Shown: piece by piece, positions 1 to 64,000 of the stretch | Layout: each line of letters begins with the position of its first letter | Position numbering within the stretch: the stretch's first letter is position 1 | DNA from: Stomorhina lunata | Lineage: Eukaryota > Arthropoda > Insecta > Diptera > Rhiniidae | Length of the DNA: 64,000 nt | Reading direction: 5' to 3' | Assembly: GCA_933228675.1 (NCBI GenBank) | Contig: OW121743.1 | Location: forward strand, 17,007,384-17,071,383 | Position numbers and translations under genes: made by a program | Notes under the pieces: generated by a model | Seen by the model: only the letters and a program-made list of their open reading frames with translations | Database searches by the model: none | What the model was told of the DNA's origin: nothing

Positions 1-490
1 GCGCACTTAAAGCGAGGTAACTGCCACCTTTTCCAGTACCGAGAAGGAATCAAACAAAATGGGCTGTCAATGAATCAAAAACAAAACTGATGGTTTCTAC
101 AGGCAGACAGATCACTAAAATTGGATCACATGTGTCCGTTGAGAACTATAGCTTTGAGATTGTATACCGTTTGTATACCTTGGTACCGCTGTGAACATAA
201 ACAACGATATAAGCTTCCAAATCTCTGCTTCAACAATGTGTATCGACATCGAATGTACCATGAGCTCTTTGAGTTATACGCTGACATAGACATAGTTAAA
301 CGCATGTTATGCGAATGGATGAAAATACTCCAGCAAGAAAAGTGTTCGAAAATGATCCCGAGGGAACTCATAGAAGAGGACGTCCGAATTATCGATGGAA
401 AGACCAAGTAGACGAAAATTTTTCAAAACTTGGCCCACGAAATTAGAAAATATGCGCACAAGATAGAGGCGTATGGAATTCTATAATAAG
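1..490 (+). pseudogene. Decayed non-LTR retrotransposon, C-terminal part of reverse transcriptase ORF
   Basis: Reading + strand frames with several frameshifts gives the end of a retrotransposon ORF2 of the kind often labelled craniofacial-development-protein-2-like or RTE-like. Pieces visible in order are MVSTGRQITKIGSHVSVENY (about 90-150), FVYLGTAVN with NNDIS (about 167-220), HELFELYADIDIVKR (about 258-302), HVMRMDENTPARKVFE (about 305-350), then RRGRPNYRWKDQVDE and KLGPRN (about 375-450). These match the conserved tail of such elements in the right order. At least three frame changes and a stop make it non-functional. The window edge cuts the upstream part. The strand is opposite to that of the adjacent reverse-transcriptase fragment, so an inversion or a second copy is involved. 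Confidence 0.75.
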
Positions 491-497
491 CTTGGCC

Positions 498-782
498 TTT
501 GACCTAAACATTCCTTTAAGTCAGCATTTTTGGGAATAGTTACGACTACTCCTTCCTTTAACAAGGTGGGCATTTTACCTATTAGCCATACTTTGAGAAT
601 AATTAGTGTGAATGCATCTGCCAGTGTTGGAGCGACATATTTCAGCAGTTCTACTGGTATGTCATCAGGACCACAGGACTTGTCATATATCAGGGATTCG
701 AGTGCTGATTTAATTTCATCACGTGATGTAAATGGGATGCAGTTGTTGCCTGCGTTTCCAGCTAACAGGTAATACCTGTATT
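498..782 (-). pseudogene. Decayed non-LTR retrotransposon, N-terminal reverse transcriptase segment
   Basis: On the minus strand a continuous frame reads IPFTSRDEIKSALESLIYDK, then SCGPDDIPVELLKYVAPTLA, then a stretch ending GKMPTLLKEGVVVTIPKNADLKEC. This is the opening of a non-LTR reverse transcriptase: helper helix, then the G-PDDIP-E-LK motif, then the W..G..P...K.G.V..IPK strand. The frame stops near 500, where the opposite-strand C-terminal fragment begins, so the catalytic YxDD part is absent here. The + strand ORF over the same bases is only a shadow. Confidence 0.75.
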
Positions 783-1190
783 CAATTCCTTCTCACACCT
801 CTTCGTGGTACATCCTGGAAACCTGAGCAACCTAGTTGAAGATGCGGTAAACAACCCGAGTGGGATTCTGGGTCAGGGCTAACGTGAGAGGGAGTTATCT
901 TGAAGTCATTCCGACGCATTTGGTCTAAGACAATTGTATTTGGTAAAGTACGAAACTGTAGCATCTGTTCATCATGTGAGTTGCGGCTAGAAGCGGGCGT
1001 CTGTCTCGGATCGAGCGGCTCGCTTTACAAACGTGGCTCTTTTCTTTGGACTCATCATCCATCGACTTAGAACTTACGATATTTTAAGCATGAAAAAAAA
1101 ACAACATTACAGAATATACTACTCCAAGGGGTAATCATGCGAGAAATCCCCCTACTACGGCAGTTGGCACAAGGATTTTGGAGGTGTCTA
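783..1190. repeat. Unassigned repeat-like segment between retrotransposon pieces
   Basis: No coding frame could be assigned. Bases about 1015-1065 (around GGCTCGCTTTACAAACG and GGACTCATCATC) resemble bases 50873-50925 (GGCTCGCTAAACAAATG and GAACTCATCATG), so at least this part belongs to a dispersed family. It interrupts the minus-strand retrotransposon fragments and may be an insertion or the 3' non-coding part of another copy. Confidence 0.35.
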
Positions 1191-1308
1191 ATCTATGCAA
1201 TCCTGATGAATGAAATTCTATCCGAAGAAATCGGACTATAAAACCTAATATAGGCATGAAATGAGGCCCTATGCTCCACTGGTAGTCAAGGATAACAGAA
1301 GAAGAAGT
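1191..1308 (+). mobile_element. 3' tail of a non-LTR retrotransposon ending in GAAGAAGAAG
   Basis: The segment CCCTATGCTCCACTGG, then AGTCAAGGATAACAGAAG and a short GAA run, is the type of terminus seen at the 3' end of these elements. The same tail, in reverse, is found at 50246-50288 and 62191-62247, where it is bounded by target-site duplications. Here it lies between minus-strand pieces in the opposite direction, so it is a separate or rearranged copy. No target-site duplication was recognised at this copy. Confidence 0.6.
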
Positions 1309-2500
1309 GGAAGTGTAGATATCCGTCGTTGATTTCGTCTTAGGAGGGCTGATGTGATACCATTTGTAGCTTGGATAGATGTTTCTTGGTTGTCGACAAA
1401 GATATCATGCCATCGTCTTAGTTGCTTGCCCGGGCTAATTAGTTCTTTGGATCTTTGATCGTTGCTGTGCTTCTTATACTGTTGGCACCTATTTTAGTCA
1501 GAACCTGTATCTATCATGGCGCCCAAGGTACTTAACATTTACTCGGTACTGCAGTTTTTCGACAGTCTTTACGTTTCCCATTCCATCTTCTATCCATATT
1601 TGAGCGCTTTGTTTGCATATACGACTCTCAGAATGCCGTGTATTTTTATCGCCAGTTTTGTCATGTAAGTGTGTTTTTAGGGCGTCGTTGTAAGCCTCGA
1701 TCACTGTTTGGTTCTGAAATTTTTTAATGTTATATTTCTGTTCTTTTATGGTAATTTTATTTGCTGCCGTTCAGAGTCGGAAAGTTCCGATTAAGAGTTG
1801 ATGGTCGCTGTCGACATCTGCATCACAGCGGGTCTTAACATCCGCTGAAGGGTCTACGAATAGTTTATTTATTACAAGTATAATGTGGTCAATTTCGTTC
1901 CTTGCCTTTCAGTCTGGAGATTGCCACATGGATTTGTGTATGTCTTTATGGATGAATCGGGTTCGACCAATATACAGACTGGCGTGCATAAAAATCTGCA
2001 AATCTATCGCTATTATCGTTTCTTAGATTGTTTAGGCCATTTGATCCCATTACTGCCTCTAGGTTAACATTATTATTACCACCTTTTGCACAAAAGTGGC
2101 CAATAACTATTCTAATGTCACCTCCAGGAAGTGCACCCATGGTGGCATCGAGTTGAGAGCAGAAATCATCTTTAATTCAAACCTTATTCGGTTCTGATTT
2201 TTTCATTGTACAATCTAGGTCTTGTGAAAACTGGAGTTGAATCTCCCAACGATGATACTGTAGGAACTAGGCTTGTGGTGCCAAGAGGAGTACTACTCCA
2301 CGAATTCGACTATGTTCGTTACCAAAGTAGAGAAATTCGTTGCCAGTAGGCGCATAGATAGAACCACTGTGAATCCAAAGTATTTCGCTTAAAGAGAGAA
2401 AACTGAACTTGTAAACATCCATCTCTCGACAAACTTGTTCGAATCTGGATGGATCGGAGAGAGTTCTCACGTTCCATGTACCAATCATAATCCAAATTTC
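1309..2500 (-). pseudogene. Decayed non-LTR retrotransposon, apurinic-type endonuclease domain and linker
   Basis: The minus strand opens with IGTWNVRTLSDPSRFEQVC (about 2488-2430), then LSEILWIHSGS and RIRGVVLLL, the start of an endonuclease/exonuclease/phosphatase-fold retrotransposon endonuclease. It continues with SQLDAT, GDIRIVIGHFCAKGGNNNVN, LEAVMGSNGL and RFADFYA (about 2160-1990), then NEIDHIILVINKLF and DADVDSDHQLLIGTFRL (about 1900-1780). Several catalytic positions are altered, for example GHFCAKGG where active copies usually have GDFNAKVG. Stops and frame changes interrupt it. Bases 1309-1705 hold the poorly conserved linker toward the reverse transcriptase. It is a dead copy. Confidence 0.75.
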
Positions 2501-2529
2501 TCAAAGCTGGAAAGTGGTTTCATTTAAAT

Positions 2530-3300
2530 TTATCATCATTATACAATTTACCACCATAGGTGGAAAGAGTATTATAAGTTTGTGCTGATATATCAATAGG
2601 CTTTTAGTATATCAATAGGCTTAGACTCACTTTCTGAGTCGTTTTAGCAATGTCCGTCCGTCTGGCTGGCTGACTGGACCCCCATATAAACCATGTAATC
2701 AAAATACAGGTCGCAATTCTAAAGATAATTTGATAAAATTTGACATAGATTTTTTATAGTGGGACTCTGGCTATTGAAATTCGTCGAAATCGGTCCATTA
2801 TTTATGGTACCTCCTATAGGTCCCACTTCCCGGAATTGATATATTGGCCACAAATATCAATATTTTTGCATGAAAATTAAAAACAAATACTGCTTATGTA
2901 AACCTAAATCACTGTACCTTGTTTCCTTGAAATCGGTCCACATTTGACCATAGCTCTTATACAAACTCCTGTTTGCATAAATGAGTAAATGAGACAAAAA
3001 TCACTAAAACGCTCGTAAATCTGAAGATAATGAGAATTTTGAGTTGATTTTTTGCATACATAATTTTTGTAATCAATTTGTCAAATTTCGAGATAATCGG
3101 TCCACATTTCACCCTAGCTCTCATATAAGTCCAAATGACGGAAACTGCTTAAATATATAAGTTTTGAGAAAATGTTTGTATGATGGCAAAATATAGCAAA
3201 TATTTGTCTTTATACAGGAAAAAAAACACCTTTGACCTTAGTGGTGAAGGGTATCGTATGGTCGGGCTTGACCGACTATAGCACTTTCTTAGTTGTTTCT
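2530..3300. repeat. Dispersed non-coding repeat with GGTGAAGGGTAT/TCGG-hairpin terminus
   Basis: This AT-rich block contains GTCCGTCCGTCTGGCTGGC, GAAATCGGTCCA and CCACATTTGACCATAGCTC phrases, and ends at about 3242-3295 with GGTGAAGGGTATCGTATGG, a GGTCGGGCTTGACC hairpin and GCACTTTCTTAG. The terminus is similar to the reverse complement of 11401-11450 at the edge of the 11.4-13.95 kb element. The ATCGGTCCACATTTGACC phrases recur at 47.7-48.4 kb. No ORF is present. I read it as a member of a non-autonomous element family; class not determined. Confidence 0.55.
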
Positions 3301-4654
3301 GTAATAAGTTTGTTTTTACTAGTTCGGGTTATTAGAGTACAGCAAAAGCTGCTTTTTTGGTAAGGGAGCCACTTATTATGGGTACAGTGTTTCAGAGGGA
3401 ATTTAAAAAAAAATTCATTCGTTATTAAAAAATTAAAATTTTTTAACAATAATTTGTCTTTGTATAATTTGTTTAAGTTAAAGTTTTTATTTCAAATATT
3501 TTTCTTGAAAGATTTTTGTTATAAAATATTCAATTATTTTTAGCGCTTATTTTCCACTAAAAGTGTTAGCACTCTTTTTAATGTTAGCTTAACATTTTAG
3601 CATACATACACCGAACAAACCTGTATAATTAATGACCAAAATATTATGTTGAGAAGAGGTGTTTTTGCCAACTTAGGCCGTGGACAATGAAGTATCCAAA
3701 TAAATAAAAAAATGTTTATATATATACATTTTTTTTTTTTTTCAAAAAATGGCAAGTGTTGGCAAAATTATGAAAAAATGTTAATAATCTTTTAAAAACA
3801 ATTAAATTAGTTAATTGACAATTTAGTATCAAGATTTCTTAATTTAATTTTCTTTTAGGTTCATTCCCTTAAAAAGGTGGTTGTTTTAGTAAAGTCAGCT
3901 GGATTAAAGCAGGTAAAGATGAGTAAAGATCATGGTATTTTTGTTGCAATTGAAGACATTTAAAGTTACATACCTGTTTCTTTAAATTACTTTGAACAGG
4001 TTTTAAATTTTCTCGTGCTGTTTTATTTAGTTGTCCATTTTCTTTTGTATTTCTTTTTTAATAAAAGACAATTTTCTTCTTTTATGTGTTAAAAATCTTC
4101 TAACTTTCTCAAATGTTAATCCTTTTAAATGTAAATGTTATGTTTACATTGTTTACACATTTAGCATTTATTCTGTGTACAAGAGTCTTTTTCCTGTTGC
4201 CATCTTAACACTAAAACTGTAGTCTTGTTTAACACTTAACAATTCTGTTTGTTGTTAACACATTTGCTCTTAACATTCAAGGCCTCTGTTATGTTTGTCT
4301 ATTCAAACTGTTAAGTCATTGCTTCTTTATACAAATCCTCAGTTACATTTGTTGTTGTTTAATGTTTCAGAAAATCTCAGTACCTGTTTTCTCATTAGAT
4401 CTCATCTATTAATCTCTTTGTTATTGTTTTATTAGCATTTTAGTTTGTATAATGTTAGTGTTGTTAAGGCAATTGTGTGATAGTTTTTATTGTTTTCATT
4501 ACATTCGAAGAAACAGGTTTTGTTATTTTAAAGATTTTCTTCGTGTTGCTGCTTTGGATTTTGTTGTCTTTTAAACATGACTTGGCTTAAAAATTGTTTT
4601 ACATTGTAGTTTTTGTTGTTGCCATGTAAAAGTTGCAACAAAATTTATTTTATT
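3301..4654. other. AT-rich intergenic DNA, nothing recognised
   Basis: Only short ORFs below about 65 codons with no recognisable motif, many T-rich stretches and scattered TTAACA words. No tRNA, splice-site pair or promoter arrangement could be supported. Confidence 0.5.
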
Positions 4655-4656
4655 GT

Positions 4657-5810
4657 TTTTCTTTCATTACATTTTTAATTACATTTGTAGCAATTGTTTA
4701 GCATAAGTAGTTGTGAGTGCCTGTGTTTATGTAAGCATTTCTTTAAAAAGTGGCAAAGAAAAATCTTCATAACGAAAAATTTTCTAAAGACATTTTTTTC
4801 ATAACGAACAATTTTCTAAAGACATTTTTTTCACAATGAAAAATTTTCTAAAAAAATTTTTTCACAATGAAAAGTTTTCTAAAGAAATTTTTTCATAATG
4901 ACAAATTTTCTAAAAAAAATTTTTTCATAATGAAAAATTTTCTAAAGAAATTGTTTCATAATGAAAAATTTTCTAATGAAATTGTTTCATAATGAAAAAT
5001 TTTCTAAAGAAATTGTTTCATAATGAAACATTTTCTAAAGAAATTGTTTCATAATGAAAAATTTTCTAAAGAAATTTTTCCATAATGAAAAATTTTCTTA
5101 AGAAATTCTTTCATAATGAAAAATTTTCTAAAGAAATTTTTTCACAATGAAAAATTTTCTAAAGAAATTTTTCCACAATGAAAAATTTTCTTAAGAAATT
5201 CTTTCATAATGAAAAATTTTCTAAAGAAATTTTTTCATAATGAAAAGTTTTCTAAAGAATTTTTTTCATAACGAAAAATTTTCTAAAGAAATTTTTTCAT
5301 AATGAAAAATTTTCTAAAAATTTTTTCATAATAAAAAATTTTCTAAAGACATTTTTTCATAATGAAAAATTTTCTAAAGAAATTTTTTCATAATGAAAAA
5401 TTTTCTAAAGAAATTTTTTCATAATGAAAAATTTTCTAAAGAAATTCTTTCATAATGAAAAATTTTCTAAAGAATTTTTTTTCATAATAAAAAATTTTCT
5501 AAAGAAATTTTTTCATAATGAAAAATTTTCTAAAGAAATTTTTTCATAATGAAAAATTTTCTAAAGAAATTTTTTTCATAATGAAAAATTTTCTAAAGAA
5601 ATTTTTTCATAATGAAAAATTTTCTAAAGAAATTTTTTCATAATGAAAAAATTTTCTAAAGAATTTTTTTCATAATGAAAAATTTTCTAAAGAATTTTTT
5701 TCATAATGAAAAATTTTCTAAAGAAATTTTTCAATAATGAAAAATTTTCTAAAGAAATTTTTTCATAATGAAAAATTTTCTAAAGAAATTTTTTCATAAT
5801 GAAAAATTTT
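4657..5810. repeat. First copy of a 1,156-bp direct tandem duplication (flank plus 31-bp array)
   Basis: About 100 bp of unique sequence (CTTTCATTACATTTTTAATT, then GTAGCAATTGTTTAGC and GAGTGCCTGTGTTTATG) is followed by about 1 kb of 31-bp repeats. The whole block recurs starting at 5813-5817. The anchor CTTTCATTAC is at 4661 and again at 5817, an offset of 1,156 bp. Unit variants occur in the same order in both copies. Confidence 0.85.
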
Positions 5811-7130
5811 TTTTTTCTTTCATTACATTTTTAATTACATTTGTAGCAATTGTTTAGCATAAGTAGTTGTGAGTGCCTGTGTTTATGTAAGCATTTCTTT
5901 AAAAAGTGGCAAAGAAAAATCTTCATAACGAAAAATTTTCTAAAGACATTTTTTTCATAACGAACAATTTTCTAAAGACATTTTTTTCACAATGAAAAAT
6001 TTTCTAAAAAAATTTTTTCACAATGAAAAGTTTTCTAAAGAAATTTTTTCATAATGACAAATTTTCTAAAAAAAATTTTTTCATAATGAAAAATTTTCTA
6101 AAGAAATTGTTTCATAATGAAAAATTTTCTAATGAAATTGTTTCATAATGAAAAATTTTCTAAAGAAATTGTTTCATAATGAAACATTTTCTAAAGAAAT
6201 TGTTTCATAATGAAAAATTTTCTAAAGAAATTTTTCCATAATGAAAAATTTTCTTAAGAAATTCTTTCATAATGAAAAATTTTCTAAAGAAATTTTTTCA
6301 CAATGAAAAATTTTCTAAAGAAATTTTTCCACAATGAAAAATTTTCTTAAGAAATTCTTTCATAATGAAAAATTTTCTAAAGAAATTTTTTCATAATGAA
6401 AAGTTTTCTAAAGAAATTTTTTCATAACGAAAAATTTTCTAAAGAAATTTTTTCATAATGAAAAATTTTCTAAAAATTTTTTCATAATAAAAAATTTTCT
6501 AAAGACATTTTTTCATAATGAAAAATTTTCTAAAGAAATTTTTTCATAATGAAAAATTTTCTAAAGAAATTTTTTCATAATGAAAAATTTTCTAAAGAAA
6601 TTCTTTCATAATGAAAAATTTTCTAAAGAATTTTTTTTCATAATAAAAAATTTTCTAAAGAAATTTTTTCATAATGAAAAATTTTCTAAAGAAATTTTTT
6701 CATAATGAAAAATTTTCTAAAGAAATTTTTTCATAATGAAAAATTTTCTAAAGAAATTTTTTCATAATGAAAAATTTTCTAAAGGAATTTTTTCATAATG
6801 AAAAATTTTCTAAAGAAATTTTTTCATAATGAAAAATTTTCTAAAGAAATTTTTTCATAATGAAAAATTTTCTAAAGAAATTTTTTCATAATGAAAAATT
6901 TTCTAAAGAATTTTTTTCATAATGAAAAATTTTCTAAAGAAATTTTTTCATAATGAAAAATTTTCTAAAGAAATTTTTTCATAATGAAACATTTTCTAAA
7001 GAAATTTTTTCATAATGAAAAATTTTCTAAAGAAATTTTTCATAATGAAAAATTTTCTAAAGAAATTTTATTTCTAAAAAAATTTTCTAAAGAAATTTTT
7101 TCATAATGAAAAATTTTCTATATAAATATT
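4764..7130. repeat. Minisatellite array a, 31-bp period, TTTTCATAATGAAAAATTTT core
   Basis: Tandem units alternate TTTTTTCATAATGAAAAA and TTTTCTAAAGAAA. The spacing between successive CTAAAG words is 31 bp with occasional one- or two-base slips. There are roughly 70 units, interrupted only by the duplicated unique flank near 5812-5915. The TTTTCTAAAGAAA half resembles TTTTCTATAGAAAA of the neighbouring array b with the central TA changed. It merges into array b at about 7120-7300. Confidence 0.85.
5811..6965. repeat. Second copy of the 1,156-bp direct tandem duplication
   Basis: It repeats the unique flank and the same order of variant 31-bp units as 4657-5810, including the rare GAAACATTTTC and CTAATGAAATTG variants. 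Only small differences were noticed, such as AAGAATTTTTTT at about 5257 versus AAGAAATTTTTT at about 6413. Past about 6780 the copies drift apart in unit number. Confidence 0.8.
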
Positions 7131-9250
7131 TTTATAGTAAAAAGTTTGTATAGAAAAATTGTTTCTAGAAATTTGTATAGTAAACATTTTCTACAGAGCA
7201 TTTTTATAGAAAAAATATTTATAGAAAAAATTTTCCATAGAAGAAAATATTTTAAGAAAAAAAAATTATATTAAAACTTTACTATACCAAAATATTTTAT
7301 AGTTAAAATTTCCTATAGAAAATTTTTTTATAGTAAAAATTTTCTATAGAAAAATTTTTTTATAGTAAAAATTTTCTATAGAAAATTTTTTATAGTAAAA
7401 ATTTTCTATTGAAAATTTTTTTATAGTAAAAATTTTCTATAGAAAATTTTTTTATAGTAAAAATTTTCTATAGAAAATTTTTTTATAGTAAAAATTTTCT
7501 ATAGAAAATTTTTTTATAGTAAAAATTTTCTATAGAAAATTTTTTTATAGTAAAAATTTTGTATAGAAAATTTTTTTATAGTAAAAATTTTCTATAGAAA
7601 ATTTTTTTATAGTAAAAATTTTCTATAGAAAATTTTTTTATAGTAAAAATTTTCTATAGAAAATTTTTTTATAGTAAAAATTTTCTATAGAAAATTTTTT
7701 TATAGTAAAAATTTTCTATAGAAAATTTTTTTATAGTAAAAATTTTCTATAGAAAATTTTTTTATAGTAAAAATTTTCTATAGAAAATTTTTTTATAGTA
7801 AAAATTTTCTATAGAAAATTTTTTTATAGTAAAAATTTTCTATAGAAAATTTTTTTATAGTAAAAATTTTCTATAGAAAATTTTTTTATAGTAAAAATTT
7901 TCTATAGAAAATTTTTTTATAGTAAAAATTTTCTATAGAAAATTTTTTTATAGTAAAAATTTTCTATAGAAAATTTTTTTATAGTAAAAATTTTCTATAG
8001 AAAATTTTTTTATAGTAAAAATTTTCTATAGAAAATTTCTTTATAGTAAAAATTTTCTATAGAAAATTTTTTTATAGTAAAAATTTTCTATAGAAAATTT
8101 TTTTATAGTAAAAATTTTCTATAGAAAATTTTTTTATAGTAAAAATTTTCTATAGAAAATTTTTTTATAGTAAAAATTTTCTATAGAAAATTTTTTTATA
8201 GTAAAAATTTTCTATAGAAAATTTTTTTATAGTAAAAATTTTCTATAGAAAATTTTTTTATAGTAAAAATTTTCTATAGAAAATTTTTTTATAGTAAAAA
8301 TTTTCTATAGAAAATTTTTTTATAGTAAAAATTTTCTATAAGAATTTTTTTATAGTAAAAATTTTCTATAGAAAATTTTTTTATAGTAAAAATTTTCTGT
8401 AGAAAATTTTTTTATAGTAAAAATTTTCTGTAGAAAATTTTTTTATAGTAAAAATTTTCTATAGAAAATTTTTTTATAGTAAAAATTTTCTAGAGAAAAT
8501 TTTTTTATAGCAAAAATTTTCTATAGAAAATTTTTTTATAGTAAAAATTTTCTATAGAAAATTTTTTTATAGTAAAACTTTTCTGTAGAAAATTTTTTTA
8601 TAGTAAAAATTTTCTATAGAAAATTTTTTTATAGTAAAAATTTTCTATAGAAAATTTTTTTATAGTAAAAATTTTCTATAGAAAATTTTTTTATAGTAAA
8701 AATTTTCTATAGAAAATTTTTGTATAGTAAAAATTTTCTATAGAAAATTTTTTTATAGTAAAAATTTTCTGTAGAAAATTTTTTTATAGTAAAAATTTTT
8801 TTATAGTAAAAATTTTTTTATAGTAAAAATTTTTTTATAGTAAACATTTTCTATAGAAAATTGTTTTATAGTAAAAATTTTCTACAGAAAAATTTTTTAT
8901 AGTAAAAATTTTCTATAGAAAATTTTTTTATAGTAAAAATTTTGTATAGAAAAATTGTTTATAGTAAAAGTTTTCTATAGAAAATTTTTTTATAGTAGAA
9001 ATGTTTTAAGTAAAAAATCTTTATAAAAATTTTTGTAGTAAAAGTTTTCTATGCAAATACTTTTAAACCAAAAATTTTCCAAAAACATATTTTAATAGTA
9101 AATTTTTTTGTATAGAAAAAATTTTTATGGTAAAAATTTTTTATAGAAAAAATGTTTATAGCAAAAAAATTTTCTGTAAGAATATTTTTATAGTAAACAT
9201 TTTCTTAGGAAAATTTGTATATATACATTTTTAATATAAGTAGACATTTT
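7131..9250. repeat. Minisatellite array b, 31-bp period, palindromic TTTTCTATAGAAAA core
   Basis: About 55 regular units lie between 7310 and 9000, each made of TTTTCTATAGAAAA followed by TTTTTTTATAGTAAAAA. The edges (7131-7300 and 9000-9250) are degenerate, as expected for old array margins. The 14-bp palindrome is the core of arrays c, f and g further right. No coding potential. Confidence 0.88.
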
Positions 9251-11399
9251 TTTGTAGTAAAATTTTTTTATGGCAACAATTTAGTTCTATCTTATTAAAA
9301 TACCTATTTAAAATTCTAAGTATTTTGTTTTTGTTATGATATTATAATCCTGCCTTATAATCTTTGTAATTATTTTCCAAGTACATTTTCTAGTCCTTTT
9401 TTGCTCTCAACAAATGTTATGATATTGTTGAGAACAATAGAGAATTATAATTGCAAATAATGGCAGAGTTTAACATACAAAATACTTGTTGTGTACGAGT
9501 ATGAATAACATACATTAAATAAATTTACTAAACTACTTAAGTCTTATATAGTTACAGTATATTATTATGCTTAAATGCAATTATTCTCAACCAGATTTGA
9601 AATAAAAAAAATGGAAAATATTTATAGTATCTTGCAAAAACAAACAATAGTAAAAGAAAAGTAGAACAAAATATGTATACAATTAAAGCTACATTTTGGG
9701 AGATATTATGGGTTAAAGATGAGGTATGATACTTAGTAATTTCTTTTAAAATTTTCTAAAGCTTTTGCTCAATTTGTACGCAAAAAAATGCAATAACAGC
9801 GCACTGTTGTTTTTACACTGTTAATGAAACAATGTTATGTTAACGTTAACATACTGTTAATGTTAACATAACATAGCCCTATTAGGCATAAAAAGTTAAG
9901 TTTTTAAGGTTTATTTAAAGGCTAGAATCAATTATCTTCAAGATTTAGTCACAAATTAAAATATCTAGAAAATTTACAATAAATTCGTTAATGCCAACCA
10001 TAGCTCTTTGAGTACCCTCTTTTCCCCTCTAGCACTTTCTTTATCTCTTTTCTCCTAAATACTTATGTGTTTACACTTTTGTTGCCATTGTTGCTGTGGC
10101 ATAGAAAACGCATCATATTCTAGTGCAAGTGTGTGCCAACAAGGATAATAATATAAATGATAAGGATCCTGCAGTTATTTCACAAAATGAAGTCAGTTTG
10201 TTTATAAATGTAAGCAGGAGGGTTTCTTTTTTGTTGTATTGTATAGTATAGTATGTATTAGTGTTAGTATATATGCTAGTCTATCTAGTACATTTCGTAA
10301 GGCTTTCATTGCTTGCTTATGTGTATGATTTTTTAACACTCTGATGCTGTATCACTTCATTTAACATACACTTTGTATGAGCTCACATAGACACACACTC
10401 TTTCCGTCGTCCTTAATCCGTTTGTCTAAATGGAAAACTAAAATGAAAATGAAGTATAAAAGACAAGTGTTTTTCCCTCTGTTATTACATACATATTTGT
10501 GTTTATTTTTATATATCCCCGGGCTAAAATAAGTCGACTAAAGGAACATTATTTTTGGTATTTTGTTAACATGGCAGTTTGTGTCTTTTTTTGTTATCCT
10601 TAAATGCAGTTTTACTCTGTACTCCTTTTGGGATGTCAATTTGGGTTGAATTACTAAAAATAAGACATTAGTTTTAATATCGTTATAATAAACAAACGCT
10701 AAGTATTCGTTTTCTACACAAGCAACTAAAGAGAAATTGCAAAAATAAACAAAATTTGTTTTAAAATGAAATCAAGTTTGCTTTTGACTTTAATTTCCGA
10801 TTAGTTACCCTAAATTTCCTGACATAAATTTTAATTTTTCTTATACCCTCAAGTCTCAACTTTCATAAACTCTTTAAAATTTCTCAATTGTTTCAAAAAA
10901 TAACAAAGTTATGGCCTAAATTCCCAAACTACCTCTTAATTAATATCAATCATACGCTCTAGATACGAAAAATTGAAAATTTTAAAAATTACCCTTTAAT
11001 CACTTTCCATAAATTTTAAAATAATTCTATAAAACTATTACATAAAAATTCTAATCTCTTTAATATCCCAATCATCAAAATTTATCACCATATCCTTATT
11101 TTAACCAAAATTAAACAATTTTCTAAAAACTTTTACAAAATTATAAAATTTTGCTATTTTCTAATGTTTAACATTTATCATTTCACCTTATGCTGGTGTC
11201 AGAAATATTTTTGTAAGAATTTAACCCAAAAATTTTAAAGCTAAATAAATATGAAAATTTATTTCCCAAAAGGAATTTATTCCTTTTCTAAAGGAGAACA
11301 CATAAAAATGAAGTAAACATTTTGTAATATTGGAAAATTTTATATACACCAGAACTAGTAATGTTATATTTATAGCTTAAGTAAATCCATAAAATAAAC
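9251..11399. other. Intergenic DNA with one hairpin and one dispersed segment
   Basis: No gene seen. It holds a 13-bp-arm inverted repeat at 9832-9874 and a segment at about 10800-11170 sharing a 24-base identical core (10932-10955) with 24501-24524. The rest is AT-rich, with ordinary pyrimidine stretches and no paired splice sites. Confidence 0.45.
9832..9874. repeat. Perfect inverted repeat, 13-bp arms
   Basis: ATGTTATGTTAAC at 9832-9844 pairs with GTTAACATAACAT at 9862-9874 across a 17-base loop. The left arm also overlaps a 16-bp perfect palindrome, ATGTTAACGTTAACAT. Function unknown. Confidence 0.7.
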
Positions 11400-13780
11400 A
11401 AGTAAGAGTGGTATATTCGGCTTTGCCGAATCTTGGATACCCTTCACCAATGGTGCTGCAAAAGTACTTAATGTAATTCCTAGCAAAATTTGGTTATACT
11501 AGTATTATATGCAAAGAGTCTTTAAAATTAAGAGTCGGAAAAAGAAAAGCTTTTCGGTGGCGTCATCATCTAGGATAGTTATGCACCCAAAGGTTAGGTT
11601 GGGCAGGTGGCTGATGTCTAGGGAAGCTTCACTTGGGTTCTAAAGTGGTCCCTTTGTGAAAGATAATGATTACTAGACTACAAGTAGAGAATACATATTT
11701 AAGCCAGCCAGTAGCTTCGAAATAAAATATACACATATTTTACGAACATTTAATAAAGTTCGATAGACCAGATAAACCATGCAGAAAAGATGCTTCAAAA
11801 TGTAGATGCCCTTACATTTGCAATAGCACATCGATTTGATGAAGTTTAAGTATTCTGGCATGCAACCCAAAAACACTGTGCCCAGTGAGGGTTGTGCACT
11901 TTAATTCGTACGAATTATCCCACCAGTAAAAGTTCTTGATTAGTTATGTAAAACTCTGAAGTTAGCGGACTGATTTAGGTCAAAGCTTTAACAATGATAA
12001 GCCTTAAAATTATAGGGTATACACTCTTAGTTTTAGATACATACGTGAAATATATAGCTTTTGAATGGATGGATATCAGCTTTGTCGGAAAAGTTATTAA
12101 AGATTTACTTATTAATCTGAAGTTAGTTAATTAATTAAAATGAACACTTCATCAATAATATTTGGGATGTATTGTTCTTTCGATCTGTCCGATGGATGTT
12201 TGGAAAGTTTTGCTCTAGTTCCTTGTGCAATTTTAATGTGATTTAATTTATCAGCATTAAATCGATTCCCGGTCGGGGTTATATGGGAGATTTCACTAAA
12301 TGTGAATAGAGCTCCCCCATTTTCAATATCGAACTTTTCAAGAGATCAGAAATACTTTTGTCAAATGTTGTCCCTCTAAAAAGTTTATTTTAGACGCTAT
12401 CGCCCTGAATATCAATATTGTACAACGTCTTTATACTAAATGTCATCATCGTATCTTAGCCGAAGTTATACGGGATCAATTGTCAAACGTGAATGGATTT
12501 CTCCCAATTGCATTTAAAAAATTTAAATTGTCGTTGATATGTGAGATACTTACATACATATGTAGGTTTTGAACGGATATCATTGCATTTTTGTACTTCC
12601 TAGGAAGATTACCTATAATTTGATATATAATACATTCTCAAATGTTATCATAATGTTCAAAAGTCAGACACAAAATTAAGATTAATGCAGAGTGTCTGTC
12701 TGCTAAAATCAGATTTGTGGAGCTCCTGGATCTTACACAAAATTTTAGGATATTGTCCCACCCTGAATTTTATCATTGTCGATCAAAACACCATCGCTTA
12801 AACGCTAAATTATATCTACCACAAATTACCGAATGCATCAGGATTTAGGTAATCCCCTGCGAAGGACGCTATTTAATTTCATCAAAATAAACACCTGAGA
12901 TATCGACAAAACAGGAGCTCCAAAAACTTGACTACAACAGAAAAAATTACATACAGGTAGACGGACGGACAAAAAAACAGACGGGCGGACGGACGGACGG
13001 AGGTCGCGAAATCGATTCTCCTGCCGATTCAAAGTTGATCGGTACAGTTTGAATGGTATTCGTAATCAGATTTGTGGAGTATAGATTTTAGAAAATCCTC
13101 ACACAAAGAACGATGTCAAATTTCATCACAATCGGTCCATAAACACCTGAGATATCGCTGAAACAATACTTACGAAATGTAAACAAAATTTCTTAGACAC
13201 GTACTCTGAGCAATTTGCTGTACATCAAATGTAGTGTTATTGCGATATCTCAATTGTTTACGGACCGCTTTTGATAAAATTTAATAACGTGCTTGGCGGG
13301 GGAATTTCCTAAAATCTGATATAAAATTTATGTAGGTCCGTACTAAAGGAGGATGGTTTTTCCTATTTCTGCATTTCATTTTTTCAACAAACATTCTCTA
13401 ATGCGAACTTTGGGCAATTTGCGATACATCAAATTCAATGTTTTGGCGATATCTCAGTTGTTTATGGACCGATTTTGATAAAATTTTACAGAGTGTTTTG
13501 GGAAACTATTTCCTACAATCTGATATATAATATATTATCACATGTACACCAGGAGTATCTTTTTTCTCTTGTTATTTAAAAGTGTGTTTCAATCAAAAAT
13601 TTTAAAATTTTCGTCTAATTTTTGGTATTTTTTCGATATTTTCGGTGTTTATAAACCGATTTTAATGAAATTTAATAGCGTTCATTGCGGGAGAATTTCC
13701 TAAAATCTAATATATAATTTATGTAAGTCCATCCTCCAGGGGCTTCAGAAACTTGATTTCAACAGACAGACAGACAGACG

Positions 13781-13812
<32 letters not shown>

Positions 13813-13950
13813 GACATCGCTTAATCGATTCTCCTCCCGATTCTGAGTCGATCGGTATAATTTTTATGGGGTCTACGATCACTAATAAAAAAATTACAAA
13901 CGGAATCACAAACTTATAATACCCTTTCACCTATTGGTGAAGGGTATAAC
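11400..13950. mobile_element. Non-autonomous dispersed element with inverted ends, about 2.5 kb
   Basis: The left edge carries a TTCGGCTTTGCCGAA palindrome and then ATACCCTTCACCAAT (from 11437). The right edge ends with ATTGGTGAAGGGTAT (to 13947), the exact inverse of those 15 bases. The interior holds three or four diverged ~200-bp repeats, recognisable by GCGATATCTCAGTTGTTTA, GGACCGATTTTGATAAAATT and GAATTTCCTAAAATCTGATA (about 13230, 13440, 13630). Two microsatellites of GACG/GACA units lie at 12958-13005 and 13760-13815. There is no transposase or reverse transcriptase, so it is either mobilised in trans or a composite of related insertions. Class uncertain. Confidence 0.5.
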
Positions 13951-14054
13951 AATAACGAAATATGTTTAAAGGAACTAAATCTCTGAGCTCAAGAATTAGA
14001 AGAAATCAAATTCTATTTCATATCTATTAAAAAACAAAATTTTTCGATAAAAAA

Positions 14055-14310
14055 TAGTTCAGTTAAAGTTATATTATGTTATAGTTATGTCATAGTTATG
14101 TTAAATTTATGTTATAGTTATGTTATAGTTATATTAAAGTAATGTTATAGTTATTTTATAGTTATGTTATAGTTATGTTATAGTTTTGTTATAGTTATGT
14201 TAAAGTCATATTATAGTTATGTTAAAGTTATGTTATAGTTATCTTATAGTTATGTTATAGTTATGTTATGTAAGAGTTATGTTACAGTAATGCTATAGTT
14301 ACGTTATGCT
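14055..14310 (+). repeat. Degenerate 11-bp repeat TTATAGTTATG, left margin of satellite
   Basis: About 20 imperfect copies of TTATAGTTATG directly precede the TTCTAGTTCTG array. The two units differ only by A to C at positions 3 and 9. Similar GTTATAGTTATG text recurs after the array at 22070-22215. Confidence 0.75.
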
Positions 14311-14339
14311 CTTAAGGAACAGTTATTGTTCTCACCGCT

Positions 14340-17300
14340 CAAGTTCTACTCTAGTTCTGTTCTAGTTCTGTTCTAGTTCTGTTCTAGTTCTGTTCTAGTT
14401 CTGTTCTAGTTCTGTTCTAGTTCTGTTCTAGTTCTGTTCTAGTTCTGTTCTAGTTCTGTTCTAGTTCTGTTCTAGTTCTGTTCTAGTTCTGTTCTAGTTC
14501 TGTTCTAGTTCTGTTCTAGTTCTGTTCTAGTTCTGTTCTAGTTCTGTTCTAGTTCTGTTCTAGTTCTGTTCTAGTTCTGTTCTAGTTCTGTTCTAGTTCT
14601 GTTCTAGTTCTGTTCTAGTTCTGTTCTAGTTCTGTTCTAGTTCTGTTCTAGTTCTGTTCTAGTTCTGTTCTAGTTCTGTTCTAGTTCTGTTCTAGTTCTG
14701 TTCTAGTTCTGTTCTAGTTCTGTTCTAGTTCTGTTCTAGTTCTGTTCTAGTTCTGTTCTAGTTCTGTTCTAGTTCTGTTCTAGTTCTGTTCTAGTTCTGT
14801 TCTAGTTCTGTTCTAGTTCTGTTCTAGTTCTGTTCTAGTTCTGTTCTAGTTCTGTTCTAGTTCTGTTCTAGTTCTGTTCTAGTTCTGTTCTAGTTCTGTT
14901 CTAGTTCTGTTCTAGTTCTGTTCTAGTTCTGTTCTAGTTCTGTTCTAGTTCTGTTCTAGTTCTGTTCTAGTTCTGTTCTAGTTCTGTTCTAGTTCTGTTC
15001 TAGTTCTGTTCTAGTTCTGTTCTAGTTCTGTTCTAGTTCTGTTCTAGTTCTGTTCTAGTTCTGTTCTAGTTCTGTTCTAGTTCTGTTCTAGTTCTGTTCT
15101 AGTTCTGTTCTAGTTCTGTTCTAGTTCTGTTCTAGTTCTGTTCTAGTTCTGTTCTAGTTCTGTTCTAGTTCTGTTCTAGTTCTGTTCTAGTTCTGTTCTA
15201 GTTCTGTTCTAGTTCTGTTCTAGTTCTGTTCTAGTTCTGTTCTAGTTCTGTTCTAGTTCTGTTCTAGTTCTGTTCTAGTTCTGTTCTAGTTCTGTTCTAG
15301 TTCTGTTCTAGTTCTGTTCTAGTTCTGTTCTAGTTCTGTTCTAGTTCTGTTCTAGTTCTGTTCTAGTTCTGTTCTAGTTCTGTTCTAGTTCTGTTCTAGT
15401 TCTGTTCTAGTTCTGTTCTAGTTCTGTTCTAGTTCTGTTCTAGTTCTGTTCTAGTTCTGTTCTAGTTCTGTTCTAGTTCTGTTCTAGTTCTGTTCTAGTT
15501 CTGTTCTAGTTCTGTTCTAGTTCTGTTCTAGTTCTGTTCTAGTTCTGTTCTAGTTCTGTTCTAGTTCTGTTCTAGTTCTGTTCTAGTTCTGTTCTAGTTC
15601 TGTTCTAGTTCTGTTCTAGTTCTGTTCTAGTTCTGTTCTAGTTCTGTTCTAGTTCTGTTCTAGTTCTGTTCTAGTTCTGTTCTAGTTCTGTTCTAGTTCT
15701 GTTCTAGTTCTGTTCTAGTTCTGTTCTAGTTCTGTTCTAGTTCTGTTCTAGTTCTGTTCTAGTTCTGTTCTAGTTCTGTTCTAGTTCTGTTCTAGTTCTG
15801 TTCTAGTTCTGTTCTAGTTCTGTTCTAGTTCTGTTCTAGTTCTGTTCTAGTTCTGTTCTAGTTCTGTTCTAGTTCTGTTCTAGTTCTGTTCTAGTTCTGT
15901 TCTAGTTCTGTTCTAGTTCTGTTCTAGTTCTGTTCTAGTTCTGTTCTAGTTCTGTTCTAGTTCTGTTCTAGTTCTGTTCTAGTTCTGTTCTAGTTCTGTT
16001 CTAGTTCTGTTCTAGTTCTGTTCTAGTTCTGTTCTAGTTCTGTTCTAGTTCTGTTCTAGTTCTGTTCTAGTTCTAGTTCTGTTCTAGTTCTGTTCTAGTT
16101 CTGTTCTAGTTCTGTTCTAGTTCTGTTCTAGTTCTGTTCTAGTTCTGTTCTAGTTCTGTTCTAGTTCTGTTCTAGTTCTGTTCTAGTTCTGTTCTAGTTC
16201 TGTTCTAGTTCTGTTCTAGTTCTGTTCTAGTTCTGTTCTAGTTCTGTTCTAGTTCTGTTCTAGTTCTGTTCTAGTTCTGTTCTAGTTCTGTTCTAGTTCT
16301 GTTCTAGTTCTGTTCTAGTTCTGTTCTAGTTCTGTTCTAGTTCTGTTCTAGTTCTGTTCTAGTTCTGTTCTAGTTCTGTTCTAGTTCTGTTCTAGTTCTG
16401 TTCTAGTTCTGTTCTAGTTCTGTTCTAGTTCTGTTCTAGTTCTGTTCTAGTTCTGTTCTAGTTCTGTTCTAGTTCTGTTCTAGTTCTGTTCTAGTTCTGT
16501 TCTAGTTCTGTTCTAGTTCTGTTCTAGTTCTGTTCTAGTTCTGTTCTAGTTCTGTTCTAGTTCTGTTCTAGTTCTGTTCTAGTTCTGTTCTAGTTCTGTT
16601 CTAGTTCTGTTCTAGTTCTGTTCTAGTTCTGTTCTAGTTCTGTTCTAGTTCTGTTCTAGTTCTGTTCTAGTTCTGTTCTAGTTCTGTTCTAGTTCTGTTC
16701 TAGTTCTGTTCTAGTTCTGTTCTAGTTCTGTTCTAGTTCTGTTCTAGTTCTGTTCTAGTTCTGTTCTAGTTCTGTTCTAGTTCTGTTCTAGTTCTGTTCT
16801 AGTTCTGTTCTAGTTCTGTTCTAGTTCTGTTCTAGTTCTGTTCTAGTTCTGTTCTAGTTCTGTTCTAGTTCTGTTCTAGTTCTGTTCTAGTTCTGTTCTA
16901 GTTCTGTTCTAGTTCTGTTCTAGTTCTGTTCTAGTTCTGTTCTAGTTCTGTTCTAGTTCTGTTCTAGTTCTGTTCTAGTTCTGTTCTAGTTCTGTTCTAG
17001 TTCTGTTCTAGTTCTGTTCTAGTTCTGTTCTAGTTCTGTTCTAGTTCTGTTCTAGTTCTGTTCTAGTTCTGTTCTAGTTCTGTTCTAGTTCTGTTCTAGT
17101 TCTGTTCTAGTTCTGTTCTAGTTCTGTTCTAGTTCTGTTCTAGTTCTGTTCTAGTTCTGTTCTAGTTCTGTTCTAGTTCTGTTCTAGTTCTGTTCTAGTT
17201 CTGTTCTAGTTCTGTTCTAGTTCTGTTCTAGTTCTGTTCTAGTTCTGTTCTAGTTCTGTTCTAGTTCTGTTCTAGTTCTGTTCTAGTTCTGTTCTAGTTC

Positions 17301-20300
17301 TGTTCTAGTTCTGTTCTAGTTCTGTTCTAGTTCTGTTCTAGTTCTGTTCTAGTTCTGTTCTAGTTCTGTTCTAGTTCTGTTCTAGTTCTGTTCTAGTTCT
17401 GTTCTAGTTCTGTTCTAGTTCTGTTCTAGTTCTGTTCTAGTTCTGTTCTAGTTCTGTTCTAGTTCTGTTCTAGTTCTGTTCTAGTTCTGTTCTAGTTCTG
17501 TTCTAGTTCTGTTCTAGTTCTGTTCTAGTTCTGTTCTAGTTCTGTTCTAGTTCTGTTCTAGTTCTGTTCTAGTTCTGTTCTAGTTCTGTTCTAGTTCTGT
17601 TCTAGTTCTGTTCTAGTTCTGTTCTAGTTCTGTTCTAGTTCTGTTCTAGTTCTGTTCTAGTTCTGTTCTAGTTCTGTTCTAGTTCTGTTCTAGTTCTGTT
17701 CTAGTTCTGTTCTAGTTCTGTTCTAGTTCTGTTCTAGTTCTGTTCTAGTTCTGTTCTAGTTCTGTTCTAGTTCTGTTCTAGTTCTGTTCTAGTTCTGTTC
17801 TAGTTCTGTTCTAGTTCTGTTCTAGTTCTGTTCTAGTTCTGTTCTAGTTCTGTTCTAGTTCTGTTCTAGTTCTGTTCTAGTTCTGTTCTAGTTCTGTTCT
17901 AGTTCTGTTCTAGTTCTGTTCTAGTTCTGTTCTAGTTCTGTTCTAGTTCTGTTCTAGTTCTGTTCTAGTTCTGTTCTAGTTCTGTTCTAGTTCTGTTCTA
18001 GTTCTGTTCTAGTTCTGTTCTAGTTCTGTTCTAGTTCTGTTCTAGTTCTGTTCTAGTTCTGTTCTAGTTCTGTTCTAGTTCTGTTCTAGTTCTGTTCTAG
18101 TTCTGTTCTAGTTCTGTTCTAGTTCTGTTCTAGTTCTGTTCTAGTTCTGTTCTAGTTCTGTTCTAGTTCTGTTCTAGTTCTGTTCTAGTTCTGTTCTAGT
18201 TCTGTTCTAGTTCTGTTCTAGTTCTGTTCTAGTTCTGTTCTAGTTCTGTTCTAGTTCTGTTCTAGTTCTGTTCTAGTTCTGTTCTAGTTCTGTTCTAGTT
18301 CTGTTCTAGTTCTGTTCTAGTTCTGTTCTAGTTCTGTTCTAGTTCTGTTCTAGTTCTGTTCTAGTTCTGTTCTAGTTCTGTTCTAGTTCTGTTCTAGTTC
18401 TGTTCTAGTTCTGTTCTAGTTCTGTTCTAGTTCTGTTCTAGTTCTGTTCTAGTTCTGTTCTAGTTCTGTTCTAGTTCTGTTCTAGTTCTGTTCTAGTTCT
18501 GTTCTAGTTCTGTTCTAGTTCTGTTCTAGTTCTGTTCTAGTTCTGTTCTAGTTCTGTTCTAGTTCTGTTCTAGTTCTGTTCTAGTTCTGTTCTAGTTCTG
18601 TTCTAGTTCTGTTCTAGTTCTGTTCTAGTTCTGTTCTAGTTCTGTTCTAGTTCTGTTCTAGTTCTGTTCTAGTTCTGTTCTAGTTCTGTTCTAGTTCTGT
18701 TCTAGTTCTGTTCTAGTTCTGTTCTAGTTCTGTTCTAGTTCTGTTCTAGTTCTGTTCTAGTTCTGTTCTAGTTCTGTTCTAGTTCTGTTCTAGTTCTGTT
18801 CTAGTTCTGTTCTAGTTCTGTTCTAGTTCTGTTCTAGTTCTGTTCTAGTTCTGTTCTAGTTCTGTTCTAGTTCTGTTCTAGTTCTGTTCTAGTTCTGTTC
18901 TAGTTCTGTTCTAGTTCTGTTCTAGTTCTGTTCTAGTTCTGTTCTAGTTCTGTTCTAGTTCTGTTCTAGTTCTGTTCTAGTTCTGTTCTAGTTCTGTTCT
19001 AGTTCTGTTCTAGTTCTGTTCTAGTTCTGTTCTAGTTCTGTTCTAGTTCTGTTCTAGTTCTGTTCTAGTTCTGTTCTAGTTCTGTTCTAGTTCTGTTCTA
19101 GTTCTGTTCTAGTTCTGTTCTAGTTCTGTTCTAGTTCTGTTCTAGTTCTGTTCTAGTTCTGTTCTAGTTCTGTTCTAGTTCTGTTCTAGTTCTGTTCTAG
19201 TTCTGTTCTAGTTCTGTTCTAGTTCTGTTCTAGTTCTGTTCTAGTTCTGTTCTAGTTCTGTTCTAGTTCTGTTCTAGTTCTGTTCTAGTTCTGTTCTAGT
19301 TCTGTTCTAGTTCTGTTCTAGTTCTGTTCTAGTTCTGTTCTAGTTCTGTTCTAGTTCTGTTCTAGTTCTGTTCTAGTTCTGTTCTAGTTCTGTTCTAGTT
19401 CTGTTCTAGTTCTGTTCTAGTTCTGTTCTAGTTCTGTTCTAGTTCTGTTCTAGTTCTGTTCTAGTTCTGTTCTAGTTCTGTTCTAGTTCTGTTCTAGTTC
19501 TGTTCTAGTTCTGTTCTAGTTCTGTTCTAGTTCTGTTCTAGTTCTGTTCTAGTTCTGTTCTAGTTCTGTTCTAGTTCTGTTCTAGTTCTGTTCTAGTTCT
19601 GTTCTAGTTCTGTTCTGTTCTAGTTCTGTTCTAGTTCTGTTCTAGTTCTGTTCTAGTTCTGTTCTAGTTCTGTTCTAGTTCTGTTCTAGTTCTGTTCTAG
19701 TTCTGTTCTAGTTCTGTTCTAGTTCTGTTCTAGTTCTGTTCTAGTTCTGTTCTAGTTCTGTTCTAGTTCTGTTCTAGTTCTGTTCTAGTTCTGTTCTAGT
19801 TCTGTTCTAGTTCTGTTCTAGTTCTGTTCTAGTTCTGTTCTAGTTCTGTTCTAGTTCTGTTCTAGTTCTGTTCTAGTTCTGTTCTAGTTCTGTTCTAGTT
19901 CTGTTCTAGTTCTGTTCTAGTTCTGTTCTAGTTCTGTTCTAGTTCTGTTCTAGTTCTGTTCTAGTTCTGTTCTAGTTCTGTTCTAGTTCTGTTCTAGTTC
20001 TGTTCTAGTTCTGTTCTAGTTCTGTTCTAGTTCTGTTCTAGTTCTGTTCTAGTTCTGTTCTAGTTCTGTTCTAGTTCTGTTCTAGTTCTGTTCTAGTTCT
20101 GTTCTAGTTCTGTTCTAGTTCTGTTCTAGTTCTGTTCTAGTTCTGTTCTAGTTCTGTTCTAGTTCTGTTCTAGTTCTGTTCTAGTTCTGTTCTAGTTCTG
20201 TTCTAGTTCTGTTCTAGTTCTGTTCTAGTTCTGTTCTAGTTCTGTTCTAGTTCTGTTCTAGTTCTGTTCTAGTTCTGTTCTAGTTCTGTTCTAGTTCTGT

Positions 20301-22075
20301 TCTAGTTCTGTTCTAGTTCTGTTCTAGTTCTGTTCTAGTTCTGTTCTAGTTCTGTTCTAGTTCTGTTCTAGTTCTGTTCTAGTTCTGTTCTAGTTCTGTT
20401 CTAGTTCTGTTCTAGTTCTGTTCTAGTTCTGTTCTAGTTCTGTTCTAGTTCTGTTCTAGTTCTGTTCTAGTTCTGTTCTAGTTCTGTTCTAGTTCTGTTC
20501 TAGTTCTGTTCTAGTTCTGTTCTAGTTCTGTTCTAGTTCTGTTCTAGTTCTGTTCTAGTTCTGTTCTAGTTCTGTTCTAGTTCTGTTCTAGTTCTGTTCT
20601 AGTTCTGTTCTAGTTCTGTTCTAGTTCTGTTCTAGTTCTGTTCTAGTTCTGTTCTAGTTCTGTTCTAGTTCTGTTCTAGTTCTGTTCTAGTTCTGTTCTA
20701 GTTCTGTTCTAGTTCTGTTCTAGTTCTGTTCTAGTTCTGTTCTAGTTCTGTTCTAGTTCTGTTCTAGTTCTGTTCTAGTTCTGTTCTAGTTCTGTTCTAG
20801 TTCTGTTCTAGTTCTGTTCTAGTTCTGTTCTAGTTCTGTTCTAGTTCTGTTCTAGTTCTGTTCTAGTTCTGTTCTAGTTCTGTTCTAGTTCTGTTCTAGT
20901 TCTGTTCTAGTTCTGTTCTAGTTCTGTTCTAGTTCTGTTCTAGTTCTGTTCTAGTTCTGTTCTAGTTCTGTTCTAGTTCTGTTCTAGTTCTGTTCTAGTT
21001 CTGTTCTAGTTCTGTTCTAGTTCTGTTCTAGTTCTGTTCTAGTTCTGTTCTAGTTCTGTTCTAGTTCTGTTCTAGTTCTGTTCTAGTTCTGTTCTAGTTC
21101 TGTTCTAGTTCTGTTCTAGTTCTGTTCTAGTTCTGTTCTAGTTCTGTTCTAGTTCTGTTCTAGTTCTGTTCTAGTTCTGTTCTAGTTCTGTTCTAGTTCT
21201 GTTCTAGTTCTGTTCTAGTTCTGTTCTAGTTCTGTTCTAGTTCTGTTCTAGTTCTGTTCTAGTTCTGTTCTAGTTCTGTTCTAGTTCTGTTCTAGTTCTG
21301 TTCTAGTTCTGTTCTAGTTCTGTTCTAGTTCTGTTCTAGTTCTGTTCTAGTTCTGTTCTAGTTCTGTTCTAGTTCTGTTCTAGTTCTGTTCTAGTTCTGT
21401 TCTAGTTCTGTTCTAGTTCTGTTCTAGTTCTGTTCTAGTTCTGTTCTAGTTCTGTTCTAGTTCTGTTCTAGTTCTGTTCTAGTTCTGTTCTAGTTCTGTT
21501 CTAGTTCTGTTCTAGTTCTGTTCTAGTTCTGTTCTAGTTCTGTTCTAGTTCTGTTCTAGTTCTGTTCTAGTTCTGTTCTAGTTCTGTTCTAGTTCTGTTC
21601 TAGTTCTGTTCTAGTTCTGTTCTAGTTCTGTTCTAGTTCTGTTCTAGTTCTGTTCTAGTTCTGTTCTAGTTCTGTTCTAGTTCTGTTCTAGTTCTGTTCT
21701 AGTTCTGTTCTAGTTCTGTTCTAGTTCTGTTCTAGTTCTGTTCTAGTTCTGTTCTAGTTCTGTTCTAGTTCTGTTCTAGTTCTGTTCTAGTTCTGTTCTA
21801 GTTCTGTTCTAGTTCTGTTCTAGTTCTGTTCTAGTTCTGTTCTAGTTCTGTTCTAGTTCTGTTCTAGTTCTGTTCTAGTTCTGTTCTAGTTCTGTTCTAG
21901 TTCTGTTCTAGTTCTGTTCTAGTTCTGTTCTAGTTCTGTTCTAGTTCTGTTCTAGTTCTGTTCTAGTTCTGTTCTAGTTCTGTTCTAGTTCTGTTCTAGT
22001 TCTGTTCTAGTTCTGTTCTAGTTCTGTTCTAGTTCTGTTCTAGTTCTGTTCTAATTCTGTTCTAGTTCTGTTATG
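14340..22075 (+). repeat. Homogeneous 11-bp satellite (TTCTAGTTCTG)n, about 700 copies
   Basis: About 7.7 kb of almost perfect head-to-tail 11-bp units. The only interruptions noticed are a shortened unit at about 16070, an irregular unit at about 19615, and a substitution near 22053. All frames are closed because the unit contains TAG and 11 is not a multiple of 3. The period is close to one turn of the DNA helix. The same unit is present inverted at 25580-27580. Confidence 0.97.
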
Positions 22076-22220
22076 TTTTGGTAATGTTATGGGTATATAA
22101 TGGTTATATTATAGTTATGTTATGGTAGCCATAACATAGCCATAACATAATGGTTTTGTTTTATTAAGGTTATGTTGTGGTTATGTTATGGCTATATTAT
22201 GGTTATGTTATAGTTCTTTT
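22076..22220 (+). repeat. Degenerate GTTATG/GTTATAG right margin of satellite
   Basis: Imperfect GTTATGTTATGG and GTTATAGTTATG copies, including a short inverted stretch TAGCCATAACATAGCCATAAC. They resemble the left margin of the array. Confidence 0.6.
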
Positions 22221-23150
22221 CTCTGAAAATAAACCAATTCCTTTATATAATCTTTATATAATCTTTTCACTACATTCAAAATTTTTTGCATCCCAATAAA
22301 ATTCACCCTCATATTTATTCGAATGCATTTTTTTGTGTTTGGTAGAATTACCATATTTTTTGGTTATTTATGGTAATTCTAGGGGCATACAAAACTTTAT
22401 GCCTCAAAACGATAGCAGTCAGGAAGATTTAAGGCTATACATTTTTTGCAATATTATTGCAGAGCCTTTTGCTTTTTTTTTTCTCTATTTTTGGTTTGTG
22501 TGAATCCTAAACATATTTTACAATTTGTTAAACTCAAATGCCAGCTAACCTACAACATTTTGCATATTTAACATTCAGAGTTAGAGGCCATAACAAGCCA
22601 TGCGGAATGCTAAAATGGTACTAAACTAATAGATTTCTAGTTTAAATCTAAATGAATTTGCTTGTTTAAGAGGAAACTGAAGGCTTAAATATAATCAAGC
22701 GCTAATGGTTGACATGTATCAAAGCGGCAAATATTGCAGGCTCTTGTATTCCATTGAAATATTTTAAATCGTTTAATAATTGTTTAAGTTATAGGGGTTT
22801 TCCTAACCTAACTTTTATATTAATATCAATCATACGCAGTGGTTGTTATTATTCTTTTAAATTAAGCTAAATTTTCAAAACTTTTAAATTTTTAAAAAAA
22901 CTTTTTCCTATTTTTATTGAGATTTTTACAAACTTCTTATTTTATGCCATTAAAACGACATTATATTTCTGTCTATTTTTCAGAATTAATTTACAAAATT
23001 TCCCTATATTATTTTCCTGTAAATCTCATTTGCACCTGTCAATAAAATATATACGACTGTATTTTATTCAAGTTTTAATCAAGGAAAGAATAGGGAAGTT
23101 TGTTAAACGAATTTCTTGGTATTGATTTAAGTTTTTCCTTGCATTTCCAG

Positions 23151-23182
23151 GTGTTAAAATGGTAGATGGCGATATTCTGAAT
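23151..23182 (+). other. Candidate micro-exon with possible start codon (MVDGDILN)
   Basis: A strong acceptor (TTTTTCCTTGCATTTCCAG ending at 23150) and a consensus donor (GTGAGT from 23183) bracket 32 bases. Inside is ATG at 23159-23161, giving eight codons, MVDGDILN, up to the donor. It looks like a first coding exon of an unrecognised gene whose other exons lie outside the window or are too short to see. Chance occurrence is quite possible. Confidence 0.25.
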
Positions 23183-24901
23183 GTGAGTTTGATTTGTCTT
23201 TAATTACAAGATTTTTCTTAAATGACACCATCGATTGGGAGAAAACGAGTATAGAAATTGGATTAGGAAAAGGAATAGCTTTAAAAGACTTTTATTGGTG
23301 TCAGCAAAAGGTAATTTAAAGTTGGATGTATAGCTTTTTCAGTGAAAAACTTGTATTCAATTATAAAAGTATATTTGTATTAGTATTGTAGTATTAGTAT
23401 TGGTATTATTAGTCTATGTCATAGTTTATGTCGTAGTGTATTGGTTATTTTATATCTTAGCTTATTTCTTTGTCTTAGGCTATGTTTTATTCTTAGTCTT
23501 TATTCATTTTAAATCCTTCACATTTTATTCATGTTAAAATCTGTAGCATACTTGCTAGGCAAGAACTTTATGGAAAATATTGCCTACATTTATGATTTTT
23601 TTTAAATTCGAAGAATTAATTTGATTTTTTTTAGCTATAAAACGAAATCGATGTAATAAAAATTTAACACACCAGCAACATTCTCTCCATTTTTTTTTAT
23701 TGCCGACACTAAAAGTTGTTTGCTAATACTGGTTTCCGTGAAATCCCTTTAAAAAAACTGACAGTGAACTAATAGAGTTATTTACACCACATGTCAGCTG
23801 TCAAAATACATTTACACACTCTCTAGTAACTTTAACTCAATTTTGAGGTGTCATGTTACCAAATAGAGTCTGTTGAAAGAAGAAAAAAAATAGAATTCTA
23901 AAAAAACCACTTGTTATAAAAACTCAGTAAGTGTTTGGCAATATTCAGGTATTTTTTGTAAAAAAATCAATTTCTACTTTTTACATTCCATTTTTCTCCT
24001 CTACATCTATGGTTCATAAATCTCTCGAGTATGTTAGGGATGAGTGCATTTGTATGTGATCTTTCAAAGGTATTGACGTGTATTAAAGTATGCAAACTGT
24101 CCAGGTGTAGTCTTATACGTATATTAAGCTACTCGTATTTACAGGCAAACGCAAGCGATTTGAAGAATATCGAAATGCTTATGAAATTCTATGCCTGAAT
24201 GACTGCAACATTTCTAGTCAACCGTAAAATTTTACAACCCAAATTCAGTTTATCTTGCTAGTTTTAGGGAAAAATTCGAATCTTAGACATTTTTTATTGC
24301 CTGAAATAAACAAATTGTGAAAATTTAGTTAAACATTTTTCATAAACTTTTTTTTTAAATCATCAAAAAAATTCTATAAGAAGATCAAATACAAACGATT
24401 TCTTTTCTTATGAAAGCCTCAAGTCTTAGCTTTCATTTACTTTCAAATTTGTTAAAATCCCTTTACTAGTTTTAAATTTATTAATACTTTTCTAACCTTA
24501 CCTCTTAATTAATATCAATCATACTCCCCGTATGACAAAATATTAAAATTTAAGATTTCAGCTTTTTTTTGCTTTCATTTTAATTTCAATCCTTCAAAAT
24601 CCCTTAAGAATCTCTAATAATTCCTACAGAAATATAAAACTTACTTCTTTCTTTTCTTTCTCTAGAAGAAATCTTGACACAAAAGTTCTTCTCGAGTTGT
24701 TGCAAATTATTTCATTCAAGATCTGCCTGAATTTTAACTTTTTACCTTTTAAGATTTTAAGTTTTAGTAGCATGATTATTGTTGTAGTTGTTGTTGTTCT
24801 GATTTTTGTTTCTTAGCCTGGCTCTTATGGATACTCAGTCTGAAACTGTTGTTTTTACAAGTTTCTTAACCTACATTAATTTTAAGAGTAAATCTTGTTT
24901 A

Positions 24902-25122
24902 AGTTCCTTTTTTTTGGGAGGTACTTCTTTCAACTTATGAGGCACTTAAACTAAAGAATTAACATTTTGTGAAGAACTGTGGCAGTGGATGTTGATTGTT
25001 GGAATATTCTAGTTCCTTTTTTTTGGGAGGTACTTCTTTCAACTTATGAGGCACTTAAACTAAAGAATTAACATTTTGTGAAGAACTGTGGCAGTGGATG
25101 TTGATTGTTGGAATATTCTAGT
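24902..25122. repeat. Perfect 109-bp direct tandem duplication
   Basis: The block beginning AGTTCCTTTTTTTTGGGAGG at 24902 recurs at 25011 with no difference seen, including the run of eight T, up to GGAATATTCTAGT. No ORF crosses it. Confidence 0.9.
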
Positions 25123-25374
25123 AACTGTAAAGTTTTCGAGAGTCGCTGCTATGACCATGATAAGTACTTGGTAACAACTTTTGTTGTTTTAAGCACAAAA
25201 TAGAGTATCAAAAATAAAAAAGAAAGAATTAAATATTAAAAGTAAAAATTTACATATTTTAATTGAAACATGTAACATTAACAGAGTAATGACAGACTTA
25301 TAAATGACCTGTAGAAGAACAATAAGAAAACTGTCTCACAACTAGAGCATAAATATAACAGGACTAGAGCAGAA

Positions 25375-25578
25375 ACATGGCATAACTATAACATAACTAT
25401 AACATAATTATAACATAACTATAACATAACTTCAACATAACTATAACATAACTATAACATAACTATAACACAACTATAACATAACTATAACATAGCTATA
25501 ACATAACTATAACATAACTATATCATATTAATAACATAACTATGTATAACATTACTATAACAGTAATGTTATACATAC
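25375..25578 (-). repeat. Degenerate 11-bp repeat AACATAACTAT, margin of inverted satellite
   Basis: About 16 imperfect AACATAACTAT units, the reverse complement of the TTATAGTTATG family at 14055-14310, directly abut the inverted satellite. Confidence 0.75.
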
Positions 25579-27581
25579 CGAACTAGAACAGAACTAGAAC
25601 AGAACTAGAACAGAACTAGAACAGAACTAGAACAGAACTAGAACAGAACTAGAACAGAACTAGAACAGAACTAGAACAGAACTAGAACAGAACTAGAACA
25701 GAACTAGAACAGAACTAGAACAGAACTAGAACAGAACTAGAACAGAACTAGAACAGAACTAGAACAGAACTAGAACAGAACTAGAACAGAACTAGAACAG
25801 AACTAGAACAGAACTAGAACAGAACTAGAACAGAACTAGAACAGAACTAGAACAGAACTAGAACAGAACTAGAACAGAACTAGAACAGAACTAGAACAGA
25901 ACTAGAACAGAACTAGAACAGAACTAGAACAGAACTAGAACAGAACTAGAACAGAACTAGAACAGAACTAGAACAGAACTAGAACAGAACCAGAACAGAA
26001 CTAGAACAGAACTAGAACAGAACTAGAACAGAACTAGAACAGAACTAGAACAGAACTAGAACAGAACTAGAACAGAACTAGAACAGAACTAGAACAGAAC
26101 TAGAACAGAACTAGAACAGAACTAGAACAGAACTAGAACAGAACTAGAACAGAACTAGAACAGAACTAGAACAGAACTAGAACAGAACTAGAACAGAACT
26201 AGAACAGAACTAGAACAGAACTAGAACAGAACTAGAACAGTACTAGAACAGAACTAGAACAGAACTAGAACAGAACTAGAACAGAACTAGAACAGAACTA
26301 GAACAGAACTAGAACAGAACTAGAACAGAACTAGAACAGAACTAGAACAGAACTAGAACAGAACTAGAACAGAACTAGAACAGAACTAGAACAGAACTAG
26401 AACAGAACTAGAACAGAACTAGAACAGAACTAGAACAGAACTAGAACAGAACTAGAACAGAACTAGAACAGAACTAGAACAGAACTAGAACAGAACTAGA
26501 ACAGAACTAGAACAGAACTAGAACAGAACTAGAACAGAACTAGAACAGAACTAGAACAGAACTAGAACAGAACTAGAACAGAACTAGAACAGAACTAGAA
26601 CAGAACTAGAACAGAACTAGAACAGAACTAGAACAGAACTAGAACAGAACTAGAACAGAACTAGAACAGAACTAGAACAGAACTAGAACAGAACTAGAAC
26701 AGAACTAGAACAGAACTAGAACAGAACTAGAACAGAACTAGAACAGAACTAGAACAGAACTAGAACAGAACTAGAACAGAACTAGAACAGAACTAGAACA
26801 GAACTAGAACAGAACTAGAACAGAACTAGAACAGAACTAGAACAGAACTAGAACAGAACTAGAACAGAACTAGAACAGAACTAGAACAGAACTAGAACAG
26901 AACTAGAACAGAACTAGAACAGAACTAGAACAGAACTAGAACAGAACTAGAACAGAACTAGAACAGAACTAGAACAGAACTAGAACAGAACTAGAACAGA
27001 ACTAGAACAGAACTAGAACAGAACTAGAACAGAACTAGAACAGAACTAGAACAGAACTAGAACAGAACTAGAACAGAACTAGAACAGAACTAGAACAGAA
27101 CTAGAACAGAACTAGAACAGAACTAGAACAGAACTAGAACAGAACTAGAACAGAACTAGAACAGAACTAGAACAGAACTAGAACAGAACTAGAACAGAAC
27201 TAGAACAGAACTAGAACAGAACTAGAACAGAACTAGAACAGAACTAGAACAGAACTAGAACAGAACTAGAACAGAACTAGAACAGAACTAGAACAGAACT
27301 AGAACAGAACTAGAACAGAACTAGAACAGAACTAGAACAGAACTAGAACAGAACTAGAACAGAACTAGAACAGAACTAGAACAGAACTAGAACAGAACTA
27401 GAACAGAACTAGAACAGAACTAGAACAGAACTAGAACAGAACTAGAACAGAACTAGAACAGAACTAGAACAGAACTAGAACAGAACTAGAACAGAACTAG
27501 AACAGAACTAGAACAGAACTAGAACAGAACTAGAACAGAACTAGAACAGAACTAGAACAGAACTAGAACAGAACTAGAACA
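25579..27581 (-). repeat. Homogeneous 11-bp satellite, inverted copy, about 182 units
   Basis: Head-to-tail AACAGAACTAG units, the reverse complement of the 14.3-22.1 kb array. Only two substitutions were noticed, at about 25990 (ACCAG) and about 26240 (AGTAC). Confidence 0.97.
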
Positions 27582-27690
27582 TAGACTAAGACATAGACTA
27601 AGACATAGACTAAGAAATATACTAAGATATAGACTAAGATATAGACTAAGACATAGACTAAGAAATAGTTTAGGACATAGACTAAGACTA
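27582..27690 (+). repeat. 12-bp repeat ACATAGACTAAG
   Basis: About eight copies of ACATAGACTAAG or near variants follow the inverted satellite. Related text occurs at 53405-53450 and 59728-59830 inside the UGT intron. Confidence 0.7.
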
Positions 27691-30600
27691 TTGACGACCA
27701 GAATTCGTCTTCTGATTCCTATTCCCCTTCCCATTACTTTAGACGTGTAAAAAGATTTTAATGAATCCCTAAGACATCCCGCGAAGTTGTCCGTCCCGTA
27801 GAGCCTATGGAAAGACATAGCATTATTCACTAGGACTGTGGATCTGGGCCAATGTGGAATCTGTGCTTAGGATTATATGGGGCTTATTCCTTCTTTTAAT
27901 GAAAAGCTGACCTCTCATTATGTCATGTCAAAAGTTTAACTTCACCCTGAAACTAACCAGCATCGCTGCAGTTAGAGGAGGGTTCAGGATTATCATTCGG
28001 GACCTTAACCTTCACTAACAGGAACTATAAAATAACTGCAGTGACTTGAAAAAGATGTAGGAACGAACAGACAGAAGATTTTTATAACAGAACTCTAACA
28101 GTGTATTTACAACAGTCATGAAACAGAGCTGTATAAGATTTTTAACAGAACTGGAGCAAATAATTACAGCATAATTTTTATAACAGATCTTTAACATAGA
28201 AGAAATGATTTTAACAGTATTGAAGTGGATTTATAACAGATATAAATAGAAGTGTGTTTGTTTTTTTTTAACAGAGCTGTAGTACATTTTTAACATAAGT
28301 AGAACTGATTGGTAACAGAATTTCAGCTTAATTAGAAAATAAGTGACTTTTAATTCGTTTTGTATGAAATTTTGCTTAATTGTAATTTTGTTTCTGTTTT
28401 ACTTATTAAGTTTTATTATTTTAAGGCTAATTTCCCTTGAATTTTATTTCTTTTATTTGCCAAAATTCTTGAAAGGCACAACATGGGCAAATAGCTAAAG
28501 AAAACGGAGGCCTTGGAGAACTAACTAAGTTATGCAGTTTAAAGATGTTTGAACATAAAAAATTTCTGTACAAAGTTTTAAGTTGCATTTAAATATGTAA
28601 GTGCTATTAAAAAGGACTTAAGAAAAAGAAGAAGGGGAAGTCATGTCTGGCGGGAGGGGCATTTGGGCGAGTATCTTGAGATTTTCTGCTAAATTTGAAA
28701 ATGGAATTTTATTTAATTTCTTCCGGTGGATCTATAAAAAGGAAGTCTGTCTGTTTAAATTATATATGTATTTTTTTATATTTTTTCTAATGTGAAATCC
28801 TGAGACATTTGAGTTATGTCCTTTAACACTTTTAGCATTTTTATAGTTTTTTTTTTATCCTCTTTCTGGCATTTCTTCGTGACACATTTGTCTGACAGTT
28901 ATTTGGCTTGGGAAATTATTTGCTTTTTTTTCCTCATAATTTTCTTTGCCTCAATAACAGGATTCTTTAGGATATGTAGGAGGAATATGAGAATTTAACA
29001 GGAAAGCTAGTATTTGGTTTTTTGCTTACGTTTTCTTATAGAAAAAAATCAATTGTTAAGTTTTATTCTCGAGATAGCTTAAAAAGACAAATATTTGTAC
29101 AAATGTCTGGTATTAAGAAACGGAAATGAAAAAGGACATAAGAAAGGATAGACTAGAAGTTCAAAAAAAGTATAAAAATTTAAAGCATAAAAACCAACAA
29201 AGAAAACAGAACTAAGATTTTTTATATAAATTTATGAAACTTAAAAAAAAATCTAAAAGAATTTTGAAAATCCGAAGATATTTTTGATACTCGAAATCTG
29301 GGGCCAAATTACGGCATTCGATATCGATCGAAATGTTAGATATTTTCAAAACAATTGTATTGCATACTTTAAGGATAATCAAAATTATTTAAAAGATGCA
29401 CAGTTTACTATATTTTTTGAAGTTATTTGTCAAAAAATGAACAATAGTAAAAGAGTTTTAATTGAACAATATATATTTTTAAAAACGATTCAAAATGGAT
29501 ACCAAATTTCAATAAACTTTTTGCACCTAAGTAACTTTGAACATCCCTAAAGTATACTTCACAATATTCGCTTAGGCCCCCGATCTTTTTATAATCATTT
29601 AAACCAAGGGTGCCCAGGCCCTGTAATGTATTGATGTTTGCTCATTATTAACTTTTGGGCATCCCCCATTTAAACGATTCTGACAATTTCCTAAATTTTT
29701 GTGGGGCATTGCATACTTTCAGGCTGCATTTAAAATTGCTCAAATACTTCAGCATCAGGCAGAGTTTGAAAAGGAACATAAGAAAACTTTTCTTTTATTT
29801 TTCTTATACAATTGTAAAGGACATTTTCAATTGAATTTAGTATAATAGAAATGTAATTTAATAGAAATAGTGAGGGAATATACAATTGTACATAATATGT
29901 TTAACAAAAGCAAGTGTTTTTCAAAGCATACTTCTAGGAGTGAAATATTGGTAAATTTTCAAGCATACTTTAGGGAGGTGAAAGAAAAAAACCAATAATA
30001 AATATTTATTTGGCAAATCAAGAGAAGGAAAATAGTAAAACTGAAAACTAAATCACAAAAGGAAAGATAAAAAGTCATAGGAGTCAAAAGAGGAAAAGTG
30101 AAGGAACTTAAATTTGTGGTAAGGAAACAAAAATTAAGGAAATTTTCTTTAGTTCTTATAAAATATTAAACAAAATTCAAACATTATTTAAGAAACATCT
30201 AAGGCTACTTTGTACTCAAACACGTCCACAACAATACCCTAATCATTAGCACTACACTCGACCATAAACTGCATCAAGCAATTAGGTCTTTGCACTAACA
30301 AACCCTCATTCTAAACTCCTTAAATATCACCCTTAAGCTTTGAACTCAAACTAATTTTTCATTTCAAAACTTTTTTTTTTTTTGAAAATTCTAAAGAAAA
30401 TTAAAACCAAACACCAAATGGTCACATTAAACTCAATCACGTTCAACTCATTAGTAAAAGTTCGAAAAGTTGTGACAAGTGCCAACAATTTTGTTAACAA
30501 TTTGAAATTTATACATGTTTTTCTTTGTGTTTCAAACAAAATATTTGTAACAATAAACAAAATTGATTTAAAATTTTGTAATTTCTATTTTTGCTCTTTT

Positions 30601-30927
30601 TATAGATTTTTAGTTTTGTAATAAAAATTTTCGTTTCAAAAACTATAGTTTTTACACTTGTCAGCATTAATTAAAAACCATAAACAACGCCTGAGTCCAA
30701 TTGCAATTTGAAAGTTTTTTGACAGTTTTATGTTTGAAAACAAAAATATGGAATACAAATAAGAGACAATGGAGTGACCAGTTCCGAGAAAATTCCTTAA
30801 GAGTTTCCGCTTGTTCTGTTAAAAACCAAACAGCTCTGTTATAAATATGCTGTAACATAGATATGTTATAACTAGCTACAGTTCTGTTATTAACTCTATT
30901 AAGTTCTTAGAACTTTTCTATTGAACG
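27691..30927. other. AT-rich intergenic DNA, nothing recognised
   Basis: ORFs here are at most about 90 codons, strongly biased by AT content, with no motif I recognise. Between about 28020 and 28340 the phrase TTTTAACAG/TTATAACAG recurs at irregular spacing. No splice pairs, RNA genes or transposon domains were found. Confidence 0.45.
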
Positions 30928-33900
30928 ACAACATTTCCATAGAAAAGTTGACGCTAGGACACATTTCTATAGAAAAGTGGACGAAGGGACAACATTTCTA
31001 TTGAAGAGTTGACGACAGAACAACATTTTTATAGAAAAGTTGACGATAGAAAAACATTACTATAGAAAAGTTGACGATAGGAAAATATTTCTATAGAAAA
31101 GTTGACGATAGGACATTATTTCAATAGAAAAGTTGACGATAGGAAAACATCTCTAAAGAAAAGTTGACAATAGGACAACATTTCTATAGAAAAGTTAACA
31201 ATAGGAAAACATTCTATAGAAGAGTTAACGATAAGAAAATATTTATATAGATAGGACAACATTTCTATAGTAAAGTTGACGATAGGACAACATTTTTATA
31301 GAAAAGTTGACGACAGGAAAACATTTCTATAGAAAAGTTGACGATAGGACAACATTTCTATAGAAAAGTTGACGATAGGACAAGTTTTCTATAGAAAAGT
31401 TGACGATAGGACAAGTTTTCTATAGAAAAGTTGACGATAGGACAAGTTTTCTATAGAAAAGTTGACGATAGGACAAGTTTTCTATAGAAAAGTTGACGAT
31501 AGGACAAGTTTTCTATAGAAAAGTTGACGATAGGACAAGTTTTCTATAGAAAAGTTGACGATAGGACAAGTTTTCTATAGAAAAGTTGACGATAGGACAA
31601 GTTTTCTATAGAAAAGTTGACGATAGGACAAGTTTTCTATAGAAAAGTTGACGATAGGACAAGTTTTCTATAGAAAAGTTGACGATAGGACAAGTTTTCT
31701 ATAGAAAAGTTGACGATAGGACAAGTTTTCTATAGAAAAGTTGACGATAGGACAAGTTTTCTATAGAAAAGTTGACGATAGGACAAGTTTTCTATAGAAA
31801 AGTTGACGATAGGACAAGTTTTCTATAGAAAAGTTGACGATAGGACAAGTTTTCTATAGAAAAGTTGACGATAAGACAAGTTTTCTATAGAAAAGTTGTC
31901 GATAGGACAAGTTTTCTATAGAAAAGTTGACGATAGGACAACATTTCTATAGAAAAGTTGACGATAGGACAAGTTTTCTATAGAAAAGTTGACGATAGGA
32001 CAAGTTTTCTATAGAAAAGTTGACGATAGGACAAGTTTTCTATAGAAAAGTTGACGATAGGACAAGTTTTCTATAGAAAAGTTGACGATAGGACAAGTTT
32101 TCTATAGAAAAGTTGACGATAGGACAAGTTTTCTATAGAAAAGTTGACGATAGGACAAGTTTTCTATAGAAAAGTTGACGATAGGACAAGTTTTCTATAG
32201 AAAAGTTGACGATAGGACAAGTTTTCTATAGAAAAGTTGACGATAGGACAAGTTTTCTATAGAAAAGTTGACGATAGGACAAGTTTTCTATAGAAAAATT
32301 GACGATAGGACAAGTTTTCTATAGAAAAGTTGACGATAGGACAAGTTTTCTATAGAAAAGTTGACGATAGGACAAGTTTTCTATAGAAAAGTTGACGATA
32401 GGACAAGTTTTCTATAGAAAAGTTGACGATATGACAAGTTTTCTATAGAAAAGTTGACGATAGGACAAGTTTTCTATAGAAAAGTTGACGATGGGACAAG
32501 TTTTCTATAGAAAAGTTGACGATGGGACAAGTTTTCTATAGAAAAGTTGACGATAGGCCTAGTTTTCTATAGAAAAGTTGACGATAGGCCTAGTTTTCTA
32601 TAGAAAAGTTGACGATAGGCCTAGTTTTCTATAGAAAAGTTGACGATAGGCCTAGTTTTCTATAGAAAAGTTGACGATAGGCCTAGTTTTCTATAGAAAA
32701 GTTGACGATAGGCCTAGTTTTCTATAGAAAAGTTGACGATAGGCCTAGTTTTCTATAGAAAAGTTGACGATAGGCCTAGTTTTCTATAGAAAAGTTGACG
32801 ATAGGCCTAGTTTTCTATAGAAAAGTTGACGATAGGCCTAGTTTTCTATAGAAAAGTTGACGATAGGCCTAGTTTTCTATAGAAAGGATGATGATAGGCC
32901 TAGTTTTCTATAGAAAAGTTGACGATAGGATAAGTTTTGTATACGAAAGTTGATGATATGTTTAGTTTTCTATAGAAAAGTTTACGATAGGTTTTGTTTT
33001 GTATAGAAAAGTTGACGATAGGTTTAATTTTCTATAGAAAAGTCGACGATAGGTTTAGTTTTCTATAGAAAAGTTGAAAATAGGCATAGTTTTCTTTAGA
33101 AAAGTTGACGATAGCTTTAGTTTTCTATAGAAAAGTTAACGATAGCTTTAGTTTTCTATAGAAAAGTTGACGATAGCTTTAGTTTTCTATAGAAAAGTTG
33201 ACGATAGGTTTAATTTTCTATAGCAAAGTTGACGATAGGTTTAGTTTTCAATAGAAAAGTTGACGATGGGTTTAGTTTTCTGTGAAAAAGTTGACGATAG
33301 TTTTAGTATTCTATAGAAAAGTTGATAATAAGTTCAGTTTTCAATAAAAAATTTGACGATAATGTTAATTTTCTATAGAAAAGTTGACAATAGCTTTGGT
33401 TTTCTATAGAAAAGTTGACGATAGGTTTTATTTTTTTATAGAAAAGTTGACGATAAGTTTAGTTTTCTATTAAAAAGTTGACGATAGGTTTAGTTTTCTA
33501 TAGAAAAGTTGACGATAGGTTTAGTTTTCTATAGAAAGGTTGACGATAATTTTAGCTTTCAATAGAAATGTTGACAATAGGTTTAGTTTTTAATAGAAAA
33601 GTTAACGATAGCTTTAGTTTTCTATAGAAAAGTTGACGATAGGTTTAGTTTTTTATAGAAAGGTTGACAATAGTTTTAGTTTTCTATAGAAAAGTTGAAG
33701 ATAGTTTTAGTTTTCTATAGAAAAGTTGAAGATAGTTTTAGTTTTCTATAAAAAAGTTCACGATAGTTTTAGTTTTCTATAAAAAATTTGACGATAGTTT
33801 TAGTTTTCTGTAGAAAAGTTTTATTTTTCTATAGAAAAGTTGACGATAGCTTTAGTTTTCTATAGAAAAGTTGACGATAGGTTTAGTTTTCTATAGAAAA

Positions 33901-34437
33901 GTTGACGATAGGTTTAGTTTTCTATAGAAAGGATGACAATAGCTTTAGTTTTCTATAGAAAAGTTGAAGATGGTTTTAGTTTTCTATAGAAAAGTTGAAG
34001 ATAGTTTTAGTTTTCTATAAAAAAGTTCACGATAGTTTTAGTTTTCTATAAAAAATTTGACGATAGTTTTAGTTTTCTGTAGAAAAGTTTTAGTTTTCTA
34101 TAGAAAAGTTGACGATAGCTTTAGTTTTCTATAGAAAAGTTGACTATAGGTTTAGTTTTTTATAGAAAAGTTGATGATATGTGTAGTTTTCTATAGAAAA
34201 GTTGACGACAGGTTTAGTTTTCTATAGAAAAGTTGACAATAGCTTTAGTTTTCTATAGAAAAGTTGAAGATAGGTTTAGTTTTTTATAGAAAGGTTGACA
34301 ATAGTTTTAGTTTTCTATAGAAAAGTTGAAGATAGTTTTAGTTTTCTATAGAAAAGTTGAAGATATGTTTAGTTTTCTATAGAAAAGTTGACGATAGGTT
34401 TAGTTTTCCAAATAAAATTGGACTATAGGTTTAGTTT
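30928..34437 (+). repeat. Minisatellite array c, 31-bp period, about 110 units
   Basis: Units consist of TTTTCTATAGAAAA, then GTTGACGATAGGACAAG. Subtypes occur in blocks: GACGATAGGACAAG at about 31260-32540, GACGATAGGCCTAG at about 32545-32930, then mixed GATAGGTTTAG, GATAGCTTTAG and GATAGTTTTAG to the end. The left edge (30928-31250) and right half are more diverged, the centre nearly uniform, as expected if homogenisation is strongest in the middle. Confidence 0.93.
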
Positions 34438-36171
34438 TCTGTTCTGGTCACCTTAATCCTTAATTTTGGCCCTACATATGTGGGTTATGTTTAGGTCCTT
34501 TGTAAAAATATTTGTTTTTCAAATTTTCCGTTGTTGTTTGTTTGTTTTCCTCAACGTAATCTCTTTTATAAACGCAGAATACCAGACAATATGTCGCTAG
34601 CAGCACCACTAGCAATTGTTGCTACTGTTTTTTTCCACTTTGTTGCAAAGTTTTTGCTGTTGTCATTGTAATGCATTGTTTTTGTTACGTTTCGCACACA
34701 TTCATTTAAACTTTTTTTGTTGCTGTTGTTGTGTTTGCTAATACCATTGTCCTCAATTTTGGTTAAAGGATTGAGGTTGTTTTTCCTTTTTTGTTTTGTT
34801 CTTGTTTTCCCTTATTTTCATTGTTCTGTTGCTGTTGCCAGAAAGACGAAAAAACTCAACTGCGGTTGACAACATGTAGAGAAGTGTAGAGGCTTAAAAT
34901 TTTACTGTTTTTAAGTGTGTGTGTATGTCGGTCTGTATGGAGATGTTTATGAGTGTCAACAACATGAATGTTTTTTGTTGATGTTCGTACTTGTGTTAAC
35001 ATGAGTGTCCCTTTTTCCATATGTATGAGTTACATGAGGGAGACTGAGGGGGTGTGAGTGTGTCGGTGCAGTATAATTATTGCAGTGTTGGAAAAATATT
35101 GCGGGTTTTACTGTTTTTGTAGCATTTAACAATAAAAAAAATTAACCTAAAGCTTTTTTTCGAGTTTGTTATCGAACGATAAAAAAAAATTAATTTGATT
35201 ATTTCATTTTTGTTTCGTTTCCTGTTTCCGGTGTGGGTTTTTTGTCCTGCATGCGAGCTTATGTGTGTGTAAATGACATTTTTAATTAAAATGGTATTAA
35301 AATTATTGAAGAAAATAATATAGGGGATCAATTTTTTACTTTAACATCTAAATATTTTTTTTTAATTTTTAAAAAAGTTTTAACATTTTTCTAATTTTTT
35401 ATACCTATAAAGTTCTTAACTTCCTTAATCCATCAAAACTTTTCTCTCAAACTTTTAATAAATTTATAACATTTCTTAGCATTTTAAACAAATTATCCTT
35501 TTAATATAATTTTTATCTTTTCCACTTAACTTTAAGCTTTTACATTATTACCTCCTATACATTATCCTTAAGCAGGACAAAAAGTTTCAATTTTTTTTCA
35601 AACTTTTCAAAAAAGAAAAAAAACAAAAAAAAATAAATATATAAGGAAAATCCAAAATAAATAAAACGGAAACCTATCAGTAACCATTTTTACTTTTTTC
35701 TCCTTAACTTTTTCTTCAGCTTTTATTGTCCTGTTATCATTAATTTTCATTTCCTGTCCTGGTGGTTTTCATTTTATTTCTCCTCATGTTTCCTCGTTAA
35801 TTCCTTTTTATTTTTTTTTTCTTAAAATTTTATCATTACAAAAAAATTCTTGTTTAAACCTCAAACTAAAGTAAATTTTCTTTATCACAGGTTTTTATTT
35901 TTCTTGAATCCTGAATCCTTCTCGTTGTAACTGCCAACGTTAAAACATGTTGAAACCTCATTGTCCTTGATGTGTAAATACTCTTGGATTCTTAAGTTCT
36001 TGTATAAAAGTTTCGTAATCCTACGAGGAAATTAAGTTTTCTTTTTATAAACTCCATGAGGGAGGAGCAGATATCATGGCAATTCTGGAGTTTTTTTTGA
36101 GCAATTATTTGTGAATTATTCAAAAGAATATAAAGGGTAATAACAGTTTTCAAACAATTATTCTATATTAA
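34438..36171. other. Intergenic or intronic DNA, nothing recognised
   Basis: T-rich sequence with TTGTTGTTTG-type runs and a GTGTGAGTGTG stretch near 35050. A 26-codon frame at 34591-34671 is not supported as a gene. No other features. Confidence 0.45.
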
Positions 36172-39155
36172 TATTCTATATAGAAAACTTGTCCTAACGC
36201 CAACTTTTCTATATAGAAAATTTGTCATATCGTCATTTTTTCTATATAGAAAATGTCCTATCGTCATTTTTTCTATATAGAAAAAATGTCCTATCGTCAT
36301 TTTTTCTATATAGAAAAAATGTCCTATCGTCATTTTTTCTATATAGAAAAAATCTCCTATCGTCATTTTTTCTATATAGAAAAAATGTCCTATCGTCATT
36401 TTTTCTATATAGAAAAAATGTCCTATCGTCATTTTTTCTATATAGAAAAAATGTCCTATCGTCATTTTTTCTATATAGAAAAAATGTCCTATCGTCATTT
36501 TTTCTATATAGAAAAAATGTCCTATCGTCATTTTTTCTATATAGAAAAAATGTCCTATCGTCATTTTTTCTATATAGAAAAAATGTCCTATCGTCATTTT
36601 TTCTATATAGAAAAAATGTCCTATCGTCATTTTTTCTATATAGAAAAAATGTCCTATCGTCATTTTTTCTATATAGAAAATATGTCCTATCGTCATTTTT
36701 TCTATATAGAAAAAATGTCCTATCGTCATTTTTTCTATATAGAAAAAATGTCCTATCGTCATTTTTTCTATATAGAAAAAATGTCCTATCGTCATTTTTT
36801 CTATATAGAAAAAATGTCCTATCGTCATTTTTTCTATATAGAAAAAATGTCCTATCGTCATTTTTTCTATATAGAAAAAATGTCCTATCGTCATTTTTTC
36901 TATATAGAAAAAATGTCCTATCGTCATTTTTTCTATATAGAAAAAATGTCCTATCGTCATTTTTTCTATATAGAAAAAATGTCCTATCGTCATTTTTTCT
37001 ATATAGAAAAAATGTCCTATCGTCATTTTTTCTATATAGAAAAAATGTCCTATCGTCATTTTTTCTATATAGAAAAAATGTCCTATCGTCATTTTTTCTA
37101 TATAGAAAAAATGTCCTATCGTCATTTTTTCTATATAGAAAAAATGTCCTATCGTCATTTTTTCTATATAGAAAAAATGTCCTATCGTCATTTTTTCTAT
37201 ATAGAAAAAATGTCCTATCGCCATTTTTTCTATATAGAAAAAATGTCCTATCGTCATTTTTTCTACATAGAAAAAAATGTCCTATCGTCATTTTTTCTAT
37301 ATAGAAAAAATGTCCTATCGTCATTTTTTCTATATAGAAAAAAAGTCCTATCGTCATTTTTTCTATATAGAAAAAATGTCCTATCGTCATTTTTTCTATA
37401 TAGAAAAAATGTCCATCGTCATTTTTTCTATATAGAAAAAATGTCCTATCGTCATTTTTTCTATATAGAAAAAATGTCCTATCCTCATTTTTTCTATATA
37501 GAAAAAATGTCCTATCGTCATTTTTTCTATATAGAAAAAATGTCCTATCGTCATTTTTTCTATATAGAAAAAATGTCCTATCGTCATTTTTTCTATATAG
37601 AAAAAATGTCCTATCGTCATTTTTTCTATATAGAAAAAATGTCCTATCGTCATTTTTTCTATATAGAAAAAATGTCCTATCGTCATTTTTTCTATATAGA
37701 AAAAATGTCCTATCGTCATTTTTTCTATATAGAAAAAATGTCCTATCGTCATTTTTTCTATATAGAAAAAATGTCCTATCGTCATTTTTTCTATATAGAA
37801 AAAATGTCCTATCGTCATTTTTTCTATATAGAAAAAATGTCCTATCGTCATTTTTTCTATATAGAAAAAATGTCCTATCGTCATTTTTTCTATATAGAAA
37901 AAATGTCCTATCGTCATTTTTTCTATATAGAAAAAATGTCCTATCGTCATTTTTTCTATATAGAAAAAATGTCCTATCGTCATTTTTTCTATATAGAAAA
38001 AATGTCCTATCGTCATTTTTTCTATATAGAAAAAATGTCCTATCGTCATTTTTTCTATATAGAAAAAATGTCCTATCGTCATTTTTTCTATATAGAAAAA
38101 ATGTCCTATCGTCATTTTTTCTATATAGAAAAAATGTCCTATCGTCATTTTTTCTATATAGAAAAAATGTCCTATCGTCATTTTTTCTATATAGAAAAAA
38201 TGTCCTATCGTCATTTTTTCTATATAGAAAAAATGTCCTATCGTCATTTTTTCTATATAGAAAAAATGTCCTATCGTCATTTTTTCTATATAGAAAAAAT
38301 GTCCTATCGTCATTTTTTCTATATAGAAAAAATGTCCTATCGTCATTTTTTCTATATAGAAAAAATGTCCTATCGTCATTTTTTCTATATAGAAAAAATG
38401 TCCTATCGTCATTTTTTCTATATAGAAAAAATGTCCTATCGTCATTTTTTCTATATAGAAAAAATGTCCTATCGTCATTTTTTCTATATAGAAAAAATGT
38501 CCTATCGTCATTTTTTCTATATAGAAAAAATGTCCTATCGTCATTTTTTCTATATAGAAAAAATGTCCTATCGTCATTTTTTCTATATAGAAAAAATGTC
38601 CTATCGTCATTTTTTCTATATAGAAAAAATGTCCTATCGTCATTTTTTCTATATAGAAAAAATGTCCTATCGTCATTTTTTCTATATAGAAAAAATGTCC
38701 TATCGTCATTTTTTCTATATAGAAAAAATGTCCTATCGTCATTTTTTCTATATAGAAAAAATGTCCTATCGTCATTTTTTCTATATAGAAAAAATGTCCT
38801 ATCGTCATTTTTTCTATATAGAAAAAATGTCCTATCGTCATTTTTTCTATATAGAAAAAATGTCCTATCGTCATTTTTTCTATATAGAAAAAATGTCCTA
38901 TCGTCATTTTTTCTATATAGAAAAAATGTCCTATCGTCATTTTTTCTATATAGAAAAAATGTCCTATCGTCATTTTTTCTATATAGAAAACTTGTCTTAT
39001 AGTCATTTTTTCTATATAGAAAACTTCTCCTTTTGTCATTTTTTCTATTTAGAAAACTTGTCCTATTTTCAACTTTTCTATACAGAAAACTTGTCTTATA
39101 GTAATTTTTTCTATATGGAAAACTTGTGCTATCGTCATTTTTTTTCTAGAGAAAA
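36172..39155 (-). repeat. Minisatellite array d, 33-bp period, inverted orientation, about 90 units
   Basis: Units read TTTTTCTATATAGAAAAA followed by ATGTCCTATCGTCAT, the reverse of the GACGATAGGACA family in arrays c, e, f and g. The palindrome is expanded by two bases (CTATATAG in place of CTATAG), giving a 33-bp period. Because 33 is a multiple of 3 and the unit lacks in-frame stops in several frames, very long repetitive ORFs run through it on both strands, the longest 989 codons at 36253-39222 with an 11-residue repeat. These are by-products of the repeat. The right edge (from about 38985) degenerates. Confidence 0.93.
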
Positions 39156-40378
39156 ATTTACAATCTGTGATTCCCCCGATTATACTTTTCTTTATTTCCC
39201 CGGTTTTCGTATAAGAATATAAATCTTGTAGTAACAAATTAATCTTGACAATACTTGAAGTGGTTTTTGTGGGGGACAATTTCGATTTAAAAAGATATTG
39301 TAAAAAAGCAAAAGGGAGAATATATTTGTAATTATTTTACAATACAAAAGAAATGATTAATGAATTTAAAAAAGATTTATGTATTAAAATTTTACTAATT
39401 AGTTTAAAGTAAAAAGAAATTTTAAAGAAATTTAGCATATTTTAAAATATTACGAATTTTTTCATTGTTTTGTAGGAAAATAGTTATTAAATTCTTTTTA
39501 AATGTAGATTTTTCTTTAAATAAAATGTATTTAACAGTGGAACTGTTAATTGAATAACAGTCATGTTTCTTTTACAGTCGTTTTAATTTAAAGCCCGAAA
39601 CTATGCTGTAGTTTTTAATTTAACTGAAAACTACGGTATTTGTGTATACAAAAAACATTTCCTGTATTTCGAAACAAATAAATACGTTATTATTTCGAGA
39701 AATATTTAAAATATTTTTATTTTTCTTTCACTTGAAAATATTGTTACTCCCCGTTTGGTTATTTACTAGTATTTACTAAACACTTATGTTGGTATTTTAA
39801 ATTTTGTTCTTACAAATACTTGCCAACATTCAGTTTTAAAAGAACATTTTAGTTTGTTTGCTCAACTATTTTTGTTTTAATAGACTGATGTTTATCTTAC
39901 TTAGTGTCACTACATATGTTCTCTAACATTTTCCCCCGTTAGAGTTGAAGTGTTTAAGTAATATTTCTCTAGTCGAGAAGGATTTTTCCTTTAGAGTTTA
40001 TTTGTGTGTCTTTGGTTTGCTTGCATTTTTCCCATTAGAGATTCAGTTTTGAAAATGACACTCTAATGGGGAGTTTAGTTCCTGAAAGTTTTTGGTGTTG
40101 AATTTGAAAATAGACAAATTCTGGTGGCATTGCTTTTAGATTTTAGGGAAAGAATGGTTTGTTTGCATCTGCCAATAATCAAGGGGGAGAAATCTTTTAA
40201 AGTCTTCATAACAATTTGTTTTAAATTGGTTTTTGTTTGAATCCTGAAAACGATAAACATAAATAAAAGGGTAACATAGAAATAAAATCATTTAAATCAA
40301 AATTAAATTCAATTCTGCTTGAGTAAACAACAATTTTGTGCTGATTATAATTCAAATTATCTCAAACTATCATTCATA
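39156..40378. other. AT-rich spacer between inverted arrays d and e
   Basis: About 1.2 kb of AT-rich sequence with no supported gene. CCCGTTAGAGTTGAAG (from 39936), CCATTAGAGATTCAG (from 40032) and CTCTAATGGGGAG (from 40062) form a loose set of direct and inverted words. It would be the loop if the flanking inverted arrays paired. Confidence 0.45.
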
Positions 40379-42205
40379 AAAGTAGACGATAGGACAAGTT
40401 TTCTATATAGGAAAAATAAAGATAGGATAAGTTTTCTATATAGAAAAAATAAAGATAGAACAAGTTTTCTATATAGAAAAAAAGACGATAGGACAAGTTT
40501 TCTATAAAGAAAAAAAAAAGATAGGGCAAGTTTTCTATATAGAAAAAATAAAGATAGCACAAGTTTTCTATAAAGAAAAAATAAAGATAGAACAAATTTT
40601 CTATACAGAAAAAATGACGATAGGACAAGTTTTCTACATAGAAAAATTGACGATAGGAGAAGTTTTCTACATAGAAAAAATGACGATAGGACAAGTTTTC
40701 TATGTAGAAAAAATGACGATAGGACAAGTTTTCTATAAAGAAAACATAAAGATAGGACAAGTTTTCTATATAAAACAAATAAAGATAAAACAAGTTTTCT
40801 ATATAGAAAAAAAGACGATAGGACAAGTTTTCTATAAAGAAAAAATAAAGATAGTACGAGTTTTCTATATAGAAAAAATAAAGATAGGACAAGTTTTCTA
40901 TATAGAAAAAATGACGATAGGAAAAGTTTTCTATATAGAAAAAATGACGATAGGACAAGTTTTCTATATAAAAAAAATGACGATAGGACAAGTTTTCTAT
41001 ATAGAAAAAATGACGATAGGACAAGTTTTCTATATAGAAAAAATGACGATAGGACAAGTTTTATATATAGAAAAAATGACGATAGGACAAGTTTTCTATA
41101 AAGAAAAAATGACGATAGAACAAGTTTTCTATATAGAAAAAATGACGATGGACAAGTTTTCTATATGGAAAAATGACGATAGGACAAGTTTTCTATAAAG
41201 AAAAAATGACGATAGAACAAGTTTTCTATATAGAAAAAATGACGATGGACAAGTTTTCTATATGGAAAAATGACGATAGGACAACTTTTCTATAAAGAAA
41301 AAATAAATATAGGACAAGTTTTCTATATAGAAAAAATGACGATAGGACAAGTTTTCTATATAGAAAAAATGACGATAGGACAAGTTTTCTATATAGAAAA
41401 AATGACGATAGGACAAGTTTTCTATATAGAAAAAATTACGATAGAACAAGTTTTCTATATAGAAAAAATGACGATAGGACAAGTTTTCTATATAGAAAAA
41501 ATGACGATGGACAAGTTTTCTATATGGAAAAATGACGATAGGACAACTTTTCTATAAAGAAAAAATAAAGATAGGACAAGTTTTCTATATAGAAAAAATG
41601 ACGATAGGACAAGTTTTCTATATAGAAAAAATGACGATAGGACAAGTTTTCTATATAGAAAAAATGACGATAGGACAAGTTTTCTATATAGAAAAAATGA
41701 CGATAGAACAAGTTTTCTATATAGAAAAAATGACGATAGGACAAGTTTTCTATATAGAAAAAATGACGATAGGACAAGTTTTCTATATAGAAAAAATGAC
41801 GATAGAACAAGTTTTCTATATAGAAAAAATGACGATAGGACAAGTTTTCTATATAGAAAAAATGACGATAGAACAAGTTTTCTATATAGAAAAAATGACG
41901 ATAGGACAAGTTTTCTATATAGAAAAAATGACGATAGGACAAGTTTTCTATATAGAAAAAATGACGATAGGACAAGTTTTCTATATAGAAAAAATGACGA
42001 TAGGACAAGTTTTCTATATAGAAAAAATGACGATAGAACAAGTTTTCTATATAGAAAAAATGACGATAGGACAAGTTTTCTATATAGAAAAAAGCTTTCT
42101 ATATAGAAAAAATGAAGATAGGACGACTTTTCTATATAGAACAAATTACGATAGGAAAAGTTTTCTATGTAGAAATTTTTTCTACATAGAAAAAATGACG
42201 ACAGG
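40379..42205 (+). repeat. Minisatellite array e, 33-bp period, about 55 units
   Basis: Units read ATGACGATAGGACAAG followed by TTTTCTATATAGAAAAA. Orientation is opposite to array d and the same as c, f and g. The left part (40380-40900) is mixed with AAAGATAG variants, the right part more uniform. The same 60-odd bases, including ATGACGATGGACAAG and ATATGGAAAAATGACG, recur near 41140, 41240 and 41500, showing duplication of multi-unit blocks. Confidence 0.92.
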
Positions 42206-42712
42206 CCAATTGTTCTATAGAAAAGTTGACGATATTCCAATTTTTCTATGGAAAAGTTGATGATAGGTCAATTTTTCTATAGAAAAGTTGACGATAGGCC
42301 AATTTTTCTATAGAAAAGTTGACGATAGGCCAATTTTTCTATAGAAAAGTTGACGATAGGCCAATTTTTTTTATAGAAAAGTTGACGATAGGCCAAATTT
42401 TCTATAGAAAAGTTCACGATAGGCCAATTTTTCTATAGAAAAGTTGACGATAGGCCAATTTTTCTATAGAAAAGTTGACGATAGGCCAATTTTTCTATAG
42501 AAAAGTTGACGATAGGCCAATTTTTCTATAGAAAAGTTGACGAAAGACCAATTTTTCTATAGAAAAGTTGACGATAGCCAAATTTTTCTATAGAAAAGTT
42601 GGCGATAGGCTAATTTGTTCATAGAAAAGTTGACGTTATGCTAATTTTTCTATAGAACAGTTGGCGATAGGCCTATTTTTCTATAGAAAAGTTGATTTTT
42701 CTATAGAAATGA
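42206..42712 (+). repeat. Minisatellite array f, 31-bp period, about 16 units
   Basis: Directly continues array e, but with the unexpanded TTTTTCTATAGAAAAG palindrome and GTTGACGATAGGCCAA. The change from 33 to 31 bp happens at about 42205-42230. It ends about 390 bp before the predicted start of transcription of UGT exon A. Confidence 0.92.
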
Positions 42713-43097
42713 ATATGTCTTTTCTATAAATGTGTCGATGTTTAAGTCTGTGTATTACTTTCGATGTTAGTCAATCTATTCAATATTTGTGTGTTTGTAT
42801 AGGCTTTGCCCTTATCTTATTCGATATATAAGTGAATGTCCATAACTTACTTTATATCTTTGTTTATGTTTAAGTCTTTGTGCTTATCTATCTGTTAGTC
42901 GTAATAACTTCTTGAAGGGGTGTTATTGAAAGATGATGACAATTTCGTTTTTATTTATTGCAGGTAGTAAAAGACTTACACACAAGAATTTATTAGTGAT
43001 ATTTTCTTTTGAAATACGTAAGATTCTCTTTAAAATTCTCTTAAAAAAAACCTACAATTTCTACAAATTAATAAACAAGTCAATTGTCCGGCCTGAT
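42713..43097 (+). promoter_or_regulatory. Upstream region of UGT exon A
   Basis: The only non-repetitive DNA between array f and the exon A promoter, so any proximal control elements for exon A should be here. Two GATA-type words (TTATCT) are at 42812-42817 and 42884-42889. No TATA box is seen at the expected distance. Assigning GATA control is inference, as such words are common in AT-rich DNA. Confidence 0.35.
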
Positions 43098-43132
43098 CAG
43101 TAGCTGATCGTGGCAGTTCGTGAACAGACGTG
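43097..43132 (+). promoter_or_regulatory. Initiator plus DPE core promoter of UGT exon A
   Basis: TCAGT with its A at 43099 matches the arthropod initiator. AGACGTG at 43126-43132, starting exactly at +28, matches the downstream promoter element, whose function depends on this spacing. There is no TATA box. The predicted 5' leader is 114 nt. Exon B has the same arrangement. Confidence 0.7.
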
Positions 43133-43212
43133 TTTTTAAAGCGAGATTTGAATCGAATAAAATAAAAAAGAAGAAAATATTTCAGCCAATAAATTAAAAT
43201 CAGTGCTAAATC

Positions 43213-43877
43213 ATGAAACTGAGTTACGCTTATTTAATACTAGGCTTGGCCTTTTGCTTTTCAATACCAATCCAGTCTTCACGTATTTTAGGCGTCTTTC
43301 CCTCGCCCTCCAAGTCACACGTCCTAATACACTGTGCTATCGCTGATGCCTTGGCTGAGGCTGGTCATGATGTGACTGTTATAACGACAGTGCCAAATAT
43401 GTATAAAAAATCTAAATATAAATTCATACAAGTCGAAGGACCCATGTTTGATAGTAATTTCGCTCAAAATATGTTAAATAAACCCGCTTCGATTTACCGG
43501 AAATTTAATGGTATTATCTCCCATGTCATTGATATGGGCAATGTCACCTTAAATCAGCCGAAAATTACGGATTTCCTTAAAACACATAAGGCGGGAGATT
43601 TCGATGCCGTGATCTTGGGTTATTTCTTCAATGACTTTATGATGGGAATTGCAGCTCATTTTGAGTGCCCTATAATTTTATCGTTTATGGTCCAGCCAAT
43701 ATTTCCAATTAACAAAATTATTGCTAATCCCTTGGAGTTATCCTATGTACCGAGTTTGTATAGTGGCTACAAGCAGCCGATGGATTTTGCCAGCAGAGTT
43801 AAGAATTTTTTGGCTACTGGCTTTGAGCATCTGTTTTTGGCACCGATAATGCAAAAGAAACTGGAGAAGATGTATGA
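43213..43877 (+). CDS. UGT first exon A: signal peptide and acceptor-binding half of UDP-glycosyltransferase
   Basis: Encodes residues 1-221 plus two bases of codon 222. Residues 1-22 form a hydrophobic signal peptide, followed by SRILGVFPSPSKSHVLIH, with His36 at the position of the UGT catalytic base, then LAEAGHDVTV, HKAGDFDAVILGY, CPIILSF and GYKQPMDF, all typical of fly UGT N-terminal domains. The ATG follows AAATC and starts the signal peptide. The exon ends at a GTAAGT donor (from 43878); reading on gives an immediate stop, so it must be spliced. The phase fits the shared exon at 59948, giving 523 residues after removal of a 16.07-kb intron. It is 73 percent identical to exon B over 222 aligned positions by hand count. 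UGTs conjugate sugars to small lipophilic compounds in the ER; the substrate cannot be told from sequence. Confidence 0.9.
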
Positions 43878-43949
43878 GTAAGTAGATCAAATAAAATAGA
43901 TAAGACTTAGTCTTTACAAAGGTAAAGTCCATGAAATAGACTATAAAAT

Positions 43950-46900
43950 AGTAGACGAAAGGACAAGTTTGATAGTATAAGTAAAGTTGACAATAGTATA
44001 AGTTGGCGATAGTACTGGTTTTCTATGGAAAAGTTGACGATAGTACTGGTTTTCTATAGAAAAGTTGACGAAAGGACAAGTTTTCTATAGAAAAGTTGAC
44101 GAAAGGACAAGTTTTCTATAGAAAAGTTGACGAAAAGACAAGTTTTCTATAGAAAAGTTGACGAAAGGACAAGTTTTCTATAGAAAAGTTGACGAAAGGA
44201 CAAGTTTTCTATAGAAAAGTTGACGAAAGGACAAGTTTTCTATAGAAAAGTTGACAAAAGGACAAGTTTTCTATAGAAAAGTTGACGAAAGGACAAGTTT
44301 TCTATAGAAAAGTTGACGAAAGGACAAGTTTTCTATAGAAAAGTTGACGAAAGGACAAGTTTTCTATAGAAAAGTTGACGAAAGGACAAGTTTTCTATAG
44401 AAAACTTGACGAAAGGACAAGTTTTCTATAGAAAAGTTGACGAAATGACAAGTTTTCTATAGAAAAGTTGACGAAAGGACAAGTTTTCTATAGAAAAGTT
44501 GACGAAATGACAAGTTACTATAGAAAAGTTGACGAAAGGACAAGTTTTCTATAGAAAAGTTGACGATAGTACTAGATTTCTATAGAAAAGTTGACGATAG
44601 TACTAGTTTTCTATAGAAAAGTTGACGATAGTACTAGTTTTCTATAGGAGAGTTGACGATAGTACTAGTTTCCTATAGAAAAGTTGACGATAGTACTAGT
44701 TTTCTATAGAAAAATTAAAGATAGTACTATTTTTTTATAGAAAAGTTGACGATAGTACTAGTTTTCTATAGAAAAGTTTAAGATAGTTCAATTTTTCTAT
44801 AGAAAAGTTGACACAAGGACAAGTTTTCTCTAGAAAAGTTGACGAAAGGACAAGTTTTCTATAGAAAAGTGGACGATAGTACAAGTTTTCTATAGAAAAG
44901 TGGACGATAGTACAAGTTTTCTATAGAAAAGTTGACGTTAGTACAAGTTTTCTATAAAAAAGTTGACGATAGTACAAGTCTTCTACAGAAAAGTTGACGA
45001 TAGTACAAGTTTTCTATAGAAAAGTTGACGATAGTACTAGTTTTCTATAGAAAAGTTGACGATAGTACTAGTTTTCTATAGAAAAATTGACGATAGTACT
45101 AGTTTTCTATAGAAAAGTTGACGATAGTACTAGTTTTCTAGTTGACGATAGTACAAGTTTTCTATAGAAAAGATGACGATAGTACTAGTTTTCTATAGAA
45201 AAGTTGACGATAGTACTAGTTTTCTATAGAAAAGTTGACGATAGTACTAGTTTTCTATAGAAAAGTTGACGATAGTACTTATTTTCTATAGAAAAGTTGA
45301 CGATAGTTCTAGTTTTCTATAGAAAAGTTGACGATAGTACAAGTTTTCTATAGAAAAGTTGACGATAGTACTAGTTTTCTATAGGAAAGTTGACGATAGT
45401 ACTAGTTTTCTATAGAAAAGTTTAAGATAGTTGACGATAGTACAAGTTTTCTATAGAAAAGTTGACGATAGTACAAGTTTTCTATTAAAAAGTTGACGAT
45501 AGTACTAGTTTTCTATTAAAAAGTTGACGATAGTACTAGTTTTCTATAGAAAAGTTGACGACAGTACTAGTTTTCTATAGAAAAGTTGAAGATAGCACTA
45601 GTTTTGTATAGAAAAGTTGAAGATAGTACTAGTTTTCTATAGAAAAGTTGACGATAGTACTAGTTTTCTATAGAAAAGTTGACAACAGTACTAGTTTTCT
45701 ATAGAAAAGTTGACGATAGTACTAGTTTTTTACAGAAAAGTTGACGATAGTACTAGTTTTTTACAGAAAAGTTGACGACAGTACTAGTTTTCTATAGAAA
45801 AGTTGAAGATAGCACTAGTTTTGTATAGAAAAGTTGAAGATAGTACTAGTTTTCTATAGAAAAGTTGACGATAGTACTAGTTTTCTATAGAAATGTTGAC
45901 GACAGTACTAGTTTTCTATAGAAAAGTTGACGATAGTACTAGTTTTTTACAGAAAAATTGACGATAGTACTAGTTTTCTATAGAAAAGTTGACGATGGTA
46001 CTAGTTTTCTAGTTGACGATAGTACAAGTTTTCTATAGAAAAGATGACGATAGTACTAGTTTTCCATAGAAAAGTTGACAATAGTACTAGTTTTCTATAG
46101 AAAAGTTGACGATAGTACTAGTTTTCTACAGAAAAGTTGACGACAGTACTAGTTTTCTATAGAAAAGTTGACGATAGTACTAGTTTTTTACAGAAAAGTT
46201 GACGATAGTACTAGTTTTTTACAGAAAAGTTGACGATAGTACTAGTTTTCTATAGAAAATTTGACGATAGTTTTGGCTTTCTATAGAAAAGTTGACGATA
46301 GTTTTGGTTTTCCATAGAAAAGTTGACGATAGTTTTGGTTTTTTATAGAAAAGTTGACGACAGTTTTGGTTTTCTATAGAAAAGTTGACGACAGTACTAG
46401 TTTTCTATAGAAAAGTTGACGATAGTACTAGTTTTCTATAGAAAAGTTGACGACAGTACTAGTTTTCTATAGAAAAGTTGACGACAGTACTCGTTTTCAA
46501 TAGAAAAGTTGACGACAGTACTAGTTTTCTATATAAAAGTTGACGACAGTACTAGTTTTCTATAGAAAGGTTGACGACAGTACTAGTTTTCTATAGAAAA
46601 GTTGACGACAGTACTAGTTTTCTATAGAAAAGTTGACGATAGTACTAGTTTTCTATAGAAAAGTTGACGATAGTACTTATTTTCTATAGAAAAGTTGACG
46701 ATAGTTCTAGTTTTCTATAGAAAAGTTGACGATAGTACAAGTTTTCTATAGAAAAGTTGACGATAGTACAAGTTTTCTATAGAAAAGTTGACGATAGTAC
46801 AAGTTTTCTATAGAAAAGTTGACGATAGTACAAGTTTTCTATAGAAAAGTTGACGATAGTACAAGTTTTCTATAGAAAAGTTGACGATAGTACAAGTTTT

Positions 46901-46985
46901 CTATAGAAAAGTTGACGACAGTACTAGTTTTCTTTAGAAAAGTTGACGTTAGTACTAGTTTTCTATAGAAAAGTTGATGTAGTAA
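43950..46985 (+). repeat. Minisatellite array g, 31-bp period, about 98 units, inside UGT intron
   Basis: Begins about 70 bp after the exon A donor. Units carry TTTTCTATAGAAAA then GTTGACG followed by a subtype tag: AAAGGACAAG at about 44060-44560 and ATAGTACTAG or ATAGTACAAG from there to 46985, with ATAGTTTTGG locally at about 46265-46375. Orientation is the same as c, e and f. Any transcript starting at exon A must contain all of it before splicing. Confidence 0.93.
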
Positions 46986-47640
46986 AGTTACATTTCTTTT
47001 TCGCACACCCGTTAAATTTTATTTTAAAAAATTGCCTTCTCATTTTTGCATTGATATGACTAAAGCTTGTAAGTACCGCATGTAAAATTACTTATTGTCC
47101 ACTTTAGTGGAGATAACGCTTGACGGAAGATAAGCGATTATTTGCAACAATTAAGTTCTCAAAATTTTATTGTAGGGGAACTGGTAGCTTTTATTAATAT
47201 ACATTTTGTTCTACTAATTGTTATTTATTTGTTATGAAATAATTTTTTTTAAATTCTTATCACGCGAGTATGGAAAGCCGGCAAGTGCAAATAAATTTAG
47301 AAACGCGCAATCAAGTTTTTAATTTGATTGACTTGTGCTTTAAACGTGCCTCTCCTCTGGGGGAGAAAAAGCTTAGGGTTGCGATATTGACCTTTAATAA
47401 AAGTTTAGTTTGTTTATTCAATTAATCAACTTAATAAACATTAACTAATTATTAAGAGAGAGAGGGAGAGTAATTGTTAAGAGTGCATTTGAATTTTAAG
47501 ATCATTTGTAAGAGAATTTAATTCTCTTAAAGTGTGATATTCTTACAATGAGTGAAAATAATTTTTGTAGACTTTTTGCAAATACGTTAAATTTAAAAAG
47601 TGTATATATTCGAAAAAGCTTTGTTCTTATTATAATCGTC
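46986..47640. other. Intronic spacer, nothing recognised
   Basis: AT-rich DNA with a GAGAGAGAGGGAGAG run at about 47455. No exon, in particular no UGT C-terminal exon, is seen. Confidence 0.45.
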
Positions 47641-48640
47641 AAATTTTGATTTTCTGTTAATCGGCCATGCTAAAGACCGTGTGGTGAACCTAGAAAGCAT
47701 CACCTATTGAAATCGGACAAAATCGGTTTACATTTTACCATAGCTCGCGTATAACCTTGGTTAGGCTAATCGCTTATTTGCTAATAAATAACAAACTATA
47801 ATAGCTATGATGATAACATTTTGTATATAGAAGTTTTATATAAGCACTAGCCAGCATATAAAATTTAATTGAAATCGGTTCACATTTAAACATAGCTTCC
47901 ATATAAAAAACTCACTGAAACAGCCAAAATTTCACCTAAAATACACTTAAATGCCAATAAATGATAAACTTTGGCCACTAAATTTAGCATAAGGAAGTCT
48001 TATGCCAACGCCAGCCAGTGTGCCAAACTTTTTTACAATCGGTCACCATTTGACCATAGCTCCCATATAAAAAACTTACGGAAACACACAAATACGAAAA
48101 GAAAAGGGGTTTATGTCCGTCTGTCCGTCAGACAAAAGCGCGATAGCTCCTTAACTACAAGAGCTAGAGGGACAAAATTTTACAAAATTATGTTCGATAT
48201 GTTATAGATGTTGTGTACTGAAAATAAGCGAAATCAGTTTACATTTAGTTAGAGGTCCTATATAACCCCGGCACGGGAATCGCATTAATGCTGACAAATT
48301 GAATACAATTGTAATACCTATGGCGACTAAATTTAGAATGGAGAAGTTTTATGCAACTATTGGTCAGTATATCAAATTTTATAGGAATTGGTCCATATTT
48401 GACTATAGCTTTCATATAAAAAACACTCCAGGAAACCACTAAAATGGCAAAAACTCCAGCTAAAAGCTATTAAATTATAAACCATGATAGCTATGAGCAC
48501 CAAATTTTGCATAAATAAGCTTTATGTAAATACCGGCCAGTATATAGAATTTTGTGACAATTGGTCAACATTGGCTGTAGTTCTTATATATATAACATCC
48601 CCTTTACATATCTACAATCAAAAAGATTTGGAGGTTCATT
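47641..48640. repeat. Dispersed non-coding repeat with diverged ~200-bp internal units
   Basis: Phrases such as AAATCGGTTTACATTT, GACCATAGCTCCCATATAAA and GCCAGTATATCAAATTTTA recur every 180-200 bp (about 47720, 47870, 48040, 48230, 48390, 48550). GTCCGTCTGTCCGTCAGAC lies at about 48116. It resembles the 2.5-3.3 kb repeat. No coding sequence. Confidence 0.55.
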
Positions 48641-48809
48641 CAATATATTAACATTGCACCATGGAAATGAGATAGCTACCAATCAATGTTAAGTCCAGAC
48701 TTTATATATGGTGGATGCATTAGAAGCTCCAAACAAAATATATGGACCTGTTGTATTACTATCAACATTTTTATTCTAACTACATATTAAGCGCAACGAA
48801 AAGTATTTA

Positions 48810-48850
48810 ACAGCTTAGTACCTGGTTGACCGAGCCTTGCTCGGAGCTTT
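48810..48850 (-). repeat. Hairpin terminus of a possible Helitron-like element
   Basis: CCGAGC-CTT-GCTCGG (48830-48844) forms a 6-bp stem. On the minus strand it is followed after 11 bases by CTAAG, resembling the hairpin plus CTRR end of Helitrons. The base after CTAA is G rather than the usual T, so this is weak. The tandem array to its right would be internal to such an element. Confidence 0.25.
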
Positions 48851-48889
48851 ATGATAAACGTTTCGAGGCAAAATTTTCAAGTTTTCATT

Positions 48890-50165
48890 ACAGTTTTGAA
48901 TCATTTTATTCATTTCATCCGATCAACACATGAACAAATGCATAGCTTACAGTTCAATTAATTTTGAATAACTTTTTAAATTGGTCATATCAACTAAGAA
49001 ACCTTCGTCGGTTCATGCGCACCAACTTTGCTAAAGATTATAGAAGGATGTAATGCACAGTTTACGATTTAATTGATTTTGAGTCATTTTCAGCGACGCC
49101 ATCTATAGGAAATTGGTTATATCAAGTGAGAAACCTTCGTCGGCCCATGCGCAACAACTTTGCTAAAGATAGCCTAATCAAATGCACAGTTTACGATTAA
49201 ATTAATTTTAAGAAATTTTGTAGTGGCGCCACCTGTCGGAAATTTATCATACTAACTAGGAAACCTTCGTCGGCTGATGCGTTATAACTTCTCTCATGAT
49301 CATAACATGATCAAATGCACAGTTTACGACTTAATTCACTTTGTGTAATTTCTGTAGCGCCACCTGTCGGAAATTTGTTATAACAACCAAGAAACCTTAA
49401 CCGACTCATGAGCAATAACTTTGCCAGTTTACGATTAAATTAATTTTGAGAAATTTTTAGTGGCGCCACCTGTCGGAAATTTATCATACTAACTTGAAAA
49501 CCTTCGTCGGCTCATGCGTTATGACTTCTCTAATGATCATAGCATGATCAAATGCACAGTTTACGACTTAATTCACTTTGAGTAATTTAAGTAGTGCCAC
49601 CTGTCGGAAATTTGCTATACCAACCAAGAAACCTTTGACGACTCATGAGCAATAACTTTGCCAGTTTACGATTAAATTAATTTTGAGAAATTTAGTGGCG
49701 CCACCTGTCGGAAATTTATCATACTAACTAGGAAACCTTCGTCGGCTCATGCGTTATAACTTCTCTAATGATCATAGCATGATCAAATGCACAGTTTACG
49801 ATTTATTTAATTTTCAGTAATTGTCAGTGGCGCCACCTGTCGGAAATTTGTTATAACAACCAAGAAACCTTTAACGACTCATGAGCAATAACTTTGCCAG
49901 TTTACGATTAAATTAATTTTGAGAAATTTAGTGGAGCCACCTGTCGGAAATTTATCATACTAACTTGGAAACCTTCGTCGGCTCATGCGTTATGACTTCT
50001 CTAATGATCATAGCATGATCAAATGCACAGTTTACGATTTATTTAATTTTCAGTAATTGTCAGTGGCGCCACCTTTCTGAAATTAGCCATACTTCAAACC
50101 TTCGTCGGCTCATGTGCAACAACTTTCCTAAAGATCATAACATGATCAAATGCATAGTTTACTAT
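48890..50165. repeat. Alternating 131/104-bp tandem array, GGCGCCACCTGTCGGAAATT core
   Basis: Ten units anchored on ACCTTCGTCGGC or ACCTTTAACGAC begin near 49001, 49133, 49263, 49394, 49500, 49631, 49734, 49867, 49971 and 50098. The first three steps are 130-132 bp. Then long (about 131) and short (about 104) units alternate, giving a dimeric higher-order repeat of about 235 bp. Long units carry CATGCGTTATAACTTCTC and GATCATAGCATGATCAAATG; short units carry CATGAGCAATAACTTTGCC. Confidence 0.85.
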
Positions 50166-50245
50166 TCTATAAAGGTTTGTCTGTCTGAAAAACACTAATT
50201 TTTTTAAAGTTATAACATTACCAATTTTTTCCCCTTTTTATCCCC

Positions 50246-50288
50246 TTCTTCTTCTTCTTCTTCTGTTATCCTTGACTCCCAGTGGATC
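50246..50288 (-). mobile_element. 43-bp stub of a non-LTR retrotransposon 3' tail with target-site duplication
   Basis: The minus strand reads CCACTGGGAGTCAAGGATAA, then CAGAAG and a GAA run. It is flanked by the perfect 9-bp direct repeat TTTATCCCC (50237-50245 and 50289-50297). The tail matches that at 1261-1308. A tail next to a duplication is what target-primed reverse transcription with extreme 5' truncation leaves. Confidence 0.8.
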
Positions 50289-50297
50289 TTTATCCCC

Positions 50298-51290
50298 TAA
50301 TTTCAAAAAAGCTTCATATGCATATTTGGTACTTCTTTGGACCAATTGAAATCGGTATATTTTATAAAAACGCATTTAACATATTGTTACTATTCATATG
50401 ACTTCATGCGGTGTTAAGTTATCATTTTATCCCTTTTAACCCTTTTCGCCCCCCTCCGAAATCAAAAAAGTACCAAATATGTATTTAATATTTTTTTTTC
50501 ACATCTATTGATTGCAGTACAAAGTTCCTTTCTAACTTTTTCTGTTCAAAAGATAAGAGTAAGTTAACAAAGTACTAAAAAATTAGTTTTACCCTTTTGG
50601 ATATAATTTCCCTTTAATTTCTAAAAATTTTCTATTTTCGGAAGTTTTAGCCAACCATTTTTTTATTGTTCTACAGCCAATATTATTTTTTTACATCGAC
50701 AGCGTGTTATAGCTGTAGGTCTTACCACCGATAGAGTACGCTGTAGTAATTCATAATTTTAATACAAATTATTAGTTACGAGCCCTTGACTGGGGCTCGA
50801 ACCCAGGCAGATTATGATATGTTACTCTTATCTTCAAATTATTTAGTCTAGGGGTTTGTGATATATGTAAGGGCTCGCTAAACAAATGTGACTCGCTTTT
50901 TTGAACTCATCATGAAGTTTGGTTTATAGCCTCTATTAGAAAATTGTTATATTAGGTATTGGAATGCATTTCATAAGAGATACACTAAATTTCCTGCTGT
51001 CTGATATCAGCGCTCGCTATCAGATAATGTCCATAATTTTTTATTAAATCAACATAATTTCACTCGCTTTGAAGCAAAAAGCGACCCACCTTAATGTTTA
51101 TCTCTTTCCATCAATCTTACCTTTAATCATTTTGAGTTTGTACTCAATATTTAAACGTTATCTCTTCTAATATTGAATTCTCTTTTATAAGTTGCAGTCC
51201 CCAAAAAAATTTGGGTGGAATGTGGTTTTTGTCCAAAAAAAAAAAAAAAATCGGTTGTTTATTTATATTCTATAAAAAAATTGACCGGTT
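50298..51290. other. Intronic or upstream DNA of UGT exon B
   Basis: No C-terminal UGT exon. A minus-strand GGTTCGAGCCC at about 50790-50800, matching a pol III B box, lies beside a GAGCCC/GGGCTC hairpin, possibly a tRNA-derived SINE remnant, but no convincing A box was found. Bases 50873-50925 resemble 1015-1065. Two TTATCT words at 51098-51103 and 51158-51163 precede the exon B promoter. Confidence 0.35.
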
Positions 51291-51292
51291 GA

Positions 51293-51328
51293 TTAGTTGT
51301 TGGTCGCGGTAGTGCGTGGAAAGACGTC
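51293..51328 (+). promoter_or_regulatory. Initiator plus DPE core promoter of UGT exon B
   Basis: TTAGTT with A at 51295 acts as initiator, and AGACGTC at 51322-51328 starts at exactly +28. The surrounding bases align with the exon A promoter (ATTGACCGGTTGATTAGTT versus ATTGTCCGGCCTGATCAGT), showing common ancestry. A TATAAAA at 51271 is only 24 bases upstream, closer than usual. The predicted 5' leader is 104 nt. Confidence 0.65.
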
Positions 51329-51398
51329 TTTTTTTGAAGTCGTCTAAAAAAATAATAATTCGTTAATTAAATTTTATTTATACTAAAACTGTTGAATC

Positions 51399-52063
51399 AT
51401 GAATCTGCGCTACGCCTTTATTTTACTGGGATTAGCCTTTTGTTGTGCTCTACCCAGTCAGGCCTCACGCATTTTAGGTGTCTTTCCCTCACCCTCACCT
51501 TCACATTTATTGATCCACTGTGCGGTAGCCGATGCCTTAGCTGAGGCCGGTCATGAGGTGACCGTTCTGGCTACAGTGCCCAATATGTATAAAAAATCGA
51601 AATACAATTATATACAAGTCGAGGGAGCCTTATTTGACAAAAACTTTGCTGCGGGCATGGTCAATAATCCCGCCTCCGTTTATTGGAAATTTAATGAGAT
51701 TGTGACTGGAGTCATTAGAATGGCTAATATCACCTATAATAGCCCGAAAATGCAGGATTTTCTCAACACCCACAAGGCCGGAGATTTTGATGCCCTGATC
51801 TTGGGTTATTTTTTAAATGATTTTATGTTGGGTATGGGAGCTCATTTCCAGTGTCCCATCATATTGTCGTTTATGGTTCAACCGATTTTTTCTCTTAATA
51901 ATTTGATTGGTAACCCCCTGGAGCCCTCATATGTGCCCTCTTTATATATGGGCTATAAACAGCCTATGGATTTCTGTAGTAGAGTTAAGAACTTTTTGGC
52001 TACCGGTTTTGAGAATGTGTTTGTGGGGAAAATAATGCAGAAGAAAATGGAAAAGATGTATGA
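51399..52063 (+). CDS. UGT first exon B: signal peptide and acceptor-binding half of UDP-glycosyltransferase
   Basis: Exactly the same length as exon A, 221 codons plus two bases. The signal peptide is residues 1-22, then SRILGVFPSPSPSHLLIH with His36, LAEAGHEVTV, HKAGDFDALILGY and GYKQPMDF. It ends in a GTAAGT donor (from 52064), and read-through gives an immediate stop. Splicing to 59948 removes 7.88 kb and joins in frame. It differs from exon A at 59 of 222 positions, concentrated in the signal peptide, residues 81-120 and 161-171, while the structural core is kept. That pattern suggests selection for different acceptor binding rather than decay. No stop or frameshift is present. Confidence 0.9.
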
Positions 52064-52118
52064 GTAAGTGTTTAAAATAAAAATATTTCAAATTTCAAAA
52101 ACATATGTTAGTAATGAT

Positions 52119-52460
52119 GTTCGATCAAACCATACGAGTTTGGAGTCATCGAATAGCTGATTGTATGATTGAAATTATTAAATACTAACATATGCCTAAT
52201 CTTGCATAAAGATCAAGAAGTTCGATCAAACCACACGAGTTTGAAGCCAACCGATAGTTAATTATATCATTGAAATTATTTAATACTGTCATATGCTTAA
52301 TCTTGAATAAACATCAAGAAGTTCGATCAAACAGCTCGAGTTCGAAACTAAACAATAGCAAATTATTTGGTAGGAATTATTTCCAACTACAAAATAAGTT
52401 TATCTTGCTTAAACTAGAGTAAAAAGTTCGATCAAACCGCTCGAGTTCGAAACCAGCCAA
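52119..52460 (+). repeat. About 103-bp tandem repeat, four copies, between UGT exons B and C
   Basis: GTTCGATCAAAC followed by CGAGTTTGAA or CGAGTTCGAA occurs at 52119, 52220, 52321 and 52426, with spacings of 101, 101 and 105 bp. Between the cores, CATATGCTTAATCTTGAATA is shared by the first copies. It lies 260-600 bp upstream of the exon C start codon, so it may act on exon C or may be plain repeat. Confidence 0.8.
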
Positions 52461-52718
52461 AAGTGAAATGTTTTATTAAAATCTTAATCTCAAAACTATT
52501 TTCTCACTAGAATTTGCACTTCTAAACTATAAAATTCAATTTAGATAAGATAAATTTGATAATTTTGGCACATGTTAGGTTCTTGCCATTAACAAACTTA
52601 AGATATTAGCAAAAGTTCTTTAAAACAGCCAGAAGTGCTGGCGTTGACGGAAAGTGTATCTATCATTGAAGCTAGTCTGTAAATCGTGCCTATAATCGTA
52701 TAATCATATAAAAAAGAC
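52461..52718 (+). promoter_or_regulatory. Putative proximal upstream region of UGT exon C
   Basis: Two overlapping AGATAA words lie at 52553-52563. The initiator/DPE arrangement of exons A and B was not found. A TCATTG initiator-like word is at about 52662-52667, but no DPE is at +28. Placement of a promoter here is inferred only because exon C begins with its own ATG and signal peptide. Confidence 0.3.
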
Positions 52719-53383
52719 ATGAGGATCCAAATTTCTTCTTTGTTGATAGTCCTAAACTACCTCTGCCAAACACTCACGGAAGCCTCCCGCATTCTCAGTG
52801 TATTTCCTTCGCCCTCAAAATCTCATCTTCTAATACATTGTGCCATAGCCGAAACTCTAGCCGAGGCTGGTCATGATGTAACCGTTATTGCCTCTTTACC
52901 GAATATATATCCGCGAGCTAAATATCGTTATATACATGTGGAGACCACCATGGTTATGTCCAATTTGACTCAAGAAGCCCTGGAAAAGCCCACTCATATC
53001 TACAGAAAACTCAAAGACGTAGTACCTCAATTGCTTCAAACGTCCAATAAGACCCTAAATCAAGTTGAGATGTTGGATTTTTTGAGAACCCACAGAGCGG
53101 GAGACTTTGATGCCCTAATTGTGGGCTATTGTCTGGATGATTTTGTACTGGGTTTGGGTGCACATTTTCAATGCCCCATAATTGTTTCATTTGTGATACG
53201 GCCTATTTTTCCCATACATCGCATGATGGGCAATCCTTTGGAGGTTTCAAATGTGCCCACGCTGTATAGTGGTTTCGGGCAACCAATGGATTTTAAGGAG
53301 AGAGTTCTTAACTTTTTGGCTCATGGCTATGAGCAGTTGGTATTGGATAGATTTATGTTGCGAACAACGGAGGAATATTATAG
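52719..53383 (+). CDS. UGT first exon C: signal peptide and acceptor-binding half of UDP-glycosyltransferase
   Basis: Again 221 codons plus two bases. Hydrophobic residues 5-20 form a signal peptide, then SRILSVFPSPSKSHLLIH with His36, LAEAGHDVTV, HRAGDFDALIVGY, CPIIVSF and GQPMDF. The donor is AG-GTGAGT (intron from 53384), the same phase as A and B. AG plus A makes Arg222 before Tyr223, where A and B give Glu222. It is about 51 percent identical to exon B by hand count, so it split off much earlier than A from B. It is nearest to the shared exon, with a 6.56-kb intron, and may be the ancestral partner. The whole frame is intact. Confidence 0.9.
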
Positions 53384-54440
53384 GTGAGTGAGAAAGAACT
53401 TAGAGATAGACTTATGCTAAGACATAGACTAAAACATGGACTAAGGCATATCCGATATTTCATTTCGGATATCTTACAGACATAGGTAATTTTGGGACTT
53501 TATCTATTAGAATTATTCATCATAAGACTTCAAAATCGATCCTTTATTTAGGGTATCTAAAAGTACTTTATGTGACCTTTGAAATATTGGTTCCATATTG
53601 GAACCACTGCCGGAAATATCTTAATACACATAAATATCAGGAAAATGTCGGTATGAAACCAAAATTTAACATATATTTTGCTAAGCTTTAAAAAAGCTTT
53701 CAAATTGTTGGCAATCGGCCCACAATATATTTAGGGTATAGGGTATTATAGTTTTGGTGTTGCGTGATTGACCGATTAGTGTGAGTACTTTTTTACTTTC
53801 TTGTACTTTTCAAAAATTCTCCATTATCTCCTCTTTTTATCTTTATAAGAAGTCATTGTTCGATAAGGTGGCTTACTTTTGTTATAAAGTTGAAAGCACT
53901 TTTTTTAGAGGTCAATATCACAACCTAGAATTATCCCACCGAGAGAGAGAGAGAGTGAGAAAGAGAGCGTAAGGTTCTAGTTATACGCTCAAACAATTTT
54001 TAACGTTTGTTTGCACTTACCGGCAAAACGGCCATGGAAACTTGCGTGAGCATAATAAAATATACAAGCTTTGAAATAAATAATAGAAAAAAGACAACAA
54101 AAAAATTATAATATGTTTTAAAAACAAATTTGTATTATTAGAAGCGACGGCTCCCTTTAATGTTAGAATTTTGATACTATCAATTGTTATATTTTGATTA
54201 TGACAGTAGCTGCTCAATAAATACACACGCGTCTAGAAACTACTTAACTATAAGTTTGATATCAAAGATGACAAAGCCATTTTGATAATAATGCATCTAT
54301 TTTTACACTTAGTATTAGGAATTACGAATTTTCGAACATGATTGTGAAATTCAAAAAATTGCCTGAAATGTGGTTTTTATCTGTTATTTGTCAACCAATT
54401 ATATCAGATAAAATTTAAAGGCAAAAATTATAAAAATTTT
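53384..54440. other. Start of the intron shared by all UGT transcripts
   Basis: Bases 53405-53450 hold the ACATAGACTAAG-type 12-bp motif that also occurs just before the 3' exon. A GAGAGAGAGAGAG run is at 53941-53960. No exon is seen. Confidence 0.45.
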
Positions 54441-57400
54441 TACTATTTTCGTTATGTTCGAAATTTCGAACATAATTTCGAAGTTTAAGAAATGCATTAA
54501 AATTGTTATTTTATGAATATTTATGCTTAAATAAACCAAAAAGTAATTTTTATCAACATTTTTTTTTAGATTTACAAATTTCGAATATTCGAATATAATT
54601 TCCAAATTGAAAAAAGTGATAAAAATGTATTTTTTAATAATAAAATGTTATTCCAGTTAAAACAAAGCTTAAATAATCAAAATTTTTATCATTTTTTTCA
54701 AGTTCGAATTTTCGAACTTAATTTCGAAATTTCAAAACCGTCTTAAATGTGTTATTTAGTAGTTAAAAATAATTCTAAAAGTATTAAGAAACTAAAATAA
54801 TCATAATTTTAAAAAATTTTAGCAATTTCGAATTTTCGAACTTAATTTTGAAACTGCAAATTGACTTAAATTTAACAAAAAATTGGTTTAACCTGCTTAA
54901 CTTTATTAATTCAAATATTTATCAAAGAATCCTAAGCTATAATAAACATAATTTCTAACATTTTCTGCTTGTTCGAATTTTCGAACATAATTTCGAAATT
55001 GAAAATTAGACGAATTTGTGTTTTGTTACTTCTTTAATTTTATTCCCAAAAATCTTAAGCTAAAATAATCATAATTTTCAACATTTTATGCTAGTTCGAA
55101 TTTTCGAACTAAATTTCGGAACTAAAAAACTGGTATGAATTCGATATTTTATTGCTTTAGTTATATCCCAAAGAATCTAAAGCTAAAATAATCATAAATT
55201 TCTCCATTTTCTGCAAGTTCGAATTTTCGAACTTAATTTCGAAATTGCAAAATCGGTTTAAATTTGTTTAATTTTCGCCATAATTATATTCAAAAGAATA
55301 TTAAGCTTAAATAATCATAATTTTCAACATTTGCTGCAATTTTGAATTTTCGAACTTGATTTCGAATTGTAAATCTTAATTTTAAAATTTCAAAAATAGT
55401 AAAGTATTTTTATTTGAGAGCCATCAATTTCAGAAAGAATATAAAGCTAAACAAATCTCGTTTTTTTTTTTATCAATTTCTGTAAGTTCGAATTTTCGAA
55501 CATAGTTTTGAAACTGCAAAATTTGTTAAAATTTATTTTTTTAATACTAAAACTTTATTCAAAAGAATCTAAAGTCAAAGAAATCATAATTGTTACCATA
55601 TTTTGCAAGTTCGAATTTTCGAACATAATTTCGAAATTGTAATATTGCTTGAAATGTGCCATAATATTATTAATATTGCTTCAGAATGAATAAAAAGCTC
55701 AAATTATCTTTTTTCCAACATTTTTCACAAATTCGAATTTTCGAACTTAATATCGAACTGAAATATACTTTTATGTAATTATATATAATCAAAAGGTATG
55801 TTTTTTATTTTATTGCTATTATTATATTTAAAAAATAATTTTAGTATCATATTTTCAACACTTTCTTCAAGTTCGAATTTTCGAAATAATATGGAATATT
55901 AAAAGTGTTAAAAAAAATTATTTATAATTAACATTAATATTAGATATAAATTAAATTTGAAGTTGCAACAATTTTTTAATTTAAAGTTATAATTGCAAAT
56001 TTTGAAGAAGTTCGAATTTTCGAACTTAATTTCCAAACCGAAATATTGACTTAAATATATAATTTTGTAGACATATTTGGTAAAATATTACACTTAAGAA
56101 AAATTAACGCCAAAATTATCACAAAATATAACTTTTTTTAGTATGTTCGAACTTTCGAACATAATATCGAATTTTAAAATTTGGATAAAAAACGTGATTT
56201 TTATATTTTGTCTGGCCAAATTTCTATTAGGTAGAATTTTTTGTTAAAATAATCTTAATTTTTGAAACTTTTAGTAAGTTCGAATTTTCGAACTAAACTT
56301 TGAAGTGAAAAAATTTACTCAAATGTCTGTTTTTTATATAATTTCTAATAAAAAATAGTAAAAGTAACAATTAAACTTTTAAATTGTCATAATTTTTAAA
56401 CTTTTTGGAAAGTTCGAATTTTCGAACTTAATTTCGAAATTAAAAAATAGATTAAAATATACTTCCTTATAACTATTTATTGCAAAAGCCTATCCCAGGA
56501 TGAATTTAAAGTTAAAATGATTTCATTTTTGAATGTTTTCAGAATGTTTGAATTTTCGAACATAATTTCGAAATTTAAAAATTGAATAAAATGTACTCTT
56601 ATATAATTATATATAATCAAAAACAATATTCGCAATAGTTTGAAGTTCAAATGATAACATTTTTATAATTTTTAGAATATTTGAATTTTCGAACATAATT
56701 TCGAAATCAAAAAATTAAGTAAAACATGGCATTTTTTTCATTTTTTCTTGCAAAAAATTCTTCCGGAGGGAATTTCCAAAGATATAATAAAAAGTAGTAT
56801 AATTTTAAAAGGTTCGAATATTCGAACTTAACTTCGAAACTAAAAAAAATACAAAAATTAACTTTTTTATAATACATTTTAATAAAAATGATGACAAAAA
56901 CAAATAAAAATTTAAATTACTACAGTTTTTGAAAATTTTAAAATGTTCGAATATTCGAACATAATTTCGAAATCAATAAAATAACTTAAATGTTCTTTTT
57001 TATAATTATTTATGATAAAATATTATATCAGGAAGAAATCAAGGTTAAAATTATCACAATTTTGACCATTTTTAGGTTGTTAGAATTTTCGAACTTATAT
57101 AATGATTTAAATTTAACAATTTTTTGTTTACAAATTTTATAAGAAATAAATTTATGTCGAAATTGTAAATTTTTTTTGACATTTTAAGAAGTTCGAATGT
57201 TCGAACATAATTTCGAAACTGTAATATTGACCTAAATTCACCATTTTATAATCATATTCTGGTTAAAAATTATATAATAACGCATTTTTAGTAAAATTGA
57301 CAACAGTTTTGAACATTTTTAGACGATTCAAATTTTCGAACATAATTTCGAAATTGTGAAATTGGAAAAAAGGTGTTTTATTTTAAATTTTTCTGCTAAA

Positions 57401-59380
57401 AGCTGTTATCAGACAGAATTTAATGTTGAGATGGTAACAATATTGAGTCATTTCAAGAAGTTCGAATTTTCGAACATAATTTCGAAATTGTAAAATTCAC
57501 TTAAATGAGTTAAAAATTATATAAAAGCGCATTTTTAGTAGAAATGATCACAGTTTTGAACATTTTTAGGAGTTTGAAATTTTCGAACATAATTTCGAAA
57601 TTGTAAAATTGCTTTAAACGTGTTTTATTTTGAACTTTTCTGGTAAAAGACCAGATCAGACAGAATTTTATCTTAAAATGGCAACAATATTGAGTCATTT
57701 TAAGATGTTCGAATTTTCGAACATGATTTGGAAGTTGTAAAATTCACTTAAATGAGTTAAAAATTATATAAAAGTGCATTTTGCGCAGAAATGATCAAAG
57801 TTTTGAACATTTTTAGAAGTTTTAAATTTTCGAACATAATTTCGAAATTGTGAAGTTGGATAAAATGTGTTTTATTTTAAACTTTTCTGGTAAAAGCTTC
57901 AATTTTATGTTGAAATGGTAACAATATTGAGCCATTTTAAGATGTTCGAATTTTCGAACACAATTTCGAAATTGTAAAATTTACTCAAATGAGTTAAAAA
58001 TTATATTAAAACATATTTTCAGTATAAATGAACACAGTTTTGAACATTTTTAGGTTGATTAAGACAAAATTTAATGTTAAAATGTTAAGAATTTTGAGTC
58101 ATTTTCAGATGTTCGAATTTTCGAACATAGTTTCGAAATTGTAAAATTTACTTTAATAAGTTTAAAATTATAAAAAGCGCATTTTAAGTAAAACTTACCA
58201 CAGTTTTGCACATTTTTAGACGATTTAAATTTTCGAACTTAATTTCGAAATTGTAAAATTTGGTAAAATAAGTTTTGTTTAAAACTTTTCTGGTACAAGG
58301 TACTATAAGACAGAATTTTATGTTAAAATGAGAACAATATTGAGTCATTTTGGGAATTTCGAACACAATTTCGAAATTGTAAAATTTACTCAAATGAGTT
58401 AAAAATTATATTAAAACATATTTTCAGTATAAATGAACACAGTTTTGAACATTTTTAGACGATTGAAATTTTCGAACTTAATTTCGAAATTGTGAAATTG
58501 GGTTAAATGTGTTATATTTTGAACTTTGCAGGTAAAAGCTTTAGTCAGAAAGAATTTTATTTTAAAATGATCACAATTTTGAATCATTTTCAGATGGTCG
58601 AATTTTCGAACATAATTTCGAAATTGTAAAATTCACTTAAATTAATTAATTTTAGTTATCAGAAATAAATTTATGTCGAAATACTAACAATTTTTGACAT
58701 TTTAAGAAGTTCGAACTTTCGAACATAATTTCGAAAATAGAATATTGACCTAAATTTACCATTTTATAATCATATTCTGGTTACAAATTTTATAAAATCG
58801 CATTTTTAGTAGAAATGATGACAGTTTTGAATATAATAAAAAAATAAATTTTCGAACATAATTTCGAAGTTGTGAAATCGGGTAAAATGTATTTTATTTT
58901 AAACTTTTCTGATAAAAGGTTGATTAAGGCAGAATTTAATGTTAAAATGTTAAGAATTTTGAGTCATTTTCAGATGTTCGAATTTTCGAACATAGTTTCG
59001 AAATTGTAAAATTTACTTTAATAAGTTTAAAATTATAAAAAGCGCATTTTAAGTAAAACTTACCACAGTTTTGAACATTTTTAGACGATTTAAATTTTCG
59101 AACTTAATTTCGAAATTGTGAAATTTGGTAAAATAAGTTTTGTTTAAAACTTTTCTGGTACAAGGTACTATAAGACAGAATTTTATGTTAAAATGAGAAC
59201 AATATTGAGTCATTTTGGGAATTTCGAATTTTCGAACATAATTTCGAAATTGTAAAATTCATCTAAATGAGTTTTTAAACAACCATTTTGTTGAAATAAC
59301 ACAAATTCTAAATGATTTGAGTCTATTAGAGACACGAATTTATACATTTTTAACTAGTTCGAATTTCCGAATTGCTGCTT
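54441..59380 (+). repeat. About 125-bp tandem array, TTCGAA palindromes, about 40 diverged units, inside the shared UGT intron
   Basis: Each unit has GTTCGAATTTTCGAAC, arms of 7 bp around TT, followed by ATAATTTCGAAATT, which contains the perfect palindrome AATTTCGAAATT. Example starts are 54971, 55094, 55217, 55486, 55610, 56413, 57462, 57706, 58597 and 58977. The spacer is AT-rich and highly diverged, yet the palindromic pair persists. From about 57190 to 59220 units are more alike, and a multi-unit block around 58060-58390 recurs at 58910-59240. Confidence 0.85.
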
Positions 59381-59947
59381 TATCGTTTGCATTGTATTTT
59401 GGATAGAATATAAGATTGTTTGGGACTATCAATTTATTTTTAAACGCTAACATATCTCAGTTTTGTGTGAATAGAATAATTAATTGTTTTTATATTTTAA
59501 ATGCAAAAAAAAAGTCATAATGATTTAGCAGTTATTTAATTGTTTATTCTATTTCAGAAGTTTTAGACTGATAAGAAATTAAAAGTAATAAAAATAAGTG
59601 TGCCAATAGCTAAAAGAAGATATGAAATTTTGGGTAGAGCTATTTTTAATCGAGATCTTTGTTGTAAAACTGATAAAACCAACAAAATAACCATATAGTT
59701 AATTTTAAAATAAAAATTGACCAAAATATAGGCCAAGACATGGACTAAGGCATGGACAAAGAAATAGATAAGGACATACACAAAGACATACATATACTTA
59801 GGAGTAAACTAAGGTATAACCTAAGATATTAATTGAAAAAGCTTCATTCAATAATAAAGGGATTCTAAAGGTTCGATCTGTTTTTCTTTCTATACTTTTT
59901 TTTTTATCAATATTGTTCTCAAATCTCTAATTTTCTTATCCTTACAG
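59381..59947 (+). other. End of the UGT intron with 12-bp motif, polypyrimidine tract and acceptor
   Basis: GACATGGACTAAGGCATGG and related 12-bp words lie at 59728-59830. A pyrimidine-rich tract follows and ends in CTTATCCTTACAG, the acceptor at 59946-59947 used by all three first exons. Confidence 0.7.
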
Positions 59948-60854
59948 ATACAACTTCCCCACCGATCGTTATCTCCCCTTGGACGAGGTCTACAAAAATG
60001 TCTCTCTAGTCCTAACCAATCATCACTTTAGTCAAGGACCCATTAGACCTAATGTTCCCGCCCTTATCGAAATCGGTGGCATACAAATCAAGGAAAAACC
60101 TGATCCTTTACCCAAAGACTTGGCCGATATCATGGACTCGGCCGATAAAGGTGTTATCTTCTTCAGTCTGGGCACCAATGTTCAAGGCTCTAATCTCTCT
60201 AAGGACAAGGCGAAAATGATCTTTAATGTGCTCTCCAAATTACCCTATACCGTCCTACTCAAATGGGGTGATTCTGATTTCCCGGGTCAATCTAAGAATA
60301 TAGTTTATAGCTCATGGCTGCCTCAAGATGATATATTGGCTCATCCGAAAGTCAAGCTTTTCATAACTCATGGCGGTATGGGCAGTGTGGTAGAGTCCCA
60401 ATATCATGGTGTCCCCATGGTAGGTATACCCTTCTTCGGTGATCAACATTCCAATATTGCCAATGTTGAGAAATCTGGATTTGGCTTGGGTCTGGAGTAT
60501 GCCAGCTTTAGTGAGGAGAAATTCCGTAAGACGGTCTTGGAGGTTTTGGAAAATCCTAAGTACAGTAAAAGTGTACAAAAATTCTCGCAGCTGTATCGTG
60601 ATAGACCCATGACTCCCAGGCAATTGGTGCGCTACTGGGTGGAGTATGTGATCAGACACAATGGAGCCAAGCATATGCAATCGCCTGTTGTCAATATGAC
60701 CTGGTGGCAATTGTATTCTGTGGATGTTATTGCTTTCCTAATGTCAATCGTTTTGGTTATTGTGGCCATTTTGGTGGGCTTGTGTAAGATCATGTGCTGC
60801 CGTGGCAAGGCGGGTCAGGTGAAGAAGGTTTCCAAGAGCAAAAAGCAAAAGTGA
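59948..60854 (+). CDS. Shared UGT 3' exon: UDP-sugar-binding half, membrane anchor and ER-retention tail
   Basis: Begins after the CTTACAG acceptor. Its first base completes codon 222 and the frame runs 301 further codons to TGA. In the 523-residue protein, residues 223-261 contain NVSLVLTNHHFSQGPIRPNV. The UGT signature spans about 345-388: WLPQDDILAHP, then LFITHGGMGSVVESQYHGVP, then PFFGDQ, with Asp387-Gln388 the donor-sugar contact expected in the family. RDRPMTPRQ is at 440-447. A hydrophobic anchor covers about 480-501, then CCRG and a basic tail ending KKQK, a KKXX dilysine motif for ER retention. It is complete and needs no further exon. No second copy exists in the window, so exons A and B have no other partner here. 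The opposite-strand ORF is a shadow. Confidence 0.95.
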
Positions 60855-60878
60855 TAAAGAAAAAATGTTTTGTATTTT

Positions 60879-60914
60879 AATAAAATTTATGTTTAATAGA
60901 AGTTTTTGAATAAA
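60879..60914 (+). terminator. Polyadenylation signals of the UGT transcript
   Basis: AATAAA occurs at 60879-60884, 25 bases after the stop codon, and again at 60909-60914. A short 3' UTR is likely, common to all isoforms. Confidence 0.6.
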
Positions 60915-61949
60915 AGTAAAACCCTCTAATTCGTAATCAAAAAATAAAGCTATAACAAGCTTATAACTCAAGTTTTCCATACAAATTTCAAATTATAAAA
61001 ATTTTATAATTTTAAAATTTGTTTATGAATTAGATGGTAAATAAATATATAATTGTTTTGAAATATTGAGTTGTTTTCGTTTTTCAAAGACTTTCATAGA
61101 CATTTGACGCAATCTCCCATTTAACATAACATAAGATAGTTTTGGTAATATTGCCATCATGCCAATCCACTTCGTTTCTTAATATCCTCTTTTATAGACC
61201 CACTAAATGCTCCGAAGTATGGTAAAGTAAGAACTTTCTACTTTTTAATTTATGGGGAGCAGTTTCGTTTGGATTTTTAATCGTTTCAATAATTTTTGTA
61301 AAATAATATTTAGATGAAATTTTATTTTTTTTTGTTTTCGGATGAAGAATTTTGATACTTGTTTATAGAATTTTGAAATAGTTTTGAACTTTATAATGAG
61401 TTTAGTTAAAACTCTAAATAAGTACAAAATTTCATTCCTATATCTCCATCCGTTTCAGAGTTATAAGCATTTAAATATTTACAAAATTCTTGAAAATTAA
61501 AAATTTCTCACAATTTTCCCTTTTAATCTTTTAATGAAAGAGAGATATGGTAACTATGATTCATTTTTATTCTAACAAAAAATGTTGCCTATTTTAGGGT
61601 GCAGACAAAAGATAAATTTCCCAAGAATAAGCCTTGAAATCAATTTCTTTTGTTGAATTTTTCTTCTTTTCTTTGCTTTTTAAACTTGAATTAAGCAGAT
61701 TTCATTTCCTAACGTGGCCAATTAAAATGTATGCTTGGCTTAATCTCTTGATTTTAATTGGCGGCAATGAAAAAGTGTTTTTTCAAAACAATTTTCAAAG
61801 CTTAAATCTTGTCTGAGGATAAACAAATAGAAACCATTTAAAATGTTAATAAAATTTGTTTAAAAGGACAAAATTTTAAAGCATACTTTAAGGCTGACTA
61901 AAAATTTTTTTTTAGTTTTGATTTACCATTAAATTTTTGAGGAAAAAAC
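60915..61949. other. 3' flank, nothing recognised
   Basis: AT-rich DNA with only short, unsupported ORFs. TCCATCCGTTTCAGAGTTAT near 61447 may be a repeat fragment. No downstream gene is visible. Confidence 0.45.
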
Positions 61950-64000
61950 AAATTTTGATACTTGCAACATGGGAAATGTTCATAATCATGTATAAATTTA
62001 AGGTTTTCATTGAAATGTTTAATAAAAAACTTAATTTTTCCACTCCAAAATAATGTTGCAACAAAATTTAGAGCTTGCAACATAACAAATATTGCACAAT
62101 TTATATATGAAATATGTTTAATACTATGAAATGTGCACAAAAAACTTATTTTCACAAATAAAAATTATGTTGCACCAATATTTTGTTCATTCTTCTTCTG
62201 TTATCTTCGACTCCCAGTGGAGCATAGGACCTCAATATTATATTATTTATTTTGTTCATGCAACATATTAAGATACTAAGCATTAATGTAATTTTGAAAA
62301 TTAAATTTTTACTATTAAAAAATATCTTGCAACAAAATTTTGTTCATGCAACATATGAAATATTAGCCAAAATCCACGAAAAAGCTAAGAATTATGACTC
62401 TAGGCAAAAAAAAAAGGTTTGAAAATTTAATTTTTACTATTAAAAAATATGTTGCAACAAAATTTTGTTCCTGCAACATATGAAATATTAGCCAAGATCC
62501 ATGAAAAAACTAAGAATTAAGATTCTAGACAATAAAAAAAGTTTAAAAATTTAATTTTTACTATTAAACAATATGTTGCAACAAACTTTTGTTCATGCAA
62601 CATATGAAATATTACCCAAAATTGAAGAATGAAGATTTTTAAGCATAAAAATTTGATTGAAAATTTAATTTCTATTATTAAATATGATGTTGCAATAACA
62701 TTTTCTTCATGCAACGTTAGAGAAATTTAACAAAATTTGGAAAATATGTATAGTTCCATAAATAAGTGACAAAAACTAATTGTTAGGCAATAACATTACT
62801 TTTATTTCACAAACAAAGAAGTTGCAACCAAATTTTCAACTTGCAACTTAAGAAAACACGCTCTTAATTTAAGTAAAATGTTTTTAAAGCATCATAACAT
62901 ATCAAAGGCAATAATAAAATACCATTTTTGCTGCGAAAAATAATGTTACCGCAAAATATCGTTCTTGCAACATTTGAAATATTAGCTAAAATTAAAGAAA
63001 AATGTTTTTAAACTCAAAAATATTTACTAAAATCCTATTTTAAATCAAAAAATATCACTTGCCACATATGAGAAATCAAAGTCTTAAAGTGAAAAATACG
63101 TTTTTAAATATCATTATATGAAGTTGTCATGTCATGTTGTAAGCTTGCGTTTTAAAGTTTTTCTTTCAATTTGTAATATTTATGCTGACTTTACTTTCAG
63201 TAAATAGTGTTGCAAGTTCAAAACTTACTGCTTTTAGAAACTTAAAGTTAAAATTTTTAATTTTAATTGTTCAAAAAATATTTTATATTGAAATTGCTTT
63301 AAAATAACAAATGTTGTATATGCTACAAAATGTTGCAAGCTCTTATTTCAAACTGTTTATGTTTCAAAAGTACTTGTTTTGTTATTTTTTTGCATTCCAT
63401 ACTTTCTCAACTGTAAATCACGGAGAATTACATGAAAAATTGATGTGTTGCAAGTTAAAAAGTTTCAAATTTAAAAAAATTTCAAGTTAATTTTTTTAAT
63501 AAAGAAATAAAAATACATATGAAATAAAAATACTTTGAAAGACCATAATTAACATATGCAACATAATGTTGCAAGCTATTATTTTATCTTATTACTGTGT
63601 AGAGAATATTTGCTTATACATATGTTTTTTAGACACTGTCTAGGCTTTTAACATTAATGAAAGATTTTTGTATGAAAAATTGAAGTGTTGCAAGTTAAAA
63701 CATTTCGAATTTTAAAACAAATTAAGTTAATTTTTTGGCATGAGTTAAATTAAGAACATTTAAACATAAAAATACTTTGAAATACCATAATTTACAGGTG
63801 CAACATAATGTTGCAAGCTATTATTTTATCATTATTAATGTGTCGAAAATATTTGTTTATACGTTCTTAGACATTCTATAGGTTTTTAACATAAATAAAG
63901 GATTTTTGTATGAAAAGTTGAGGTGTTGCAAGCTTAAATAATATAATTTCAAAAGGTTTTAAGTTAATTTTTAGTAGGAGTTAAATGAAGAACATTTAAG
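61950..64000. repeat. About 120-bp tandem array with TTGCAAC/GTTGCAA words
   Basis: TGTTGCAACAAAATTTTGTT, followed by CATGCAACATATGAAATATT, recurs at about 62052, 62327, 62449, 62573, 62690 and 62820. Farther on the words change to GTGTTGCAAGTT and ATGTTGCAAGCT at about 63210, 63325, 63447, 63568, 63687, 63810 and 63925. Spacing is about 115-130 bp. It runs past the window edge. A retrotransposon stub at 62191-62247 interrupts it. Confidence 0.75.
62191..62247 (-). mobile_element. 57-bp stub of a non-LTR retrotransposon 3' tail with target-site duplication
   Basis: The minus strand reads GAGGTCCTATGCTCCACTGG, then GAGTCGAAGATAACAGAAG and a short GAA tail. It is flanked by a perfect 12-bp direct repeat, TATTTTGTTCAT, at 62179-62190 and 62248-62259. 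Removing the insert restores a normal unit of the TTGCAAC array. It is the same family as 1261-1308 and 50246-50288. Confidence 0.88.

Follow-up and report, generated by a model that had tools for sequence, protein, structure and literature searches.

Does one locus of the calyptrate fly Stomorhina lunata encode three UDP-glycosyltransferases (UGTs) that differ in their front halves and have a single back half in common? Three open first exons, A, B and C, lie upstream of one exon, E2, in the window analyzed, a stretch of 64,000 nucleotides of contig OW121743.1 (Table 1). The initial annotation took this arrangement for a single locus whose alternative first exons are joined to one shared catalytic 3′ exon. 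The sequence, together with identical C-terminal halves in related flies, supports that reading, and A, B, C and E2 very probably form one UGT locus in which three coding first exons serve as alternatives upstream of a common 3′ exon.

Exons, protein motifs and upstream sequences

The three first exons are each 665 nt long, and all frames are open. Donor junctions are TATGA/GTAAGT in A and B and TATAG/GTGAGT in C. The E2 acceptor, TTCTTATCCTTACAG/ATAC, has a phase that fits all three donors, and a branch-point-like CTAAT is found 17 nt upstream of E2. A + E2, B + E2 and C + E2 would each encode 523 amino acids, with the sole stop at the end. The locus displays tandem phase-matched coding first exons and one common 3′ part, as expected of a UGT1A-type variable-first-exon cluster. 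The exon limits, donor phases and single fitting acceptor given in the initial annotation are correct to the base, and its identities counted by hand (A–B ∼73%, B–C ∼51%) agree with ungapped values of 162/221 (73.3%) and 113/221 (51.1%); that of A–C is 118/221 (53.4%).

Table 1. Positions of predicted features in the window (position 1 is its first nucleotide).
Feature	Position	Strand	Description
Inr + DPE-like core promoter of A	43097..43131	+	TCAGT, AGACGT at +28; start codon +115
First exon A	43213..43877	+	221 codons + 2 nt; signal-peptide-like start, acceptor-side N half; donor GTAAGT at 43878
31-bp-unit array	44000..46984	.	∼96 copies; inside A intron
Inr + DPE-like core promoter of B	51293..51327	+	TTAGT, AGACGT at +28; start codon +105
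First exon B	51399..52063	+	221 codons + 2 nt; donor GTAAGT at 52064
Short repeat	52119-52366		2.5 copies of ∼101 bp; between B and C
First exon C	52719..53383	+	221 codons + 2 nt; donor GTGAGT at 53384
Degenerate repeats	54923..59258	.	Periods 113-403 bp, rich in TTCGAATTTTCGAA-type palindromes; intron before E2; no tandem-repeat row covers 55375-56391
Common exon E2	59948..60854	+	End of N domain, UDP-sugar-binding C domain, UGT signature, anchor, lysine-rich tail, stop
Poly(A)-signal-like AATAAA	60879..60884	+	First of four, all within 246 bp after stop

By profile, signature, dyad and anchor alike, the predicted product is an animal UDP-glycosyltransferase (Pfam UDPGT, GT-B fold). The second part of the UDPGT profile matches E2 with E 4.3e-74 (250.6 bits). 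The first part matches A with E 1.7e-6 (27.6 bits), B with 1.2e-5 (24.8 bits) and C weakly with 3.4e-4 (20.0 bits), all four exons lying above the curated cut-off of 19.5 bits. The UGT signature FITHGGMGSVVESQYHGVPMVGIPFFGDQ, in the pattern printed in PMC6429375, is found in E2 at protein residues 360-388. A hydropathy peak of 3.2 at residues 482-500 represents the predicted C-terminal anchor and is followed by a basic tail. H36, the His of SxSH, and Asp141 are kept in A, B and C; by alignment, these are taken to be the catalytic dyad, and the N half of each form would carry both presumed catalytic residues. Among 64 aligned relatives, the His is found in 60 and the Asp in only 45.

The initial annotation assigned the sugar-donor half and membrane anchor to E2. 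This holds, but E2 appears to cover in addition the final ∼50 residues of the N domain. PDB alignments from sequence searches cover the C domain only and do not cross the exon junction; the junction was placed with an AlphaFold2 model of a Cochliomyia relative (P0004), not of the Stomorhina protein. With this model, the best Foldseek match is TuUGT202A2 (8sfw, TM 0.60/0.73). In the sequence searches, UGT2B C-domain constructs begin to match at query residue ∼270-274.

Candidate core promoters that match the Inr and DPE consensus sequences precede A and B. The A site is the sole 11-of-11 Inr + DPE match on the plus strand of the window. As the motif by itself is no more frequent than shuffling predicts (2 found vs 3.00 expected), the weight of the two putative sites lies in their position and in A–B conservation, not in motif frequency. 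Both sites lie in a block of 56 columns common to the upstream sequences of A and B. Its local score is 45; the highest value reached was 36 among 200 shuffles and 35 among 500 dinucleotide-block shuffles. With the block masked, the next alignment has an ordinary score of 27, reached by 93/500 shuffles. No Inr + DPE of at least 9/11 was found in 650 bp as a core promoter of C, and TATAAAA at 52528 and 52707 was judged unpersuasive in this role. Intron flanks of A, B and C show no similarity above shuffles, nor does the upstream sequence of C compared with that of A or B.

Conservation of the first exons and relatives with a common C-half

Comparison of A and B gives dN 0.16-0.17, dS 0.89-1.33 and dN/dS ∼0.13-0.18 by NG86 and LWL85 (NG86 yields no dS for A–C), with 41/23/103 differences at the three codon positions, 221 sites each. 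Judged by these substitutions, A and B diverged under purifying selection. A and B are sisters in the tree (98/95) and group with Lucilia sericata X2, Calliphora vicina X2 and Cochliomyia isoform 2 (99/94). By this placement they are sister duplicates of a single blow-fly first exon, and either arose on the Stomorhina lineage or are older and were lost from the sampled relatives. C groups with Cochliomyia hominivorax isoform 3 (100/97), both on fairly long branches; unlike this placement, its top identity, 57%, is to an A-type exon, Calliphora X2. The initial view of the first exons as old yet still open fits C and the exon ancestral to A and B, but not A and B themselves, which the tree presents as copies. 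As B is without an ortholog of its own, its junction with E2 is a prediction from the sequence.

Related proteins were compared from 27 species, 23 of them with at least two compared rows. In 17 of these 23, at least two different N-halves (34-75% alike) are found on one identical C-half. All but one of the 17 are schizophoran, and in these 16 the identity begins at YNFP, with its codon at the exon border, or ≤5 residues earlier. Isoform labels are present on 38 of the 51 rows of species with a shared C-half, examples being Lucilia sericata X1-X3 and Cochliomyia isoforms 1-5. Cochliomyia isoforms 2 and 3 have an identical C-half; thus the annotation of this relative joins both an A-type and a C-type exon to one C-half. 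Blow flies, house-fly relatives and tephritid fruit flies all have gene models of the same layout. Most of the proteins compared are themselves gene models, and it is from labels and identical C-halves, rather than genomic coordinates, that each set is assigned to a single locus. By eye, one model of Lucilia cuprina (P0001) appears to chain two first exons onto one C-half.

These comparisons bear on a reading in which the working gene consists of C and E2 only, A and B being remnants of complete duplicated genes whose 3′ exons were lost. The spacing is consistent with it: C is nearest to E2 (6.6 kb), and the A intron would extend over 16.1 kb, beyond the satellite array. Yet the frames of A and B are uninterrupted and their donors intact, their differences are mostly at third positions with the low dN/dS given above, A-type exons are annotated on a common C-half in Lucilia, Calliphora and Cochliomyia, and tblastn finds no trace of lost 3′ exons in the window. 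Such decay is very unlikely.

The same search addresses whether A and B have C-terminal exons of their own that the assembly collapsed or dropped, which would make the locus a row of tandem complete genes. The arrays at 44000-46984 (A–B) and 52119-52366 (B–C) are places where assemblies fail; collapse at such repeats, the 3-kb array in the A intron and 52119-52366, could conceal an exon. The window, however, contains no N or other ambiguous bases, so that the assembly gap contemplated in the initial annotation is not found. In addition, tblastn with the N- and C-halves of relatives (E up to 1) detects no further UGT exon in the 64 kb: the matches are A, B, C and E2, and the best of 26 others has E = 0.1. 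The gap between B and C is 655 bp and an exon of 907 bp would have to be absent whole, and relatives display a single C-half for orthologous exons. Missing C-terminal exons are considered extremely unlikely.

Protein data alone cannot distinguish a shared exon from gene conversion among tandem complete genes, which could likewise leave relatives with identical C-halves. Conversion, however, would have to account for up to five N-halves with identical C-halves in one species, where source labels are those of isoforms, and for paralogs of the same group that have no isoform labels and vary in the C-half (64-92% alike in Teleopsis, 60-83% in Eupeodes). The DNA of the window has a single E2, and the probability of this explanation is close to negligible.

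Proposed mechanism and comparison with known UGT loci

With alternative first exons on a common E2 as the preferred reading, the locus can probably make three enzymes from interchangeable front halves on a common back half. Each first exon would be transcribed from its own promoter. The donor of the exon that starts the transcript would bypass any later first exon and join E2 at 59948; skipping is expected, since neither B nor C is immediately preceded by an acceptor-like tract. The products would be up to three membrane-anchored UGTs with the same sugar-donor domain and anchor; most of the acceptor side would differ among them, as would the half with the presumed catalytic His and Asp. Diversity would increase by duplication of a promoter and first exon, not of a whole gene.

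By analogy, the fly locus may operate like vertebrate UGT1 (UGT1A), where tandem coding first exons for the signal peptide and acceptor side are spliced to a common 3′ part with the sugar-donor domain and anchor, and where first exons are gained and lost by lineage (PMC3325998, PMC2819257). Vertebrate UGT1 has four or five common exons; the S. lunata locus has one. Exon 1 of human UGT1A9 ends at c.855, i.e., 285 codons, with intronic variants named c.855+n (PMC3325998), but the fly first exon ends in mid-codon at 665 nt, carrying over 2 nt, and the fly junction is ∼50 residues earlier. As the intron positions differ, the fly and vertebrate layouts are probably convergent.

Closer counterparts are the NCBI 'UGT5-like/UGT4-like' multi-isoform models of Calliphoridae, Muscidae and Tephritidae (e.g., Bactrocera dorsalis X3/X6), which have the same border at YNFP and several N-halves on an identical C-half. 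First exons of the blow-fly members group with A/B or with C. The number and kinds of first exons vary by lineage, and the A/B pair appears lineage-specific in S. lunata. Alternative exon usage in an insect UGT is also known from UGT46A1/UGT46A2 of Bombyx mori (Lepidoptera), as cited in PMC9209448.

In Drosophila melanogaster, members of the same superfamily are described as single complete genes, 19 of 35 with two exons; splice variants are given only for Ugt50B3 and Ugt303B1, and in the part of that account considered here no shared C-terminal exon is reported (PMC8010143). The earlier statement that the arrangement is not the usual fly layout is therefore sound for D. melanogaster but not for calyptrates and tephritids, where the layout recurs. 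Sixteen of 18 listed drosophilid rows were used, none from melanogaster; they belong to a different C-half clade. Forks within the 65-row clade do not separate one origin of the calyptrate and tephritid shared exons from two, and long branches may meet there.

Evolution and significance

The chances seem evenly balanced for a broader hypothesis: schizophorans evolved a UGT1A-like locus independently and retained it, with rapid turnover of first exons, as calyptrates and tephritids radiated, and it was lost on the drosophilid line. Novel substrate ranges in these flies would come from duplication, onto a single catalytic exon, of promoter–first-exon cassettes, some of which (Asn for His, in Stomoxys and Haematobia) would have changed a catalytic residue.

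The architecture is of a known kind and its fly variant apparently undescribed: at the level of titles and the beginnings of abstracts, in a literature from which subscription papers were mostly absent, no shared-exon UGT locus of flies was found, which falls short of proving absence. Plant toxins and insecticides are substrates for conjugation by UGTs. Should a single fly locus exchange its acceptor half while the donor half stays fixed, the number of genes counted in blow flies, stable flies and tephritid pests may misstate the number of enzymes, and models may string first exons together, as apparently in P0001. Reads or RNAi directed at E2 would strike all isoforms together, and exon-1 probes would tell them apart. 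The locus would also provide a second, convergent case beside vertebrate UGT1 for why detoxification genes take this layout.

Exon organization and coding capacity

The initial annotation described three UGT first exons (A, B and C) of equal phase and open frame on a single C-terminal exon (E2), a UGT1A-like layout in a fly, and the exon sequences, Pfam matches and tblastn searches bear this out. A, B and C each begin with an ATG and a hydrophobic stretch, all three frames are open, and each exon ends two bases into a codon that E2 completes in frame. The products A+E2, B+E2 and C+E2 are all 523 residues long. A pyrimidine-rich tract precedes E2, with CTAAT 17 nt before the exon. On the Pfam UDPGT profile, the first exons match the first part and E2 the second. 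Identities are 73.3% (A-B), 53.4% (A-C) and 51.1% (B-C), in agreement with the values of ∼73% and ∼51% first given for A-B and B-C. The window itself speaks against C-terminal exons of A and B hidden in an assembly gap: it has no ambiguous bases, and tblastn with relatives' halves detected no further UGT exon (best other match E = 0.1). The observation stands because of the exon structure, the identities, the Pfam placement, the empty tblastn search and the gap-free window.

Exons, repeats and other elements of the window
Feature	Position	Strand	Remarks
First exon A	43213-43877	+	665 nt; donor GTAAGT
First exon B	51399-52063	+	665 nt; donor GTAAGT
First exon C	52719-53383	+	665 nt; donor GTGAGT
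Common exon E2	59948-60854	+	907 nt
11-bp array	14068-22124		∼732 copies of GTTATAGTTAT (98% match)
11-bp array	25384-27581		∼199 copies of AACTAGAACAG (97%)
31- to 33-bp unit array	30927-34440
31- to 33-bp unit array	36174-39156		Array creates mechanical ORFs, 990 aa (+) and 967 aa (-)
31- to 33-bp unit array	40385-42695
31- to 33-bp unit array	44000-46984
Degenerate repeats	54923-59258		Periods 113-403 bp; TTCGAATTTTCGAA-type palindromes
12-bp motif	27579-27688		Distant array
12-bp motif	∼53418-53448		By eye
12-bp motif	59735-59789
ORF	481-792	-

Between A and B, 41 first, 23 second and 103 third codon positions differ, each out of 221 (dN 0.16-0.17, dS 0.89-1.33), a pattern that points to divergence under long-lasting purifying selection. 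The presumed catalytic pair, H36 and D141, is kept in A, B and C; of 64 relatives, 60 retain the His and 45 the Asp.

The four arrays of 31- to 33-bp units are related and have the core TTCTATAGAA or TTCTATATAGAA, and the two 11-bp arrays are very regular. Degenerate repeats take up much of the intron before E2. A 12-bp motif (ACATAGACTAAG / AAGACATGGACA) occurs close to either end of the C-E2 intron and again in a distant array, an arrangement that would fit expansion of this intron between two copies. In its text, the minus-strand ORF resembles part of a non-LTR retrotransposon reverse transcriptase.

Shared C-terminal halves in other flies

Searches with A+E2, C+E2 and E2 alone returned fly proteins, many with isoform labels. 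The 103 named rows from the A+E2 and C+E2 searches, mostly automatic gene models, were cut at the exon border into N- and C-halves and compared within species; the accession style of a small number of UniRef rows (from Zeugodacus and some Bactrocera) suggests transcriptome entries. The matches listed cover 27 species, 23 with two or more rows, and in 17 of these at least two rows have an identical C-half. Such sets comprise 51 rows (38 with an isoform label among the matches listed), whose N-halves are 34-75% alike. On one C-half there are at least five N-halves in Cochliomyia hominivorax, at least four in Eurosta solidaginis and at least three each in Lucilia sericata, Calliphora vicina, Musca autumnalis, Haematobia irritans, Bactrocera tryoni, B. 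dorsalis, B. oleae and Zeugodacus cucurbitae (one of the three partial). At least two each are found in Musca domestica, Anastrepha ludens, A. obliqua, B. neohumeralis, B. latifrons and the hover fly Episyrphus balteatus, and Stomoxys calcitrans has at least three on each of two different C-halves. In all 16 schizophoran species with shared sets, identity begins at YNFP, the border in the window, or at most five residues before it. Among the matches listed, no identical C-half was found in Ceratitis capitata (2 rows), Drosophila ficusphila (2), Eupeodes corollae (9), Hermetia illucens (6), Megaselia abdita (4) or Teleopsis dalmanni (3); two Megaselia rows of one name from the E2-alone search (P0144, P0147) have identical ends.

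The Episyrphus isoforms P0068 and P0076 have identical C-halves and N-halves 53% identical; this shared exon, outside Schizophora, perhaps had a separate origin. The two C-halves of the muscids Stomoxys and Haematobia are 78-81% alike, and the three separate N-halves on each in Stomoxys suggest that these muscids have two shared-exon cassettes. One first-exon class, which sits on a shared C-half and forms its own long branch, has Asn for the presumed catalytic His (SN vs SH; P0047 and P0050 of H. irritans, P0048 of S. calcitrans), as do hover-fly rows P0105 and P0107. This class may lack catalytic activity or rely on a different mechanism. Inspected by eye, the gene model P0001 of Lucilia cuprina (896 aa) appears to have two consecutive first exons on one C-half, probably an annotation artefact of the shared-exon layout.

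In a tree of 44 N-halves, A and B are sisters (98/95), nested with L. sericata X2, C. vicina X2 and Cochliomyia isoform 2 (99/94). C pairs with Cochliomyia isoform 3 (100/97), yet plain identity puts it equally near Calliphora X2 (57%). These groupings make it probable that C and the ancestor of A/B already existed as distinct first exons before the split from Cochliomyia. The A/B duplication probably came later on the Stomorhina lineage, or is older and was lost elsewhere. The description of the first exons as old yet still open thus probably fits C and the A/B ancestor; A and B may be later copies of one another.

In the C-half tree, E2 groups with three blow-fly C-halves (100) and lies outside the cluster that these form among themselves (97), which probably places the source of the window among calyptrates outside those three genera. 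Of the 18 drosophilid rows among the matches listed, 16 were used; all of these fall in a separate clade, which also holds Musca, Stomoxys and Cochliomyia rows listed without isoform label. No shared-exon UGT is reported for D. melanogaster in the excerpt of PMC8010143. Judged by this and by the matches listed, the locus was likely lost in drosophilids. Deep forks between calyptrate and tephritid shared loci are unsupported and compatible with one or more origins.

Protein junction, putative promoters and splicing

For the Cochliomyia relative P0004, an AlphaFold2 model (mean pLDDT 85.9, from a 64-row alignment) displays a long helix, 193-225, nearly ended by the junction at residue 223. E2 contributes a helix (234-238) and two strands (241-246, 262-264), taken to form the end of the N-terminal domain; in the A+E2 product, the match to solved human UGT2B C-domain chains begins at residue 270-274. 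As E2 encodes this end, the first exon would set most, not all, of the acceptor side. The human UGT1A9 first exon extends ∼50 residues further along the protein, to c.855 (excerpt of PMC3325998), and ends between codons, whereas those in the window end mid-codon. The two layouts are alike in working but have no common intron, and are therefore probably convergent.

The 500 bp upstream of A and B are alignable only in one 56-column block, with a score of 45 against maxima of 36 in 200 shuffles and 35 in 500 dinucleotide-block shuffles. With the block masked, the next alignment scores 27, matched by 93 of 500 shuffles. The block holds TCAGT/TTAGT and, at exactly +28, AGACGT, which we take to resemble the Inr and DPE consensus motifs. 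The strict pattern occurs twice in the whole window, both times at these sites; shuffles average 3.00, so that by itself the motif says little. None was detected upstream of C. In zebrafish, each variable exon of the Ugt1 and Ugt2 clusters is described as having its own promoter (excerpt of PMC2819257); for the window, we infer a separate promoter for each first exon.

One simple pattern scan of the 300 bp ahead of each of the three start codons detected no acceptor-like tract; later first exons would therefore be skipped as intron. Owing to the phase, unspliced transcripts of all three would run into TAA or TGA inside the donor, so intron retention would yield a clean N-half fragment.

No description of a shared-exon UGT locus in flies was found among the titles and abstract openings searched. 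The kind is ordinary, a UGT with alternative first exons, and is already visible in public gene models. The three-first-exon locus is real, has good support from comparison, and is probably functional. The pre-mRNA would start at the promoter of A, B or C and its first donor would join the acceptor at 59948, and promoter choice would set which enzyme each tissue makes.
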